Below are positions 1 through 64,000 of a stretch of DNA of 64,000 bases, one piece after another. Every line of letters starts with the position of its first letter. Position 1 is the stretch's first letter. The notes beneath the pieces were generated by a model, which was not told the origin of the DNA, did not search any database, and saw only the letters and a program-made list of their open reading frames with translations. The position numbers and the translations under genes were made by a program. Location: NCBI RefSeq assembly GCF_000376865.1, contig NZ_AQXQ01000007.1, positions 1-64,000 of the forward strand. Direction: 5' to 3'. This DNA comes from Thioalkalivibrio sp. ALJ7. GTDB taxonomy: Bacteria; Pseudomonadota; Gammaproteobacteria; Ectothiorhodospirales; Ectothiorhodospiraceae.

Positions 1-201
1 TTGGCGCCGCGGCCGGGACGAACGGTCCACAAGACCTGAACGGCCCGCCTCCTGGAACCGCTGGACCCAGCGCTGCACGGTCTTCGGATCCACGCCAACG
101 GCGCGGGCCGTGGCCCGAAGGCTCTGGCCGTGATCCACGACCAGACGAGCCATCCGCTCTCGACCGCGGGGGCCCATTAAGGCATTTTGGTGAAGGTTCA
201 C
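1..201 (-). CDS. IS481-family transposase, N-terminal fragment
   Basis: Reading from a GTG at 201, with AAGGAGGA about 6 nt upstream, the minus strand encodes MNLHQNALMGPRGRERM followed by a helix-turn-helix (LRATARAVGVDPKTVQRW) and GLVDRSSRPRR. This is the hallmark N-terminus of IS481-family DDE transposases: a DNA-binding domain before the integrase core. About 67 codons are present and the catalytic domain lies outside the window, so whether the gene is intact is unknown. The alternative is a transcription factor using a similar HTH, but the NLHQNA start and the RSSRP run after the HTH are characteristic of the transposase. Confidence 0.85.
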   Translation of the reverse strand, partial: MNLHQNALMGPRGRERMARLVVDHGQSLRATARAVGVDPKTVQRWVQRFQEAGRSGLVDRSSRPRRQ

Positions 202-285
202 GGGGCGTCCTCCTTGGGAATGGCTCAGTCCGCAAACTCAGCATCCTTCGGAGTCGTCCCGTGGACAACCTATTGAGAGATCACA
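1..285 (-). mobile_element. End of an IS481-type insertion sequence (partial)
   Basis: This is the 5' end of an insertion element that runs off the left edge of the window. It holds the start of a transposase and about 85 bp of upstream DNA. The outer boundary is placed at TGTGA on the minus strand, at about 285, because IS481-family ends typically begin with TGT. Only one end is visible, so inverted repeats and a target duplication cannot be checked. The proposed boundary lies one base beyond the stop codon of prmB (287-289), so the element landed at the very end of that gene without disrupting it. Confidence 0.6.
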
Positions 286-286
286 C

Positions 287-1183
287 CTAAGGAGCCTCAG
301 GCAAGTCGCGGGCATGGATCAGAAACACACCGTGCCCGCCCGCCTCGAATTCCAGCCAGATCAGTGGCAGCTCCGGGAAGGCCGCCTCCACTGCGGCCTG
401 GCTATTGCCAACCTCCACGATCAACACACCCTCGTCGGTCAGGTGCGCGCGCGCCTTATCCAGGATACGGCGCACAATATCCAGGCCGTCACCCCCGGCC
501 GCCAGCCCCAGCGCCGGCTCGTGGCGATACTCGTCGGGCAGGGCCGCCATGTCCTCGGCATCGACGTACGGCGGGTTGGACACGATCAGCTCGTAGCGAT
601 CCTCCGCCGCCAACCCGTCGAATACATCCGACTGCAGCGCACGCACCTGATCGCCCATCTGGTGGCGCTCGATATTGATGCGCGCCACGGCCAGCGCATC
701 CGCCGAGACATCCGCCAGATCCACGCGCGCCTGCGGCAAGGCCAGCGCCATCGCGATGCCGATGCAACCGCCGCCGGTGCAAAGATCCAGCGCCCGCGTG
801 ACCGCATCGGGATTCACCCAGGGCTCGAACCCGGCGGCAATCAGCTCCGCCAGCGGCGAACGCGGGACGAGGACACGCTCATCGACATAGAAGGGGAGCC
901 CGGCAAACCAGGCCTCGCGGGTCAGGTACGCCGCTGGCTTGCGCGTGGCGACGCGTTCGCGCAGCACCGCCACGACCCGCGTGCGTTCGGCTTCGCTCAG
1001 GCGCGAGTCCCACCAGGATTCCGGCAGGTCCAGCGGCAAATGCAGGGTATGCAGCACCAGCCAGGCGGCCTCGTCGAAGGCGTTGTCCGTACCATGACCA
1101 AAGCTCAGGCCGGCGCCACGAAACTGGCTGGCGCCGAAGCGGATGAAGTCGCGCAGGGTGCGCAATCCGGTGGTGGAATCCAT
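287..1183 (-). CDS. prmB: Ribosomal protein uL3 N5-glutamine methyltransferase PrmB
   Basis: SAM-dependent methyltransferase that modifies a glutamine side chain of ribosomal protein L3 (uL3) during large-subunit assembly in the cytoplasm. The 298-aa product has an N-terminal helical substrate domain, the SAM-binding loop LDLCTGGG at about 132-139 and the catalytic NPPYVDAEDM motif starting at 203. FGHGTDNAFDEA near residue 28 and YVDERVLVPRSP near 99 are typical of PrmB rather than the release-factor methyltransferase PrmC, which shares the NPPY motif. Length equals that of the E. coli protein. It ends immediately beside an insertion sequence and is divergent from psd, with about 76 bp between the starts. 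Confidence 0.95.
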   Translation of the reverse strand: MDSTTGLRTLRDFIRFGASQFRGAGLSFGHGTDNAFDEAAWLVLHTLHLPLDLPESWWDSRLSEAERTRVVAVLRERVATRKPAAYLTREAWFAGLPFYVDERVLVPRSPLAELIAAGFEPWVNPDAVTRALDLCTGGGCIGIAMALALPQARVDLADVSADALAVARINIERHQMGDQVRALQSDVFDGLAAEDRYELIVSNPPYVDAEDMAALPDEYRHEPALGLAAGGDGLDIVRRILDKARAHLTDEGVLIVEVGNSQAAVEAAFPELPLIWLEFEAGGHGVFLIHARDLPEAP

Positions 1184-1259
1184 ACCCGGTCTTTCCGTTG
1201 CGTGCGAGGGCCGTCATCATACCGCCTCGAATCACCCGTGTACGCCCGAATGAGGCCCC

Positions 1260-2114
1260 ATGAGCAAACTCGACCCCTGGCTCGCCCGCCTGTCGCATCT
1301 GCTGCCGCAGCACGCCCTGTCGCGCGTGGTGCATCGCCTGGCGCGCATCGAGTCGTCACGTCTGCAGCCGCTGCTGCGGGCCTTCGTACGCCGCTTCGGG
1401 CTGAACATGGACGAGGCCGCGGAGCCGGACCTGACCGCCTATTCCAGCTTCAACGCCCTGTTTACCCGCGCCCTGCGCGAGGATGCGCGGCCACTAGCGG
1501 GCGATGCCAATACCGTGGTCAGCCCAGCCGATTCCCGGGTCAGCGCCGCCGGGCGCATTGAGGCCGGACAGATCTTCCAGGCCAAGGGGCATCACTACAC
1601 GGTCAGGGAACTGTTGGGCGGGGAAGAGAACCTCGCAGAGGCCTTCCAAATCGGTCACTTCGTCACCCTGTACCTGTCACCGCGCCACTACCACCGGCTG
1701 CACATGCCGATGACCGGCACCCTGACCCACATGATCCACGTGCCTGGCCGCCTGTTCTCGGTTGCGCCGCGCATCGTGCGCCATGTCCCACGACTGTACG
1801 CGCGCAACGAGCGCGTCGTGGCCTGTTTCGACACCCCGGTGGGTCCGATGGCCATGGCCCTGATCGGCGCACAGAACGTAGGCTCCATCGAGACGGTATG
1901 GGCCGGCGAGGTCACCCCGCCGCATGGCCGCGAGATCAGCGTCAGTGAATACCCAGATCGCACCGTCACCCTGGAGCGCGGCGCCGAGATGGGCCGCTTC
2001 AACCTGGGCTCTTCCGTGGTGCTGCTGCTCCCCGACCACCCCCTCAAGCTCGCCGACCACCTGAACCCTGAAACCGAGGTCCAGGTCCGCTCCGCACTCG
2101 GCCAGTTCTACTGA
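1260..2114 (+). CDS. psd: Phosphatidylserine decarboxylase proenzyme
   Basis: Converts phosphatidylserine to phosphatidylethanolamine at the inner membrane. The 284-aa proenzyme carries the self-cleavage motif LGSS at residues 249-252; by family knowledge the chain splits before the first serine, which becomes the pyruvoyl group of the small subunit. The VSPADSRV segment near residue 87 and the YHRLHMPMTG segment near 148 are other conserved active-site regions. It is a single gene divergent from prmB. The window also holds pssA and a second decarboxylase-like gene (13097-13768) in which the self-cleavage serine is missing, so this one is the likely functional decarboxylase. Confidence 0.96.
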   Translation: MSKLDPWLARLSHLLPQHALSRVVHRLARIESSRLQPLLRAFVRRFGLNMDEAAEPDLTAYSSFNALFTRALREDARPLAGDANTVVSPADSRVSAAGRIEAGQIFQAKGHHYTVRELLGGEENLAEAFQIGHFVTLYLSPRHYHRLHMPMTGTLTHMIHVPGRLFSVAPRIVRHVPRLYARNERVVACFDTPVGPMAMALIGAQNVGSIETVWAGEVTPPHGREISVSEYPDRTVTLERGAEMGRFNLGSSVVLLLPDHPLKLADHLNPETEVQVRSALGQFY

Positions 2115-2119
2115 CTTTT

Positions 2120-2300
2120 TTCACCACGAAGCACACGAAGGCACGAAGAAGGTCAAGGTCAAGAGCGGGTTCACCACGGAGGACACAGAGGTCACGGAGA
2201 AAACTAAAGGGGGGGACGGGGCGAGATACGGATGTTGATAGTGGCTCGCGTTGTTCAGGCGAACCGAAATTCTTCCGCCTTCGTACGCTTCGTGGTGAAT
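2120..2300. repeat. Nested palindromic repeat (CCACGAAG / CCACGGAGG type), copy 1
   Basis: The gap between psd and the next gene begins with TTCACCACGAAGCACACG and ends with an inverted counterpart, CTTCGTACGCTTCGTGGTGAAT. Inside lies a TTCACCACGGAGGACACAG block of a second motif. The arms could fold into a long hairpin. Related copies lie at 7080-7348 and 27164-27222. No coding potential is apparent here. Confidence 0.7.
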
Positions 2301-2308
2301 AAAGAGGC

Positions 2309-3064
2309 TCAGGCGTGGGCGCGGGTCCCGGCGGGCTGGTTGAAGTAGGCGGCCTTCCAGCTCTCGTAATCGGCGACGAGTTGTTCGACGTCGCGGGCAT
2401 CGAAGGGGCGCAGTCCGCTAAGGACCAGATGCTTGCTGCCGTCGGCGACTACGGACTGGTCGATCACCAGTTCGTAGTCCAGGCGGATCTCGCCACGCTT
2501 GCCGTTGACGGTCATCACCGCGTCCTTCAGGCGCGGCGTGGGGATGCCGGCGCTGGCCGCCAGGGGCTCCGGCAGACGGAAGCCCATACGCTCGTACATC
2601 ACCAACGGGCGTTTAGGATTCACCATCACACCGTGCTCTTCCATCAACGGAACCAGCACATGCGGGAAGTTCTGCCCGGAGAAGCTCACATAACTGCGGA
2701 TGAGGGATTCGATGGCGCTCGGCTCGTCGATCACCGCGCCGGAGCGCTCCACCTCGATCACGCTCTTGCCATTGTCATCCGTAATCGCAAAGGCATCGCC
2801 CGGTGCCTCGGGGAACACCAGGGGCACGTTGCCGCCAACCATCCCGGTAAAGCGAAAGTGCATGTTGCTACTCGCCCCATAGGTGTCCAGCACCAGCGCA
2901 AACAGAAGATCTCCCGGCACGCAGAACCGCCGATTATCGGCGTCATGTATCGGGTTGAAGTCGCCCGCGAGCGTCTTCGCAAAGTCGCTGCCCTGCTCCG
3001 GGGTTACAACCAGCTGACCGTCGCGATGGCGGTAGAAGTCCTCAAGGAAGCTTTTGTCGGTCAC
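2309..3064 (-). CDS. DUF3581 family protein
   Basis: A 251-aa cytoplasmic protein with no signal peptide or membrane segment. It contains FAKTLAGDFNPIHDADNRRFCVPGDLLFALVL near residues 28-59, a segment I recognise from the gammaproteobacterial DUF3581 family. The GDFNPIHD core resembles the active-site stretch of MaoC-type hot-dog hydratases, so a hot-dog fold acting on an acyl thioester is possible, but no enzymatic role is established. It follows recQ on the same strand with a gap of about 50 bp and may be co-transcribed with it. Start chosen at the ATG at 3064, which gives a full-length match to the family start. Confidence 0.75.
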   Translation of the reverse strand: MTDKSFLEDFYRHRDGQLVVTPEQGSDFAKTLAGDFNPIHDADNRRFCVPGDLLFALVLDTYGASSNMHFRFTGMVGGNVPLVFPEAPGDAFAITDDNGKSVIEVERSGAVIDEPSAIESLIRSYVSFSGQNFPHVLVPLMEEHGVMVNPKRPLVMYERMGFRLPEPLAASAGIPTPRLKDAVMTVNGKRGEIRLDYELVIDQSVVADGSKHLVLSGLRPFDARDVEQLVADYESWKAAYFNQPAGTRAHA

Positions 3065-3113
3065 TCGGTCTCCCCGAAATCATCGGTCGATATACAACAT
3101 GGTTTTTCCGCCA

Positions 3114-5057
3114 CTATAGCCCGAAATGTCCTTCGATGGCCCGGATAAAGGCGTCGCCGTAGCGCTCCAGCTTGTGCTGCCCCACCCCGGAAACCCCGGC
3201 CATCTCCTCGCGGCTGCGCGGGGCGGACGCCACCATCTCCAGGAGCGCGGCATCGCTGAAGATCACATAGGGCGGCACCCCCTGATCGCGGGCCAGGTCC
3301 GTGCGCAAACTGCGTAGCGCTTCCCACAACGCGCGATCCTCGCTGTCCATCGCCGCCACACTGCGTGCCGTGTCGCGGCGTGCCGGGCTGGCGCTGCGCG
3401 CAGCCCGTTCCGGGCGAGCCGCCTCCTCGCGCAGATGGACCGGTTCGTCACCCCGCAGGACTGGACGGCAGGCCGGGTCCAGCTTCAGCCCGCCGTAGCC
3501 CTCCTCGTCCAGCCGCAACAGGCCGCGCGCCAGTAGCTGCCGCACCACGCCACGCCACTGCGCCTTGTCCAGCTCCTTGCCAATGCCAAAGGTGCTCAGA
3601 CGGTCGTGGCCCAGTCGCGTCAGGCGCTCACTGGCGGAACCGCGCAGCACATCGATCACATGCCCGGCACCGAAACGCTCGCCAGTGCGATAGATACAGG
3701 ACAGGAGCTTCTGCACGGGTACGCTGGCATCCCAGGTTGCCGGCGGCTCCATGCAGTTGTCGCAGGTACCGCAGGGCTCCGGCATGTGTTCGTCAAAATA
3801 GGCGAGTAGGGCCTGGCGCCGGCAGCTGGTGATCTCGCAGAACCCCAGCATGGCCTCCAGCTTTTGCTGCTCGATGCGCTGGCGCTCGGCGCCGGCTTGG
3901 GAGCCCTCCAGCATCTGCCGCAGGGTGACGACATCCTGCAAGCCATAGACCATCCAGGCGTTCGCCGGCAAGCCATCGCGCCCGGCGCGGCCGGTCTCCT
4001 GGTAGTAGCCCTCCAGGCTCTTGGGCAGGTTCAGGTGGGCGACGAAGCGCACGTTCGGCTTGTCGATCCCCATGCCGAAGGCGATGGTAGCGACCATCAC
4101 CACCCCCTCCTCGCGCAGGAAGCGGGTCTGGTTGGCCGCTCGGGTCGCTGCGGGCAAACCGGCGTGATACGGCAACGCCGTGATGCCCTGCTCCGCCAGC
4201 CATTCGGCCACCGCGTCCACCTTCTTGCGGGACAGGCAATAGACGATGCCCGCCTCGCCGGCGTGTTCTTCGCGGATAAAGCGCAGCAGGCGATCGCGCG
4301 CCGAGCCGCCCCGGCCACCATCCGCCTGGGCAATGCGGTAGCGGATGTTCGGGCGATCAAAGGAGCTGACGAAGGCCCGTGCCTGCTCGAGGCGCAGGCG
4401 CTCACGGATTTCCTGGCGGGTCGGCCCATCCGCGGTGGCGGTCAGGGCCAGGCGAGGCACCTGCGGAAAGCGCTCGGCCAACACCGCCAACTGGCTGTAC
4501 TCGGGGCGGAAGTCATGCCCCCATTGCGAGACACAATGCGCCTCGTCAATCGCGAACAGGGCCAGGTCGATGCCTTCCAGACGCTCCAGCATGCCCGGCG
4601 CGAACAGCCGCTCCGGCGACATGTACAACAGATCCAGTTGACCGGCGTGCAGGGCCGCCAATACGGAGCGCGCCTCGTCCGCCTTCTGTCCGGAGTCGAG
4701 GCTTGCCGCGGCCACACCGTTCTGGCGCAGGGCCGCCACCTGATCCTGCATCAGCGCGATCAGCGGCGATATCACGATGCCACAGCCTGGACGCGCCAGG
4801 GCCGGGATCTGGAAGCAAAGCGACTTGCCGCCACCGGTGGGCATCAGCACCACAGCATCGCCACCGCCCGTCACGTGTTCGACGATGGCCTGCTGCTGGC
4901 CACGAAATTCCGTATAGCCGAAGGTCTCGCGCAAGATCTCCAGCGGCGCGGCCGCCGGAGCGCTTCCCTGCGCATGCCCGGCTGCAAGACCCGAGGGTTC
5001 CAATGGATGTACTCCCAACGAAAGGACAGGCCGGGAAGACTGCCGAATGCCCGCCAC
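3114..5057 (-). CDS. recQ: ATP-dependent DNA helicase RecQ
   Basis: 3'-5' superfamily 2 DNA helicase acting in recombination and replication-fork repair. Visible parts are motif 0/Q around [11 protein letters not shown] (46-56), Walker A PTGGGKS (73-79), [17 protein letters not shown] (171-187), the C-terminal helicase lobe ending in [10 protein letters not shown], the RecQ zinc-binding cysteines (SCRRQ followed by PCGTCDNC) and a C-terminal HRDC domain ending in [11 protein letters not shown]. The order RecQ-Zn-winged helix-HRDC is complete. The N-terminal 40 residues are low-complexity and not conserved, so the true start may lie further in, just before [10 protein letters not shown]. Confidence 0.95.
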
Positions 5058-5250
5058 CGCTGCAAGCTGCGTCAGGGATCTTCACCGTCTGCCGCGGCGA
5101 GGCCACATAATTTCAGGGCCCTACAGCGCGGCAAGTCCGGGTGCCGCACGCCTCACGGAGAGGGGTGACCGCACCCGCCGCTGACACAAGCCACACAGCA
5201 GGACCAAGGCCGGGTTACAGTAAGGCGCCATCTCAGCCCCGGATTCCTTC

Positions 5251-7071
5251 ATGCGCGGTCATTCCAGCGTGCACGATGCGCCCGACGACGCGATCAACTG
5301 GCGCATCCTTCGCTCCCTGTTCCCCTACCTTGCCGAATTCCGCGGGCGTTTGTTCCTAGCCCTCGGGTTGATGGGCCTGGCCAAGCTGGCGACCGTGCTG
5401 GTCCCGCTGGCGCTGAAGTACATCGTCGACCACTTCGAGGACTCCGGGACCGACGCGCTGGTCGCGATCCCGGTGGCGCTGGTGATCGCCTATGGCCTGC
5501 TGCGCTTCGGCGGAACCCTGTTCGGGGAGCTGCGCGACGCGGTGTTCGTACGCGTAGCGGAACGGGCCATGCGTCGCGCAGCGCTGCGCGTCTTCGAGCA
5601 CCTGCACCGTCTGGAACTGGGCTTTCATCTGGCGCGCGAGACCGGCGGGCTGGCCCGCGACATTGAGCGCGGCACCAGCGGCATCAGCTTCCTGCTGCGC
5701 TTCATGGTGTTCAACATCCTGCCAACGATCATCGAGATCGCGCTGGTGGCGGTCATCCTGCTGGTGGCGGTAGGGCCGGTCTTCACTTTGACGGTGATCA
5801 TCGCGGTGGCCGCCTACATCGCCTGGTCCGTGTGGATTACCGAGTGGCGTACCCGCTTCGTACGCGAGGCCAACCAGCGTGACAACGAATCCAACACCCG
5901 CGCCATCGACAGCCTGCTGAACTACGAGACAGTCAAGTACTTCGGCAACGAGGGCTTCGAGGCGCAGCGCTACGACGAGGGGCTGGCCACCTGGGAGCAG
6001 GCGCGCACCAAGAATGTACTGTCACTGGTCCTGCTGAACTCCGGCCAGGCCCTGATTATCGCCGCGGCCATCACCGTGATGATGCTGCTGGCTGCCAGCC
6101 GCGTCGCCTCCGGGGATATGTCTCTTGGCGACCTGGTCATGGTGAATGCCTACATGATCCAGCTGTTCATGCCTCTGAACTTCCTGGGCTTTGTCTACCG
6201 GGAGATCCGTCAGTCGCTGGCCAACATCGAGCGGCTGTTCGGCCTGTTGGAGAAGCCGGCTCAGGTTGAGGATCAACCAGACGCGCCGGATCTGGAGGTC
6301 ACCCGCGGTCAGGTTCGCTTCGAAAAGGTCTCGTTTCACTACCAACCGGAACGGCCTATTCTCGAAGACGTGTCGCTGGACATTCCGGCCGGACACAAGC
6401 TTGCGGTAGTCGGCGCCAGTGGTGCCGGAAAATCCACCATCGCGCGTTTGCTATTCCGCTTCTACGACGTGACCGATGGCCGCATCACCATTGATGGCCA
6501 GGACATCCGCGAGGTCACCCAGCAGAGCTTGCGCCGCGCGATCGGGGTCGTGCCGCAGGACACGGTGCTGTTCAACGCCAGCATCCGCTACAACATCGCC
6601 TACGGCGATCCCGGTGCCTCCGAAGAGGCCATCCTGCGTACGGTACGCCTGGCGCACCTGGACGATTTCATTGCCCGCCTTCCGGACGGTCTGGACACGG
6701 TCGTCGGGGAACGCGGGCTCAAGGTCTCGGGCGGCGAGAAACAACGCATCGCGATCGCACGCATGTTGCTGAAGGACCCGCCGATCCTGGTCTTCGACGA
6801 GGCGACCTCGTCTCTGGACTCGGGCTCTGAGAAGGCGATCCTCCAGGCCTTGAACGAGGTTTCGGCCCGCCGCACCACGCTGGTCATCGCGCATCGACTA
6901 TCCACCGTCAAGGACGCCGAACAGATCGTGGTACTGGACCGGGGCCGCGTCGCCGAACACGGCACCCACCGCGAGCTCCTCGCCCACAACGGCGCCTACG
7001 CCCGCCTGTGGCAACACCAGCAGGAACACGAGCCCGCCCCCGCCGATCCGAGCCCGAATGCTGGGGCCTGA
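5251..7071 (+). CDS. Atm1/HMT-type ABC exporter (fused permease and ATPase)
   Basis: A 606-aa half-transporter that would work as a homodimer in the inner membrane. Six transmembrane helices fill roughly residues 25-320, followed by the nucleotide-binding domain: Walker A GASGAGKST near 388, signature VSGGEKQRIAIAR near 492, Walker B ILVFDEATSSLDSG near 513 and the H-loop in VIAHRLSTV. The permease segment LLNYETVKYFGNEGFEAQRYDE is a hallmark of the mitochondrial Atm1 and bacterial NaAtm1 group, which exports glutathione-linked sulfur or metal compounds. In a sulfur oxidiser a glutathione-persulfide-like substrate is plausible but unproven. Divergent from recQ. Confidence 0.88.
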   Translation: MRGHSSVHDAPDDAINWRILRSLFPYLAEFRGRLFLALGLMGLAKLATVLVPLALKYIVDHFEDSGTDALVAIPVALVIAYGLLRFGGTLFGELRDAVFVRVAERAMRRAALRVFEHLHRLELGFHLARETGGLARDIERGTSGISFLLRFMVFNILPTIIEIALVAVILLVAVGPVFTLTVIIAVAAYIAWSVWITEWRTRFVREANQRDNESNTRAIDSLLNYETVKYFGNEGFEAQRYDEGLATWEQARTKNVLSLVLLNSGQALIIAAAITVMMLLAASRVASGDMSLGDLVMVNAYMIQLFMPLNFLGFVYREIRQSLANIERLFGLLEKPAQVEDQPDAPDLEVTRGQVRFEKVSFHYQPERPILEDVSLDIPAGHKLAVVGASGAGKSTIARLLFRFYDVTDGRITIDGQDIREVTQQSLRRAIGVVPQDTVLFNASIRYNIAYGDPGASEEAILRTVRLAHLDDFIARLPDGLDTVVGERGLKVSGGEKQRIAIARMLLKDPPILVFDEATSSLDSGSEKAILQALNEVSARRTTLVIAHRLSTVKDAEQIVVLDRGRVAEHGTHRELLAHNGAYARLWQHQQEHEPAPADPSPNAGA

Positions 7072-7079
7072 ACCCCTTG

Positions 7080-7348
7080 ATTCACCACGAAGCACACGAA
7101 GAAACGAAGCAGGGATCGGCCAAGGTCAAGAGCGGATTAACCACGGAGGGCACAGAGGACTCGGAGAAAACAGGGAAGTTGGGGTGAAATGTAAGTACTG
7201 ATTGCATCCTGGCTTACTGCAGGTTAAGCGGGACCGCTTCGCGCCCTTGACGGATCGTGCACCTCAGACCCTTTTCGAATTTCTCTGTGCCCTCCGTGGT
7301 TAATCCGCCCTTGAATTCCTTCGTGCCTTCGTGAGCTTCGTGGTGAAT
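7080..7348. repeat. Nested palindromic repeat, copy 2 (most complete)
   Basis: Fills the gap between the ABC exporter and arfB. The outer arms are ATTCACCACGAAGCACACG and CTTCGTGAGCTTCGTGGTGAAT. The inner arms are TTAACCACGGAGGGCACAG near 7138 and CTGTGCCCTCCGTGGTTAA near 7285. The two nested inverted repeats would extrude as a long hairpin of about 270 bp. No gene is visible inside. Confidence 0.8.
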
Positions 7349-7359
7349 ACAGCCTTTGA

Positions 7360-7779
7360 TCAGTCGGGGGCGACGCGCCCGCGCAGGGCCTTTTTCTGGC
7401 CGCGGCGGGTCTTGGAGTCCAGCCGGCGGAGCTTGGAGCCGCGCGTGGGGCGTGTCGGCTTGCGGGTCTTGATCGGGCGCCCAGCATCGCGTAGCAATTC
7501 CGCCAGGCGCTCGAGGGCGTCCTCGCGATTGGCCTCCTGGGTGCGGTATTGCTGCGCCTTGATCACCACGACACCATCCTTGCTGATGCGCTGGTCGCGG
7601 CGCCGCAGCAGGCGCTCCTTGTACACGTCGGGGAGACTGGAGGCACGGACATCGAAGCGCAGGTGGATCGCCGAGGCGACCTTGTTCACGTTCTGCCCAC
7701 CCGCCCCCTGGGCCCGAATCGGAGTCAGCTCGATCTCCTGCTCGGGGAGGGTCACGCTATTGGAGATGCGAAGCCCCAT
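7360..7779 (-). CDS. arfB: Alternative ribosome-rescue factor ArfB (YaeJ)
   Basis: Codon-independent peptidyl-tRNA hydrolase that frees ribosomes stalled at the end of truncated mRNAs. The 139-aa product carries the catalytic GGQ in GAGGQNVNKVASAIHLRF near residues 25-42 and, after the globular domain, a long basic tail (SKLRRLDSKTRRGQKKALRG) that by family knowledge inserts into the empty mRNA channel. This small size and tail separate it from RF1/RF2 and from PrfH. It is followed on the opposite side by a small lipoprotein gene 6 bp upstream on the same strand, so the two may be co-transcribed. Confidence 0.95.
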   Translation of the reverse strand: MGLRISNSVTLPEQEIELTPIRAQGAGGQNVNKVASAIHLRFDVRASSLPDVYKERLLRRRDQRISKDGVVVIKAQQYRTQEANREDALERLAELLRDAGRPIKTRKPTRPTRGSKLRRLDSKTRRGQKKALRGRVAPD

Positions 7780-7785
7780 GGACCG

Positions 7786-8091
7786 TCAGCGAAAGTCGCC
7801 GTCATGGATGCGGCCGTCCTCGTCCAGTTCGGCGAAGAACCGGCTGTTATCCGTGCGGTATTCGTGGGTCGCGATGTCGCCGGGCAGCACCAGGGTCACA
7901 TCCGGATAAACGCGCTCGAACTCCTCGGGGCGGGGCCGGTTCTCCAGAAAGTGCAAAAACGGGTTCATCTGCTTGACCGTTCCCGGTCGCGGCTCCGGCC
8001 CGTCCCCGCGGGTCTCGGACTTGTGCACCGCGCAGCCGCTGACTGCCAGGGCCAGGACCACGCCGATCACGGACAAGAATCGAAACGCCAT
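7786..8091 (-). CDS. Small predicted lipoprotein of unknown function
   Basis: About 101 aa from an ATG at 8091, chosen because AGGAGGA lies just upstream. A typical type II signal peptide (MAFRFLSVIGVVLALAVSGC) puts the lipid-modified cysteine at residue 20. The mature part is short, charged and soluble (for example NPFLHFLENRPRPEEFERVYPDVTLVLPGD). I do not recognise a family. It lies directly before arfB on the same strand with a 6-bp gap. Confidence 0.65.
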   Translation of the reverse strand: MAFRFLSVIGVVLALAVSGCAVHKSETRGDGPEPRPGTVKQMNPFLHFLENRPRPEEFERVYPDVTLVLPGDIATHEYRTDNSRFFAELDEDGRIHDGDFR

Positions 8092-8118
8092 ATTCTCCTC
8101 CTGCACTACACAATTGCA

Positions 8119-8232
8119 CCGTCATTGCGAGGCGTCGCAGACGCCGTGGCAATCGCCTCAAGCTGGCATCAAGCCCGGGGCCGCTGGTTTCGGATGGAGT
8201 TCGCCACGTCGCTTCGCTCCTCGCGATGACGG
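8119..8232. repeat. Dispersed palindromic repeat with CCGTCATTGCGAGG ends
   Basis: A 114-bp unit bounded by CCGTCATTGCGAGG (8119-8132) and its near-perfect inverse CCTCGCGATGACGG (8219-8232), with GTGGCAATCGC and CGCCACGTCGC blocks inside. It lies between the small lipoprotein and prfC. Similar ends delimit a unit at 17420-17541, so this is a repeat family with mobile-element-like termini but no coding capacity. Confidence 0.7.
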
Positions 8233-8257
8233 TTCCAGTGCGCCCCGGAGCGGCGAT

Positions 8258-9853
<1,596 letters not shown>

Positions 9854-9934
9854 GGATACGGGCCGCTTGGATAAGCCCGACAGTTTAACGTGAAAGCCTT
9901 GGCCTTGCCCTCGTTTCCACTGCGCATCCCTCAA

Positions 9935-9972
9935 CACACACGGCCCCGGGGAATCCCCCGGGGCCGTGTGTG
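9935..9972 (-). terminator. Long perfect stem-loop, probable terminator of the Sel1-repeat gene
   Basis: CACACACGGCCCCGGGG and its exact inverse form a 17-bp stem with an AATC loop. It sits 25 bp past the stop of the Sel1-repeat gene (9997) on the minus strand. The following bases are not a strong T-run, so it may also act as an mRNA-end stabiliser. Confidence 0.6.
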
Positions 9973-9996
9973 GCGACCATGGCGCGGGACGCGCGT

Positions 9997-10803
9997 TTAT
10001 CGGGCCGAGGCGGCCTGGATCGCAGCGTTTTGCTCTTCGAGGCGGCCCTTGGCCGTCACCAGATCCCGATTGTTCATGCGCGCCTCGAGGCTGGCGAGAC
10101 GCTCCTGATCCTCAGCCAGAGTGTACCAGACATGCGCCTGCACCAGATCGCGCTCGACCCCGCGCCCGTTCTGGTGCAGACGTCCCATACCGACCTGGGC
10201 ATGGCGGTAACCCTGCTCCGCCGCCTCGGTGTACCAACGCGCGGCCGCGGCCGGGTCACGCGCCGTACCCTGACCGTTCTCGTGTAGCAGACCGGCGTAA
10301 TACTGGGCCGCGGGCAGACCCTGTTCCGCTGCCTTGACCAGCCATTTCAGGCCGGCCGCAGGGTCCTGTTCGCCACTCGCCAGATGGCTTCCCAACCAAT
10401 ACTGCGCTTGGGCATGGCCCAGTTCGGCGGCGCGGGTGTAGTGTTCGCGGCTACGCTCCGGATCCGCCGCCGTGCCCTTGCCCGTCGCGAAGAGAAAACC
10501 CAGATAGTAGTGAGCACCGGCATGGTCGGCATCCGCCGCGCGGGCGAACCAGCGAATCGACTCATCGTAGTCGACCGTGGTGCCACGACCGGAGTAGTTC
10601 GCCATGCCCACGTCAAACATCGCATCGGTATTGCCCTTCTGGGCATTGCTCTCGCGGATCTCATACCAGACTTCCAGCAATTCCTGCTGGCGATCAGCCT
10701 CGTCGTAGCCGAAGGATTGCTGGGCCTGAGCCACCCCACCAGTAACCACCAACGGCAAGGCCAGAGGGAGCGAAACGAACAATGCACGCAGGGATCGGGA
10801 CAT
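9997..10803 (-). CDS. Secreted Sel1-repeat protein
   Basis: A 268-aa exported protein. The first 27 residues are a type I signal peptide ending AQA. The mature part is made of about four or five Sel1-like TPR repeats, seen as recurring [63 protein letters not shown] and [20 protein letters not shown] units. Such solenoids mediate protein-protein contacts in the periplasm or outer membrane. The partner cannot be inferred, since it stands alone between prfC and rimI. A strong stem-loop follows the gene. Confidence 0.85.
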
Positions 10804-10967
10804 GGGTTACCTCAACGGTTCCGGGAACAAATACCGGTCTTGATCATAGACCCAGGGGGTCCGCGCTACAACGCGAAGGGATCGAGGCGAGAACCGGAGG
10901 CGACAAAACCCCGCCAAAGTCCGGATTTGGCCTATATCCTGTGACCGGATTCACATCCTGGCATGGA

Positions 10968-11447
10968 TCAGGCACCCGCAGGTGCCGCGCAGCGGCGCGT
11001 GAGCACCCAGGCATCTTCGCGACCGCTAGGGAGCGGATAGTAGCGGGGCCGGGTACCGATGTGTTCGAAACCCTCGGAACGGTAGAGCTGCACCGCCGCC
11101 ACGTTCGAAGGCCGCACCTCGAGGAACAGGGCCTCGGCCTCCTGCTGACAAACGTAATCGAACAATCGGCGGACCATGAACCGTCCCAATCCGTTGCCCT
11201 GCCAGCGCGGGTCTACCGTCAGATTCAACAGATGCGCCTCGTCCGCGGCCACGGTCAGGACGCAATGTCCCACCTGGCGCCCGTCCACCTCCAACACCCA
11301 GCAGTCGTAACCGACCCGGATACAGTCCTCGAAAATGCGAGCAGTCCAGGGGTAGTCATAGGCCTCGCGCTCGATCCGCATCACACGCTCGACATCGGTC
11401 GCCTGCATGCGGCGCAATTCTGGCTGCACACGGGGCTCGGCACTCAT
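10968..11447 (-). CDS. rimI: Ribosomal protein bS18-alanine N-acetyltransferase RimI
   Basis: GNAT acetyltransferase of 159 aa that acetylates the N-terminal alanine of ribosomal protein S18. The acetyl-CoA pyrophosphate loop is DPRWQGNGLGRFM near residues 78-90, preceded by the AHLLNLTVDP strand and followed by FLEVRPSNVAAVQLYRSEGF, which is typical of RimI. It lies downstream of a family 4 uracil-DNA glycosylase gene on the same strand with about 100 bp between them; these genes are neighbours in other gammaproteobacteria, often with tsaB. Confidence 0.88.
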   Translation of the reverse strand: MSAEPRVQPELRRMQATDVERVMRIEREAYDYPWTARIFEDCIRVGYDCWVLEVDGRQVGHCVLTVAADEAHLLNLTVDPRWQGNGLGRFMVRRLFDYVCQQEAEALFLEVRPSNVAAVQLYRSEGFEHIGTRPRYYPLPSGREDAWVLTRRCAAPAGA

Positions 11448-11548
11448 GACAATGGGGTCTCCTGTGACAAGGGGGCAATCGCTCGTGGGTCCGGTATTCC
11501 GAGCCTACCGGCGGCCGCGCAGTTCCCAAAACCCTAATACCAGAGGGC

Positions 11549-12262
11549 TTATGTCCGAAGACAGGCCCGGGCGCGCTGAAGGTCCTGCCAGGCCCGCGCC
11601 TTGTCCCCCGGCTTTCGCAGCAGGTAGGCGGGGTGGTAGGTCGCGATCAGTGGAACCCCTTGATAGCGATGTTCACTTCCCCGCAAACGGCCCAGCGGCT
11701 CCCCGGATTCGAGCAACCCCTGCGCCGCGATACGTCCCAACGCCACGATGACCTCTGGCTGGATCAGGTCAATCTGTCGATCCAGGAAGCCACGGCAGGC
11801 ACTCGCCTCCTCCGGTTTCGGGTCGCGATTTCCCGGTGGACGGCACTTCAACACATTGGCGATAAAGACGTCGCGGGTTCGATCCAGCCCCAGTGCCGCC
11901 AGCATATTGTCCAGCAGTTGACCGGCGCGACCGACGAAAGGCTCGCCGCGGCGGTCTTCCTCGGCCCCCGGAGCCTCGCCCACGAACAGCCAGCGGGCAC
12001 CACGATCTCCGACTCCGAATACAGTCTGTGTGCGTTCGCGGGCGAGTTCGGTGCAGGCGGTGCAGGTCCGGACCTGCTCTTGCAGCGCGTCCCAGTCAAG
12101 CAACGCGATCGACGCGCGGGTGTCGTCCGTTGCGGACGCCGCCGCTTCATGCTCCGCCAGCGGGGCTGCCGCGACGTCGGAAACCGCCGGTGCAATTCGC
12201 GAGCGCCACACCGGTATACCCATATCCGCCAGGATACGGCGCTGTCGCACCGACAGTGACAC
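11549..12262 (-). CDS. Family 4 uracil-DNA glycosylase with [4Fe-4S] cluster
   Basis: Removes uracil from DNA as the first step of base-excision repair. The 237-aa protein has a variable N-terminal 60 residues, then [20 protein letters not shown] and the uracil-pocket motif [20 protein letters not shown] near 95-114. Four cysteines at 67, 70, 140 and 156 are spaced as the iron-sulfur ligands of family 4 enzymes. TYHPAYLLR near the end is the second active-site motif. Starts 4 bp after the stop of pssA on the same strand. Confidence 0.9.
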
Positions 12263-12266
12263 GCGA

Positions 12267-13100
12267 CTACTCCCCCATGGGCGCGCGACGACGATGACGG
12301 CGCCAGCGCTCCAGTGTCAGCAGCGGGCCAGACAGGGCATAGATCACAAAGCCCGCCAGCAGGACCTTGGGCGGGTCCAGGGCCAGTAGCATCAGGGCCA
12401 CGACCACCCCGACAATCGCCAGGAAGGGCACGCGGTGTTTGAAGTCCATGTCCTTGAAGCTGAAGTAGGTCAAGTTGCTCACCATTGCGGCCCCCGCCAG
12501 CACGGTCACCACCAGGATGCCAACGACATAGGGATCGGCCAGTTCGGCCGGGATGCCCCAGTCCTCCAGCACCCAAACCATTCCTACCAACAACGCCGCA
12601 CTCGCGGGGCTGGGCAATCCCTGGAAGAAACGCTTGTCGGTCACGGCAAGGCGGCTATTGAAACGCGCCAGGCGCAGCGCCGCCGCCGTCGCAAAGAAGA
12701 AGGCGGCCACCCAGCCAAAGTTACCCAGATCGTGCAGCTGCCACAGGTAGACCACCAAGGCCGGGGCCACACCAAAAGACACGAGATCCGAAAGCGAGTC
12801 GTACTGCGCGCCAAACTCGCTCTGGGTATCGGTCATGCGCGCGACACGCCCATCCAGAGTATCCAGCACCATGGCCACAAAGATCGCGATGGACGCAGTG
12901 ATGTACTCACCGTTGATCGCGGAGACGATGGCGAAAAATCCCGAGAACAGCACGCCCGTGGTAAACAGATTGGGCAGCAGGAACACCCCGCGCCGCCGAC
13001 GGCGATGCGGTAACGAATCTTCCCCGAGGGCGTCCTCGCCTTCGGCGGAGTCCGGATCGCGTCCCGTAGCGGCTCGCTGATCTTCGTCGCCTGCATTCAT
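12267..13100 (-). CDS. pssA: CDP-diacylglycerol-serine O-phosphatidyltransferase
   Basis: Membrane enzyme making phosphatidylserine from CDP-diacylglycerol and serine. The 277-aa protein shows the CDP-alcohol phosphatidyltransferase signature D83-G84-x2-A87-R88-x8-G97-x3-D101-x3-D105 ([19 protein letters not shown]) and about seven hydrophobic segments, with an acidic N-terminal extension of about 37 residues. It is the multi-spanning type II enzyme, not the PLD-like E. coli enzyme. Its start overlaps the stop of the upstream decarboxylase-like gene by 4 bp (ATGA), which indicates translational coupling. Confidence 0.93.
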
Positions 13101-13768
13101 TCCAGCACCTCCACGGCACGTTCACTGTCGTTCTGCTGCCCTGCTGGGAGGCCACCCAGCAGGGTAGAACCGGCGAGAACATCCTGCCCTGGCTCCACCA
13201 TCACCTGCGAACCAGCCGGCAACCATATCTCGAAGGTACCACCAAAGCCGGCGAACCCCATGCGCTTGCCGCGTCCCAGCCGGTTGCCGGGTACGTTGCT
13301 CTGCATACGAATCATGCGCGGCCAGTGATCCACACTGAGAGCCAGGCTCAACCGGGTTCCCTCGTCCGTCTCCAGCGAATAGGCCAGGCGCCCCTCCAAC
13401 TGGACATCCGGCGGCTCGGCCGTCTCCTTCCCGGGCCAGACCCGTTCACGGATTTCGCCCTCTTGCGGGGAATGAATGTTGTACTCGCCCAACCGCCGCT
13501 GACGTAACCGGATACATACCGCTGGCTTGCGGGTGAACGGATCACGGGCTTCGGTCACCGACTCGATGGCGCCGTCGGCCGGGGCAATCACGCCCAAAGC
13601 CGGGGCTGGGGCCTTGCGCCGAAGATCACGGAAAACACCCATCAGGGCCACGGTGAGGATCACCATAAACAGCCCCAGCTCGGCCTCGCCCACCAACAGG
13701 GTAATCACCGCCATCCAGGCAGAGACAATGACGAAAACACGGCCTTCGGGGGCGAGCGGAAACAGCAT
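13097..13768 (-). CDS. Phosphatidylserine-decarboxylase-like protein lacking the self-cleavage serine
   Basis: A 223-aa membrane protein from the ATG at 13768 (a TTG at 13798 would add 10 residues). Two hydrophobic segments occupy residues 11-46, followed by a domain resembling the short phosphatidylserine decarboxylases, with APADGAIESV near 62 and GRGKRMGFAGFGGTFEIWLP at 165-184. Active members read FGS at the last position, where Gly-Ser cleavage creates the pyruvoyl cofactor; here it is FGGT. The enzyme should therefore be unable to form its cofactor. The overlap with pssA suggests a role in phosphatidylserine synthesis, perhaps as a scaffold or regulator. A sequence error is possible but two adjacent codons read clearly as glycine. 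Confidence 0.7.
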   Translation of the reverse strand: MLFPLAPEGRVFVIVSAWMAVITLLVGEAELGLFMVILTVALMGVFRDLRRKAPAPALGVIAPADGAIESVTEARDPFTRKPAVCIRLRQRRLGEYNIHSPQEGEIRERVWPGKETAEPPDVQLEGRLAYSLETDEGTRLSLALSVDHWPRMIRMQSNVPGNRLGRGKRMGFAGFGGTFEIWLPAGSQVMVEPGQDVLAGSTLLGGLPAGQQNDSERAVEVLE

Positions 13769-13829
13769 TGGGCACTCGGGAGGGATACGCCCCCGCAACG
13801 GGCCGAGTGGCCCGCCACGGGGAGACGAA

Positions 13830-15446
<1,617 letters not shown>

Positions 15447-17165
15447 TTAGACCAGGATCATCTCGTTCTGGCCAGCACCGGCCGGGATCATCGGATAGAC
15501 GTTCTCGGACTGATCGGTAATGAAGTCCAGGAACACCAGGCGCTCCTTCTGCGCCAGGGCCTCCTTGATCGCGCCCTCGACATCGCCGGGCTGGGTGATC
15601 TGGATGCCGACGTGACCGTAGGCCTCGGCCAGCTTCACGAAGTCCGGTAGCGCGTCCATGTAGGACATCGCATAGCGGCCCTGGTAGAAGAACTCCTGCC
15701 ACTGCCGGACCATGCCCAGATAGCGGTTGTTCAAATTCAGGATCTTCAACGGCAACTGGTACTGGAAGCAGGTGGACAGCTCCTGGATACACATCTGGAT
15801 ACTAGCCTCGCCGGTAATGCAGCCGACGGTCGCATCCGGATGCGCGAACTGCACACCCATCGCAAACGGCAGGCCCACACCCATCGTCCCCAGTCCACCG
15901 GAGTTGATCCAACGGTTCGGCTTGTCGAAACGGTAAAACTGCGCCGCCCACATCTGGTGCTGACCGACATCCGAGGTCACGAAGGCATCGCCCTGGGTCA
16001 GTTCCCAGAACTTCTGCACCACGTACTGCGGCTTGATCAGCTCGGAGGTCTGGTCGTACTTCAGGCAGTCCTGCGCCTGCCATTCCTCGATCTGTTTCCA
16101 CCAGGTCGCCAAGGCCTCGGCATCCGGCTTGCCGCCGTTCTCGTTCAGGCCCTTGATCAGCTCGCGCAGCACCGGCTCCACCTCACCGACAATCGGCACA
16201 TCCACCTTCACGTTCTTGGAGATGGAAGACGGGTCGACGTCCACGTGGACAATCTTTGCGTGCGGACAAAACTTCTCGATATTGCCGGTCACGCGGTCAT
16301 CGAAGCGCGCGCCGATCGCGATCAGTACGTCGGCGTGGTGCATGGCCATGTTGGCCTCGTAGGTACCGTGCATACCGAGCATGCCGAGGTACTGCTTGTC
16401 CGACGCCGGGTAGCCACCCAGCCCCATCAGGGTGTTGGTAATCGGATAGCCCAGCTGCCGGGTGAACTCGGTTAGCGCCTCGGAGCCGCGCCCCAGGATC
16501 ACGCCACCACCGGTGTAGATCATCGGCTGCTTGGCCGACAGGATCAGCTCAACCGCCCTGCGAATTTGGCCGGTGTGCCCCTTCGAGGTCGGATTGTAGG
16601 AGCGCATGTGAATGCTTTCCGGATACTCGAACTCGCAGGTATCCGCGGTCACATCCTTCGGGATATCCACGACCACCGGACCGGGACGGCCGGTGGTCGC
16701 CACGTAAAACGCCTTCTTGATGGTGGCCGCCAGGTCCTTCACGTCCTTGACCAGGAAGTTGTGCTTCACGCAGGGACGGGTGATCCCCACGGTATCCACC
16801 TCCTGGAACGCATCGTTGCCGATCAGACTGGTCGGCACCTGGCCGGTAAAGACCACCAGCGGCACGGAATCCATATAGGCGTCGGCAATGCCGGTAATCG
16901 CGTTGGTCGCACCGGGGCCCGAGGTCACCAGCGCGACACCCGGCTTGTCCGAGGACTTGGCATAACCCTCGGCCGCGTGCACCGCACCCTGCTCATGGCG
17001 GACCAGCACGTGCGCGACCTTGTCCTGTCGGTACAGCGCATCGTAGATGTGCAGTACGGCGCCGCCGGGATACCCGAATACGACCTCGACGCCCTCGGCC
17101 TGCAGGCTGCGGCAGAAGATTTCGGCGCCGGTGATGGCGGTGAACGAACTTGAGGATTCGGACAT
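15447..17165 (-). CDS. ilvB: Acetolactate synthase catalytic subunit
   Basis: ThDP- and FAD-dependent enzyme condensing pyruvate with pyruvate or 2-oxobutyrate at the entry of branched-chain amino acid synthesis. The 572-aa protein shows the N-terminal ThDP pyrimidine domain with catalytic glutamate in HEQGAVHAAEGYA, the central FAD domain, and the C-terminal ThDP-binding motif (GEASIQMCIQELSTCFQYQLPLKILNLNN). The second residue of the usual GDG motif reads GEA, a common variant. First gene of an ilvB-ilvH-ilvC operon. The symbol ilvI is equally valid. Confidence 0.96.
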   Translation of the reverse strand: MSESSSSFTAITGAEIFCRSLQAEGVEVVFGYPGGAVLHIYDALYRQDKVAHVLVRHEQGAVHAAEGYAKSSDKPGVALVTSGPGATNAITGIADAYMDSVPLVVFTGQVPTSLIGNDAFQEVDTVGITRPCVKHNFLVKDVKDLAATIKKAFYVATTGRPGPVVVDIPKDVTADTCEFEYPESIHMRSYNPTSKGHTGQIRRAVELILSAKQPMIYTGGGVILGRGSEALTEFTRQLGYPITNTLMGLGGYPASDKQYLGMLGMHGTYEANMAMHHADVLIAIGARFDDRVTGNIEKFCPHAKIVHVDVDPSSISKNVKVDVPIVGEVEPVLRELIKGLNENGGKPDAEALATWWKQIEEWQAQDCLKYDQTSELIKPQYVVQKFWELTQGDAFVTSDVGQHQMWAAQFYRFDKPNRWINSGGLGTMGVGLPFAMGVQFAHPDATVGCITGEASIQMCIQELSTCFQYQLPLKILNLNNRYLGMVRQWQEFFYQGRYAMSYMDALPDFVKLAEAYGHVGIQITQPGDVEGAIKEALAQKERLVFLDFITDQSENVYPMIPAGAGQNEMILV

Positions 17166-17563
17166 GGTGGTCGACTTCCTTAACCAGGGGCTTGTGCGCG
17201 ATCGTCAGGCGATCACACACCACAAATCAAAATAGCCCACCATCCTAATATGAAATCGCCCCCATTTCACGCCGTAAAGCGGATGGGCACGCGGCAGACG
17301 TCGCGAGGAGCCAGCGATTTAGCCACCTGCCAACGGAGCTGGCCAAGCCCGCCGGCCCGCCGGTCCCGCGAGATTGCCACGGCCCCTGGCGGGGCCTCGC
17401 GATGACGGGGTTGCGAGCACCGTCATCGCAAAGAGCGCAGCGACGTGGCGATCTCCGCGGGCGGCTTCAGCGCCGGCCGGAACAGACGTCGGGGTTCCGC
17501 CCGGAGATTGCCAGAGTCCCTGCGGGGCTTCGCAATGACGGTGCAGCGGGGCAACCCCAAGGT
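17166..17563. repeat. Intergenic region with a CCGTCATCGC-ended palindromic repeat
   Basis: About 400 bp between ilvB and the MutS2-like gene. The part at 17420-17541 is bounded by CCGTCATCGCAAAG and the inverse CTTCGCAATGACGG, the same repeat family as at 8119-8232. A second partial unit ends with CCTCGCGATGACGG at 17396-17409. The stretch nearest ilvB (17166-17290) should hold its promoter. A short frame there (MVCDRLTIAHKPLVKEV) is not rich enough in Leu, Val or Ile to be called a leader peptide. Confidence 0.6.
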
Positions 17564-19153
17564 TCAGCTGCGGTCGGCGTCGGCCCCGGCCTGAGCAGTG
17601 GGCAGCTCGGAGAAGTGCTCGCGCGCCCGCTCGACCAGCGCCGGCGGCAGACCGTTTTTCTCGGCGATGGTGAGACCGAAGGAGACACCAGGCTCACCAA
17701 CCAGCAGCCGATAGGTCGGCGACAGCGTGTCGGCATCAAACTGCATCGATGCATTCACGATCCCTGCGTGCTGCGCCGCGTAGTCCTTCAGCGGCGCGAG
17801 GTGGGTATTCACAATCCCGCGAGTACCGCGACTGCGCAGCTCGTCCAGCATCGCCATCGCCAGGGCCGCGCCCTCGTCCGGATCGGTACCCGTACCCAGT
17901 TCGTCCAGCAGGATCAGCGTCTCGGCCCCGGCATGGTCGAGGATGCGCTTCAGGACCTCGACATGCCCGGCAAAGGTGGACAAGTGATGGAACAGGCTCT
18001 GGTTGTCCCCCACGTCCACCATCACGCGATCAAAACGCCCAATGCGGCAATCCTGCTCGGCCGGGATATGCAGTCCGCACCATGCCATCGTTACCAACAG
18101 CCCCAAGGTCTTCAGCGCGACCGTCTTGCCACCGGTGTTCGGGCCGGTGATCAGCAACAGCGGCTGATCCTCGTCCAGGCGGATCGACAGCGGTACCGGC
18201 TGCGGCCCATTGCCTTCGGCAAACTGCAACAACAGCAGCGGGTGGTAGGCCTCGATCAGCTCCACCCCTGCGCTGTCCTCCAGCACCGGGGCATGGGCGT
18301 TCATCTGCGCCGAGAGCTGGGCGGCCGCCGAGGCCAGGTCAATCCAGGTCAGCGCGGTCAGCATGAGCTCGAGAGGGTCGCCGAACGAGCGCACGCTATC
18401 GGTGAGCTCGCGCAACAGCCGCTGCTGCTCGGTATTGATCTGGCTATTGACGGTATCCAGTTGGTTATTCAGCGGAACCGCCTCAATGGGTTCCACGATC
18501 TGATCACGCCCGCCCATCGCCGAGCCCCGGCGTACGCCTTTGACCGCATTGGCCATCTCGCCACGCAGCACCATGACCGCCCGCTCCTGGTGCCACTGGA
18601 CCTTCAGGGCGTCCTCGCCCTTCTGTGCCACATCGGAGGCCGCCAAGCGCTTCTTGACCACCGTCGCGACCTCCTCGCGCAGACGCCCACGCTCGCCGAA
18701 GGCCTCCACCAGCGACGGGCTGGCGTCCTCGCGCAGGGACCCCCCGGGATTCAGACAAGCGGCCAGGCGCTCTTCCAGCGCCTCGGGCGGGTAAAGCTTT
18801 TTCAGGTCCGCCGGATAGATCTCCGGCGTGTCCGCCAGCTGATCCGCCAGCTCGCGGGCCTGACGCATGATCGTCTGCAGGTTATGCAGGGCCTGAACCG
18901 GCAGCGCCGCCCCCGGGTTAGCGGCCTGACGCAGCGCCGCGCGCACATCCGGCAGCTGCCCAAGGCGCGGCAGCGTCCCTGCGTCCAGGCGTTGGCGCGC
19001 GACCGTCACCGCTTTCTGCAGCGCCTGGGCCGCACCCAGGTTCGGCGCTGGCTCCAGCCCGCGCGCCGCATCGGCGCCGTAGGGCGTGGCCGTCAGGCGC
19101 TCCAGCAGGCGCTGGATCGCGGGGAATTCGAGGGCCTTCAGATCAACCTGCAT
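17564..19153 (-). CDS. MutS2-like ATPase lacking the Smr nuclease domain
   Basis: A 529-aa protein from the ATG at 19153 (MQVDLKALEFPAIQRLLERL, the typical MutS2 opening). It has the MutS core and clamp helices, then the ABC-type ATPase with Walker A GPNTGGKT near residue 337, TFAGHVEVLKRIL, Walker B LILLDELGTGTDPDEGAAL and the NTHLAPLKDYA motif. Bacterial MutS2 is usually about 780 aa with a KOW segment and C-terminal Smr endonuclease. Both are absent here and the frame ends shortly after EKNGLPPALVERAREHF. A role in collided-ribosome or recombination processing without the nuclease is an inference. Confidence 0.85.
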   Translation of the reverse strand: MQVDLKALEFPAIQRLLERLTATPYGADAARGLEPAPNLGAAQALQKAVTVARQRLDAGTLPRLGQLPDVRAALRQAANPGAALPVQALHNLQTIMRQARELADQLADTPEIYPADLKKLYPPEALEERLAACLNPGGSLREDASPSLVEAFGERGRLREEVATVVKKRLAASDVAQKGEDALKVQWHQERAVMVLRGEMANAVKGVRRGSAMGGRDQIVEPIEAVPLNNQLDTVNSQINTEQQRLLRELTDSVRSFGDPLELMLTALTWIDLASAAAQLSAQMNAHAPVLEDSAGVELIEAYHPLLLLQFAEGNGPQPVPLSIRLDEDQPLLLITGPNTGGKTVALKTLGLLVTMAWCGLHIPAEQDCRIGRFDRVMVDVGDNQSLFHHLSTFAGHVEVLKRILDHAGAETLILLDELGTGTDPDEGAALAMAMLDELRSRGTRGIVNTHLAPLKDYAAQHAGIVNASMQFDADTLSPTYRLLVGEPGVSFGLTIAEKNGLPPALVERAREHFSELPTAQAGADADRS

Positions 19154-19205
19154 CGCATTGCATACCCTTGTGCATGAAATCTTCACCCTGGCTTGGGCTT
19201 CGGGG

Positions 19206-19292
19206 CCTTTGTGGGAGCGTGCTTGCACGCGAAGCCCCTGCCAAAGTCGGACCCGGGCAGGGGCTTCGCCGGCAAGCCGGCTCCCACAAAGG
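19206..19292. repeat. REP-type inverted repeat
   Basis: CCTTTGTGGGAGC followed by GCTTGC and GCGAAGCCCCTGCC is mirrored by GGCAGGGGCTTCGCC, GGCAAGC and GGCTCCCACAAAGG. The two halves form a REP-like palindromic doublet of about 87 bp. It lies between the aldo/keto reductase stop (19295) and the start of the MutS2-like gene, where it may end or stabilise the reductase transcript. Confidence 0.8.
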
Positions 19293-19294
19293 CG

Positions 19295-20464
19295 TCAGTC
19301 CTCCTCGGCCTTCTTGAACATGCCGAGGAAGGCCTTCTTGTCCAGCATCGGCTCGCGCATTACCGCCAGCATGTCGTCCAGGTGCTCCGGCGTGCTCATA
19401 CCCACCAGCGAGGTGCCCAACCCCGGAGTGGACCGGTTGAACTGCATGGCGCGCTGCGCCGGATTGGGCAAATGCGCCAGTTGCTGATCGACCACCTCAA
19501 CCGACTGCTGTGCCAGATGGCCCTTGAGCATGGAGTGCGACGCGAACATGAACACCTCTAGTTGGTGCGCGGCCTGCAATGGGCTCGCCACGTTGCCCTG
19601 CCCAGTCGCGGTGTTGAAACGGGTAAAGCCCTCCAGCATCACTTGGTTGAATGGCAGCATCCCCACTTTGAAGTGATGCCGGGCGTGGTCGTCACCCGTA
19701 ACCGTCTGCGCAGCACGCTCGGCCAGCCCCTGCATGGAGGTGAGTGACTGGAACACCGCGGCATCCGTCTCCTCACGAAAGCCCTCGAAGGTGGAAATCC
19801 CGTACGCGCGGATCTTCTTCTCCTGCGCCGCCCGCTCCAGCATCTCGAAGACCGGCTCCAGCTTACGATTGGTCGGCTCCTTGCCAATCTCGTGGATGTG
19901 CACCTCGGGCTGGTCGATGATGAAGGCATCCAGCGTCTCCACCCCCATCAGCGAGCGCGATAGCTCCATCTGGTAGTGGATATATTCCGGGGTCAGCAGG
20001 TGCGCGCCCTTGGCTAAGTCGTCCTTCGTGCCCATGCCCTGGGATTCGATCTCACGCTGAAACCAAGCTTCCATGTCCTCCGGCGGCCCACCGCGCAGGG
20101 TCAGAAACCCGCCCTTGGAGATCAGGAACATCGCCTCGCGCGGCACCCCGGCCTCCAACGCGGTACGCACACCCGCCCCAACCGCCGCCAGCGAACGGCC
20201 ATAGCGATAGTGAGCACCGGTATCGATCACGTTGATGCCCTCGGTCAGACCTCGGGCAACGATCGCGGAGATCTGCGCATCCACCTCCGCGTTGGCAGCG
20301 CCACCGAAGGTGCCTATACCGAGGCTGGACAGGCGCATCTTCGCGCGCGAGAACTCGCTGTAATGCCCTTCGGCGGCCTTGCCTTCGGACACAAACTGCT
20401 CCGCATAGCGGCGCGTGGCTTTCGCATTGGCGTAGCCAGGGATCAGTTTCTGGACGGCGTCCAT
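19295..20464 (-). CDS. Aldo/keto reductase family protein
   Basis: A 389-aa cytoplasmic protein with an aldo/keto reductase barrel. The opening strand LSSLGIGTFGG, INVIDTGAHYRYGRSLAAVG (with the catalytic Asp and Tyr) and FLISKGGF (catalytic Lys) are visible near residues 45-125. Later LDAFIIDQPEVH replaces the usual VDLYQIHRPD segment, so the catalytic His position is altered or shifted. It is longer than typical family members (about 330 aa), with an N-terminal extension of 40 residues. Substrate unknown. Upstream is a non-coding gap of about 300 bp. Confidence 0.8.
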   Translation of the reverse strand: MDAVQKLIPGYANAKATRRYAEQFVSEGKAAEGHYSEFSRAKMRLSSLGIGTFGGAANAEVDAQISAIVARGLTEGINVIDTGAHYRYGRSLAAVGAGVRTALEAGVPREAMFLISKGGFLTLRGGPPEDMEAWFQREIESQGMGTKDDLAKGAHLLTPEYIHYQMELSRSLMGVETLDAFIIDQPEVHIHEIGKEPTNRKLEPVFEMLERAAQEKKIRAYGISTFEGFREETDAAVFQSLTSMQGLAERAAQTVTGDDHARHHFKVGMLPFNQVMLEGFTRFNTATGQGNVASPLQAAHQLEVFMFASHSMLKGHLAQQSVEVVDQQLAHLPNPAQRAMQFNRSTPGLGTSLVGMSTPEHLDDMLAVMREPMLDKKAFLGMFKKAEED

Positions 20465-20763
20465 GAAGCTCCTCGATCGTTTGCGGATCCTGAAATCGCG
20501 CCCTACCGGGATTGGCCACGCCAGCGCTTGGTATCACGCGGCCCGGCTCCAGCGGTCGAGCACAGGGAGACGAATCCTACTGCAGCGACAAGGATTTGCG
20601 AAAACCCGTAACAAGAGCATCGACTCGCGGGAGCCAGAATCGATAACCGGCATGACGTTTTCCCCATGAGGCCCCGAGCACCCCCGGCGAAGCCGGTTTG
20701 CCAAACCGGAGCACTCGATCTAAATAACACTAGTGAGACCCCATAAAGACAGGAGGGCTTCTC

Positions 20764-21261
20764 ATGAAACTGCTACGACTAATTGTACCCACTGCCCTAC
20801 TAGCGCTATCCGCCGGGCCCATCCAGGCCAGCGAGGGCACCTTCTCCACCCCTACCCTGATCCCGGAGATCGCCGTCAAGGCGGTGGAAGCCGCGATGGA
20901 GGCGTGCCGCGATCGCGATACACAAGTCGCCGTCGCGGTTGTGGATCGCCACGGGGTCTCTCAGGCCTTCAAACGGGATCGCTTCGCGGGCGCTCATACG
21001 GTGGACACCGCGATCAGCAAGGCCTACACCGCCGTCAGCTTCCGCACCGACACGCTCGAGCTGCGCGAAATGACCATGCCCGGCGAACTGGGCTACGGCA
21101 TCCAGCACCTGCCCGGTGTCACGATCCTGGGCGGTGGCGTGCAAATCACTGCGGATGGACGCATCGTGGGTGGTATTGGTGTCTCCGGTGCACCCAGTGG
21201 CGAAGTCGACCACGAATGCGCAGCCGCAGGCATCGACGCCATCCAGGACGACTTGCTCTAG
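20764..21261 (+). CDS. Secreted GlcG/HbpS-family (DUF336) protein
   Basis: A 165-aa exported protein with a signal peptide ending near IQA22. The mature part matches the GlcG/HbpS (DUF336) fold, with VKAVEAAMEACRDRDTQVAVAVVDRHGVSQAFKRD at the start, AISKAYTAVSFRTDTLEL in the middle and GVTILGGGVQITADGRIVGGIGVSGAPSGEVDHECA at the end. Members bind haem or cobalamin or accompany oxidation operons. No partner is adjacent. AGGAGGG lies upstream of the ATG. The stop codon TAG is built from a TA and the first base of the MITE-like element that follows. Confidence 0.82.
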   Translation: MKLLRLIVPTALLALSAGPIQASEGTFSTPTLIPEIAVKAVEAAMEACRDRDTQVAVAVVDRHGVSQAFKRDRFAGAHTVDTAISKAYTAVSFRTDTLELREMTMPGELGYGIQHLPGVTILGGGVQITADGRIVGGIGVSGAPSGEVDHECAAAGIDAIQDDLL

Positions 21262-21557
21262 GGAGACGCTGATTTAATTGCACGTCCGCGCTCGAGTCGC
21301 TTTTGCGTGCGAACAAGGCGCGGTGACTGCCGTGCAGTCATTCTGCACAAGGGAACCGCAACGCTGTTCCCGCGCCCGTTTTTGATAACAACGGGCGGCC
21401 GAGCCCCTGCTTTCAATGGCTTGTGGGGTTAGTGCCCCCTGTTCCCCGATCCTGCGTTGCGCCGCTTGCGGGTAGAACCACTACCCGCTGCACGACGCGC
21501 CTTGTCTCGGAAAACAGGGGGCGCCAACGCGGACGTGCAATTAAATCAGCGTCTCCC
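21261..21557. mobile_element. MITE-like element with 31-bp terminal inverted repeats
   Basis: AGGGAGACGCTGATTTAATTG and the following CACGTCCGCG (21260-21290) are repeated exactly as the inverse at 21528-21558, giving 31-bp perfect arms around 237 bp without a convincing gene. TA flanks both sides (21259-21260 and 21558-21559), consistent with a TA target duplication as made by IS630/Tc1-type transposases. No transposase is present, so it would move only with help from a related full-length element. The inner sequence holds weaker palindromes. Confidence 0.75.
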
Positions 21558-21572
21558 TATTCCCTGCCCGTC

Positions 21573-21608
21573 GATAGGACCATACCCCTTGCGGGGGATG
21601 GTCCTATC
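21573..21608. terminator. Strong hairpin between convergent genes
   Basis: GATAGGACCAT and ATGGTCCTATC pair exactly, extended by CCCC/GGGG around a TTGC-like loop. It lies between the MITE and the end of the histone-deacetylase-like gene and could end transcription from either side. It probably was the terminator of the HbpS-like gene before the MITE inserted between them. Confidence 0.55.
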
Positions 21609-21673
21609 CAAGAACCAACAGACCGAAGCGTGTTCCAATCGCGCCACCCTGTGCAACTGGGCACCACCAGAGC

Positions 21674-22891
21674 CTAGTCGTGCAACCAGGGATGGACGGT
21701 CAGCAGCCGTTCGATCCGCTCCCACAGTTCTGCACGGACAGGCCCCGTGCGCTCGGCATCCAGCCGAGAGATAAACAGCGATTCGTACCAGTCCTCCTCC
21801 TCGTCCATGTCCCAATCGACGTCGCGCAGCAGCGCCTGGCCCGAGGCGGGAACCTCGGCAGGCAGGTCGCGACCGCTGAGCATGGCCCAGACGCCGGTCC
21901 AGCAGCGGGCCAGCGCGAGGGGATGGTAGCCACCGCCGCCCAGGACCAGGAGTTTCGGTGTGCCGTCGGCGTGGCGCGGGCTGGTCTCGATCACGTCGTC
22001 GATGCACTGGAGGAAGCACTGAGTGGAGATGCCGAACTTGCCCAGCGGATCGGGCAGCAAGGCATCCGTACCGGCCTGGACGACGATGACGTCCGGCTGC
22101 CAGCGGGTGCGTACGGCATCCCAGATCGTGGTAAACGCGGCTCGGAATTCCGTGTCGTTGGTCTCTTTCGGCAACGGCATGTTGACCGCATTGCCGAGCG
22201 GACCGGTGTCTTCGATCCGCCCGCCCTCGAAGGGATAGCCGTATTCGGTATCCATGTGCAGAGAGACGGTCAGGACGTCGGGGTCGCCGACAAACGCGGC
22301 CTCGACGCCGTCGCCGTGGTGGGCATCAATGTCGAGATACAGCACGCGTTGACCGGCCTGGCGCAAGCGCAGAATCGCCAGCGCCGGGTCATTGAAGTAG
22401 CAGAAACCGCGCGCCTGGTCGGGAGCGGCGTGGTGCATGCCCCCCGCCGGGTTGAAGGCCATCTGACCACCCAACACGACCTCCGCACCCTGGATCGATC
22501 CCCAGGTCGCGGTCGCGGGCGTGGAGTAGAAGCCTGCGAAAAACGGGTTCTCGAAGTTGCCGATGTTGTGGCGGTCGCGGTAGCGCTGGAAGACCTTGCC
22601 CAGGGCCTCGGCACGCTGGATCGCGCTGACGTACTCGCGGGTGTGAAACCATTCGAGCTCGGCCGGCTGGGCCTTGCGCGACACGGCCATCTCCGCCGGT
22701 GTGATCGCGTCATAGGCCTCGATCAGGTCGATGGTCAGCGATACCCGCGGGATGCCCAGGGGGTGATTGTCGCCATAGCTGTGGCCACGATAGCGCGGGG
22801 CATGCAGCAGGGTCGCGTGGCGCCGAGCCGGGCCCCGCTCCAAGCCGTGGGCCTCGGCGTCGGTCTCGATCGCTTCAGGGGTGGCATTCAC
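21674..22891 (-). CDS. Histone-deacetylase-family (AcuC-like) zinc amidohydrolase
   Basis: A 405-aa cytoplasmic enzyme of the arginase/deacetylase fold. Visible are the His pair GGMHHAAPD (HH 153-154), the zinc ligands D189 and H191 in YLDIDAHHGDG and D276 in QAGTDALLPDP, and GGGGYHPLALARCW with the transition-state tyrosine near 330. All catalytic positions are kept, so hydrolysis of an acylated amine, such as acetyl-lysine, is likely. Its start overlaps the stop of cbbO by 4 bp, so it is translated as the third gene of a cbbQ-cbbO operon. That points to Rubisco or its activase as a possible target, which is an inference. Confidence 0.88.
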   Translation of the reverse strand: MNATPEAIETDAEAHGLERGPARRHATLLHAPRYRGHSYGDNHPLGIPRVSLTIDLIEAYDAITPAEMAVSRKAQPAELEWFHTREYVSAIQRAEALGKVFQRYRDRHNIGNFENPFFAGFYSTPATATWGSIQGAEVVLGGQMAFNPAGGMHHAAPDQARGFCYFNDPALAILRLRQAGQRVLYLDIDAHHGDGVEAAFVGDPDVLTVSLHMDTEYGYPFEGGRIEDTGPLGNAVNMPLPKETNDTEFRAAFTTIWDAVRTRWQPDVIVVQAGTDALLPDPLGKFGISTQCFLQCIDDVIETSPRHADGTPKLLVLGGGGYHPLALARCWTGVWAMLSGRDLPAEVPASGQALLRDVDWDMDEEEDWYESLFISRLDAERTGPVRAELWERIERLLTVHPWLHD

Positions 22892-25443
22892 TGGCGCAGC
22901 CTCAAATAGATCTCGGGCAGGCGGCGCGGCAGCTCGTCCACGTGATCGATGATGGTGTAGTGGCCAGGACCAAAGATCGCCGGCAGGTAATCGGAACCGG
23001 ACGGGTCCAGGGTGATGCAGAACGGGTGCACCCCGGCGTCGATCGCCTCCTTCATCGCCATGCGCGTGTCCTCGTGCAGGTAGCGCTGGTCGCCGCCATC
23101 GTCATAGTCGGCCGGGCGGCCGTCGGACAGGATCAGCAGCAAACGGCGCTGGCTGGAGCTGCGCTTGAAGGCCTCCAGTGAGTGGCGGATGCCCGCCCCC
23201 ATGCGCGAGGCGAGGCGCCCGGAGATCCCCGCAATGCGATTGCGGACAGTGTCGTCCAGGCCCTCGTTGAAGTCCTTCAGCCAGTAGTAATTGACCTGGT
23301 CACGCTGCTTGGAGGCGAAGCCAGCAATCGCGCAGGGGTCACCGACCTTGTCGATGGCCTCGATGAACAACATGATCCCCTCGCGCACGCGATCCACGAT
23401 CTTGCCCTCGCCGCTCGGATGCCGCGCCATGATGGACGTGGACATGTCCGCCAGCAGCAGTACCGAGGTGTCACGGTGCTGCACCGCGCGGCGGCGATAA
23501 ATGAAGGCCTTGGGCGAGAGCCCGGCCTTCTTGTCCGCGATGAAATCGATCACCGCCTCGGTATCCAGCTCGTCGCCATCCATCTGCTTGCGCAGTGGAG
23601 CCAGGCGCTGCGGCCGCTGCATCTCCAGGCCACGCTTGAGACGCTTCAGGGTGTCGCGGTTATCAGCGAGGATGCTGGCGGCCAATTCGGCGTTCTCGTC
23701 GTCCAGGACGCGCTCGTAGAGGTTCACCCACTCGGATATGTAACGCTGCTCGCGATAATCCCACTCGGGATATGCGATGCCATCCTTACGCGGCACGTAG
23801 GGTGCAGCGCGCTTGGCGACCTGGGCCGGCTGCGGGATGCCGGTACCGATGCGGCCTCCGGTCCCTGAGGTCTCCTGCTGCGGCGTCTGGATATCCGCGT
23901 CGGGATCCTTTTGCGCCTGCTCCGGAGCCTGCTGCGGCTGCTCCTCCTGCTTCTCGCGCTCGAACTTGTGCTCGTCGTGCGCCTCGTGATCGCGGAAATC
24001 GGCGAGGCTGCCGTCCCGCTTTCTCTGCGGGTAAACCGGCAGCGACTGGTTCAGCGACAGCCCCGGCAGGTAGGCCTCGGCCCGTTCCTCGATGGTGATC
24101 TCGGGGAAGGCCTCGTCCGCGAACAAGGTCTCGCCCACTGCCCAGGCGGTGACCACATCCGCGTCCGGCTCCAGCATCGGGGTCAGGCGCGGGTCCTGTT
24201 CCTCGCCATGCAGGAGCGCCTGGTGGGCCTTAAGCGCAAAGTCGAAATAGACGGCGGCCGCCCCCTCCGGGCGTTCGTGCTGTTCAGCCAGTTCGACCAG
24301 ACGCGGCAGAAAGTTCGGGATACGCGTGGCGATGCACGCGTTCACCCGCAGGTCCTCGGCCAAGTCGAAGAGGACCTGGAAACGGAACATGCGTTCGGCA
24401 TAGTTCGCGAACAGCGGACGCCAGGTGAAACGCGACTTGTCGTCCAGCGGCGGGTGCTCGACCCCGGCGCGTTCAAACAGGCGCTGGACGTCGTCCTGTG
24501 CGTAGGTATCGAAGGCCAGGTGCGCGGCGGCATGCTGAGTCGCCACGATCGCCTCCTCACGCGAGTCCATTACCGCCGGCATGAACAGGCGCCGGCCATC
24601 GGTCTCGAGCATCGGACGGCCTTCGCCCGGCTTCCAGCTGGAATCGGCCAGCGGGATGTCGGCATCCAGCCAGGCCAGCAGCACCAGCCGCAGGAAGCGC
24701 CCGTGCATGCGCGGCCGGAAACCCGGCAGGGCCTCCAGCAACAGCTTCAGGCTCTCGTCACTCTCAAGACGGAAATACGCCTCGCCGCGCGAACGCCCAG
24801 CCTTCAGCAGGTCCGCGCCGCGCCGCGCCCAGGACAACAGGCCCTGGTCACCGACCAGGTTGCGGGCAATCGGGGCCCCCTCAAGGTAGGCATCCAGGGT
24901 CAGGCCGCGCTCGTCGAACAGCGTCTCCGCCGGCTCAATCAGGGCGCGCAGGCCCTCGATGCCACGCCCGCCCGCCAGCTTCTCGAAATCGGTCTCGAAG
25001 TAGGCACGAGCATCCGGCAGGCTGCGCGCGCACCAGCGCAGGCCGATCTCGGCCCACTCGCGCTCACCGTCCTCGCCCCAGGTGGCATAGACCCGGTCGG
25101 CCTGGGCCATGAAGCCTTCCAGAGCGTAGTTGGAGTTGACCCATTCCTTGAAGCGAGCCGCCTGCTCCAACCACAGCTCCACCGTCTGCATGTGCTCGGC
25201 CAGACGCGCGGAGTGACGCATAAAACTCTTGCCGGACTCGCGGTCGTGGAAGAACAGGTCGCGGGCGGTCGCGATCCAGCGCCGCGCGACGGTGGCGCCG
25301 AACGGCCGGATCGCCGGCAAGGCCTCTTTCGTGTCGCGGTGGGCGACGAAGCTGATGTCCTCCAGGTGCTGGAGGATCTCCTCGATCTCGACGAGTTCTT
25401 CGGCCTCGGGCTTCGCGTCGCCGTTGGTCGCGGTATCGTTCAC
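22888..25443 (-). CDS. cbbO: CbbO-type Rubisco-activase subunit with VWA domain
   Basis: An 851-aa adaptor of the CbbQ/CbbO (NorQ/NorD-like) MoxR-AAA class. In known systems CbbO binds Rubisco while the CbbQ hexamer pulls inhibitory sugar phosphates out of the active site. The N-terminal two thirds is helical. A low-complexity linker ([19 protein letters not shown]) lies near 500-520. The C-terminal von Willebrand A domain has the MIDAS motif DMSTS near 664-668 and [16 protein letters not shown] further on. Overlaps cbbQ and the deacetylase-like gene by 4 bp each. No Rubisco gene lies in the window. NorD is the main alternative. Confidence 0.85.
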
Positions 25444-26300
25444 GCGGCTTCGGACTCGGGGAAGTGGGCGTCGAAGATCTCCTCCAGCGCCTGGATCAGC
25501 TCCGGATCATCGGTGATCGGCGCAATCATCGCGGCGCGGCAGGCCACGCGCGGGCTCAGGCCCGCCTGCATCAGCTCGCCCGCGTAGGCCAGCGCGCGGG
25601 TCGAAGTGGCCTCTTCCAGACCGTGGTCCTTCAGTGCGCGTGCCTTGCGCCCGGCGGCGACCAGTTTCTCCACGCGGTCGGCGTCCAGGCCACCGGATTC
25701 CTTGGCCACGATCTCGCGCTCGACGTCTTCCGCCGGGTAGTCGAAGTGGATACCGACGAAGCGCTGCTTGGTGGAGGGCTTCAGGTCCTTCAGCACCGTC
25801 TGGTAACCGGGGTTGTAGGAGATCACCAGCATGAAGTCCTCGTGCGCATCGATGATCTGGGACTTCTTGTCCAGCGGCAGCTGGCGGCGATGGTCCGTCA
25901 GCGGGTGGATGACCACCGTGGTATCGGTGCGCGCCTCGACGATCTCGTCGAGGTAGCAGATCGCGCCCTCCTTCACCGAGCGGGTCAGCGGGCCGTCCTG
26001 CCAGACGGTCTCCTCACCTTCCAGAAGGAAGCGGCCGACCAGGTCGGAACTGGTCAGGTCCTCGTGGCAGGACACGGTCACCAGCGGCTGGCCCAGGACA
26101 TGGGCAATGTGCTCCAGGAAACGGGTCTTGCCGCAACCGGTCGGACCCTTGAGCATCACCGGAAGACGCTTGGAATACGCCGCCCTGAAGATCTCGACCT
26201 CGTCGCCCTGGGGCTTGTAGAACGGGGCATCGCCTGCATCCCCCGGTTTCTCAATGACGTCGCGTTCCACACCGCGGATGCGGTTGATCAGGTTCTTCAT
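25440..26300 (-). CDS. cbbQ: CbbQ-type MoxR AAA+ ATPase
   Basis: A 286-aa AAA+ ATPase from the ATG at 26300 (CGGAGA upstream). Walker A is GPTGCGKT (52-59), Walker [13 protein letters not shown] near 112, sensor 1 SYNPGY, and the pre-sensor insert lies around [12 protein letters not shown]. The family forms hexamers with CbbO and remodels inhibited Rubisco. [25 protein letters not shown] is very like the CbbQ/NorQ consensus. First gene of a coupled cbbQ-cbbO-deacetylase operon and divergent from an unknown small gene. Assignment to CbbQ over NorQ rests on the overall sulfur-autotroph context and the absence of nitric oxide reductase genes nearby. Confidence 0.87.
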
Positions 26301-26413
26301 GGGATCTCCGATGCCGGCCACTCGGGCCAGGGCTGGTGTATGCGCGGGTGCGGCGTTAGGCTGCGCCGGTTCGAGCGGACTGTGCTTCTGGGTCCGTCGT
26401 GTTCCCGCAGGCT

Positions 26414-26441
26414 TTGATGTATCATTCGCTGTTTATATTCT
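26414..26441 (+). promoter_or_regulatory. Candidate promoter for the small gene divergent from cbbQ
   Basis: An AT-rich island in otherwise GC-rich DNA holds TTGATG (26414-26419), 16 bp, then TATTCT (26436-26441), a fair sigma-70-like pair about 100 bp upstream of the plus-strand gene. The same island could serve cbbQ on the other strand. Prediction by eye only. Confidence 0.35.
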
Positions 26442-26543
26442 ATCGAACCTGCGCCGTTGCATGAACCGAACGCCCGCTGGCGGCGGGGTTGTACGTGCGA
26501 AGGCGCGATCACTCGGATTCAGCGCGTTAATAGAGGACCCGGT

Positions 26544-26861
26544 ATGAAACTTGTCAAGCTCGTCAAGCTGAACAACCTGCAGTACAACCCGAACCGCGAC
26601 CCGGATTTCTACCGCCGCCCGATCAATGAGGAATTCCGGGTGCAGGCCGTGCTGAACGGATCCGGCACCGCCCAGTGCACCTTCTCGGTGGAAGGCGAGA
26701 CCCTATGCGAGGGCAGCGTGTCCCTACCGGGCACCTTCGACTGCAAGTTCAGCTACGACACCGCCGGCACTCGCATTGGCGACCTGGTGATCGAGGGCAA
26801 CGGCGAGACCTTCCACGAGAAGGTCCGTATCGACGTCCTGGAGCACGCCTGGATCGGCTGA
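26544..26861 (+). CDS. Conserved-looking small protein of unknown function, divergent from cbbQ
   Basis: A 105-aa acidic cytoplasmic protein (MKLVKLVKLNNLQYNPNRD at the start) with a good ribosome binding site (AGAGGA). Three cysteines occur in AQCTF, TLCEG and FDCKF. The alternation of hydrophobic and polar residues (TFSVEGETLCEGSVSLPG, RIGDLVIEGNG) suggests a beta-sandwich. No signal peptide or membrane segment. I do not recognise a family. Its position, sharing an intergenic region with the Rubisco-activase operon, suggests but does not show a link. A terminator hairpin follows at 26911. Confidence 0.7.
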   Translation: MKLVKLVKLNNLQYNPNRDPDFYRRPINEEFRVQAVLNGSGTAQCTFSVEGETLCEGSVSLPGTFDCKFSYDTAGTRIGDLVIEGNGETFHEKVRIDVLEHAWIG

Positions 26862-26910
26862 TCCTGGAGATTGCCCCACCCCGCGGCTTCGTCCCGGGGC
26901 GTACCACTCG

Positions 26911-26942
26911 AAGGCCCCGCGGCGACTCGCCCGGGGCCTTTC
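26911..26942 (+). terminator. Intrinsic terminator of the small gene divergent from cbbQ
   Basis: AAGGCCCCG and CGGGGCCTT form a 9-bp stem followed by TTTCGCG. Located 50 bp past the stop codon at 26861. Confidence 0.6.
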
Positions 26943-27163
26943 GCGTTTCCGGACCGGCCACAGCAGCGGCCCGATCAAAACACCCGCCCCCACCATCCCG
27001 AACGCGCACCCCTCCTCGTCATCCCGGCCGCTGCGCGGTTTCCGGGATGACGACGATTGGCGGGCGAACCTTCATCGTGACCGGAGAATGCCGGCAACGT
27101 GTTTCATTCGCCCCGTCGTCCGCCCCTGAACCGAACGTCTCCGCGCTGTTCGTGAACCCCGCT

Positions 27164-27222
27164 CCCTCCGTGGTGCCATCGCCCTTGCCCTTCTTCGTGC
27201 CTTCGTGCGCTTCGTGGTGAAC
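27164..27222. repeat. Partial copy 3 of the CCACGAAG/CCACGGAGG repeat
   Basis: CTCCCTCCGTGGTG (27164-27177) and CTTCTTCGTGCCTTCGTGCG followed by CTTCGTGGTGAA match one arm of the nested palindromic repeats at 2120-2300 and 7080-7348. The opposite arm is missing here. Confidence 0.6.
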
Positions 27223-27245
27223 AAGGAATCGCTGGCCTGAACGAA

Positions 27246-27272
27246 GAAAGCCCCGCGAGGGCGGGGCTTTCG
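27246..27272 (-). terminator. Intrinsic terminator of the proVWX operon
   Basis: GAAAGCCCCGC and GCGGGGCTTTC pair around a GAGG loop, 25 bp past the proX stop on the minus strand, followed by TTCTTCGTT. It closes the operon that starts around 32.2 kb. Confidence 0.75.
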
Positions 27273-27296
27273 GGTGCTGCGGGCAGTCCATGCTGA

Positions 27297-28166
27297 TCAG
27301 TCGATCACGCCGGTCACCCAGTACTGCACGTATTGCGGGTGATCTTCGATGAAGCGGTCCACGGCCTCGGCGTAGGAGTTCTCCTGGGCGTAGAACATCG
27401 CCTCTTCCAGCACGTCCAGGTTCAGTTGCATGCGCGAGATCATCATCGCCACGTCGTGGTATTCCTCGGCGAAGCCCTCGCGGGCCAGAGCATGGATACG
27501 CTCGAAGCCACCCAAGGCCTCTTCCGGATCTTCCAGATAGCGCAGGTCATAGGCCCCGAACTTCCAGTGCGGGCTCCAGCCGGTAACCACGATCCATTCG
27601 TCGCGACGGATCGCGCGATCCAGGGCAGAGGTCATGCCGGCGCCGGAGGAGATCTGCAGGTCATAGCCGTCCAGGCCGTACGTCTCGATCGCATCTTCCG
27701 ACAGACGCGTCAGGCCCGCACCCGGGTCAATGCCGGTAATGCGGCCATCCAGTTTATCCCGCACCGAATCTTTCTTGAGGTCCTCGATCGAACCCAGCTC
27801 GTCTTCGGGCACGTAGTTCGGGACGACCCAGCCGAGGCGGGCGTCACCGTACAAGGGCCCCAGATTGACGATGTCCTGGCCCACGCGCTCCATATAATCC
27901 TCGTGCGTACCCGGCAACCAGGCCATCAGCATCAGGTCGATGTCGCCAGCGGCCAGACCCTGGTACTGCGGAGCAATGTCGGTTTGAATCAGCTCGACCG
28001 AGTATCCCATTTCGTCCTCGATCACACGTTCGGCCAGCTTGGTCACGAACTCGGCGTCGGACCACGCGGTCCAGCCAATCTGGATGTCGTCGGCCTGAAC
28101 GGTCGACACAGTCATCGAGGCGGCCAGCACGCCACCCAACAGGGTTGAGGTCAGTGTCTTGTTCAT
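27297..28166 (-). CDS. proX: Glycine betaine/choline-type ABC transporter substrate-binding protein
   Basis: A 289-aa periplasmic protein of the OpuAC family. Start chosen at the ATG at 28166 with AAGGAG eight bases upstream. A signal peptide ends near VQA. Aromatic residues that form the quaternary-ammonium cage are present in IGWTAWSDAEF, LMLMAWLPGTHEDYM and WIVVTGWSPHWKFG. Follows proW by about 50 bp. The likely ligand is glycine betaine or a relative such as proline betaine or dimethylsulfoniopropionate; sequence alone cannot distinguish them. The operon joins this importer to a lipoate-ligase-like gene. Confidence 0.88.
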   Translation of the reverse strand: MNKTLTSTLLGGVLAASMTVSTVQADDIQIGWTAWSDAEFVTKLAERVIEDEMGYSVELIQTDIAPQYQGLAAGDIDLMLMAWLPGTHEDYMERVGQDIVNLGPLYGDARLGWVVPNYVPEDELGSIEDLKKDSVRDKLDGRITGIDPGAGLTRLSEDAIETYGLDGYDLQISSGAGMTSALDRAIRRDEWIVVTGWSPHWKFGAYDLRYLEDPEEALGGFERIHALAREGFAEEYHDVAMMISRMQLNLDVLEEAMFYAQENSYAEAVDRFIEDHPQYVQYWVTGVID

Positions 28167-28219
28167 CGTGCTACTCCTTGCTTCGAGTGAAATCGATGGC
28201 GCGACGCCCAAACCGGAGG

Positions 28220-29062
28220 TCAATGACTCCCCTTGCGCCGCCGCCCCACGCTCTGAGTAATGCGGTCGAGCAGGATGGCGAGGATCACGACCCCCAGGCC
28301 GCCTTCGAAGCCCAGCCCGACATCAAGCCGCTGGATACCGGTGAGCACGGTGTTGCCCAGCCCGCCGGCCCCAATCATCGACGCGATCACCACCATGGAA
28401 AGTGCCAGCATGATGGTCTGGTTGATGCCGGCCATGATGGACGGCATTGCCAGAGGTAGTTGAATCTTGGTCAGAAGCTGGCGTCGATTGCAACCGAAGG
28501 CCAGCCCGGCCTCGATCTGCTCGCGGTTCACCTGACGGATACCCAGATTGGTCAGACGCACGACCGGCGGCATACAGAAGACCACCGTGGCAATGGCGCC
28601 CGGGACGGTGCCCAGACCAAAGAAGATCGCCGCCGGGATCAGGTAGACGAAAGGCGGCATGGTCTGCATCAGATCAAGCACCGGGCGGATCGAGGCTTCG
28701 ACCCAGTCACTGCGCGCCATCGCAACCCCAACCGGCATGCCGATCGCCAGGGCCACCGCAGTGGCGGCCAGCACCAGCGAGAGTGTCTTGATGGTGGGTT
28801 CCCAAAGGTCCATGCCGAGAATCAGACCGAGCGCCACGATCGCGAAGATCCCGAAGCGCCAGCTCACCCGCCACCAGCTAAGCCCCACCAGGACCAGCAC
28901 CAACAACCAGGCGGGAATCGCCAGCAACGCGCCCTCGAAAGAGTTGGTCAACAGACCCAGGAACCAGGCGATGCCGTCCAGGCCTGGCTCGAGGTTGTCG
29001 AGGATCCAGTCGACCGCCGTCTCGATCCAGTCGCCCACGGGGATATTGATGCGTCCTTCCAT
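28220..29062 (-). CDS. proW: Glycine betaine-type ABC transporter permease
   Basis: A 280-aa inner-membrane permease. About six to seven membrane helices are visible: two N-terminal (IAWFLGLLTNSFEGALLAIP onward) and the conserved permease core with the EAA-like loop EQIEAGLAFGCNRRQLLTKIQLPLAMPSIMAGINQ, which contacts the ATPase. The segment IGAGGLGNTVLTGIQRLDVG near the end is typical of ProW/OpuAB. Starts 1 bp after the proV stop codon, so the two are translationally linked. Confidence 0.92.
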   Translation of the reverse strand: MEGRINIPVGDWIETAVDWILDNLEPGLDGIAWFLGLLTNSFEGALLAIPAWLLVLVLVGLSWWRVSWRFGIFAIVALGLILGMDLWEPTIKTLSLVLAATAVALAIGMPVGVAMARSDWVEASIRPVLDLMQTMPPFVYLIPAAIFFGLGTVPGAIATVVFCMPPVVRLTNLGIRQVNREQIEAGLAFGCNRRQLLTKIQLPLAMPSIMAGINQTIMLALSMVVIASMIGAGGLGNTVLTGIQRLDVGLGFEGGLGVVILAILLDRITQSVGRRRKGSH

Positions 29063-29063
29063 G

Positions 29064-30269
29064 TCAGCGATCTCCGTTCATGGCGGCCGCGGTCCGACTG
29101 CGATCCAGCGCTTCTACCAGTCGCGGCAACGTCACCAGACCACGGAAGCGGCCCTCAGAATCCACCACCGGGATGGATACCGGGCTTCGCGCAGCACGGG
29201 ATGGAAGCTCCGCCAGAGCCATGTCCTCACCGACCGGCTCCAAGGTCACGGCCACCTCGCTGGCCGGGCGATCCACTGTCAGTTCGTTCAGACGCTTGGC
29301 CTGGACAATAGACCGGAAACGTCCATCGGCATTGAGGATCACGGCCTCGCTGCCCGGGACATGGGCGATGCGATTGCGTGCTTCGCCGGCGGTGGTGTCG
29401 GCATCCAGCACCGGGATATTCTCGCTATCCATGATGTCGCCGGCTTGGAACACCTGGGTGATGTCCACGCCGTGGAAGAACGAGCGGACGTACTCGTTGG
29501 CCGGGGCGGTGATAATCTCCTTCGGCATACCGACCTGTACGACCTCGCCACCTTGCATGATGGCAATGCGGTCGCCGATACGGATGGCCTCGTCGAGGTC
29601 ATGCGAGATAAACACCACGGTCCGGCGATGCTCGCGCTGCAGATCCAGGAGCCGATCCTGCATATCCGTGCGTATCAGCGGGTCCAGCGCCGAGAAGGCC
29701 TCGTCCATCAGCATGATGGAGGGATCGGTCGCCAGCGCCCGGGCGAGACCCACACGCTGCTGCATCCCGCCCGACAGCTCGTCGGGATAGCTGCGGGCGT
29801 GCGCCTTCAGGCCCACCTGGTCCAGCGCCTCCAACGCCCGCTCGCGGCGCCGGGCACGGCCGACCCCGGCGATTTCCAACCCCAGTGCCGCATTGTCGAT
29901 CACGGTCTTGTGCGGCATCAAAGCGAAGGACTGGAAGACCATTGCCAGATCCTCGCTGCGTAACCGGATCAGCTCGCGCTGGCTCATCCGCGTAACGTCG
30001 CGCCCGCGTACCTCCACGGTACCCGCAGTGGGCTCGATCAAACGGTTAAGCAGCCGCACCAGGGTCGACTTGCCGGAACCGGACAGCCCCATCACCACGA
30101 AGATCTCGCCCTCGGCGATATCAAGATCGCAGGCCTTCACGCCCACCGTATTGCCGGTGCGCTCGAAGATGGTGTCCTTGTCCAGCCCGTCCTCGATCAG
30201 CCTCAGGCCTTCCTGCGGGTTCGGCCCGAACACCTTGTACAACTCGCGCACCCGGATGATGGGTTCCAT
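29064..30269 (-). CDS. proV: Glycine betaine-type ABC transporter ATPase with CBS domains
   Basis: A 401-aa ATPase from the ATG at 30269 (GGGAGAG upstream). Walker A is GLSGSGKST, the signature LSGGMQQRVGLARAL, Walker B IMLMDEAFSALDPL and the switch His SHDLDEA. The C-terminal 120 residues hold a CBS pair (VLDADTTAGEARNRIAHVPG and SIPVVDSEGRFRGLVTL), which in OpuA sense ionic strength and gate transport with osmolarity. First gene of proV-proW-proX, itself about 57 bp after a receiver-like gene on the same strand. Confidence 0.93.
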   Translation of the reverse strand: MEPIIRVRELYKVFGPNPQEGLRLIEDGLDKDTIFERTGNTVGVKACDLDIAEGEIFVVMGLSGSGKSTLVRLLNRLIEPTAGTVEVRGRDVTRMSQRELIRLRSEDLAMVFQSFALMPHKTVIDNAALGLEIAGVGRARRRERALEALDQVGLKAHARSYPDELSGGMQQRVGLARALATDPSIMLMDEAFSALDPLIRTDMQDRLLDLQREHRRTVVFISHDLDEAIRIGDRIAIMQGGEVVQVGMPKEIITAPANEYVRSFFHGVDITQVFQAGDIMDSENIPVLDADTTAGEARNRIAHVPGSEAVILNADGRFRSIVQAKRLNELTVDRPASEVAVTLEPVGEDMALAELPSRAARSPVSIPVVDSEGRFRGLVTLPRLVEALDRSRTAAAMNGDR

Positions 30270-30326
30270 TCCACGCTCTCCCTGCAATAACGCACCGGGT
30301 TGCCAAACCCCGGCCCGGGCGGCCGA

Positions 30327-30710
30327 TTACCAGTCGTACTGGCGGATGAACTCGGGAAGCTTGTCGACCATTTCATCCCGCCCGAAAAAGCGGTCGGCAC
30401 GCGCCAGGCGCATTTCGTCCTGGATATCCTGGTCGCCACCGAAACAGAATACCGGAAGGTTGATCTGGTATTCCATGCGCAACATCCGAATGACATCCAG
30501 GGGATCGAAGGCCTCGATCTCGTCCAGATCCAGCAACAGGAAGCGATACAGCAAGATCTCGTTCCAGGGCCCGAGGTCCTCGAGATCGGTCACTTGGTGC
30601 AAGTGCCAATCTGGCGTCAGTGGAGACTGGAGCCGCGCGGTCATGTCCGCATCTTGCGTCATCAGGATGATGCGTTTCTCCAGGCGGCGCGCGATGGTCG
30701 GTTCAGACAT
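30327..30710 (-). CDS. Degenerate response-regulator receiver-like protein
   Basis: A 127-aa single-domain protein. The pattern of strands and helices follows the CheY fold: RIILMTQDADMTARL, then FLLLDLDEIEAFDPLDVIRMLR, where the first Asp of DLDE matches the phosphoacceptor, then LPVFCFGGDQD where the usual Thr/Ser is missing, and ADRFFGRDEMVDKLPEFI where the conserved Lys is replaced by Gly/Arg. Phosphorylation-dependent switching is therefore doubtful. It sits between a lipoate-ligase-like gene and proV on one strand, with gaps of 44 and 57 bp, suggesting co-expression. It may act as a protein-binding module. Assignment is by fold pattern only. Confidence 0.6.
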   Translation of the reverse strand: MSEPTIARRLEKRIILMTQDADMTARLQSPLTPDWHLHQVTDLEDLGPWNEILLYRFLLLDLDEIEAFDPLDVIRMLRMEYQINLPVFCFGGDQDIQDEMRLARADRFFGRDEMVDKLPEFIRQYDW

Positions 30711-30754
30711 AAAGGATCTCCGGGGTTTCGAAAAACGGACAGGTGCGGACGCTA

Positions 30755-31798
30755 TCAGGCCGCCGCGATTCCGCGGTAGAGCCCGTCGATACGGGCACTG
30801 ATCTCGTCCACTACCTGCGGTTCCAGTTGGCCATTCAAGCGCGACCGAACGCGCAGGCGCTCCGGTGACTCGCCGACCAGGCGCGCCTCGAGGATCGCGG
30901 TGGTCTCAGGGTCCTCGCACCAGACGCGAGCAATATGCGAGCCCTCTACATGAAGGCGCAGACGGCCACAGGGCCCTCGCGTCTCGAACACGTGATTGTC
31001 GCGATTCACCCGAATACCGTCGCGCACGGCCGGGGATCCCTGCCCGTCCGCCAGGTCCGCAAGTTCCTCACGCCCCACCGCCAACCACTGTTCGATGGTG
31101 GCCGAATCCGGTGACAGATTCCGAGCCGGCACGCCAAAACGGCGTTCCAGGACCGTGCGTAGCGCACTTTCGATCTGAACCGGTTCGGGCACCTGCGGGC
31201 ACTGGCGCGCACAGTCCGTCATGCCCGTCTCCAGCGCCGGGCGCAGCCAATCTCGATACCCCTCGCTGGGGGCATTCACACAGGCGAGAAAACGCTCGAC
31301 CGGAAAATGGCGCAGGAAGCTCGCACCAAACACACAGCCTTCATTGAGCGTGGCCGCGCCCGTGCCCATGATCTTGCGCCCCTGAACCCAGACATCCTGC
31401 CCCCGCGCCTCCACACCCTGGATTCCTAGCTCGCGCAGCACATCCATCGCAATCCCCAAGCCCATCGCGAACAGGTGACGGTGGCCCTGAGCAAGGACAT
31501 GGCGCGGCTGAATCAGGAAGAAACAGGCCTGGTCGGCATCCACCCATACGGAACCGCCCCCCAGGGGGCGGCGCACCACCGGAACACCCTGGGCGGCACA
31601 GGCCGCCAGGTCGAGGTCGGCTTCCGCATCCTGGCTGGCACCGATCGAGATATGCGCCTCACGGGCATGCGCCCAGAGCAGACGCGGGGGGGCATCCGGC
31701 GAGGTAGTACCCGCCAGACCTGCGTAGAGCGCGTGGAGTTCTCCTGCGGAGCGGGCCCCGGCGTCGATCCACTCCGGGGTAACCGTCGATGCGACCAA
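30755..31798 (-). CDS. Second lipoate-protein ligase-like protein
   Basis: A 347-aa member of the biotin/lipoyl transferase fold. The lipoyl-AMP loop RRPLGGGSVW lies at 76-85 and the conserved lysine in GRKIMGTGAA at 142. A C-terminal domain of about 100 residues (VRDGIRVNRDNHVFETRGPC onward) resembles the accessory domain of LplA. It is clearly distinct from the sLpl(AB) gene at 37465-38556. It could be a second ligase, an octanoyl transferase or an amidotransferase moving lipoyl groups between LbpA proteins. It starts 3 bp after an unknown gene and precedes the receiver-like gene and proVWX, so it belongs to the transporter operon. Confidence 0.8.
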   Translation of the reverse strand: MVASTVTPEWIDAGARSAGELHALYAGLAGTTSPDAPPRLLWAHAREAHISIGASQDAEADLDLAACAAQGVPVVRRPLGGGSVWVDADQACFFLIQPRHVLAQGHRHLFAMGLGIAMDVLRELGIQGVEARGQDVWVQGRKIMGTGAATLNEGCVFGASFLRHFPVERFLACVNAPSEGYRDWLRPALETGMTDCARQCPQVPEPVQIESALRTVLERRFGVPARNLSPDSATIEQWLAVGREELADLADGQGSPAVRDGIRVNRDNHVFETRGPCGRLRLHVEGSHIARVWCEDPETTAILEARLVGESPERLRVRSRLNGQLEPQVVDEISARIDGLYRGIAAA

Positions 31799-31801
31799 AT
31801 T

Positions 31802-32230
31802 TCAGCCCTCGGTCTGATCCTGACCGGAACCGGCGTCACCGCCCTTGTCGTCCGCGCCGGGCTGGTAGAAGTAACGGAAGTAGAAGTCACTACGCGAGAG
31901 ATCCTCGTACAGCTTGGCGCGTTCCTCAACCCCGCTACGCATGATCTCGACCATCGCCATGGCCTGCTCGCCATCAATGATGTGGATCCCCCCGGTCAAC
32001 TCCTGATCGGTATCAAGGAAATGAGCGGCCAACTCCTCGGGCTCCTGGATGTACACCAGGAAAGACTTGCATTCGGGGTCCTCAAGGTCCAACGGCTGCA
32101 TCACGATCTTGCCAAGCCACGCCAGACGCGCGACTTGGTTGAACTGGTGGATATCGAGCTTCTTGCCCTTCTTGTACTTGTTAAGTTCGTTGCGGATCTC
32201 GCCAATATTGGCGATCTTCATCGATTTCAT
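31802..32230 (-). CDS. Unknown protein at the head of the lipoate-ligase/betaine-transporter operon
   Basis: A 142-aa soluble, charged protein (an internal ATG at 32221 would give 139 aa). It starts with a basic segment (KIANIGEIRNELNKYKKGKKLDIHQFNQVARLAWLG) and continues with LEDPECKSFLVYIQEPEELAAHFLDTDQELTGGIHIIDGEQAMAM; the last 20 residues are Gly/Asp-rich and likely disordered. One cysteine only. I do not recognise the family. It lies 3 bp before the ligase-like gene, so a functional link with lipoyl transfer is likely. A terminator separates it from the exported protein gene upstream. Confidence 0.7.
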   Translation of the reverse strand: MKSMKIANIGEIRNELNKYKKGKKLDIHQFNQVARLAWLGKIVMQPLDLEDPECKSFLVYIQEPEELAAHFLDTDQELTGGIHIIDGEQAMAMVEIMRSGVEERAKLYEDLSRSDFYFRYFYQPGADDKGGDAGSGQDQTEG

Positions 32231-32293
32231 GAGTGTGCATCCTGCCGCGGGTGTTGCGGGAGCATAAACAACTCCGCACCCCGGTCGTAAAAA

Positions 32294-32313
32294 AACCCCG
32301 GCGGACCGGGGTT
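32294..32313 (-). terminator. Intrinsic terminator after the exported unknown protein
   Basis: AACCCCGG and CCGGGGTT form an 8-bp stem with a CGGA loop. On the minus strand it is followed by a run of T (32288-32293). It divides the exported-protein gene from the 32230-27297 operon. Confidence 0.85.
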
Positions 32314-32383
32314 CTTGAGTGGGATACGCGGGAATTCCGCGCCCCTATTGCACCGTTCCCTGGCGCGTCAGATTTCTAACGGA

Positions 32384-33340
32384 TTACCAGTCGAATCCGT
32401 CGTCTTCCTCTTCTTCAAAGCCCCCGACTTCCCTCAGGGTCTCTTCCAGTGCCCCGGGAGAACTGCGCAGACGCATGAAGCTGTGATCCCCCAGCATGCG
32501 CAGGTCAGGGAAGTGCACTGCCTTGCGGAACCGCATGTGCAACGCCTCGATCTCGCCGCCTCGGACCAGGATCTCGATCGGAACCGTTGCGGTATGACGA
32601 AACTCGCCAACATCGACAATCCCCAGCTGGTGAAGGTCCGCCGAATCCTGCGCCGCCCCGTCCTCTTCTCTGACCGCCACACCAATCACCGTGACGTCCT
32701 GGCCGGGAATATCCACCCGGTAAACCTCGCTAACTCCGGCCACCCGACTACTCAGGTTGCGGTCCAGCTCGTCGAGTGCGGCCTGCCGCGACCCGTGGCT
32801 ACCCAACTCGTACGGCGCGTCAAAGCGCTCCATACCGAAGGTATAACGGTATCGGTTAAGGTCACGCTCGCTGAGGCCCTCCTCGGACCCGAATTCACGC
32901 TCAGAACCCAGCGTGTTCGCCAAACGATTCGTCACGTTTTCGACCGAGCCGTCCAGCCGATAGGCATGACGGAAATACTCCGGGTTGTTATAGCTCACCT
33001 GCAGGCCGCCATCGACCGCCGTCACGGACACACGGATCGGGGCGATGTAGCCGCCGCGTTCCTCGGAGCCGGCCACCGACAGCAGATCATCGTGGGTCAC
33101 CACGACCACATGCCGGTCGTCACTGACCGGGTATTCGCCCAGGAACCGGAAGTCGGCCCCCTCCAGACGCTCCCGCACACTGGCGGCCTCGGCGGAGACA
33201 TCCGTCCCCGATTCGGTGTAGGCCAGCACGAATGGCCGATACGTATCGGCCGCCACGGTCTGGCTGGCCGCGAACAGTGCAACCACCGCGACCATTCCGG
33301 CCGCACGCACATAGCCGCGCAAAGCATGAATTGCTCGCAT
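32384..33340 (-). CDS. Exported protein of unknown function in the sulfur cluster
   Basis: A 318-aa protein from the ATG at 33340 (AAAGGAGGA upstream). The signal peptide ends near TVAA (residue 31). The mature part is soluble, with DFRFLGEYPVSDDRHVVVVTHDDLL, GYIAPIRVSVTAVDGGLQVSYNNPEYFRHAYRLDG and a very acidic C-terminus (GGFEEEEDDGFDW). I suspect a duplicated DUF302-like fold but cannot confirm it. It lies between the FadL-type gene and the lipoate-ligase operon on the same strand, with its own terminator. Periplasmic location is inferred from the signal peptide. Confidence 0.65.
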   Translation of the reverse strand: MRAIHALRGYVRAAGMVAVVALFAASQTVAADTYRPFVLAYTESGTDVSAEAASVRERLEGADFRFLGEYPVSDDRHVVVVTHDDLLSVAGSEERGGYIAPIRVSVTAVDGGLQVSYNNPEYFRHAYRLDGSVENVTNRLANTLGSEREFGSEEGLSERDLNRYRYTFGMERFDAPYELGSHGSRQAALDELDRNLSSRVAGVSEVYRVDIPGQDVTVIGVAVREEDGAAQDSADLHQLGIVDVGEFRHTATVPIEILVRGGEIEALHMRFRKAVHFPDLRMLGDHSFMRLRSSPGALEETLREVGGFEEEEDDGFDW

Positions 33341-33545
33341 GGCATCCTCCTTTGAATTCTCTGGTAAATCCGAGCGAAATACTCGACAGAAAGAAGGGCC
33401 CGGGACGCACACCCAGTACGTCACGGACCTCGGCATCACCCGCCATCCCTGGCAGACCCAGCCTTCCCCTCAAGGCCGGCGCGCCCTCCCGGGCACACGA
33501 CACCGAAGCCCCGCGGCGGTCAGGCGACCGCCCCGGACCACCCCA

Positions 33546-34844
33546 TCAGAAGCGGTACGCGTACCCGATCTCGAGCTCGTACTGACGCATCTCGATCTCA
33601 ACATCTTGGCCGGGATCGAAAGCATTCGGGCCAGATACGCTCTGCCTCGGTGCATACATGGCAGCGAAGTTGATCTCGTGCTGCCCGAACTCCCGGGTGA
33701 ATCCGGCTGTAAAGTGATCAGTCATCACGGCAGGCGCCAAGATATTCAGTGTCACTTCATTCGAACTGATCGGATTCTCGCCGCGGTTATAGCCCACTCT
33801 CCAAACCCAGCCATTACCGCCGTCAATCTGAGCGCCGAACTTGAAGATATTCACATCATCCCAGCCGAAGCCTGCACCGCCATCGGCACCTAGCATGCCG
33901 GCCGTATTCGAATTAGAGACCGCGTCAATCTCCGAATACCGAATCTTCTGGTAATCGGCCGACAATGTGACGTTCGGTGTGACATCCAAAGAAAAGCCGA
34001 GTCCGTAGGTAGACGGGATATCAAATTCCCCACCATTGGCGAATAACCCTGCGTACTCGTCGAAGTCTCCAGCACGGATCTTGGAGCGATAACTCGCCCC
34101 GACACGCGCGCCCTCTGCGAGCTCCGCTTGAAATCCGATCTGCGCGCCATAACCCCAGCTGGAATCCGTACGTCCACTGCTAAGGTTTTCAGGATCGTCG
34201 CTCATCCCTCCAAAGGTACTAATGCCCTCAGCGCTGAAACGCTGGTAGCTAATGATCGGGCTAAACCCAACGCTGACCCTTCCATCCGCAAATTTTTGCG
34301 CGTAAGTCGGGATGATGGCGATCTGCTCAAGGTTAATCCCCGCCGAACCATCACAGAATGGACCCGTGTTGGATGGAGTATTCGGGTCCATCTGGCAAAC
34401 CTCATTCGAGAACGCCGGATAATCCGTATTCATGCCTCCGTTCCCAAGCAGGGCGATACCCCATGAACGGTTCTCATCAATCTGCTGGACAAACCCTAGC
34501 GAAGGGACAAAGAAGTCTTCGCTACCGCTGTCGACTTTCCCCGGTGCCAGGCCAAACGTACCCGGCTGGCCGGAAGGCATCCCCGAAACCTCGTACGAAC
34601 GCTCGGGGCGGAAATAGGCGACAGATGCGTCAAATCGAGTTTCCATGCCGGCGATGCCAGCGGGGTTGATGCCCGGTGCGTAGGCGTCCTGGGAGATTGC
34701 CATACCGACGCCTCCCATACCCTTTGCCTTGGTGCCATAGCCGTGCGCGAAATAGCCGTTGGTGGCTTGCGCGACGCCAGCGGAACCCATCGCCAGGCCG
34801 ACCGCGGCCGTCACCAGGCTGCGGCGAATGATGCGTGCTTCCAT
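33546..34844 (-). CDS. FadL/OmpP1/TodX-family outer-membrane channel
   Basis: A 432-aa outer-membrane beta-barrel protein. After a signal peptide ending VAQA, the mature N-terminus TNGYFAHGYGTKAKGMGGVGMA is the FadL hatch motif; amphipathic strands follow and the last strand ends in Phe (ELEIGYAYRF), as needed for barrel insertion. Family members carry hydrophobic compounds (fatty acids, aromatics) sideways through the barrel wall. Inside a sulfur-oxidation and lipoyl-assembly cluster, a hydrophobic sulfur species or a fatty-acid precursor of lipoate are candidate substrates; this is inference. The gene has about 280 bp of upstream DNA beyond the LipS terminator. Confidence 0.9.
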   Translation of the reverse strand: MEARIIRRSLVTAAVGLAMGSAGVAQATNGYFAHGYGTKAKGMGGVGMAISQDAYAPGINPAGIAGMETRFDASVAYFRPERSYEVSGMPSGQPGTFGLAPGKVDSGSEDFFVPSLGFVQQIDENRSWGIALLGNGGMNTDYPAFSNEVCQMDPNTPSNTGPFCDGSAGINLEQIAIIPTYAQKFADGRVSVGFSPIISYQRFSAEGISTFGGMSDDPENLSSGRTDSSWGYGAQIGFQAELAEGARVGASYRSKIRAGDFDEYAGLFANGGEFDIPSTYGLGFSLDVTPNVTLSADYQKIRYSEIDAVSNSNTAGMLGADGGAGFGWDDVNIFKFGAQIDGGNGWVWRVGYNRGENPISSNEVTLNILAPAVMTDHFTAGFTREFGQHEINFAAMYAPRQSVSGPNAFDPGQDVEIEMRQYELEIGYAYRF

Positions 34845-35079
34845 GTTGTATCTCCTTTGGTGGTCTTCTTGTTGTGATATGCGGACACCCCGGTTACGCG
34901 CGGCCCCCTTGTTTATGCCGCCGGTCCGGTTTGTACGGTGTCCCCACTACCCGCGTCACAGTGACCGACCGTGTCGCGAGTCTTTTCGGCAGGCGTGCTC
35001 AAGGACACTCGGGCGAATGGCCGTAAAAACCCTGCTCGAAACCTGAATATTCAAAAAGCCTTATTAACCCCCTGACATA

Positions 35080-35108
35080 CGAAAGCCCCGGGGGTGCCGG
35101 GGCTTTCG
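35080..35108 (-). terminator. Intrinsic terminator after the LipS-type gene
   Basis: CGAAAGCCCCGG and CCGGGGCTTTCG form a 12-bp stem with a short GGGTG-like loop, 20 bp past the stop at 35129. It ends the lipoyl-assembly operon before the FadL-type gene. Confidence 0.75.
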
Positions 35109-35128
35109 CGATACTACCACTGATAATT

Positions 35129-36301
35129 TCAGGCTGTCTTCTCGTCTTCCGCCTCGTCGGCGTCGAAGTCGAAGGTGCCGACATCCTCTCCGGCCATTTG
35201 CCGTTTGACGAACCCGACATCGGTCGAGTTGAGTGCAAACGGGAAGGACAGGATGTCCGTCGGACTGGAATCGCCGTAGGGCCGGTTGCAAGCCGAGACC
35301 TCCTCGTCCGACTTGCCGGGACAACCGGAGGTCTGGAACGGCTTGCCAGAAGCAATCAGCTCCTCGACTTCCGACTGCGGCAGACCGAAGTCCACCACCT
35401 GGCCATCCGCGTTGAACTTCATGTCGTCGATACGCCCCCCGGCGTAGTCGATCACGAAGCGGCCCAGCTGCACGCGGCGCCACTGGTCCCGCGGGACCGG
35501 GTTCCAGTCTTCCATCAGCGAGCCTTCTTCCGGGAAGAAGGCGAACATGTGGTTGTGGCCGCCCAGATCACGAATGCGCTGGCAGACCTGCAGGATCTCT
35601 TCCTCGGTCTCGCCCATGCCGCAGATCAGGTGCGCGCCAAACTTCTCGGGACCGAAGATCTCGGCGGCCCACTCGATGGACTGCCAGTACTTGTCCCAGC
35701 TATGCGGACTTTCGACCGCCTTGCCACGGGTGCGCTCGAAGATCTCCGGCGTCACCGCATCCAGCGCGACGGTGAAGATATCGGCACCCTTGTCCCGCAG
35801 GAGCTGGAGGTCTTCGTAGCTCATGGTGGTCGGGTTGGACAGGATCGACACCGGGATATGGTTGACCTCGGCGACCCAGCGCTCCAGAAGCTCGACGGTG
35901 TCGGCATCGGAATTCGGGTGCGTGATCATGGAGATGCACATGCGCTCGAACTGGCCGGCGTCGGCGTGGTTCTTCACGCGCTCGATCACCTCGTCGTACT
36001 TGGCGGTGGGCCAATCCACACGGATGAAATTGCGGTCGGCGTAGTCACGCGATTCCTCGCGATGACGCGCCAGCCCGCAGTAGGAGCAGTTCGCACGGCA
36101 GCCTTCCGGATACGTGACCAGGAGGTTCAGGCAGTGCGTGCAGGAGGTGCGATGCATGGTGCCCGGGACCAGACCCAGCGTGATCGCGGCGGCGGTGGAC
36201 ATCTGCACGTACTCCGGCGAACGCATGTCCGGGGTCTTGATGTGATAGTCCGGCCGATAAAAATTGATTGGCGCGACCATCTCTTCTGCGCTTGCACTCA
36301 T
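35129..36301 (-). CDS. lipS2: Radical SAM lipoyl-assembly protein of LipS2 type
   Basis: A 390-aa radical SAM protein. Start at the ATG at 36301, with GGAGGAATTTTC upstream. The SAM cluster motif is C68-x3-C72-x2-C75 (CRANCSYC), preceded by C54-x2-C57 (CTHC), which may ligate an auxiliary cluster. A paired gene lies at 38549-39730, with ligase and FAD protein between them. In archaea and sHdr bacteria, LipS1 and LipS2 together insert two sulfur atoms into octanoyl chains, replacing LipA. The number S1 or S2 is assigned from gene order as I remember it and could be reversed. It is the last gene of the lipoyl-assembly operon. Confidence 0.8.
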   Translation of the reverse strand: MSASAEEMVAPINFYRPDYHIKTPDMRSPEYVQMSTAAAITLGLVPGTMHRTSCTHCLNLLVTYPEGCRANCSYCGLARHREESRDYADRNFIRVDWPTAKYDEVIERVKNHADAGQFERMCISMITHPNSDADTVELLERWVAEVNHIPVSILSNPTTMSYEDLQLLRDKGADIFTVALDAVTPEIFERTRGKAVESPHSWDKYWQSIEWAAEIFGPEKFGAHLICGMGETEEEILQVCQRIRDLGGHNHMFAFFPEEGSLMEDWNPVPRDQWRRVQLGRFVIDYAGGRIDDMKFNADGQVVDFGLPQSEVEELIASGKPFQTSGCPGKSDEEVSACNRPYGDSSPTDILSFPFALNSTDVGFVKRQMAGEDVGTFDFDADEAEDEKTA

Positions 36302-36356
36302 GAAAATTCCTCCAGCGTTGTCTCGGGGATGCCGGGCATCCGTCGACCGTGGCCGC

Positions 36357-37445
36357 CTACGCGGCCCGGTCACCATCGTTGAAATACTCGGAAAATGCAA
36401 TCCATCCACGGCGCTGAGTGGCATCTTCCTGCGCCCGCGGGGTTCGCCAGTGTTCGTTGAGAAAGGCGCGGCGCTCGCAGGCCCGTTCCAGGGCCGGGCC
36501 ATACTGGTCGCGCATCTCTTCGTCGTAGTCGGGAAAGGCCTCGTCGTCGCCCTCCAGATGAGCGATCGCGGCCTCACCTGCCGCCTCGCCCGAAACAACC
36601 GCCGCGGCGATACCCGCACCGGTGATGGGATGCGTCAGGCCCGCCGCATCGCCCACAAACAGAACGTCGTCGGCCACCAGGGAATCCCTCAAACCGCCCA
36701 CCGGGATCGCCCCCCCGGTACGGTAGCGGATCTCCTCGCCCAGCAGTCCCTGCTCCACCAACTGGGCGTGCAGCGATTCCAGGGGAGCCTTCAGGTCGCC
36801 CGCAATGTCCTTGTCCGCACCTAGCCCCAGATTGGCCCACTCCCCCTTGGGAAACAGCCAAGCGTAGCCGCCTGGGTAGTCGTCCGACAACCAGACGTCG
36901 GTCGCGGTGTAGGACTTTTTCAGGGGCACGGTGTATTGCCGCGTCTGGACCACCGGCAGCGCCGGCAGGCCCAGCGACTCAGCCACCGGGGAATGAGGGC
37001 CATCCGCCGCGATCAACACGCGATACGCCACCTCGTGTTCACGGCCCGCATGCTTCACGCAGGCCACGTGCTTTTTAGCATCAACGGACACCAGCGGAGT
37101 AGAGGTGACCAGTTGCGCCCCGTTGGCCTCGGCGGCGCGAATGATGGCACGGTCAAACTCGCCGCGGTCGACCATCAAACCCGGGAAATCCGAATGCTCT
37201 ACCGCCCCGGACGGCAGGAAGCTCTGCATCGAATCGATACGTTGCAGCAAGACGCCGTCGGGCCGTGCATAGGCGCCCATCGGATTGGGGATGAATTCGG
37301 CACACTGTACTGGCTCGCCGAAGGCCTTGTTGCGCTCGACCGCGAGCACAGAGAGGCCCGCCTCCGCGCAGACCCGCGCAGCGGATGCGCCGCCCGGGCC
37401 CAGCCCCACAACCAGCACGTCGACAGAAGCGGGCAGCATCAGCAA
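36357..37445 (-). CDS. FAD-dependent oxidoreductase of the geranylgeranyl-reductase family (lipoyl operon)
   Basis: A 362-aa flavoprotein. The N-terminal Rossmann motif is VLVVGLGPGGASAARVCAEAG (a nearby ATG gives 360 aa). GADKDIAGDL and FVGDAAGLTHPITGAGIAAAV near 270-290 are the second FAD motif of the geranylgeranyl-reductase group. It lies between the sLpl(AB)-type gene and the second LipS-type gene. A similar flavoprotein, called LipT in descriptions I recall of sHdr-linked lipoyl assembly, is usually found there, perhaps supplying electrons to the radical SAM pair. The electron-donor role is inference. Confidence 0.82.
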   Translation of the reverse strand: MLMLPASVDVLVVGLGPGGASAARVCAEAGLSVLAVERNKAFGEPVQCAEFIPNPMGAYARPDGVLLQRIDSMQSFLPSGAVEHSDFPGLMVDRGEFDRAIIRAAEANGAQLVTSTPLVSVDAKKHVACVKHAGREHEVAYRVLIAADGPHSPVAESLGLPALPVVQTRQYTVPLKKSYTATDVWLSDDYPGGYAWLFPKGEWANLGLGADKDIAGDLKAPLESLHAQLVEQGLLGEEIRYRTGGAIPVGGLRDSLVADDVLFVGDAAGLTHPITGAGIAAAVVSGEAAGEAAIAHLEGDDEAFPDYDEEMRDQYGPALERACERRAFLNEHWRTPRAQEDATQRRGWIAFSEYFNDGDRAA

Positions 37446-37464
37446 AGGTTCCTGTCACGAATCA

Positions 37465-38556
37465 TTATTGCGCCGCCTGCTCGACCTCGGCCTGCGCCAG
37501 GGCCGACTGGATCGCCGCGACAAAATCGTCTGCGGTCAGCTGCAGCATCTCGACGTCCCGCTCGGCGAAAAACGCCCGCACGCGGTCTTCCATCTCGGCT
37601 TGCGGCGTATCGCGCATGGCCGCTTCCAGATCGGCAATCGTGCGGGCCGGCTTCACGAAGACATCGCCGGTAATCCACAGCTGCTTGAGTCGCCGACGCT
37701 CGGGGTCCAGCGCTACACCAACCCGCATCAGGCCACCGTCCGACTTGTAGATACTTTCGAGCATCGGGGCATCAGTCGCCGGACGGTTGCGCTGGTACAC
37801 CCACTCCTCGGTATCGATCTCCGCCAATGCCTCTTCGAAGGCACGCCGCTCTTCCGGCAGCAGATCGGCGGCTTCGGTGCGCACACCGAACTCCTCCGCG
37901 AAGGCGCGTGCGATGGCGTCCTTCACCACCTCCAGAGCCGGCATGTCCTCCAATAGCGTCGCCAGGTTCACGACCCGGTCCCGCGCGGACTCGATTGCCT
38001 TGTCGGAGAGCTTCTCGGCTGGAATGCGCAGGATGCGCAGCATGTCCTCGACATCGAATTCGATCAGCAGCGTGCCCTGATACATGATCGACTCGCCATC
38101 GAAGGCGCCGCCGGTACCGGATATCTTGCGGCCATCAACCTCGATGTCGTTGCGCGGGCGGAATTGCGCGTCCACACCCAGCGAGCGCATGCCTGCGGCC
38201 GCCGCGTTGCAGATACGCGAGGCGATCCGGCCCATGTCCGCCGTGCCGAGGAAGCGCTTGTCCAGGTACAGTTCCCAGCCGAGCTGCGTAGCATCGAAAT
38301 AGATCGCGCCGCCGCCGGTAATGCGGCGCTGGATCGCGATCCCGTGCTCCTTGCAGTATTCGGTGTTGATCTCCTGGTCGACGTTCTGGTGAAAACCCAC
38401 CAATGCGCAGGGCTGGAACTGAAGGAAACGCAGGGTATGCGGCGACACCCCCTCCTGGTGACTCTCCAGCAGGGAACGATTGAAGGCCATGTTCTCGGCA
38501 GCCGGACGCAGCCCGGTATCCAGGATGCGCAGGGTCGTTTGATCGCGCTCAGGCAT
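37465..38556 (-). CDS. sLpl(AB)-type lipoate:protein ligase
   Basis: A 363-aa ligase from the ATG at 38556 (GGGAGG upstream), overlapping the LipS1-type gene by 8 bp. It attaches octanoate or lipoate to the LbpA carrier lysine. The nucleotide-binding loop RRITGGG lies at 77-83, and the catalytic lysine is K144 in DGRKISGTGG. The C-terminal third carries the LplB-like accessory domain (YKSDGGLMRVGVALDPERRRLKQLWITGDVF). Fusion of LplA and LplB domains in one chain is the defining feature of the sLpl(AB) type found beside shdr-lbpA. In an operon with both LipS-type genes and the flavoprotein. Confidence 0.87.
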   Translation of the reverse strand: MPERDQTTLRILDTGLRPAAENMAFNRSLLESHQEGVSPHTLRFLQFQPCALVGFHQNVDQEINTEYCKEHGIAIQRRITGGGAIYFDATQLGWELYLDKRFLGTADMGRIASRICNAAAAGMRSLGVDAQFRPRNDIEVDGRKISGTGGAFDGESIMYQGTLLIEFDVEDMLRILRIPAEKLSDKAIESARDRVVNLATLLEDMPALEVVKDAIARAFAEEFGVRTEAADLLPEERRAFEEALAEIDTEEWVYQRNRPATDAPMLESIYKSDGGLMRVGVALDPERRRLKQLWITGDVFVKPARTIADLEAAMRDTPQAEMEDRVRAFFAERDVEMLQLTADDFVAAIQSALAQAEVEQAAQ

Positions 38557-39730
38557 GGCAACCACCTCCCGCCGCAACCTCGCCCCCTTCGGTGACGATC
38601 CGGATCCCACCCAGGCCCTGGCGCGCCTTGCGCTCCTGCTCGCGCCGCCGGGCCTCTTCCGCCACGATGGTATCCAGATCCAGCTCGACGCCACTGCCAA
38701 CGCCGGCATCCTCGGCCATCACTTCGTCGCCGACCGCGATGGAGCAGCAGGCCGGGGTCACACGGACCTTCTTGCCCAGCCGCGCCGCCAGCTCAACGAC
38801 CCCCTCGGCCGGGTGCGCGATACCGGACAGGCCGGCCATCACGGCGTAGCTGTCGATCTGGCTCTTGGCCTGACCCGGCGGACGCGCACAGCCCAACAAC
38901 AGCGAGGTGTCGCCGAGCCGCTCGCGCGCATCGTGGAAGAAGCGGCCCACTGCGTGCACGTCCGGGGTTTCGAACGGACGACTGGCCGGCGCATAGAACG
39001 GCATGACCACCACCAAAACCACGGCATCGGGCAGGTGCCGCGCCAGCATCTCCAGCGCGTTCCACTCGCCCAGCAACTTGCCGTAGTGCAGACCGATGAC
39101 GATGTGCGGCACCACCTTCATGTTGGTGTTCACGAGACTCTCGAGGGTCTGCTCGAAGTCATCGACACTCCGGCGCAGGTGGTACACCTGCGTGATGGTG
39201 TCCTGGGCCCCGATCACATCCATCATCGCCGCATCGATCCCGGCCTGCTCCATGGACAACGCGATATTGTCATCCACCAGGGCGGTGTGCATTGCGATAC
39301 GAAACTCCGGAAACTCGTCCTTTATCCGACGAATGGTGGAGTAGTAAGGGTCGTACTCCACCTCGTTCCGGTGGTTCGAGCCCCCCGTCAACAACATGCC
39401 CTGGGCGCCCGACTCGATGACGCTGTTCACCTGTCGCCAGAGATCGTCCGGGGTGCGTACGGCAATCATCGGCTCAAGGATCTTCGCCTTGCAGTGATCG
39501 CAGGCCAATTTGCAGTCGCCACCGGTAATCGACATCGCCGGCCAGGCGCTCTTGCCACAGTCGGCCAATTCGCTGGACTGATAGGACTTGAAGGTCGGGG
39601 TATAAAAGTGCACCGAACCCGGATCCGCAGGGCTTCGCAGGCTGTGCTGGAGGTCATCAACCAGCGACGGATCGACAGGGACGTCCTCGAGGGGTTCTAC
39701 CCGCTGGATTACATCATTCCAGCTCGACAT
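38549..39730 (-). CDS. lipS1: Radical SAM lipoyl-assembly protein of LipS1 type
   Basis: A 393-aa radical SAM protein. The cluster motif is C73-x3-C77-x2-C80 (CKLACDHCKAK), with the SAM-binding GG region MLLTGGSNHRNEV about 35 residues later. C58 may serve an auxiliary cluster and a C-terminal CC pair (VRTPACCSIAVGD) is notable. It opens the lipoyl-assembly operon, upstream of and overlapping the sLpl(AB)-type gene. With its partner at 35129-36301 it would convert octanoyl-LbpA to lipoyl-LbpA. S1 or S2 numbering is from gene order. A strong terminator just upstream implies its own promoter in the 39731-39783 gap. Confidence 0.82.
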   Translation of the reverse strand: MSSWNDVIQRVEPLEDVPVDPSLVDDLQHSLRSPADPGSVHFYTPTFKSYQSSELADCGKSAWPAMSITGGDCKLACDHCKAKILEPMIAVRTPDDLWRQVNSVIESGAQGMLLTGGSNHRNEVEYDPYYSTIRRIKDEFPEFRIAMHTALVDDNIALSMEQAGIDAAMMDVIGAQDTITQVYHLRRSVDDFEQTLESLVNTNMKVVPHIVIGLHYGKLLGEWNALEMLARHLPDAVVLVVVMPFYAPASRPFETPDVHAVGRFFHDARERLGDTSLLLGCARPPGQAKSQIDSYAVMAGLSGIAHPAEGVVELAARLGKKVRVTPACCSIAVGDEVMAEDAGVGSGVELDLDTIVAEEARRREQERKARQGLGGIRIVTEGGEVAAGGGCHA

Positions 39731-39783
39731 GGGCGTTCTCCGGGGTCGGCAGATTTCTTGAAGGTTTTACTCGGGTATTACCG

Positions 39784-39821
39784 AAAAAAAGGGGCCGCCC
39801 ACCTCGACAAGGCGGCGGCCC
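39784..39821 (-). terminator. Strong intrinsic terminator after the second lbpA
   Basis: GGGCCGCC (39792-39799) pairs with GGCGGCCC (39814-39821), and on the minus strand the stem is followed by a run of seven T (39784-39790). It ends the lbpA-dsrE-lbpA segment and separates carrier genes from the lipoyl-assembly operon. Confidence 0.9.
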
Positions 39822-39836
39822 TTGCAGCAACGGGTA

Positions 39837-40274
39837 TCAGCAGCCGCCGAAACCGTCCGCTTCCATCTTCGCTTCGAAGCCCGACATGGCATCGGAACCG
39901 GCCTTCAGATCGCCGGCTTCGCCGTCCCAGTCTTCCGGCTTCAGCTTGATCAGCCAGCCTTCGCCGTAGGGATCTTCATTGATCAGGCCCGGATTGGCCG
40001 CGACCTTGTCGTTGGTCTCGGTGACTTCACCGGTGACCGGGGTCTTCGCCGGACCCACCCACTTGCCGGATTCGACGGTGGTGCAGGACTTGTCCTTCTT
40101 GACCGTCTTGCCCACCTTCTTCGGGGTGTAGGACACGATCGTGCCCGCCAGCGAACAAGCGTAGGAAGTCAGGCCAACCGTCGCGGTACCGTCGCTTTCC
40201 TTGCGCACCCAAACGTTGTTTTCAACGTTGTACATCAGATCTTCCGGAATATCACAACCCCGAACTGCACCCAT
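39837..40274 (-). CDS. lbpA2: Lipoate-binding protein LbpA (GcvH-like), second copy
   Basis: A 145-aa GcvH-like carrier. The hybrid-motif lysine is K71 in TVESGKWVGP, the LbpA form of the lipoyl site; glycine-cleavage GcvH normally reads ESVKAASD. Cysteines at 7, 40 and 64 plus a C-terminal Cys (GFGGC) are unusual for GcvH. It has a strong GGAGGA ribosome binding site. In sHdr organisms the lipoyl arm works with the heterodisulfide-reductase-like complex in sulfite formation. It differs clearly from the first copy at 40726, with only dsrE between them, so the two may have different partners. The C-terminus continues past the fold in a flexible Gly/Asp-rich tail. Confidence 0.9.
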   Translation of the reverse strand: MGAVRGCDIPEDLMYNVENNVWVRKESDGTATVGLTSYACSLAGTIVSYTPKKVGKTVKKDKSCTTVESGKWVGPAKTPVTGEVTETNDKVAANPGLINEDPYGEGWLIKLKPEDWDGEAGDLKAGSDAMSGFEAKMEADGFGGC

Positions 40275-40309
40275 GTCTTCCTCCAGGAATAATCAAATAA
40301 AGCGGGAAA

Positions 40310-40717
40310 TTAAAACGTTATCGTTTTGTCACTGCGTAGTATCAGGTCAGCGAGCTCGCTTGCCCGATTGACTGCATCGACTTCGTCGATGAGATCCGAA
40401 GACGCGTCGATTCTATACCCCGGCAAAGCGGGCTGGCAAACGTGCAGCCGCACACCTGCGCGTTTTGCGTCCTGGATAAAATCCTTGATCAGCTTGCCAT
40501 CCTCCATGGCACGCAAATCGTCCGCCACGCCCTTCTCCATCAGGCGCACGCCCTCCATGGTGAAGAAGATGTAGACATCCACATCCATCGATGCCATCAC
40601 CGCGCCCAGATAGAACGGCGTGGCACAACGTCCCGGCGTGGACGGGCCGGAGGTCATGATGATCACGACCGTCTGCTCGTCGTTATCCAGGTAGTAATCG
40701 TCGTTGGAGTCGCCCAT
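40310..40717 (-). CDS. DsrE-like sulfurtransferase
   Basis: A 135-aa protein of the DsrE/DsrF/TusBCD fold, from the ATG at 40717. The opening strand TVVIIMTSGP, MASMDVDVYIFFTMEGVRLM and GVRLHVCQPAL are characteristic. C94 in HVCQPAL is the usual persulfide-carrying cysteine; C31 (GRCATPF) is a second one. DsrE3-type proteins next to shdr pass sulfane sulfur between TusA and the complex. It lies between two lbpA genes, all on one strand. The start is 8 bp from the upstream lbpA stop codon. Confidence 0.88.
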   Translation of the reverse strand: MGDSNDDYYLDNDEQTVVIIMTSGPSTPGRCATPFYLGAVMASMDVDVYIFFTMEGVRLMEKGVADDLRAMEDGKLIKDFIQDAKRAGVRLHVCQPALPGYRIDASSDLIDEVDAVNRASELADLILRSDKTITF

Positions 40718-40725
40718 AGAATCGC

Positions 40726-41172
40726 TCACCGCAGCTTGCGCTGGCACTGGATGTCGTCATCCTTGGCCCGTTTGCAGTAGCCCTCTTCCGCCTTATCGCC
40801 GGTCACAAACGCCTCAAGCGCGGACTCGATACCGTTGGTTGGCTCGACCCGGGCGATCCAGGCATTGTAGGGATCGGAGTTCAGAAGCACCGGGTTCTCC
40901 AGCACCTCTTCGTTCCCCTCCACAATCTTGCAGTCGATGAAGTTGGGGATCGGGCCGGCCCACTTGCCGCTCTCGATCGTCGCGACCGGCTTGCCGGGTG
41001 GTCGGCGGGTACCTGGTCGCCGCACGCGCACGTGGATGATCTTTCCCGCGATGGTCTGCGACAAATCGGTCATCCCCACGGTGAGGGTGTCGTCGTCCTC
41101 ACGGCGAAGCCAGATCTGGAACTCGTCGTCGTAGAACAGCTCAGGGTGAAACTCGCAACCGTTGCAATCCAT
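40726..41172 (-). CDS. lbpA1: Lipoate-binding protein LbpA (GcvH-like), first copy
   Basis: A 148-aa GcvH-like carrier from the ATG at 41172. The lipoyl-lysine is K70 in TIESGKWAGP. CNGCEF at the N-terminus and two Cys near the C-terminus (GYCKRAK, IQCQRK) are extra. Follows hdrB2 by about 110 bp, but a terminator hairpin (41214-41238) lies in that gap. The upstream hdr genes and this one are therefore expressed at different levels or from separate promoters. The family role is as carrier cofactor of the sHdr complex. A longer reading from 41214 would run into the hairpin and is unlikely. Confidence 0.9.
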   Translation of the reverse strand: MDCNGCEFHPELFYDDEFQIWLRREDDDTLTVGMTDLSQTIAGKIIHVRVRRPGTRRPPGKPVATIESGKWAGPIPNFIDCKIVEGNEEVLENPVLLNSDPYNAWIARVEPTNGIESALEAFVTGDKAEEGYCKRAKDDDIQCQRKLR

Positions 41173-41213
41173 GTTTCGCCTCGTTCCCGGGACCGAGCGG
41201 ACCCTTGCCTCCA

Positions 41214-41238
41214 CAAAAAACGGGCGCCTCGCGCCCGT
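41214..41238 (-). terminator. Intrinsic terminator between hdrB2 and lbpA1
   Basis: ACGGGCGC and GCGCCCGT pair around a CTC loop and are followed on the minus strand by six T. It lies 45 bp past the end of hdrB2 (stop at 41283) and 42 bp before the lbpA1 start, leaving very little room for a promoter. Confidence 0.8.
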
Positions 41239-41282
41239 CTTCTGAACTCGTCAATGGGCCATGCTGGGCATGGGTCCGGGGA

Positions 41283-42194
41283 TCAGATGACCCCCTTCTC
41301 CTTCAGCAGACCAATCGAGTCACTCACGTTCTCGTGAATGCCCAGCTTGCGCGGGGACAGACCCATGGCCAACCCAAGCAGCTGGGTGAAGTACAGCACC
41401 TTCACGTCCGTCTTGATCCCGAATTCGGTCTCGGCACGAACCTGGTGCATCTCCAGGCCAGAGTGGCAGGTCGGGCATTCGGTGGCAATCACTTCCGCAC
41501 CGGAATCCTCGGCCGACTGCAGCAGGTTCAGCACCAGCTGGGTCGAGGTATCGGAATCGGACAGCGTATGCGCACCGCCACAGCAGGACGTCTTCAACGG
41601 ATACTCGACATTCACGGCGCCAGCGGCACCCAGAAGGTCATCCATGAAGTGCGGCTGATAGCTGGACTCGGAGCCCGGGCCATTGTCCTTCTCGGGGAAG
41701 ATCTGGCGCGGACGCGTGTACATGCAGCCATAGTAGTTGGCGACCTTGATGCCGTTCAGGCTCTTGGTCATCTTCTGCTTGATTCCTTCGGGACCCAGCT
41801 CTTCCATCAACCACTCGAGCAGATGCAGCGTGCGCACGTCGCCGCTATAGACCGGATCGTCCGACTTGCGCGCCAGATCCTGGACGGTGTTCATCGCGTC
41901 TTCGGAGGTGGCGGTTTCGAACTCGGCCTTCTTCAGATTGTGGTAGCAGCCGTTACACGGCGCCATCACGGTATCCATGCCCATCTGCTCGGAGGCAATC
42001 GCCATATTTCGGGCGGACAGATAGGTCTGCAGCATCGGATGGATGTTCTTCACCTCCATCGCGCCACAGCAGTTGTAGTCGCGCAGGTTTTCCATCTCGA
42101 GCCCAAGCGCCTTGACCAGTACACGGGTGGAGCGGTCGTACGGACCACCGGACCCTTCGAGTGCGCAACCCGGATAGTAAGCAACCTTAGCCAT
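41283..42194 (-). CDS. hdrB2: sHdrB2 subunit (HdrB-like, two CCG domains)
   Basis: A 303-aa cytoplasmic subunit. Two cysteine-rich CCG-type sets are complete: C10 with C42-C43 and C80/C83, then C157 with C204-C205 and C240/C243 (YNCCGAME, KTSCCGGAH, TECPTCHSG). In methanogen HdrB these hold two non-cubane [4Fe-4S] clusters that cleave heterodisulfides. In sulfur oxidisers the complex runs in the oxidative direction. It overlaps the end of hdrC2 by 8 bp, implying one translational unit, and is the last gene of the hdr block before a terminator. Confidence 0.93.
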   Translation of the reverse strand: MAKVAYYPGCALEGSGGPYDRSTRVLVKALGLEMENLRDYNCCGAMEVKNIHPMLQTYLSARNMAIASEQMGMDTVMAPCNGCYHNLKKAEFETATSEDAMNTVQDLARKSDDPVYSGDVRTLHLLEWLMEELGPEGIKQKMTKSLNGIKVANYYGCMYTRPRQIFPEKDNGPGSESSYQPHFMDDLLGAAGAVNVEYPLKTSCCGGAHTLSDSDTSTQLVLNLLQSAEDSGAEVIATECPTCHSGLEMHQVRAETEFGIKTDVKVLYFTQLLGLAMGLSPRKLGIHENVSDSIGLLKEKGVI

Positions 42195-42903
42195 GAGCGG
42201 CCTCCTTCTGTTCGCGCACGTAATTCTTCAGCACATCCCCGGTCTTACCCCAGGACTTGGTACGCGGCGTATGAATCGTATTGAAGCCCATCGCCATCAG
42301 ATGCTTCACCGGCAGGTGCTTCATCATGCGGAAGATGAATACCTTCAGCCATTCCTGAACCAGCGGCTGACCGGTCTTCTTGAAGAAGTTCTGCATGACC
42401 TTGCCGTCTTCAATGCGGCCGGTCTTGTAGATCTGATCGGCGAACTCTTCGTCGAAGTGCGTGGACGGGGCCTTTTCGGTGATCCCTTCCTCTTCCATCC
42501 AGTGCGCGAGTGCCTTCATCACGCCCTCAGGCTTCACATCCTTCGGGCAGATGTTGGTGCACTTGTTGCAGGACACGCACTGCCAGATGATGTCCTTGTC
42601 CTTGACCAGCTCTTCCTTCATGCCCAGGCGGGTCAGGTAGATCCAGTAGCGCGGATTGAACTGAACATTCTGCGCGTACATCGTGCAGGAGTTGGTGCAA
42701 GACCCGCACTGCCAGCAACGGTGAACGTTCTCACCGCCGGCAAAACCCTGGATCTTCGTCTCGAAATCGTCGTCGTAGTCGCGGACGGTGCGCGGGGAAA
42801 TCATCGTGTTCCAGTGACCGGACACATCCACCCCATCCACCACCAGCTCGTCGTGCTGCTGGAGGCGCTCGTCCTCGATCAGTGCCTTTTCATGTATTGC
42901 CAT
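42187..42903 (-). CDS. hdrC2: sHdrC2 subunit (HdrC-like ferredoxin-type protein)
   Basis: A 238-aa iron-sulfur subunit with two [4Fe-4S] motifs: C63-x2-C66-x2-C69-x3-C73 (CWQCGSCTNSC) and C109-x2-C112-x2-C115-x3-C119 (CVSCNKCTNIC). It is the electron wire to HdrB2. About 50 bp separates it from the small hyp gene upstream. The end overlaps hdrB2. Typical for the second half of an hdrC1B1AhypC2B2 cluster. Confidence 0.93.
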   Translation of the reverse strand: MAIHEKALIEDERLQQHDELVVDGVDVSGHWNTMISPRTVRDYDDDFETKIQGFAGGENVHRCWQCGSCTNSCTMYAQNVQFNPRYWIYLTRLGMKEELVKDKDIIWQCVSCNKCTNICPKDVKPEGVMKALAHWMEEEGITEKAPSTHFDEEFADQIYKTGRIEDGKVMQNFFKKTGQPLVQEWLKVFIFRMMKHLPVKHLMAMGFNTIHTPRTKSWGKTGDVLKNYVREQKEAAHG

Positions 42904-42952
42904 GACGTCTCTCCGAAAACCTGTGTAGCCAGGCTCAAGTTCGTTCCGTTAT

Positions 42953-43789
42953 TCAATGCAGCGACGCATCGGTTCCTTTCAGGCGACCTTCCGGGGAATC
43001 AATCCCCAGCATCTTCACCGCAAGCTCCAGCGGGTCCTGCTTGGTGCCAAACTGGTTGTCGATCATCCCAAGACTTATCGACAGGGCCCGGGCATAGTCC
43101 GAGTAGGCCTGCACCCAGACCAGATCCGTCACAAACGGCAAGTCCCGGTAAAACCCCTCCTCGGCCAACGCGTCATAGAACCACCGACGCGCCCCCTCGA
43201 TCGCCCCCACCGACTCTCCAATGGGAATGGATCGGAGCGTGTCATTGCCGCGGATGAACTCCCGCAATGAACCGGTCGTCGTCGACGTGTCCCAAACCCA
43301 ACGACAGGCCATCGGCACTGCCTCCGGGTCCGCGAAGTGCAGGATTTCGGCTCCGAAATCCCACATCGCACGACGCAACTTCTTGTCGTCGGCCGCCAGA
43401 TCGGCGAACGCCGCCAGGCGGGTATTCACGTCGACATCCGGCCGAACCAACGCCCGTACGCCATCCACCAGGGCCCCTTGGCGCTCGGCCATCAGGGTGG
43501 TGAGCTTCCGGCGAACCGAAAACACGAGACCACCGAGGGTTCGGACATCTTCCGCCTCGATGGCATCGCCTTTGGCCACCACGCCCGCAAACACCTCGTG
43601 CTTGGAGCGCAATGCTTCGATAAAGGTCTCCAGCCCGTCGACCCCACCCGCTTCGGCGATGGCCTCTCTCAGACTGGAAAGCTTCGTCGCGAGGATCTCC
43701 TTGTCAAAGGTAACCTCAAGCGGCTCCGGGGCGAGACCCGACGCCACTTCGTCGCTGACGACCTCAGCCGGCTTTTTGAACCAGCGCAT
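42953..43789 (-). CDS. Hyp subunit of the sHdr cluster
   Basis: A 278-aa soluble protein from the ATG at 43789, overlapping the hdrA end by 26 bp. It is mostly helical (LSSLREAIAEAGGVDGLETFIEALRSKHEVFAGVVAKGD, VNTRLAAFADLAADDKKLRRAMWDFG) and has one Cys (ACRWVW). No cofactor motif. Genes with this place and size, called hyp, occur in most shdr clusters between hdrA and hdrC2. Their function is not known to me; a structural subunit of the complex is the usual proposal. Confidence 0.85.
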   Translation of the reverse strand: MRWFKKPAEVVSDEVASGLAPEPLEVTFDKEILATKLSSLREAIAEAGGVDGLETFIEALRSKHEVFAGVVAKGDAIEAEDVRTLGGLVFSVRRKLTTLMAERQGALVDGVRALVRPDVDVNTRLAAFADLAADDKKLRRAMWDFGAEILHFADPEAVPMACRWVWDTSTTTGSLREFIRGNDTLRSIPIGESVGAIEGARRWFYDALAEEGFYRDLPFVTDLVWVQAYSDYARALSISLGMIDNQFGTKQDPLELAVKMLGIDSPEGRLKGTDASLH

Positions 43790-44816
43790 GCAGATCCGCA
43801 ACCGCGCGGCCACCGGCGGCGGCACCCTGGGCGATCGAATCGTCGATCGTTTCGGGACCGTAGGCCGCACCGCAGGAGTAGATGCCCTTGCGGGTGGTTC
43901 CACAGGTGTTGGTGTACTGCTCGGCGCGCTCCAGGAAGCCGTGCTTCTCGAGACCCACACCGAAGACCTGCGAGATCTCGGGGTTGTCGGCGTTCGGGTC
44001 CATGCCAATGGCATGCACCACGATGTCGAACGGAATCACGATCGGACGCTTGACCAGAGTGTCTTCGCCCTTGACCAACAGACGGCCATCGCCGGAGGCA
44101 GTGACTTCCGCGATACGGGCCTTGACGAACTTGGTCTTAAACTCTTCCTGGGACTTCCAGTAGAACTTGTCTTCGTAGAGGCCGAAGGTACGGATGTCCA
44201 TGTAGTAGATGAACACGTCCGTCTCGGGCGAGATCTCCTTGATCTCCATGGCCAGGTTCGCGGAAACGGTGCAGCAGATCTTGGAGCACCATTCGCGACC
44301 GATCTGGCGGTCACGGGAACCGACGCACAGCAGGATACAGACCCGTTCCGGCACTCGGCCATCGGACGGGCAGGCGATCTTGCCGCTGGCGACCATCTGT
44401 TCCATCTGGGTAGTGGTCAGGACGTCTTCATAGGTCCCGAAGCCCCACTCCGGCTTGTTGATGGAATCGAAATGGGTAAAGCCCGTGGCCAGCACGACGG
44501 CACCGGCCTGGACCGACTCGCCGTTGGTCAGGGTCGCGGTGAAGTTCCCCGCTTCGCCTTCCAGCTTCTCGACCTTGGCACCCTTGTGCACGGTGGAGTT
44601 GGCATCGTCTTCGACGCGCTTGACCATGCGGCCGATGGCGTCCTTCGCCCACTCGCCGGAAGGTACCAGCTTGGCGTAGCCCGACAGGATCGGGGCGCCA
44701 CCCAGGACGTCTTCCTTCTCGACGACCACCGCCTTGTAACCGGCGGAGTTCACATTCGCGGCGGCAGCCAGACCGGCCGGGCCACCCCCTACTACTAGAA
44801 CGGTATCTTGCTGCAT
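43764..44816 (-). CDS. hdrA: sHdrA subunit (short HdrA-like flavoprotein)
   Basis: A 350-aa FAD protein. It starts TVLVVGGGPAGLAAAANVNSAGYKAVVVEK (Rossmann FAD site) and has a flavoprotein core ending at AVADLHALVQKAG. Cysteines 149, 160, 164, 177, 181 and 182 (CILLCVGSRD, EWCSKICC) mark the cluster-binding insert. It is shorter than methanogen HdrA, which has extra ferredoxin domains; these are absent. In the model it passes electrons from LbpA-linked sulfur oxidation to an acceptor such as NAD. The ATG overlaps the hdrB1 stop codon by 1 bp. Confidence 0.94.
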   Translation of the reverse strand: MQQDTVLVVGGGPAGLAAAANVNSAGYKAVVVEKEDVLGGAPILSGYAKLVPSGEWAKDAIGRMVKRVEDDANSTVHKGAKVEKLEGEAGNFTATLTNGESVQAGAVVLATGFTHFDSINKPEWGFGTYEDVLTTTQMEQMVASGKIACPSDGRVPERVCILLCVGSRDRQIGREWCSKICCTVSANLAMEIKEISPETDVFIYYMDIRTFGLYEDKFYWKSQEEFKTKFVKARIAEVTASGDGRLLVKGEDTLVKRPIVIPFDIVVHAIGMDPNADNPEISQVFGVGLEKHGFLERAEQYTNTCGTTRKGIYSCGAAYGPETIDDSIAQGAAAGGRAVADLHALVQKAG

Positions 44817-46222
44817 CAGACCTTGCCCCCGTAAGCGAGTTCAGGATTGTAGAGGTATTCGATATTGCCGGCCTCGACCTCCTTCAGGTACTCCTGGAAG
44901 GTCTTCTTGGCCTCGGACCAGGACATGCCCATCTTCTCGACCAGGTCCTCGCAGGGCGAAGCGTGCCACTGCAGCTGGACGATCTTGAACGGGTCCGCAC
45001 CGCAGGCCAGGGCCGCGAACTGGACTTCCGCCATGATCGGAATCTGGAAGTTCTGATTGTGGGCCTTGCCGATCCACTGGTTCTTGTCCATCGTCGTGAC
45101 GCAGCCGGTGTCGTTGGCGAGCATCACGTCGGCGTTGGCTTCTTCACGAGCCACACGGATCTTGCGGTCCATCGTGAACGAGCGGGTGAACTCGCGCTCG
45201 GAGATGATGTGACGGAAGCCGAAGCCGCAGCAGTCGTACCAGGTCGAGTAATCGATCACCTGGGCACCCAGCGCCTGGGCGGTGGAGGTAATGATCGCGG
45301 TACGGTTGCCGCCGAGAACGGACGGATCGTAGACCGCATCTTCGTGGACCATCTTGTAGTAATGGCAGGCCACGTGAGCGGTGGTACGGATGTTGGAGAC
45401 GTCGATCGTCTGCAGCTCGGAAGCGATGCGGTTACGCATCACATGCACCCACTCGGAGTAGTGGATGATCTCTTCCGGGATGACCAGCTTGCCGTCGACC
45501 AGGCGACCCAGCTTGCCGAGGATCTTGGTGACCTTCTCGCGCAGCTCGGCGGACTCGACCAGATACTTGCGGATCTCCTTGTAGTTACCGAAGGAGGTGC
45601 CGCAATGCACCAGCGGGAAGAAGTGACCCAGCTCGTGACCGTGCTGCTTGCCGGAGACGTAGGACTGGTGGAAGTTGCGCAAGAACACCGCCGCCAGCGA
45701 TTCGACGTTGCCGATGCCCGAGCCGTGGTAGTTCCACGCGGTGCAGGAGGTCTGGTCGGTCTCGTCGAGGTAGTCTTTGCCCGGCTCGAAGCCGAACTTG
45801 TTCATGAACCACAGCAGCGAGGTGGGGTAGCCCGGGATATTCCCGCACTGACCACAGGACTTGTGGTGCCACAACTGCTTGGTCGGGACCTTCTTCTCCC
45901 AGCCGAACAGGGTGTTCACCGAGATCGGCTCGTGCTGATCCTCGATGCGGTGGATGATGATCTGGCCGTCCTTCTCGAGCTCGTACATATGCTCGCGGAC
46001 GTCATCCATGCGATCACCAAGATCGATGGTGCGGCGGTCGACGTGCTTACGCACCCAATCGGTGGCCTTGACGGCGTCTTCCTTCGACAGATCGGTCGAC
46101 TGGAAGAAAGAACCGTGACCGGCAATGCCCTGGCCGTCGGTGTTGTGGTAGCCGGGCTTCATGGTGCCGGCACCGGCACCTTCACCATTCTGGTTGTGGT
46201 TGCCTGGGGTCTGTTCACTCAT
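44816..46222 (-). CDS. hdrB1: sHdrB1 subunit (HdrB-like, one CCG domain)
   Basis: A 468-aa subunit. C123-x2-C126 (KSCGQCGN) lies before a long middle, and the C-terminal part holds C286, C331-C332 (YDCCGFG) and C357-region cysteines of a single CCG domain. The N-terminal 50 residues are flexible and Gly-rich. The lone complete CCG set, against two in hdrB2, suggests the two B subunits are not equivalent, as reported for this complex. About 43 bp downstream of hdrC1. Confidence 0.9.
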   Translation of the reverse strand: MSEQTPGNHNQNGEGAGAGTMKPGYHNTDGQGIAGHGSFFQSTDLSKEDAVKATDWVRKHVDRRTIDLGDRMDDVREHMYELEKDGQIIIHRIEDQHEPISVNTLFGWEKKVPTKQLWHHKSCGQCGNIPGYPTSLLWFMNKFGFEPGKDYLDETDQTSCTAWNYHGSGIGNVESLAAVFLRNFHQSYVSGKQHGHELGHFFPLVHCGTSFGNYKEIRKYLVESAELREKVTKILGKLGRLVDGKLVIPEEIIHYSEWVHVMRNRIASELQTIDVSNIRTTAHVACHYYKMVHEDAVYDPSVLGGNRTAIITSTAQALGAQVIDYSTWYDCCGFGFRHIISEREFTRSFTMDRKIRVAREEANADVMLANDTGCVTTMDKNQWIGKAHNQNFQIPIMAEVQFAALACGADPFKIVQLQWHASPCEDLVEKMGMSWSEAKKTFQEYLKEVEAGNIEYLYNPELAYGGKV

Positions 46223-46265
46223 AACGCTTCTCCTGATGTCTTGGATGCGGGATTCGGGCGACGAA

Positions 46266-46958
46266 TTACTCGTCGTCTTCCTCTTCCTGCTCCTCGAGCC
46301 AGTCTTCGTAGTCCTCGCGCTTCTCGTCGATGAAGTCTTCGATCACGTCGAAGAGGTTCTCGTCCATCAGCTCGAGGGACTTCAAGACGCCGGTCATTTC
46401 CCAGATGGTGTACATCTCGACCGAGGTCTTCAGGGACACTTCCCAGGCGGTCTCGACCGTCTGCAGCGTCTTCACCGGAATCGCCTTGCGCAGGATGCGC
46501 AGGTCGCCTTCCACTTTCTGGATGTTGGGGCCCCAGTCGGGGAAGTGATCGGGCTGGATCATGTCGGGAGACAGCTGGTTACCCGTGGTGATCAGCTTGA
46601 GCATCACGCGGCCGAACGGACGGAGCACGTCCTTGGCCGACTGCATCTCGTGCTTGATGGCCACTTCGCGCATGATCGCGACCAGGCCACCAGGAGAGTT
46701 CTTGAACGGGCAGCGCGCTGCACAGGTCATGCACTGGGCGCAGGCCCAGATCTTTTCCTGCATCGCGTCGTAGATCTGTTCGACGTTTTCGGTCCAGAGC
46801 AGCTGGACGATCTCGCGCGGCGAGTAATCGTAGAACTGAGCGGACGGGCACGTCGCCGTGCAAATCCCGCAGTTCAGGCAGCCATTGAGCTCGTGGTCGT
46901 AGCGAAAATCTCCACGGATATCGTCGAAGATTTGCTGCATCTCAGCGTATGTCGCCAT
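46266..46958 (-). CDS. hdrC1: sHdrC1 subunit (HdrC-like ferredoxin-type protein)
   Basis: A 230-aa iron-sulfur protein with two [4Fe-4S] motifs: C27-x2-C30-x2-C33-x3-C37 (CLNCGICTATC) and C73-x2-C76-x2-C79-x3-C83 (CAQCMTCAARC). The C-terminus is strongly acidic (DWLEEQEEEDDE). It is the first gene of the hdr block, about 170 bp downstream of tusA, and a hairpin between them suggests its own promoter at 46960-47070. Good GAGGTG ribosome binding site. Confidence 0.93.
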   Translation of the reverse strand: MATYAEMQQIFDDIRGDFRYDHELNGCLNCGICTATCPSAQFYDYSPREIVQLLWTENVEQIYDAMQEKIWACAQCMTCAARCPFKNSPGGLVAIMREVAIKHEMQSAKDVLRPFGRVMLKLITTGNQLSPDMIQPDHFPDWGPNIQKVEGDLRILRKAIPVKTLQTVETAWEVSLKTSVEMYTIWEMTGVLKSLELMDENLFDVIEDFIDEKREDYEDWLEEQEEEDDE

Positions 46959-47071
46959 ATCTCACACCTCTTCGCTTTTGGCGATGCAGGTTTCTTGTGA
47001 ACCTTGCGCAGCCAGCCTAGACCTCGTCCAGGCACCAATCCAGTTACCGCATGGCAACCGTCGTTATTCAG

Positions 47072-47111
47072 GATTCGGGGCGACAACCCTTGCGGATTGC
47101 CGCCCCGAATC
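47072..47111 (-). terminator. Stem-loop between tusA and hdrC1
   Basis: GATTCGGGGCG and CGCCCCGAATC form an 11-bp stem about 16 bp past the tusA stop. It separates the rhodanese/tusA pair from the hdr block. No strong T-run follows, so the terminator call is tentative. Confidence 0.55.
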
Positions 47112-47127
47112 AAGCGCTTGAAACGCC

Positions 47128-47358
47128 TTAGCCCTTCTTCACGAGGAAGTAGAACTTGCCGCCTTCTTCCTTATGCTCCATCAGCTCGTTACCGGTCTGC
47201 TTGGAGAAGGCCTGGAAGTCCTTCACGGCGCCCGGGTCGGTGGCGATGATGTGCAGCACCTGACCGGCGTCCATCGCGGCGAGCGCCTTCTTGGCGCGCA
47301 GGATGGGCAGGGGGCAGTTCAGGCCGGAAGCATCGAGTTCTTGATCAAAGTTGGCCAT
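47128..47358 (-). CDS. tusA: Sulfur carrier protein TusA
   Basis: A 76-aa sulfur carrier from the ATG at 47358 (AAAGGAG upstream). C15 in LNCPLPIL is the persulfide-bearing residue; GLNCPLPILRAKKAL is the family signature and the C-terminal strand (KFYFLVKKG) completes the two-layer fold. In sulfur oxidisers TusA receives sulfur from a rhodanese and hands it to DsrE-type proteins and the sHdr complex. The rhodanese gene lies upstream by about 137 bp and the hdr block downstream, fitting that relay. Confidence 0.95.
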   Translation of the reverse strand: MANFDQELDASGLNCPLPILRAKKALAAMDAGQVLHIIATDPGAVKDFQAFSKQTGNELMEHKEEGGKFYFLVKKG

Positions 47359-47494
47359 CGTTTCTCTCCTTTGAGTGCGATTTATCAGCGGGTACTGCGG
47401 TCCGGATTGGGCCTTGGGTACGGCAGCCACTACCGAACAGTCACCAACCGAATTCCCCCTTATAGGCGAATCGGCATCGGAATACAACCGAATT

Positions 47495-47824
47495 CTAATC
47501 CGGACTTACCACCGGTTTGCCGGTCTGGGCCCAGCCCACAATGCCACCACGCAGGCTGCTCGCGTCCTCAATACCCTGTTGCGCGAGAAAGGCACAGGCC
47601 TGGGCTGAACGTGCTCCACTCTGGCAGTAAATCACCAGAGGCGTATCGGTACCGGACAGCTCATCCTTACGCATCGGCAAAGTGACCAGCGGTACCAGTT
47701 CCGCCCCGGGGATCACGCCGCGCCCGGTCTCACCGGGGGAGCGCACGTCGATCAGGCGAAACGCCTTGCCTTCGTTGCGCCACTGCTCCAGTTCATCCGG
47801 GGTGATCTCGGTAAATCCGTACAC
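47495..47824 (-). CDS. Rhodanese-domain sulfurtransferase
   Basis: A 109-aa single rhodanese domain (GlpE-like) from a GTG at 47824, with CCCGGAG 6 bases upstream. The active loop is C67-Q-S-G-A-R-S in YCQSGARSAQ; IDVRSPGETGRGVIPGAELVP precedes it. The enzyme would form a cysteine persulfide and pass sulfur to TusA. A longer frame up to 47983 exists, but its extra sequence is not rhodanese-like. About 137 bp lie before tusA. Confidence 0.85.
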   Translation of the reverse strand: MYGFTEITPDELEQWRNEGKAFRLIDVRSPGETGRGVIPGAELVPLVTLPMRKDELSGTDTPLVIYCQSGARSAQACAFLAQQGIEDASSLRGGIVGWAQTGKPVVSPD

Positions 47825-48068
47825 ACTGTGCTCCGGGGTCGTTACAGGGAACCGAACTCTCAGCGCGAGCGTCACAATTTGAACGGACTCACGGAGGAGT
47901 GGGCGCGGAGCATAGCGAAACCCAGCGGAAATGCAAATCCGGGTTTCCCCAACCGGACAAGCGGTGGGTGGGTGGTCGCCCACGGCTAAAAGTTCTGCTA
48001 TCGTCCCCCCCGCTTTAGAAAACGCTGATGCATAATGTCAGCTTCATTGCTTCGCGGAGGATACCCCG

Positions 48069-48380
48069 GTGGACAAGAGCGAATTCGAAGTGGACGGCCA
48101 CTACGCCGTCACGCTGAAAGACGAAAATGGCAAGCTGCGCCCGGCCAACATCTACGTGCACGACATGCAGGACGGCTACATGATCGTGCGCCGGACCTCC
48201 GGCGGTGACGTTGGCCTGCTGTTCAAGCTGGGCTACGAAGACGTCATCAAGAAGGTCCGCACCCACAAGGTGCTGGATCGCAAGAAGTTCATGATCCCGG
48301 CTGCGATGCTCAAGCCGAAGCTGTGGGAAACCCGTGACAGCATGCGCACCTATTCGTCGGCTCCGGGGCTTGGCAAGTAA
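48069..48380 (+). CDS. Small protein of unknown function between the sHdr cluster and bepA
   Basis: A 103-aa basic, soluble protein from a GTG at 48069, with CGGAGGA upstream. DGHYAVTLKDENGKLRPANIYVHDMQDGYMIVRRTSGGDVGLLFKLGYEDVIKKV reads as a small beta-rich domain. No Cys, no signal peptide. I do not recognise it. It is divergent from the rhodanese gene and followed after 55 bp by the protease gene, so co-transcription with the latter is possible. Confidence 0.7.
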   Translation: MDKSEFEVDGHYAVTLKDENGKLRPANIYVHDMQDGYMIVRRTSGGDVGLLFKLGYEDVIKKVRTHKVLDRKKFMIPAAMLKPKLWETRDSMRTYSSAPGLGK

Positions 48381-48435
48381 GAGCCCCTCCCGGCATGTCC
48401 GCAGACGGGGGCTGGCGCCCGCCAGCCCCTGCGGC

Positions 48436-49878
48436 ATGCCCTCCTTTGTCTGGTTTTTCCTCGCCGCATTCCTGGTCTTTGCCAGTGTAGGCACTGGGCC
48501 TGCCCAGGGTAGCGGGGTCTCCCTGCCCGATCTTGGCGAGGCCTCCGGTGGGGTCCTCACCCCTGCGGAAGAACGCGAACTCGGCCGTTCGCTGTTACGC
48601 GAGGTCCGCCGCACCGCCCCGTTGGTGACCGATCCCGAGATCGTGTTCTATATCGACTCGCTCGGGCGGCAGCTGCTGACCAATGCAGCCAATGCCGATG
48701 GCCCCTTCTATTTCCTGACGATCGACAACAGCCAGGTCAACGCCTTCGCCATGCCCGGCGGCATTATTGGCGTGCATGCAGGCCTGATGCTAGAAGTCCG
48801 CGACGAGGCGGAACTGGCGGCCGTTCTTGCGCACGAGATTGCCCACGTCACCCAACGTCACCTCGCACGCATGTTCGCGCGCGGACGCGATATTAACTTC
48901 ACCACCGGGCTCGCGATCCTCGCCGGCATTCTTGCCTCCGCGGTAGACCCCACGCTGGGCTCCGCGGTCATCACCGGCGGGGTCGCCGGCGGCATCCAGC
49001 AACAGATCAACTTCACCCGCGCGAACGAAGCCGAAGCCGACCGTGCAGGGATGCAGATTTTGCAGGGTACCGGCTTCGACCCCCACGCCATGGCCGATTT
49101 CTTCGAACGCCTGCAGGAGCTCTCCCGCGGTGTCGGGACCCAGGTACCCGAATATCTGCGCACCCACCCGGTCACCCTTGACCGGATCACCGATGCCCGC
49201 AACCGCGCCAGCCAGATGGCAGCCAGCGACACCCGTGATCGGGGCCCCGAATTTAGCTGGATGCAGGCGCGCATGAAGGCCCTGAAAGATCCCCGGCGCG
49301 CGCTGGAACGTTTCCGCGCGACGAGCGAGCCCTCCGCAGCTCAACGCTATGGGGCGGCGGTGGCGTTTCTGGAACGCGGCGACCCCGGCGCAGCCCGCGA
49401 ACAACTGGAACGCATTGAGGCCTCGGAAGCCCCAAGCCTGACCCTGGAGCTGGCCTTCATCGCCGTGCTTCGCGCGGAGAGCGAACACAATGACGCACTC
49501 GAACGGCTTCAGGATCTGGATGCGGTATACCCCGGCCACCCGGTCATTCGAGAGCAACTGGCGCGGGTTCATCGGGATCTGGACCAATCCGACCGCGCGA
49601 TCCGCCTCCTGTCCGACATGATCCGACAGGAGTCTGCCCCCAATCCCGAGCTCCTGCGCCTGCAAGCCGACATTGCGGACGCAGCGGGGTATATTGCGAT
49701 CAGCCGCGAGGCCATGGCCGAATACTTCTTCCACCGCGCACAGTACGAAGAGGCTGTACGCCAGTTCGAAGCCGCCATGGATGCCTCGGACGCCAGCGAG
49801 CGCGACCGTCAGCGGATTGAGCACAAGCGCAATTCGGCCCGCGAGACCGCACGCGACGCGCGTGAAGGAAGAAGATAA
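48436..49878 (+). CDS. bepA: BepA-like M48 metalloprotease with TPR repeats
   Basis: A 480-aa periplasmic protein. Start at the ATG at 48436 to include the signal peptide (VWFFLAAFLVFASVGTGPAQG). The zinc site HEIAH lies at 133-137, with the third ligand in NEAEADRAG near 198. The C-terminal half has TPR-like helices. BepA (YfgC) degrades stalled LptD or BAM substrates and helps their maturation at the outer membrane. The overall length and domain order fit. The frame could start earlier but would lack the signal peptide. Confidence 0.9.
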   Translation: MPSFVWFFLAAFLVFASVGTGPAQGSGVSLPDLGEASGGVLTPAEERELGRSLLREVRRTAPLVTDPEIVFYIDSLGRQLLTNAANADGPFYFLTIDNSQVNAFAMPGGIIGVHAGLMLEVRDEAELAAVLAHEIAHVTQRHLARMFARGRDINFTTGLAILAGILASAVDPTLGSAVITGGVAGGIQQQINFTRANEAEADRAGMQILQGTGFDPHAMADFFERLQELSRGVGTQVPEYLRTHPVTLDRITDARNRASQMAASDTRDRGPEFSWMQARMKALKDPRRALERFRATSEPSAAQRYGAAVAFLERGDPGAAREQLERIEASEAPSLTLELAFIAVLRAESEHNDALERLQDLDAVYPGHPVIREQLARVHRDLDQSDRAIRLLSDMIRQESAPNPELLRLQADIADAAGYIAISREAMAEYFFHRAQYEEAVRQFEAAMDASDASERDRQRIEHKRNSARETARDAREGRR

Positions 49879-49990
49879 AAAATACCCGTCCCCGGGAATG
49901 TTCCCGTGTGGCGGTCCGTCTTAAGCAGCGCCAAGATTACGGCTTCAAACCCACCGACGATCAATCCGGAATAGAGAGGTAGTCTTCCTC

Positions 49991-51796
49991 ATGCACATCT
50001 CACGTCGAGAATTCATGCAGTTGCTGGCCGCCGCCAGCGCCGCTGGTTTCCCCCTGGCCACAGCTGCCTGCAGCAACAATAAGGCCGGTACTGCGGGCGA
50101 CCCCTACGACACTCTGGATCGCTTCGGGAATGTGCATCTGCTGCATTACACCGACTGCCACGCTCAGTTGAAACCAATCTATTTCCGCGAGCCGAACGTG
50201 AATCTCGGCGTGGCCGATATGCGCAACCGTCCGCCCCATATCGTTAGTGAGCACTTCCTCAAGCACTACGATATCGAGCGCGACAGCATCTACGCGCACG
50301 CCTTCACCAATCTGAACTTCATGGAAGCCGCCGAACAATACGGGCGGGTGGGTGGTTTTGCACACCTGATGACCCTGATCAAGAAGCTGCGTGACTCGCG
50401 CCCCAACTCGCTACTGCTGGACGGCGGCGACACCTGGGGCGGCGGTTCCGGTTCCGCGCTGTGGACCAACGCGCAAGACATGGTCGATGCACAGAAAATG
50501 CTGGGCATCGACATCATGACCGGCCACTGGGAGTTCACCTACGGCGCCGACCGTGTCGAAGAGGTCGTCAATGGTGACTTCGCCAATGCCGGGATCGACT
50601 TCGTCGCTCAGAACGTGCGCGATGTGGACTGGGGTGATCGCGTCTTCAAACCCTACGTGATCCGCGAGCTGAACGGCGTCAACGTCGCCGTGATCGGCCA
50701 GGCCTTCCCCTACACCCCGATTGCCAACCCGCGCTGGATGGTCGAGCAGTGGTCCTTCGGCATCCGTCCGGACGACATGCAGGAGCAGGTCACCGCGGCC
50801 CGTGCCGAGGGCGCCGAGATCGTGGTCGCCCTGTCGCACAACGGCATGGACGTGGACATCAAGATGGCCGGCATGGTCGAGGGTCTGGACGCCATTATGG
50901 GCGGCCACACGCACGACGCCGTCCCGCAGCCGCTGCCCGTGGATCGCCCCGACGGCGGGACTTGCCTGGTCACTAACGCCGGCTCCAACGCCAAGTTCGT
51001 CGGCGTGCTGGACTTCGACTTCCGCGACGGCGAGATCAAAGACTGGGAATACCGCCTGGTCCCGGTGTTTTCCGAACTGCTGCGGGAAGACCCGGGCATG
51101 GCGACGTACATCCACAACATGCGCAACAGCGAAGTCCGATACAACGGCGAGACCTTCAACATGGAGGAGAAGCTGTCGGAAGAACTGGCGGTTGCCGAGG
51201 ACCTGCTGTTCCGTCGCGGCAACTTCAACGGCACCTTCGACCAGCTGATCTGCGATGCCCTGATGGACGTCCACGACGCCCAGATCGCATTCTCCCCGGG
51301 CTTCCGCTGGGGTACGACCGTGCTGCCGGGCATGCCGATCACCTTCGAGCACATCATGGACCAAACCGGCCTGACCTACCCGGAGACCACACGCAACGCG
51401 ATGACCGGCTCCCAGATCAAGGACATCCTGGAAGACGTGGCCGACAACCTGTACAACGCCGACCCGTTCTACCAGCAAGGCGGTGACATGGTGCGTGTGG
51501 GGGGCCTGAAGTACGCCATCGAGCCCGAGGCCGAGATCGGTAACCGCATCTCCGAGATGGAGCTGGACGGCAAGAAGATCGATCCCGACAAGGAATACGT
51601 CGTGGTCGGCTGGGCGAGCGTTCAGCGCGAGCCCGCGGGCGGCACCGGCGCCGACATCTGGGACAGCGTTGCGGACTACCTCCGGTCCAAGGACAGCGTC
51701 CGCATCAGCGACCTCAATGAGCCGAAGGTCAAGGGTATTAGCGAGGACAATCTTGGCTACGTCCCGACCACCGAGGACATGTACCGCAAGTCCTAA
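49991..51796 (+). CDS. soxB: SoxB thiosulfohydrolase
   Basis: A 601-aa periplasmic enzyme of the 5'-nucleotidase metallophosphatase family. The Tat signal is SRREF at residues 4-8 followed by a hydrophobic stretch, with a cysteine at 27 (TAACSNN). Metal-binding motifs are HYTDCHAQL, LLDGGDTWGGGSGSALWT near 142-159, MTGHWEFTYGAD near 176, SHNGMD and GGHTHD. Together with AGSNAKFVGVLD they identify SoxB, which hydrolyses sulfonate groups off the SoxYZ carrier. It stands alone here; SoxXA and SoxYZ must be encoded elsewhere. SoxB is the periplasmic partner of the cytoplasmic sHdr route in this type of organism. Confidence 0.95.
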   Translation: MHISRREFMQLLAAASAAGFPLATAACSNNKAGTAGDPYDTLDRFGNVHLLHYTDCHAQLKPIYFREPNVNLGVADMRNRPPHIVSEHFLKHYDIERDSIYAHAFTNLNFMEAAEQYGRVGGFAHLMTLIKKLRDSRPNSLLLDGGDTWGGGSGSALWTNAQDMVDAQKMLGIDIMTGHWEFTYGADRVEEVVNGDFANAGIDFVAQNVRDVDWGDRVFKPYVIRELNGVNVAVIGQAFPYTPIANPRWMVEQWSFGIRPDDMQEQVTAARAEGAEIVVALSHNGMDVDIKMAGMVEGLDAIMGGHTHDAVPQPLPVDRPDGGTCLVTNAGSNAKFVGVLDFDFRDGEIKDWEYRLVPVFSELLREDPGMATYIHNMRNSEVRYNGETFNMEEKLSEELAVAEDLLFRRGNFNGTFDQLICDALMDVHDAQIAFSPGFRWGTTVLPGMPITFEHIMDQTGLTYPETTRNAMTGSQIKDILEDVADNLYNADPFYQQGGDMVRVGGLKYAIEPEAEIGNRISEMELDGKKIDPDKEYVVVGWASVQREPAGGTGADIWDSVADYLRSKDSVRISDLNEPKVKGISEDNLGYVPTTEDMYRKS

Positions 51797-51836
51797 TCAG
51801 CGGATAGCACCACCCTTCCGGGTCCGCCCGGAACGC

Positions 51837-51863
51837 AAAAGCCCCGCAATGCGGGGCTTTTTT
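51837..51863 (+). terminator. Intrinsic terminator of soxB
   Basis: AAAAGCCCCGC and GCGGGGCTTTT form an 11-bp stem with an AAT loop followed by TTTT, 40 bp past the soxB stop. Confidence 0.9.
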
Positions 51864-51915
51864 GTGGCCGCGTCACGAGAACCGCAGCCAGGTTCGGTCT
51901 TCAATCAGACGCTGA

Positions 51916-52371
51916 TCAAACGTTCACCCAGCGTCCACTCGCATCACGGCAGGCGGTACCCGTGATGGTCTCGGGATATCCGTCCATCGTGGCCTCGACC
52001 TGGTACTCACGGCAATCCTGTCCGGAGGAGCGATAGGTCCGGGTGGGCGTGGCCTGGTACTGATGCCCGGTATTCGGATTACGCCAGGTCGAACTCTGGC
52101 GATCCGGGACCGTCTCCAGCGTACGCGAGACGCGCATCCGGTCGACATCATCCATGCTGCGCCCGACCGAGCCACCGACCGCAGCGCCGGCCAGCGTACC
52201 GGCGATGATCGCCGCAGTCCGTCCGCGCCCACCGCCAATCTGGCTACCAATCGCGCCACCGGCCGCCCCGCCGATCAGGGCCCCGGTCTGCTGCTTGCTG
52301 ATCGTCTGACACCCCGCCAGAAGAGCCACCGCACCCGCCAGCACCAGCGTCATCAGGATTCTGCCTGCCAT
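51916..52371 (-). CDS. Glycine-zipper outer-membrane lipoprotein
   Basis: A 151-aa lipoprotein from the ATG at 52371. The lipobox LLAGC puts the modified Cys at 21. A glycine-zipper segment (GALIGGAAGGAIGSQIGGGRGRTAAIIAGTLAGAAVGGSVG) follows, then a small domain with two Cys (DCREYQVEA, TACRDASGRWV) like the RT0821/Lpp0805 surface-antigen type. Role uncertain, probably envelope integrity. Convergent with soxB. Confidence 0.8.
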   Translation of the reverse strand: MAGRILMTLVLAGAVALLAGCQTISKQQTGALIGGAAGGAIGSQIGGGRGRTAAIIAGTLAGAAVGGSVGRSMDDVDRMRVSRTLETVPDRQSSTWRNPNTGHQYQATPTRTYRSSGQDCREYQVEATMDGYPETITGTACRDASGRWVNV

Positions 52372-52539
52372 TTCAAACCTCCTGACGGACACAACCGTCT
52401 TGATCGAAAACACGCAACAGCTTATGCCCGCACGTATGAACGGCAGGTGAAGGAAGAGACGCACGGAGGGATCGGGCACGATGCAGAAAGACGCCCACAG
52501 CAAAAGCAGGGCACCCAGGCAGGATTAACGAATAGAAAA

Positions 52540-52615
52540 TGGTGGGCCGTGTAGGAATCGAACCTACAACCAATGGATTAAGAGTCCACTGCTCTACCAA
52601 TTGAGCTAACGGCCC
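52540..52615 (-). tRNA. tRNA-Lys(CTT)
   Basis: 76-nt cloverleaf with encoded CCA (52540-52542). The anticodon loop reads CTCTTAA; the T-arm GTAGGTTCGATTCCTAC is perfect. It is the last gene of a four-tRNA cluster on the minus strand. Confidence 0.95.
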
Positions 52616-52634
52616 CCGGTACAGAAAAGGGGGA

Positions 52635-52711
52635 TGGGGTGACCGATGGGACTCGAACCCACGACAACCGGAGTCACAATCCGGGACTCTACCAACTGAG
52701 CTACGGTCACC
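52635..52711 (-). tRNA. tRNA-His(GTG)
   Basis: 77 nt with encoded CCA. The anticodon loop TTGTGAC gives GTG. The extra 5' guanine typical of tRNA-His (-1 G) is encoded. Confidence 0.95.
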
Positions 52712-52751
52712 ACCGTGTCACTGTTCAGGCACTTGTTCGGAGCACGGGCTA

Positions 52752-52828
52752 TGGCGCGCCCGGCAGGACTCGAACCTGCAACCGTCGGCTTAGAAGGCCG
52801 ATGCTCTATCCGGTTGAGCTACGAGCGC
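52752..52828 (-). tRNA. tRNA-Arg(TCT)
   Basis: 77 nt with encoded CCA. The anticodon loop CTTCTAA gives TCT. The acceptor stem GCGCTCG pairs with CGGGCGC, including one G-T pair. Confidence 0.93.
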
Positions 52829-52883
52829 GTTACCGCCGAGCATTAGGGCCATGGCACCTGGTTCGAGCGTTGCTCGGGAGCCA

Positions 52884-52960
52884 TGGTCGGGGTAGAGGGA
52901 TTCGAACCCCCGACATCCTGCTCCCAAAGCAGGCGCGCTACCAGACTGCGCTATACCCCG
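52884..52960 (-). tRNA. tRNA-Pro(TGG)
   Basis: 77 nt with encoded CCA. The anticodon loop TTTGGGA gives TGG. First gene of the Pro-Arg-His-Lys cluster, the same set and order, apart from a Leu gene, as the argX-hisR-leuT-proM region of other gammaproteobacteria; a shared promoter probably lies at 52961-53120. Confidence 0.95.
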
Positions 52961-53130
52961 TTGAGCCGTCCCCACTAAAGGGCCTACACAGCGAGCGCCG
53001 AATGTTAGCCCCGCTGACGGCTCCCGGTCAAGGTGAAACGCGAAATTGCGCCCCGGGTCAAGCCCACTCGCCGTACGCTCGTGGTACTGTTCGCAGATCG
53101 CGCGCGTGGCTCTCGTCAAGGAGGACATGG

Positions 53131-54006
53131 ATGCTCAACTGGGTCGCCAACACGGCCATCGTACTAGGGGCTGTGGGTCTCCTTTATGCTCAGTGGAAGC
53201 TCGCCCTGCTATTGCGCGAACTCCCCGAAAGCCGAGTCCGGACCGGCTGGAAGATGATGTTCTTCTTAGTCCCAGTGTTTGCGCTGGGCTACTTCGGCTA
53301 TATCCCGCTGAACTGGGGCCTATATCAGGGCCTTCCGGATCTACTTGTCCCTGCGATCTTTCTCCTGGGCGGCTGCTTCGTCTGCACCGTGGTGGCGCTG
53401 ACCCACAGCTCGGTGGAAAAAATTCGGCACATCACGCGCCTGGAACACGAATCCATTACCGACCCACTGACCGGCTTATTCAATCGCCGACACATGGATC
53501 GCCGTCTAGAGGAGGAAGTCTCCCGTGCGCGCCGTTATGAGCAGCCTCTATCGGCGGTGATGCTGGACATCGACGGATTCAAAGTGATTAATGACCGCCT
53601 CGGGCACCTCGTGGGCGATTACATCCTGACCACCATCGCCCAGCGTCTACAGAAGGTATTGCGGCGCTCCGACCTCCCTGCGCGCTTCGGTGGCGAGGAG
53701 TTCGTTGTTATTGCGCCCCATACCGACCTTGATGCCGCGTTGACTCTGGGCGAGAAGCTTCGCGACGCCATCTCCAGCACCCCGATCACCCTGGCCGGAC
53801 ACCAGGCCGCTCCGCCCTGCGCACCGGACGAGCTGACCGTGACCGTCAGCGCCGGCATTGCCACCCTGGACACGCACCCACAATCCCGAGATACCGGCGA
53901 GACCCTGATTGGACGCGCTGACGACGCGCTCTATCGCGCCAAGCAGGACGGCCGCAACCGCTGCGAGGCCAGCCCCGCCGCTTCAGGTCTTTCGGCCGCC
54001 CTGTAG
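53131..54006 (+). CDS. Membrane-bound diguanylate cyclase (GGDEF)
   Basis: A 291-aa protein from the second of two overlapping ATGs (53131), preceded by AAGGAGG. Three hydrophobic segments occupy residues 3-90. The GGDEF domain begins at DPLTGLFNRRHMDRRL; the active loop is FGGEEF, and RRSD five residues before it is the inhibitory c-di-GMP site, so product feedback is intact. It makes c-di-GMP, with the input from the short membrane domain unknown. Convergent with no gene; folD follows on the same strand by about 115 bp. Confidence 0.9.
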   Translation: MLNWVANTAIVLGAVGLLYAQWKLALLLRELPESRVRTGWKMMFFLVPVFALGYFGYIPLNWGLYQGLPDLLVPAIFLLGGCFVCTVVALTHSSVEKIRHITRLEHESITDPLTGLFNRRHMDRRLEEEVSRARRYEQPLSAVMLDIDGFKVINDRLGHLVGDYILTTIAQRLQKVLRRSDLPARFGGEEFVVIAPHTDLDAALTLGEKLRDAISSTPITLAGHQAAPPCAPDELTVTVSAGIATLDTHPQSRDTGETLIGRADDALYRAKQDGRNRCEASPAASGLSAAL

Positions 54007-54122
54007 GCCAACTGGACGGCTCCGCAGTCACCCGCGCCGGGAACGATTGTCCGCCCACCCCGGCTTGAGCACCCGCCCCTGGCGTGGGAAGATCGCGGGC
54101 ATTCCTTCCAAGGCGAGACCCC

Positions 54123-54986
54123 ATGACGGCCCAGATCATCGACGGACGCGCAATTGGCCAGACCCATCGCGCCCGTATCGCGACCGAGATCGAATCCATG
54201 ACGGCGCGGGATCTGCGGCCGCCGGGTCTAGCGGTGGTTCTGGTCGGGACCAACCCGGCCTCCGAGGTCTACGTGCGCAACAAGCGCAAGGCCTGCGAAC
54301 AGGTGGGTGTCGTCTCGCACTCCTACGACCTGCCCGCCGGCACGCCCCAAACCGACCTGCTGGCGCTGATCGACCAGCTCAATGCCGACCGCACCATCGA
54401 CGGCATCCTGGTCCAGCTTCCACTGCCGGATCACATCGATCCCGAGACGGTGATCGAGCGCATCTCCCCGGCCAAGGACGTAGACGGCTTCCATCCGTAC
54501 AACGTCGGCCGTCTGGTCGCCCGTGTGCCGCGCCTGCGCCCCTGCACACCCTGGGGCGTGATCCAGCTACTGCGACATATCGAGGAACCGTTCAAGGGGC
54601 GTACCGCCTGCGTGATCGGGGCCTCCAACATCGTCGGCCGCCCCATGGCGCTCGAGCTGTTGCTCGCTGGCGCCACGCCGACCATCTGCCACCGCTTCAC
54701 CCCGGACACGGCGGCTATTGCCCGGCAGTCCGACATCATCGTGGCGGCCGTGGGCAAACCGGGGCTGGTCAAGGGGGACTGGATCAAGGAAGGTGCCACG
54801 GTGATCGACATCGGCATCAACCGCCGGGACGACGGCACGCTGACGGGCGACGTGGAATTCGATGCCGCGGCGGAAAAGGCCGCGTGGATCACGCCCGTGC
54901 CGGGCGGCGTGGGGCCCATGACTGTGGCCATGCTACTGGACAACACCCTGCGCGCCCGCGCCTTCGGGACCCACGAGGCCGCGTAA
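54123..54986 (+). CDS. folD: Methylenetetrahydrofolate dehydrogenase/cyclohydrolase FolD
   Basis: Bifunctional enzyme interconverting 5,10-methylene- and 10-formyl-tetrahydrofolate. The 287-aa protein has [15 protein letters not shown] with the catalytic Lys near 55, [10 protein letters not shown] near 97, the NADP-binding [15 protein letters not shown] near 167 and [16 protein letters not shown] near 258. Start at the ATG at 54123. Convergent with gltX, 40 bp apart. Confidence 0.97.
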
Positions 54987-55026
54987 CCGCGGCCCGCAAC
55001 GCCCACTCCGTTCAAGCCCGGCCGGT

Positions 55027-56451
55027 TTACACCTCTGCGGCGGCCTCCGCGGCCTGCTGCAGGCGGGCCCGAACCCGCTCACGTCCCAGATACTCCCAGA
55101 TCCGCGGCAGCTCAGGCCCAAAAGTCTGGCCCGACAGCGCGGCCCGCAGCGGCATGAACAGCTTGCGCCCCTTACGTTCCGTGGCCTGCCCCACGGCCTT
55201 GGCCAGGGACGGAAACTCCTCCGCCGCGTCCAGTGCCTCCAAGGCCGCGCGGAAGAAAGCCTCCCCGGCATCCGCCAGCTCCGCTCGAGCACTGTCGCTG
55301 TAAGGGACCGGATCGTCCGCAAACGCGGCAACCCACAACGGGGCCTCCTCGGCGCGGGTGATGTTATCCCGCAGCAAGCGCGCCAGTACAGGCCGCTGCT
55401 CGGCCGCGACCACTTCCAGAACCCCGGCCTCTTCCAGGTACGTCTGCATCTCGGCATCTGTCAGTTCCCGCAAGGCCTCCGACTGCCAGTGGTCCAGCTG
55501 CTGCGGATCATGGCGCGCCGCGCTGTGGCCGATGCGCTCGGAACTGAACCCCGAGGCCAGGGCCTCCGCCGACATCAGTCCCTCGCTCTCGTAGCGATGA
55601 CCCAGCCGGGCCAGATGATTCAGTATCGCGACCGGAAGGTAGCCCTTCGTCCGCAACTCCTCGACACTGGCGGAGCCATTGCGCTTGGACAGCGGCGCCC
55701 CGTCCTGTCCCATTACCAGAGGCAAATGGTGGTAAGCCGGCGCCTCCAGCCCCAGCGCCTCCAGCAACAGCATCTGCCGGGGGGTGTTGGCGATATGGTC
55801 CTCACCACGTACCACGTCGGTAACCCCCATCAGGGCATCGTCGATCGCGTTGGAGAAGAAAAAGGCCGGAGTCCCATCGGAACGACGGATCACAAAGTCC
55901 CCGATCTCGTCCGTACGAAAGCTGACCGGGCCGCGCACCCCATCCTCGAAGCGAATGGTCCGGCCCAGCGGAACTCGAAAACGCAGGGTGGGCTTTTGGC
56001 CCTCGGCCTCGCGGGCGGCGGCCTCTTCCCGACTCAGCCGCGCACAGGTTCCTGGATACCGCGGCGGCTTACCCTGTGCCCGCATGCGCTTGCGCCCACG
56101 CTCCAATTCCGCCGCCGAACAGAAACAGGGATAGGCGCGCTCGGCGTCGATCAGTTGCCGGTAATACCCGGCGTAGAGATCCGCACGTTCGGACTGGGCG
56201 TAAGGGCCGGCATCGCCCCCGGCACCAAAGCCTTCGTCCCAGTCCAGCCCCAGCCAGCGTAAATCGCGCTGCAGGGCATCGACGAACTCCGCGCGCGACC
56301 GCTCGGCGTCGGTATCCTCGATACGCAAGAGAAAGTGGCCGCCCCGGGACCGGGCGAGCAGAGCACTGAACAGGGCCGTGCGGACATTGCCCAGGTGCAG
56401 CAGGCCGGTCGGGCTGGGGGCGAAACGGGTTCGAGTCTTCATATTGCTCAT
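55027..56451 (-). CDS. gltX: Glutamyl-tRNA synthetase
   Basis: Class I aminoacyl-tRNA synthetase of 474 aa (start at the ATG at 56451; ATGs at 56460 and 56442 also fit). [20 protein letters not shown] holds the HIGH-like signature (HLGN) and LSKRNGS the KMSKS motif near 240. The helical anticodon-binding C-terminal domain is complete. No obvious ribosome binding site before any of the three starts. Divergent from the cyclophilin gene. Confidence 0.95.
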
Positions 56452-56578
56452 CGCGCGCATGGTAGCGGAGCGCCCGCATGCTCACCAGCACCTCGCCCCC
56501 ACGCACGTTCGGTGCGCTGGCAGCCCCCGTCGGTGGCGGGTACCATTGTCGATCGTTTTTCCTCTGGAGGTCAGCCCC

Positions 56579-57169
56579 ATGCAGCGCATCCGTATCCGCC
56601 TCGGCATCGTGCTGGCCACCCTGCTTGTTACCCTTTCTTTGTCAGGAGCCCTCATGGCCGATACCCACCCGCAGGTCGCAATCGAAACCAACCATGGCCG
56701 CATCGTGCTGGAGCTGAATGCCGACGCCGCCCCGGAAACGGTCGCCAACTTCCTCTCCTATGTGGATGACGGCTTCTACGACGGCACCATCTTCCATCGC
56801 GTAATCCCCGGCTTCATGGTCCAGGGCGGCGGCTTCGACAAGGACATGAACCAGAAGTCCTCCGGCGAGCCGATTCGCAACGAGGCTGACAACGGCCTGA
56901 AGAACGAGGTCGGTGCGATCTCCATGGCCCGCACCCAGGATCCGCACTCGGCGACCGCGCAGTTCTTCATCAACGTGAACGACAACGACTTCCTCAACCA
57001 CACCGCGCCAAACGCCCAGGGCTGGGGCTACGCCGTGTTCGGCAAGGTCGCCGAAGGCATGGATGTCGTGCGCGAAATCGAGGGCGTTCAAACCGGTCGC
57101 GCCGGAATGCACCAGGACGTCCCCCAGGAACCCGTCGTAATGGAAAGCGTCAAGCGCGTCGAGGACTGA
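56579..57169 (+). CDS. ppiA: Periplasmic peptidyl-prolyl cis-trans isomerase (cyclophilin)
   Basis: A 196-aa cyclophilin with a signal peptide ([22 protein letters not shown]). The active site is [15 protein letters not shown], followed by [37 protein letters not shown]. It speeds proline isomerisation of exported proteins. Strong GGAGG site before the ATG at 56579. lpxH follows 7 bp downstream, so the two form an operon. Confidence 0.9.
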
Positions 57170-57176
57170 CTCACCC

Positions 57177-57932
57177 GTGGGTGCCCACGCACCGGCACTG
57201 GTCATATCTGACCTGCACCTGGATCGCGAGCCCGGCCCTCTGCTGGACGCCGTGCTCGCCTTCCTTAAGGGGCCCGTGCGCAACGCCTCGGCGCTCTACA
57301 TCCTGGGCGACCTGTTCGAATACTGGGTCGGCGATGACGCCGGCTTCCCGGCCGCCGAACAACTCGCCGAAGCCCTGCAGACACTCGAGATCCCGGTGGC
57401 CTTCATCCATGGCAACCGGGATTTTCTCGTGGGCCCGGACTATGCCGCGCGCGCCGGGATGCAGCTGGCGCCCGAGCCGCTGCATGCGGCCCTGCCCTGC
57501 GGGCCCGCCGTGCTGCTGCATGGCGATTCCCTGTGCACCGACGACACCGAGCACATGGCCTTTCGCCAGCAGGTGCGCAGCGGGGAATGGCAGCGCGGAT
57601 TCCTGGCCCATCCACTGGAGGAGCGCATACGGCAGGCGGAGTCCATGCGCGCCACGAGCCGTGACAGCAGCCGGATGAAGGCCGACGCGATCATGGACGT
57701 GAATGCCGGCGCCGTGGCGGACACCTTCCGCGATGCCGATGTCCCGCTGATGATCCATGGCCACACCCACCGCCCCGCGATCCACGACCTGACGGTCGAC
57801 AGCCAGCCCCGCCAGCGCTGCGTCCTCCCGGCCTGGGACGAGCACCCGGGCTATCTGGAGGTCGCGGCGACCGGTCCCGTCCTGCGCGAGCTGGACGGCT
57901 CGCCCTACCCCGCGCACCTGCTGCACGCCTGA
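57177..57932 (+). CDS. lpxH: UDP-2,3-diacylglucosamine pyrophosphatase LpxH
   Basis: Calcineurin-like metallophosphoesterase that makes lipid X in lipid A synthesis. The 251-aa protein starts from a GTG at 57177 (MGAHAPALVISDLHLD). Metal motifs are SDLHLD, LGDLFEYWVGDD, HGNRDF, LLHGDSLCTDD and IHGHTHRP. Length matches the family. Downstream of the cyclophilin with a 7-bp gap, the arrangement common in gammaproteobacteria. Confidence 0.95.
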   Translation: MGAHAPALVISDLHLDREPGPLLDAVLAFLKGPVRNASALYILGDLFEYWVGDDAGFPAAEQLAEALQTLEIPVAFIHGNRDFLVGPDYAARAGMQLAPEPLHAALPCGPAVLLHGDSLCTDDTEHMAFRQQVRSGEWQRGFLAHPLEERIRQAESMRATSRDSSRMKADAIMDVNAGAVADTFRDADVPLMIHGHTHRPAIHDLTVDSQPRQRCVLPAWDEHPGYLEVAATGPVLRELDGSPYPAHLLHA

Positions 57933-58024
57933 ACCACCTCCTTCGCGCTGTTGCCCGGCTCGCTCCGGTTCGTCGTCGGTGTTTCCGGCGGATTCGTTCG
58001 ACCGCCTGCCTTGATGTGACTGGG

Positions 58025-58742
58025 CCTGGTTCTGCATCCGGTGTTTACGGTGGCTCCGGTCCACATACTGCCAAGCGCTGACTCGCCAGCGCGCCCCGAG
58101 TGACTTCTTTGCTCGTGCAAAGAAGTCACCAAGAAACACGCCCGACTGCCGCGACCCCGGCCCGCTGCGCGGGCCGGGGTTTCCCTCGCTCCGAGGCTTT
58201 TCGCGGGCGGCGCTGAACTCGCTGCGCCTGCGGCTTCGCTCAGACATCCAGCGCCTTTTTCCCCGCGAAAACCCTCTCCACTCGGCGCGACGACAACGGG
58301 GAGGCAGGTCCAAACAACGGCTATCCCAGCGATATAGCCAGTGGATAAAGACTGGGTCTTCGTACATCTTGGGCACGCTCGGCCTTGGGCCGTTGCGTGC
58401 CGCGCCCGCGTAGCGGGCGCCAGGGGGCTTTCGGACGGCAATGCCCGTCGTGGTGTCGTGGGGCTGGGATACCTTCTGTCTTGACCTACCCCTCCCGTAT
58501 GGAGCCCCTTGCGGAAGGGTTCTCGGGCCGGAAGAAGGCGCTGGATGTCTGAGCGAAGCGCAGCGTAGCGAGTTCAGCGCCGCCGGCCAGAGAGCCCTGG
58601 AGCAAGGTTCCCGGGCGAAATCCGGGTGCCCTTCTTTGGGTCCTTTCTTGGGCAAGCAAGAAAGGACCTCGGGGCGCGCTGGCGAGTCAGCGCACGGCAG
58701 TACGTGGACCGAAGGCACGTAAACACCGGAGGACGAACCAGG
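58025..58742. repeat. Long inverted repeat of about 700 bp in a gene-free gap
   Basis: The 860-bp gap between lpxH and the DUF455 gene is mostly a long imperfect inverted repeat. Examples of matched arms are CCTGGTTCTGCATCCGGTGT with GAACCAGG at the far end, GCGCTGACTCGCCAGCGCGC (58075) with its inverse near 58674, and the GCGCTGAACTCGCTGCG / CGCAGCGTAGCGAGTTCAGC pair (58210 and 58560). Arms span roughly 58025-58280 and 58510-58742, with about 230 bp between them. Frames here are not protein-like. A folded RNA or cruciform is possible. Confidence 0.75.
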
Positions 58743-58796
58743 ACCAGCCACTGCCAGGCCTGACCACAAAACGGCGCAGAGCCAATCGGCTTGATT

Positions 58797-59639
58797 CTAG
58801 GACGACGTTTCGACGGCGGCCTGGGCCTCCAGTTGCGCCATCTCGGTATCGGTGAAGCCGGCGGCACGACGCGCCTCGTGGGCGAAGGGCGGGCGTACGC
58901 GGCCCGGCATGTACTCGGCCAGCAGCTCGAGGAACAGCGGCTCGGGGTCAAGCCCGCGTGCATGGGCCAGCTCGCGGAACCAGCGCGTGCCGATCGCCAC
59001 GTGGGCGACCTCCTCGCGCTGGATGATCTCGAGAAGCGCCACGGTCGCGTGGTCGCCCGCCGCCGTCAGGCGCTCGATCATGCCCGGGGTCACATCCAGC
59101 CCGCGCGCCTCCAGCACGCGCGGCACCAGGGCCATGCGGATCATCACGTCGTGGTCGGTCGCAAGTGCGGCCTCCCACAGCCCGTTGTGGGCCGGCAGGT
59201 CGCCGTAGTCCGCCCCCAACTCGTTGAGCCGCGCGCGCAACAGGCGGAAATGTCGCGCCTCCTCGACCGCCACCTGCAGCCAGTCACTGACGAACGGCGC
59301 CGGCATGTCGCGAAAGCGATAGACGGCATCCAGCGCCAGGTTGATCGCGTTGAACTCGATATGCGCGACCGCGTGCACCAGCGCCACCCGCCCGGCCGTC
59401 GTGTGCAATCCGCGCCGCGGCAGGTCCTTCGGGTGCACCAGCACCGGCCGTTCCGGACGTCCGGGTATCTCCATACGCTCCGGACCGGAGCTGGCGACAG
59501 CCTCCCCCTCATCGGCCCACCAGGCCTGCATCAGGCCCAGCACACGCTCGCACTTGGTCTCGGGATCGCACTCGCGCAGCGCCATTTCGGCCGCACGGTA
59601 GAGATCGGGACCCCCGGGATTGTTGATCGGCTGGCTCAT
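58797..59639 (-). CDS. DUF455 family ferritin-like protein
   Basis: A 280-aa cytoplasmic protein from the ATG at 59639. Carboxylate/His metal ligands of a ferritin-like four-helix bundle appear in AHIEFNAINLALDAVYRF, EEARHFRLL and REEVAHVAIGTRWF. The DUF455 family is widespread in bacteria; a diiron hydroxylase or metal-binding role is expected but the reaction is unknown. Follows metZ on the same strand. Confidence 0.85.
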   Translation of the reverse strand: MSQPINNPGGPDLYRAAEMALRECDPETKCERVLGLMQAWWADEGEAVASSGPERMEIPGRPERPVLVHPKDLPRRGLHTTAGRVALVHAVAHIEFNAINLALDAVYRFRDMPAPFVSDWLQVAVEEARHFRLLRARLNELGADYGDLPAHNGLWEAALATDHDVMIRMALVPRVLEARGLDVTPGMIERLTAAGDHATVALLEIIQREEVAHVAIGTRWFRELAHARGLDPEPLFLELLAEYMPGRVRPPFAHEARRAAGFTDTEMAQLEAQAAVETSS

Positions 59640-59658
59640 GGCGGCCAAGGATACCCGT

Positions 59659-59790
59659 TCAGCGCTCGCCGGTCGGCATGCTGCGGCGCAGCGGGATGGA
59701 GTTGCCGATGGCCGAGAGCGAGCTGGCGGTCATCGCGATCACGCCGATCATTAGGTGCAGCAGGCCAACCGCGGCGGTGGTACTGGACAT
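59659..59790 (-). pseudogene. Short hydrophobic frame resembling the C-terminus of a P-type ATPase
   Basis: A 43-codon frame just 27 bp past the metZ stop (AVGLLHLMIGVIAMTASSLSAIGNSIPLRRS). The AMTASSLSAIGNS run resembles the last membrane helix of heavy-metal P-type ATPases, whose C-terminus usually reads AMALSSVSVV-N-ALRL. No other part of such a gene lies nearby. It is either a decayed gene end or a genuine small membrane protein. No clear ribosome binding site. Confidence 0.4.
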
Positions 59791-59816
59791 CCCCGAATGA
59801 CCCTGAAGGCGTCGCG

Positions 59817-61022
59817 TCAGAGCGCGTCCAGGCCACGGGCCAGGTCGCCCTGGATGTCGGCGATGGCTTCGAGCCCGACGGCGATACGCACCAGGCTTTC
59901 GGTGATGCCCTGGGCCTCGCGCTTGTCCGGGTCCACCCGGCCGTGAGTGGTGGTGGCCGGGTGGGTGATCGTCGTCTTGGTATCACCCAGATTCGCGGTG
60001 ATCGAGAGAAAGCGCGTGGCATCGATGACCGACCAGGCGGCCTCGCGTCCGCCCGCCACCTCGAAGCTCAGCACGCCGCCGAAGCCACTTTGCTGGCGCT
60101 TGGCGATGGCATGCTGCGGGTGGCTTTCCAGGCCCGGGTAATGGACAGCCGTAACCGCCGGCTGGGCCTGCAGCCATTGCGCCAGCGCCAGGGCATTCTC
60201 GCTGTGGGCGCGCATGCGCAGGGCCAGGGTCTCCAGCCCCTTCAGGAAGACCCAGGCATTGAACGGTGAAAGCGTTGGTCCGGCGGTGCGCAGGAACCCG
60301 TAGACGTCCTTGCCGACGCGCTCGGCATCGCCGACCACCGCGCCGCCCAGGCAACGGCCCTGGCCATCGAGGAACTTGGTCGCCGAGTGGATGATGATGT
60401 CAGCCCCGAGATCCAGCGGGCGCTGAAGGATCGGGGTGCAAAAGCAGTTGTCCACGGCCAGCAGGACATCATGGCGATGCGCGATCTCGGCTAGTGCGGC
60501 GATGTCGACCACCTCGCCCAGCGGGTTCGACGGCGTCTCGCAGAAGTACAGCCGCGTGTTTGGCTGCGTGGCCGCTTCCCAGGCCTCGAGATTCGACAGC
60601 TCGACGTAGGTCACCTCGACCCCAAAGCGCCCGAGGTAGTTGTTGAACAGCACCGTGGTGGTACCGAACACCGAGCGCGAACAGACCACGTGATCCCCGA
60701 CCTTCAGAAGCCCCATCATCGTGGCGAGGATCGCGGACATGCCCGAAGCGGTGGCCACGCACGCCTCCCCCCCCTCCAGTGCCGCCAGCCGATCCTGGAA
60801 GGTGCGCACGGTGGGGTTGGTAAAGCGCGAGTAGATGTTGCCCGGGCTCTCGCCGCCAAAACGGGCTGCGGCCTCCGCGGCCGAGCCAAACACGAAGCTG
60901 GAGGTCGGGAAGATGGCCTCGGAGTGCTCGCCCTCCGGCGTGCGCTGATAGCCATAACGGATGGCTACGGTCTGCGGGTCGTACTCGCCGGGGTTGAAGT
61001 CACTTGGGTCAAAATCGGTCAT
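59817..61022 (-). CDS. metZ: O-succinylhomoserine sulfhydrylase
   Basis: PLP-dependent enzyme that adds sulfide to O-succinylhomoserine to give homocysteine. The 401-aa protein begins [50 protein letters not shown], typical for MetZ. The PLP lysine lies in [16 protein letters not shown] near 208. The direct sulfide route suits a sulfide-rich habitat. MetB (cystathionine synthase) is the alternative; the [10 protein letters not shown] opening favours MetZ. Confidence 0.88.
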
Positions 61023-61062
61023 CGGGACATCCTGAGCTGCGCAATACCACAGTGTACCGGGC

Positions 61063-62172
61063 TCAGCCGATTAACTGCAGGCGATCCGCGACGCGCGTCA
61101 GGAGCTCGTAGCTGATGGTGCCGGCCGCGCGCGCCACCCGCTCTACGGGCAGACCCCGACCCCACAGGGTCACCCAATCTCCAACCGCCGCCGAGGGGCA
61201 GTCGGTCAGGTCCACCGCGAGCATGTCCATGGACACGCGCCCAACCAGGGGGCACAGAGTGCCGTTGACCAATACCGGCGTACCGGACGGGGCATGACGG
61301 GGATAACCATCGGCATAGCCCATCGCGACGATCCCGACCCGCCCAGGGCGCTCGGCACTCCACGTGGCCCCATAGCCAACGGTGCTACCCGGTTCCAGGG
61401 GCTGGGTCGCGACCAGGGGTGCCTGCACCGTCATCGCGGGATGCAGATCGGCATCCGGACCTTCCGGGGGTTCGACGGTCGGCACCGTCGCGGGATGGGC
61501 GCCGTACAGCATGATGCCCGGACGGGCCCAGCACTGCAGCGTCGGGTCGAGCCCATCGCCCTGCCCCCAGCCGGCGAACAATGCGGCTGAATTGGCCACA
61601 CTCGCCTGCCCCGAGCGGCCGGCTACGGCCCCTCGGAAGGCGGTCAGTTGAAGGGCGTTCTGTGGATGGTCCGGCTCGTCGGCACAGGCCAGGTGGGTCA
61701 TCCAGTGCAGCCCGTCGGCCCCATGGCCGGCAGCCTTGAGTCGGCTGGCGACGGGCTCTGCCAAATCGGGGGCAAACCCGAGCCGGTTCATACCCGTGTT
61801 CAGCTTCACCCAGACCACCGGAAGGGACACGCTCACCGTCTCGAGAAGGTCCAGCTGGGCGCCCTCGTGTACGACAGGCTGGAGATTGAACTCGGTGCAG
61901 GCTTGAAGTTCGCTTGCATCCCTTGGCCCCTGCAGCACCAGCAGCGGCCCCGGGTAGCCGGCCTTGCGCAGGACACGAGCCTCGCCGACCTGGGAGACCG
62001 CCAGACCATCACTGGCCTCCGCCAGGGCCTCGGCCGCCCACGTGAGGCCATGCCCGTAACCCTCGGCCTTGACCACGGACCACATCGGGACCGCTGGCGC
62101 GAGGTGGCGCGCCACGGACAGGTTGTGCCGGAGGGCATCGGGATGGAGCTGGATGGTGGCCGCGCGTCTCAC
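61063..62172 (-). CDS. alr: Alanine racemase
   Basis: Makes D-alanine for peptidoglycan. The 369-aa PLP enzyme has the PLP lysine in WSVVKAEGYGHG near 35 and the catalytic tyrosine in PGIMLYGAHP near 245; VGRVSMDMLAVDLTDCP near 308 is a further signature. Follows dnaB by 8 bp on the same strand, the usual rplI-dnaB-alr arrangement. Confidence 0.95.
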   Translation of the reverse strand: MRRAATIQLHPDALRHNLSVARHLAPAVPMWSVVKAEGYGHGLTWAAEALAEASDGLAVSQVGEARVLRKAGYPGPLLVLQGPRDASELQACTEFNLQPVVHEGAQLDLLETVSVSLPVVWVKLNTGMNRLGFAPDLAEPVASRLKAAGHGADGLHWMTHLACADEPDHPQNALQLTAFRGAVAGRSGQASVANSAALFAGWGQGDGLDPTLQCWARPGIMLYGAHPATVPTVEPPEGPDADLHPAMTVQAPLVATQPLEPGSTVGYGATWSAERPGRVGIVAMGYADGYPRHAPSGTPVLVNGTLCPLVGRVSMDMLAVDLTDCPSAAVGDWVTLWGRGLPVERVARAAGTISYELLTRVADRLQLIG

Positions 62173-62180
62173 GCCGTGCC

Positions 62181-63545
62181 TCAGGCCTCGTGGCCGATCT
62201 CGCCGTAGACGTCGGGAGCGTAGTTCTCGAAGCGGGTGAACTGCCCGCGGAACGTCAGGCGCACGGTCCCGATAGGGCCGTTACGCTGTTTGGCGATAAT
62301 GATCTCGGCCGTGCCCTTATCGGGCGATTCGTCGTTGTAGACCTCGTCACGGTAGACGAAGGCGATCACATCGGCGTCTTGCTCGATGGCCCCGGACTCG
62401 CGCAGGTCCGACATGACCGGACGTTTGTTGGGGCGCTGTTCCAGTGAGCGATTGAGCTGTGAAAGCGCAATCATCGGCACGCTCAACTCCTTGGCCAGGG
62501 CCTTCAGCCCGCGCGAGATCTCGGAGATCTCGTGGGCACGGCTCTCGCCGCTACCGGGAAACTGCATGAGCTGCAGATAGTCGACCACGATCAGCCCCAG
62601 GCCCTTGTGCTCGCGCATCAGACGGCGGGTCCGTGCCCGCAGCTCGGTTGGGCTGAGCGCCGGGCTGTCGTCGATGAACAGGGGCGCCTCGGACAGCATC
62701 TGCACCGCGCTGGTCAGCCGCGGCCAATCGCCATCATCCAGACGCCCCGAACGCAGCTTCTGCTGATTGATACGCCCCATGGAGGACAGCAGACGCATCG
62801 CCAGCTGTTCGCCAGGCATTTCCATGGAGAAGATCGCGACCGGGGCGGTGTTCTTCATCGCCACGTATTCGGCGATGTTCATCGCGAAACTGGTCTTGCC
62901 CATGGAAGGCCGCCCGGCGACGATCACCAAGTCCCCCGGATTCAGCCCGGACGTCAGGTTGTCGAGATCCTGATACCCGGTCGCCAGACCGGTGATCGGG
63001 TTTTTGCTCTCGTAGAGGTGCTCGATCTGATCGACGGCCGCGGTGAGCAACGGCTTCATGCCACGGAAACCCTGCGCACCCCGCGCGCCCTGCTCGGCGA
63101 TGCGGAACACCTTCTGCTCCGCTACGTCCAGCAGCTCCTTGGAGTCGCGGCCTTCGGGGGTAAACGCGGAATCGGCAATCTCGGTGCCGACCGAGATCAG
63201 CGAGCGCAGGATGGAACGCTCGCGAACGATGTCGGCATAGGCCACGATATTCGCGGCACTCGGGGTCTCGGATGCAAGACGTCCGAGGTAGGCCATGCCG
63301 CCCGCGGACTCCAGCTCGTCCATGCGGTCGAGCTGTTCCGAGACGGTCACCATGTCGAACGGGGCGTTACGATCCGCCAGCGACGACACCGCCCGAAAGA
63401 TCAGGCGGTGGTCGTGGCGATAGAAGTCTTCTGCGGTGATGCGGTCGGCCACCCGATCCCAGGCACCGTTGTCCAGCATCAGCCCCCCGAGGACCGCCTG
63501 CTCGGCCTCCTCGGAATGCGGGGGTACCCGCGGATTCGGGATCAT
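62181..63545 (-). CDS. dnaB: Replicative DNA helicase DnaB
   Basis: Hexameric 5'-3' helicase at the replication fork. The 454-aa protein has the N-terminal primase-binding domain (PPHSEEAEQAVLGGLMLDN), then the RecA-like domain with Walker A GRPSMGKTSFAMN near 206, Walker B LGLIVVDYLQLM, and the DnaB C-terminal YRDEVYNDES. No intein is present. Between rplI and alr, as in most gammaproteobacteria. Confidence 0.97.
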   Translation of the reverse strand: MIPNPRVPPHSEEAEQAVLGGLMLDNGAWDRVADRITAEDFYRHDHRLIFRAVSSLADRNAPFDMVTVSEQLDRMDELESAGGMAYLGRLASETPSAANIVAYADIVRERSILRSLISVGTEIADSAFTPEGRDSKELLDVAEQKVFRIAEQGARGAQGFRGMKPLLTAAVDQIEHLYESKNPITGLATGYQDLDNLTSGLNPGDLVIVAGRPSMGKTSFAMNIAEYVAMKNTAPVAIFSMEMPGEQLAMRLLSSMGRINQQKLRSGRLDDGDWPRLTSAVQMLSEAPLFIDDSPALSPTELRARTRRLMREHKGLGLIVVDYLQLMQFPGSGESRAHEISEISRGLKALAKELSVPMIALSQLNRSLEQRPNKRPVMSDLRESGAIEQDADVIAFVYRDEVYNDESPDKGTAEIIIAKQRNGPIGTVRLTFRGQFTRFENYAPDVYGEIGHEA

Positions 63546-63624
63546 GACCGGGCCGCTCCCGCGAACCCGCCCATGCGCCGGGTATCAGCGACCCGGTGGG
63601 GCCACCCTCCCGACATCCAGCCGA

Positions 63625-64000
63625 TCACTCTTCGCCGATCACGACGACGCGGATGTCGACGTCCACGTCCGAATGCAGGTGCAGAGTCAGCTCGAACTCC
63701 CCGGTCGTCCGCAGCGGGCCTTCCGGCATGCGCACCTCGCGCTTCTCGACTTCGGTGCCCTTGGCGGTCAGGGCATCGGCGATATCGGCCGGGCCGATGG
63801 AGCCGAACAGCTTGCCTTCGCCACCGGACTTCGCGGTGATCTCGAGCACCGTGCCATCCAGCTTTTCCTTGCGGGCTTCCGCCTCGGCCAGGGCTTCGGC
63901 GGCGGCCTTCTCCAGTTCGGCGCGGCGCGCTTCGAACTCGGCAATGTTCTCCGCGGTAGCGAACTTGGCCTTGCCCTGCGGCAGCAGGTAATTACGGGCA
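63625..64000 (-). CDS. rplI: 50S ribosomal protein bL9, C-terminal part
   Basis: The gene runs off the right edge. Read on the minus strand from the window end the frame gives [20 protein letters not shown], the rRNA-binding N-domain end of L9, then the long linker helix ([20 protein letters not shown]) and the C-terminal domain ending VVVIGEE. The missing part is about 25 residues. It precedes dnaB on the same strand. Confidence 0.95.

Follow-up and report, generated by a model that had tools for sequence, protein, structure and literature searches.

Our comparison shows that the genes kept together in this window, the 64,000-nucleotide stretch at the start of contig NZ_AQXQ01000007.1 of Thioalkalivibrio sp. 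ALJ7, are unk142, lig2 and rec127, then a convergent Ig-fold gene and the genes for a NorQ/CbbQ-type AAA+ ATPase, a NorD-like VWA protein and a class-I HDAC. Just one genus branch has betaine importer genes behind rec127, and the importer is not a conserved partner of the ligase-like gene lig2. By synteny, the module accompanies the shdr-lbpA-lipS1-slpl-lipT-lipS2 genes in gamma- and betaproteobacteria. We put the chances at about even that unk142, lig2 and rec127 are transcribed together as a small unit within a module accessory to the sHdr-LbpA pathway, with the associated roles proposed below; the full module would add the Ig-fold protein, encoded on the other strand, the AAA+ ATPase, the VWA protein and the HDAC. 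In the literature searched, which consisted of texts apart from figures and supplements, we found no description of the module, and its genes may be drawn in figures.

Six minus-strand genes follow one another here: unk142 (31802..32230), a conserved protein and the first gene of the unit, lig2 (30755..31798), rec127 (30327..30710), a pseudo-receiver domain that serves as the marker of the module, proV (29064..30269), proW (28220..29062) and proX (27297..28166). The gaps between them are 3, 44, 57, 1 and 53 bp, exactly as in the sequence-only reading, which had also placed a terminator after proX. Such a hairpin is present on the minus strand (27246..27272, bounds approximate), found by a generic scan and, with an 11-bp stem, by our terminator script, which considers perfect stems only and has no shuffle control. 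A terminator between the ligase and proV, named earlier as something that would speak against their linkage, was not found by this script in either the lig2-rec127 or the rec127-proV gap. Between hyp351 and unk142 the script found a minus-strand terminator-like hairpin with an 8-bp perfect stem (32289..32313, position read by eye); among the 24 of 25 given loci reported by the script, the 14 nearest have the same stem, 4 have another stem and 6 have none. The generic scan of 26300-33600, with 4 terminators against 4.6 expected, did not list this hairpin, so the case for it is made by the perfect stem and its conservation, and a terminator at this position separates the unit of unk142 from that of the lip genes. 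No sigma-70-type promoter was found in the same region (0 against 1.5 expected).

The identity given earlier to the importer genes stands: ProV matches PRK10070 at 7e-134, ProW matches BPD_transp_1 at 1.6e-29 and TIGR03416 at 1e-101, the latter below the TIGR03416 cut-off, and ProX matches Pfam OpuAC at 7e-65. With three subunits and the aromatic binding positions present, the system appears to be a betaine-type importer of the ProVWX/OpuA kind. Lack of conservation in relatives had been named as what would refute a link between importer and ligase, and by that measure the link is not supported: unk142, lig2 and the lip/lbp/hdr genes stay with rec127 and proVWX does not. The importer occupies this site in 9 of 30 genus genomes, proV does so in 8 of the 66 named loci, and proVWX is at this site in none of the 45 loci L093-L137, a group apart from the core of Thioalkalivibrio that nonetheless includes T. 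denitrificans, T. sulfidiphilus, a bin named T. paradoxus and one further Thioalkalivibrio. Its presence and absence amount to 2 changes on the genus tree, from which the rows L029 (truncated) and L026 (no rec127 match) were dropped. The nearest relatives that lack proVWX have rec127 followed directly by the Ig-fold, AAA+, VWA and HDAC genes. The importer may be a late insertion that uses the unk142-lig2-rec127 promoter and serves osmoprotection.

ProX aligns with the betaine-binding OpuAC (2b4l, 1e-46), including tryptophans that we take to be the OpuAC binding cage, and osmolyte uptake is therefore the simplest reading of the importer. Two genomes, G007 and G013, carry ProX genes 57-58% identical on other contigs. 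In an earlier proposal, the importer would take up DMSP or another sulfonium compound and so supply the sHdr pathway with sulfur. The six genes could form one transcription unit in the importer branch, where an internal terminator was not found, but we found no evidence for sulfonium uptake; both the likeness of ProX to a betaine-binding protein and the distribution over genus genomes and loci L093-L137 argue against it. Since a single branch shows the linkage, we reject sulfonium uptake as the principal reading and consider it extremely improbable. Co-regulation of importer and sulfur genes, the unk142 promoter raising betaine uptake during sulfur oxidation, could apply, but we regard it as doubtful. 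In the 8 importer-bearing loci measured, proV follows rec127 at 51 to 58 bp with no terminator found, as this would have it; the terminator preceding the start of the unit bears against coupling to shdr transcription, and the generic scan of the region offers no sigma-70-type promoter. For T. versutus D301, the portion consulted of PMC9062515 assigns betaine uptake to a betaine/proline ABC transporter of three genes, with no correspondence to the present locus implied.

Genes that stay with rec127 among the 66 named loci are unk142, upstream on the same strand, in 62, lig2 in 50 (it is absent in 16) and lip/lbp/hdr genes in 45, or in 41 of the 47 loci having at least 5 kb upstream. The scan of genome contigs used two peptide patterns, so that diverged homologues can be missed, and covered genes up to 10 kb away; in many betaproteobacterial loci the AAA+, VWA and HDAC genes do not lie within 10 kb. 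Across 369 genomes of the class, taken as one sample throughout, a strong lipS2 match occurs in 27, of which 20 have rec127, 22 the HDAC, 17 lig2 and 17 the 851-residue VWA protein. Conversely, lipS2 is present in 20 of 21 rec127 genomes and in every lig2 (17/17), VWA (17/17) and HDAC (22/22) genome, a co-occurrence that spans 10 to 13 families and has Fisher p values of 3e-26 with rec127 and 6e-31 with the HDAC, related genomes being treated as independent. The cut-offs were >580 bits for lipS2 (27 of 31 matching genomes, the next best at 46 bits), >1000 bits for the VWA protein (17 genomes, the next at 301), at least 255 bits for lig2 (17, the next at 247) and, set beforehand, E 1e-100 for the HDAC (lowest kept G212 at 351 bits, next above it 511), for which reason weaker HDACs are not listed. 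Among the lig2-like matches of 216-247 bits, only those of G033, G079 and G035 were put in a third family by the tree, the rest by score.

All 17 lig2 matches lie within 350 bp of rec127. Of the 20 genomes that have both lipS2 and rec127, 11 place the two no more than 15 kb apart; the remaining 9 do not, partly owing to contig ends. Seven lipS2 genomes are without rec127. In G172, lipS2 is followed directly by the Ig-fold, AAA+, VWA and HDAC genes, with unk142-lig2-rec127 on another contig, and G033 keeps unk142, rec127 and the Ig-fold gene without lipS2, the module HDAC or an adjacent lig2.

The known cluster, tusA-shdrC1B1A-hyp-C2B2-lbpA1-dsrE-lbpA2-lipS1-slpl-lipT-lipS2, lies at 35129..47487 on the minus strand, as identified by domains and by the order in the consulted portions of PMC6382920 and PMC10332631; the hypothetical ORF within it is an ORF call at 42953-44014 with an uncertain start. 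Between this cluster and the module are a FadL-type gene (Toluene_X, 6e-16) and hyp351 (together 32384..34844, minus strand). A match of hyp351 to DUF302 at E 0.033 was not accepted. The FadL-type gene is probably the lipY of the literature on sHdr-lip clusters, where lipY is a putative fatty acid transporter (PMC6067878, PMC10332631). The window has the published order of the shdr-lbpA-lipS1-slpl(AB)-lipT-lipS2(-lipY) cluster (Cao 2018, PMC6067878; Tanabe 2023, PMC10332631), followed by the new module. The consulted parts of these two papers describe one ligase per cluster, with lipX and lipY as further genes, and the term "histone deacetylase" does not occur in their main texts.

Our results support the earlier reading of a second ligase linked to the sHdr genes, plausible as a catalyst and apparently in one operon with the importer. 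Lig2, a divergent LplA-type (lipoyl/octanoyl) transferase, matches Pfam LplA-B_cat (PF21948) at 6.1e-22, with 79 bits against a cut-off of 27, and has the reported motifs RRPLGGG (residues 76-82) and GRKIMGTG (140-147) intact. It is distinct from the known type of LbpA ligase, sLpl(AB), at 37465..38709 on the minus strand (LplA-B_cat 1e-49, identity from published gene order), with which it is 24% identical. In a tree of 15 lig2, 11 sLpl and 8 third-family rows, out of many more available, lig2 forms its own clade (support 100/99) and sLpl a separate one (100/98), which rules out lig2 as an sLpl(AB) member; the E. coli row sits on a long branch, and its placement is unsure. Arg77, the GGG of residues 80-82, Asp135 and Lys142 are invariant in 15 of 15 lig2 proteins, which suggests that the chemistry is retained. 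The ND motif that precedes the Lys loop in the sLpl, third-family and E. coli LplA rows has lost its Asn in 15 of 15 lig2 alignment rows and 14 of 15 lig2 tree rows (L163 keeps it), and lig2 may for this reason not activate lipoate. No match to the LplB accessory domain (PF10437) was found at E 0.01, and the last 100 residues may be a diverged version of it.

It is rather unlikely, in our judgement, that lig2 is inactive as a ligase and acts instead as a sensor of lipoate or lipoyl-LbpA that signals, together with rec127, what state the carrier is in. Such a role would agree with the lost Asn and with rec127 being more widely kept than lig2 and also occurring without it. The invariant catalytic residues, on the other hand, argue against a sensor, as does G012 (L045), whose 19.5-kb covered stretch has lig2 but showed no rec127 or unk142. 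Our preferred reading takes lig2 to be a second, divergent acyl/lipoyl transferase that would act on LbpA beside sLpl(AB), for example in lipoate salvage or exchange. Counting against this reading, lig2 was not seen adjoining unk142 or rec127 in Ectothiorhodospira loci, nor in the f53 genomes G236 and G340.

Rec127 had been called a degenerate receiver, and the label fits because its profile matches the solved receiver domain 3lte (7e-4; 4qpj follows at 0.0019), despite no Pfam match up to E 10. Asp20 and Asp61 are invariant in its alignment; by eye, the Thr/Ser and Lys of the phosphorylation pocket were not seen at their usual places in the receiver alignment. Unk142 gave an 18-row alignment and an AF2 model with a mean pLDDT of 84, but matches no Pfam family at its cut-off, has weak profile matches to solved chains (best 0.009) and shows no clear fold match (best Foldseek E 0.29, best VIA-align Z 4.4). 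Rec127 and unk142 may be adaptors for the AAA+/VWA pair. The Ig-like beta-sandwich protein beta107 (26544..26858, plus strand), convergent with rec127 and conserved in an alignment, has an AF2 model with a mean pLDDT of 93.7. A SoxZ relationship was considered for it and rejected: SoxZ-type chains are among its fold matches, tied with many unrelated Ig-like folds, and so we claim only that beta107 is Ig-like.

Encoded at 21674..22891 on the minus strand is a class-I HDAC-type amidohydrolase (Pfam, 7e-70) whose best solved relative is Aquifex HDLP (1c3r, 1.4e-83), with the same catalytic motifs. Residues H153/H154, D189/H191, D276 and Y322 are invariant in 14 of 14 aligned proteins, and we take them to fill the active-site roles of the His-His, Asp-His, Asp and Tyr of HDACs. 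The HDAC occurs without lig2 in G035, G212, G236, G252 and G340, and apart from rec127, yet co-occurring with it, in G340, G280 and G166. In G212, which is without rec127, an HDAC gene (Pfam HDAC 1e-61, only 36% identical to that of the window) lies directly 5' of the lipS1 match, slightly overlapping it, and precedes a lipS1-lipS2-slpl-dsrE-shdr run. The enzyme may hydrolyze acyl-lysine on LbpA and thereby strip off lipoyl groups that are damaged or were left unfinished (octanoyl, mercapto-octanoyl), and this would let the carrier be rewritten. The SirTM/GcvH-L/LplA2/macrodomain operons are not known to include sHdr. Those operons resemble the window in having a second LplA beside a GcvH-like carrier and a carrier-editing enzyme, with a sirtuin ADP-ribosyl transferase and a macrodomain as editors in contrast to an HDAC (PMC4518038, PMC8556138, portions consulted). 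Enzymatic lipoyl removal in bacteria is known from the lipoamidase CobB, a sirtuin that depends on NAD+ and targets PDH, KDH and GCV (PMC5596343, in the part consulted), whereas the window's candidate is a Zn-type HDAC with LbpA as its proposed target.

The two remaining genes, both on the minus strand, encode the AAA+ ATPase (25440..26321; AAA_5 2e-34, CbbQ_C 4e-29) and, adjoining it, the 851-residue VWA protein (22888..25443), and the pair would thus belong with NorQ/CbbQ and NorD/CbbO. The VWA protein has a C-terminal VWA domain, matches NorD (9qhd) at 4e-51 over its last 300 positions and carries an invariant DxSTS, a MIDAS-like motif; its long N-terminal part has no significant Pfam match. 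The pair lies apart from rec127, yet co-occurs with it, in G280, G166 and G252, and in G010 (L044) the 8.5 kb that follow rec127 showed neither gene. The window resembles the NorQ/NorD and CbbQ/CbbO pairs (PMC13036017, PMC9976466, PMC4660213, portions consulted) in setting a CbbQ_C-type AAA+ gene beside one for a NorD-like protein with DxSTS; the VWA protein of the window differs in its long N-terminal part and in its co-occurrence with shdr/lip genes.

The module might instead serve another process, for example as a Rubisco-activase-like AAA+/VWA machine, with shdr and module co-occurring since both mark autotrophic sulfur oxidizers. AAA+/VWA relatives are reported as Rubisco activases in the consulted parts of PMC4660213 and PMC8718961, the AAA+ protein bears the CbbQ_C domain, and G033 keeps three module genes without lipS2. 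We nevertheless hold this to be unlikely: the genome has a separate CbbQ_C gene at C12:88741 with a CbbO/NorD-like VWA partner at C12:86395, on which ground a plain CbbQO was set aside; the full-length 851-residue VWA type occurs in 17 of the 369 class genomes, all of them rec127 genomes, against 188 for the wider VWA family; and the HDAC adjoins lipS1 in G212. In the accessory module that we favor, the pair may remodel or activate sHdr or LbpA, in the way that NorQD serves nitric oxide reductase.

Taken further, and only tentatively, these roles would place LbpA under reversible lipoylation, in which sLpl(AB), LipS1 and LipS2 together with lig2 write, the HDAC erases acyl or lipoyl groups, and the NorQD-like AAA+/VWA machine services sHdr-LbpA. 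The sHdr-LbpA-LipS pathway is an important route of sulfur oxidation that is still incompletely understood, and a module with an acyl-lysine hydrolase, a second ligase and an AAA+/VWA pair raises the questions of whether lipoylation of LbpA is reversible and whether sHdr needs an activase. The consulted portion of PMC8556138 describes Aquifex aeolicus HDLP as an active protein deacetylase and gives no natural substrate for it. The module offers a substrate hypothesis for bacterial HDACs of this type and, if the reading of reversible lipoylation is true, HDLP-like class-I HDACs of bacteria would gain a natural substrate.

The six genes lie on the minus strand in the order and with the spacing (3, 44, 57, 1 and 53 bp) that the sequence-only reading had described: unk142, which encodes a conserved protein of unassigned function (31802-32230), lig2, a second, divergent LplA-type ligase-like gene (30755-31798), rec127, a pseudo-receiver domain (30327-30710), and the betaine-type importer genes proV (29064-30269), proW (28220-29062) and proX (27297-28166). 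Domain and profile searches returned the same gene families that it had named (ligase-like, degenerate receiver and proV/proW/proX), and the terminator it had placed downstream of proX is present as a terminator-like hairpin. A second such hairpin stands between unk142 and the preceding gene, hyp351, and its 8-bp stem is identical in 14 of 24 loci compared; in an alignment of near relatives, a conserved TTTATGCTCC block and then a GCAGGA stretch come between this hairpin and the start codon. Our hairpin search of the window and of the relatives' loci found no terminator in the lig2-rec127 or rec127-proV gaps. As a generic scan of the region gave no promoter, and terminators not above chance expectation, the hairpin and upstream signals rest on their conservation. 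Elsewhere in the window, four consecutive tRNA genes occupy 52543-52960 (minus strand).

The pairing of importer and ligase, which had been read as a meaningful linkage, did not hold up among relatives: ProX is found at this locus in 9 of 30 genus genomes, and the importer is at this place in none of the 45 loci outside the core Thioalkalivibrio set (L093-L137). Only in the window and in genomes G002, G004, G009, G011, G019, G022, G023 and G026 does the importer lie between rec127 and a block of beta107 (a convergent Ig-fold gene), AAA+, VWA and HDAC genes, the far side of the importer being outside the stretch seen in G011 and G019. The importer-present label needs two changes on the genus tree, and ProX homologues that are 57-58% identical are found on other contigs in G007 and G013. 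ProX can be aligned to the betaine-binding protein OpuAC, including tryptophans that we take to be part of the OpuAC binding cage. Two Thioalkalivibrio bins (loci L040 and L043) carry other DNA, of 7.7 and 6.4 kb, at the rec127-AAA+ joint, which is the proVWX site of the window, indicating that this joint is open to insertion. Most simply, the importer would be an osmolyte system inserted into a pre-existing unit.

Comparison of gene neighbourhoods instead points to genes other than the importer as the conserved partners of lig2. In the nearest importer-free relatives, rec127 is followed by convergent beta107, the AAA+ gene, an 851-aa VWA gene and the HDAC gene. A rec127 profile scan with one genome per species gave 66 named loci from Thioalkalivibrio, Ectothiorhodospira, an Acidihalobacter MAG, a Competibacteraceae MAG and many beta- and gammaproteobacterial MAGs. 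Upstream of rec127 and on the same strand, unk142 is present in 62 of the 66 and lig2 in 50, lig2 not being found there in the other 16; lip, lbp or hdr genes are upstream in 45/66, or 41 of the 47 loci with at least 5 kb of upstream sequence available. The gene beta107 is seen in 37/66, HDAC in 24, AAA+ in 22 and VWA in 22, all of these counts being bounded by contig ends and a 10-kb flank. In G012, lig2 is present with neither rec127 nor unk142 in the stretch seen, and in G010 the 8.5 kb after rec127 contain no AAA+ or VWA gene. In some genomes the rec127-AAA+ gap holds short intergenic repeats (L046, 992 bp; L050, 1418 bp), with repeated peptides in all-frame translations. Outside core Thioalkalivibrio, a second small protein, hel140, is encoded between beta107 and the AAA+ gene (L048 7638-8036; L050 11571-11969; L051 13824-14210), and in G212 a weakly related protein (29%) is encoded between hdrB2 and lbpA2 (L182 1050-1328).

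In a tree, lig2 stands as a separate clade (100/99) whose neighbour is a third LplA-like family, with sLpl placed apart from it. Residues R77, G80-82, D135 and K142 are invariant in all 15 aligned lig2 proteins, while the ND-motif Asn is absent from the same 15 and from 14 of the 15 lig2 rows of the tree alignment. The third family (L052-L058, L060 and L070), sister to lig2, occurs in Thioalkalivibrio and relatives and has an intact ND motif in the 8 rows aligned; in G033 its gene adjoins what, by eye, is a fumarate hydratase-like gene. By its sequence, rec127 is a diverged receiver domain. The product of beta107 (26544-26858, plus strand), which is convergent with rec127 and conserved among the relatives examined, is predicted to be an Ig-like sandwich; SoxZ is one of its many fold matches. 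The AAA+ protein has a CbbQ_C domain, and the last 300 positions of the VWA protein match NorD; one further CbbQ_C gene in the same genome, on contig C12, has its own VWA partner, so the pair in the window is a distinct copy. The closest solved structure to the window's HDAC is Aquifex HDLP, and the active-site residues are invariant in 14 of 14 aligned proteins.

Among 369 class genomes, rec127 occurs in 21, strong lipS2 matches in 27, full-length VWA851 (the NorD-like VWA protein) in 17, lig2 in 17 and HDAC, at a cut-off of E 1e-100, in 22. Every genome with HDAC, lig2 or VWA851 also has lipS2, as do 20 of the 21 with rec127; seven lipS2 genomes have no rec127. The two genes are at most 15 kb apart in 11 of the 20 genomes carrying both. 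The AAA+/VWA pair is away from rec127 in G280, G166 and G252, and HDAC is located elsewhere in G340, G280 and G166, on a short contig in G192 and G285, and in a genome lacking rec127 in G035. In G172, beta107, hel140, AAA+, VWA and HDAC directly follow lipS2, with unk142-lig2-rec127 on a separate contig. In G212, which has no rec127, a more distant HDAC gene (36% identity to that of the window) is directly ahead of lipS1 (L182 10868-13055), and lipS2, slpl and shdr belong to the same gene run. The exception is G033, where these searches found no lipS2 and no module HDAC and no lig2 adjoins rec127; unk142, rec127 and beta107 are retained (L161 9230-10340) with apparently the same ilv/pssA neighbours as in the window, judged from N-terminal sequences compared by eye. 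These three genes may be a remnant, or a trio serving alone.

The shdr-lbpA-lip cluster is already known as far as lipY; what appears to be new, judged by the texts and searches below, is a proposed accessory module of the sHdr-LbpA-LipS system. Neither PMC6067878 nor PMC10332631 nor PMC6382920 uses the term 'histone deacetylase' in its main text. A literature search combining Thioalkalivibrio with histone deacetylase gave two unrelated papers only, and one combining sHdr with MoxR and von Willebrand terms gave two Rubisco-activase papers only.

As described in PMC6067878 and PMC10332631, LbpA receives octanoate or lipoate through sLpl(AB), LipS1 and LipS2, which assemble the cofactor. In a heterologous test reported in PMC10332631, LbpA remained in the mercapto-octanoyl form, which shows that incomplete groups can occur. 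A class-I HDAC encoded alongside the lip genes is chemically suited to cleaving an acyl-lysine amide, an activity that we infer; bacterial delipoylation is already known for the sirtuin CobB (PMC5596343). By analogy with NorQD, for which PMC13036017 describes metal insertion enabled by ATP-driven remodelling, the AAA+/VWA pair might act on sHdr or LbpA. HDAC would strip unfinished acyl groups off LbpA and lig2 would re-attach groups after this removal, and together the two steps would keep the LbpA carrier functional.
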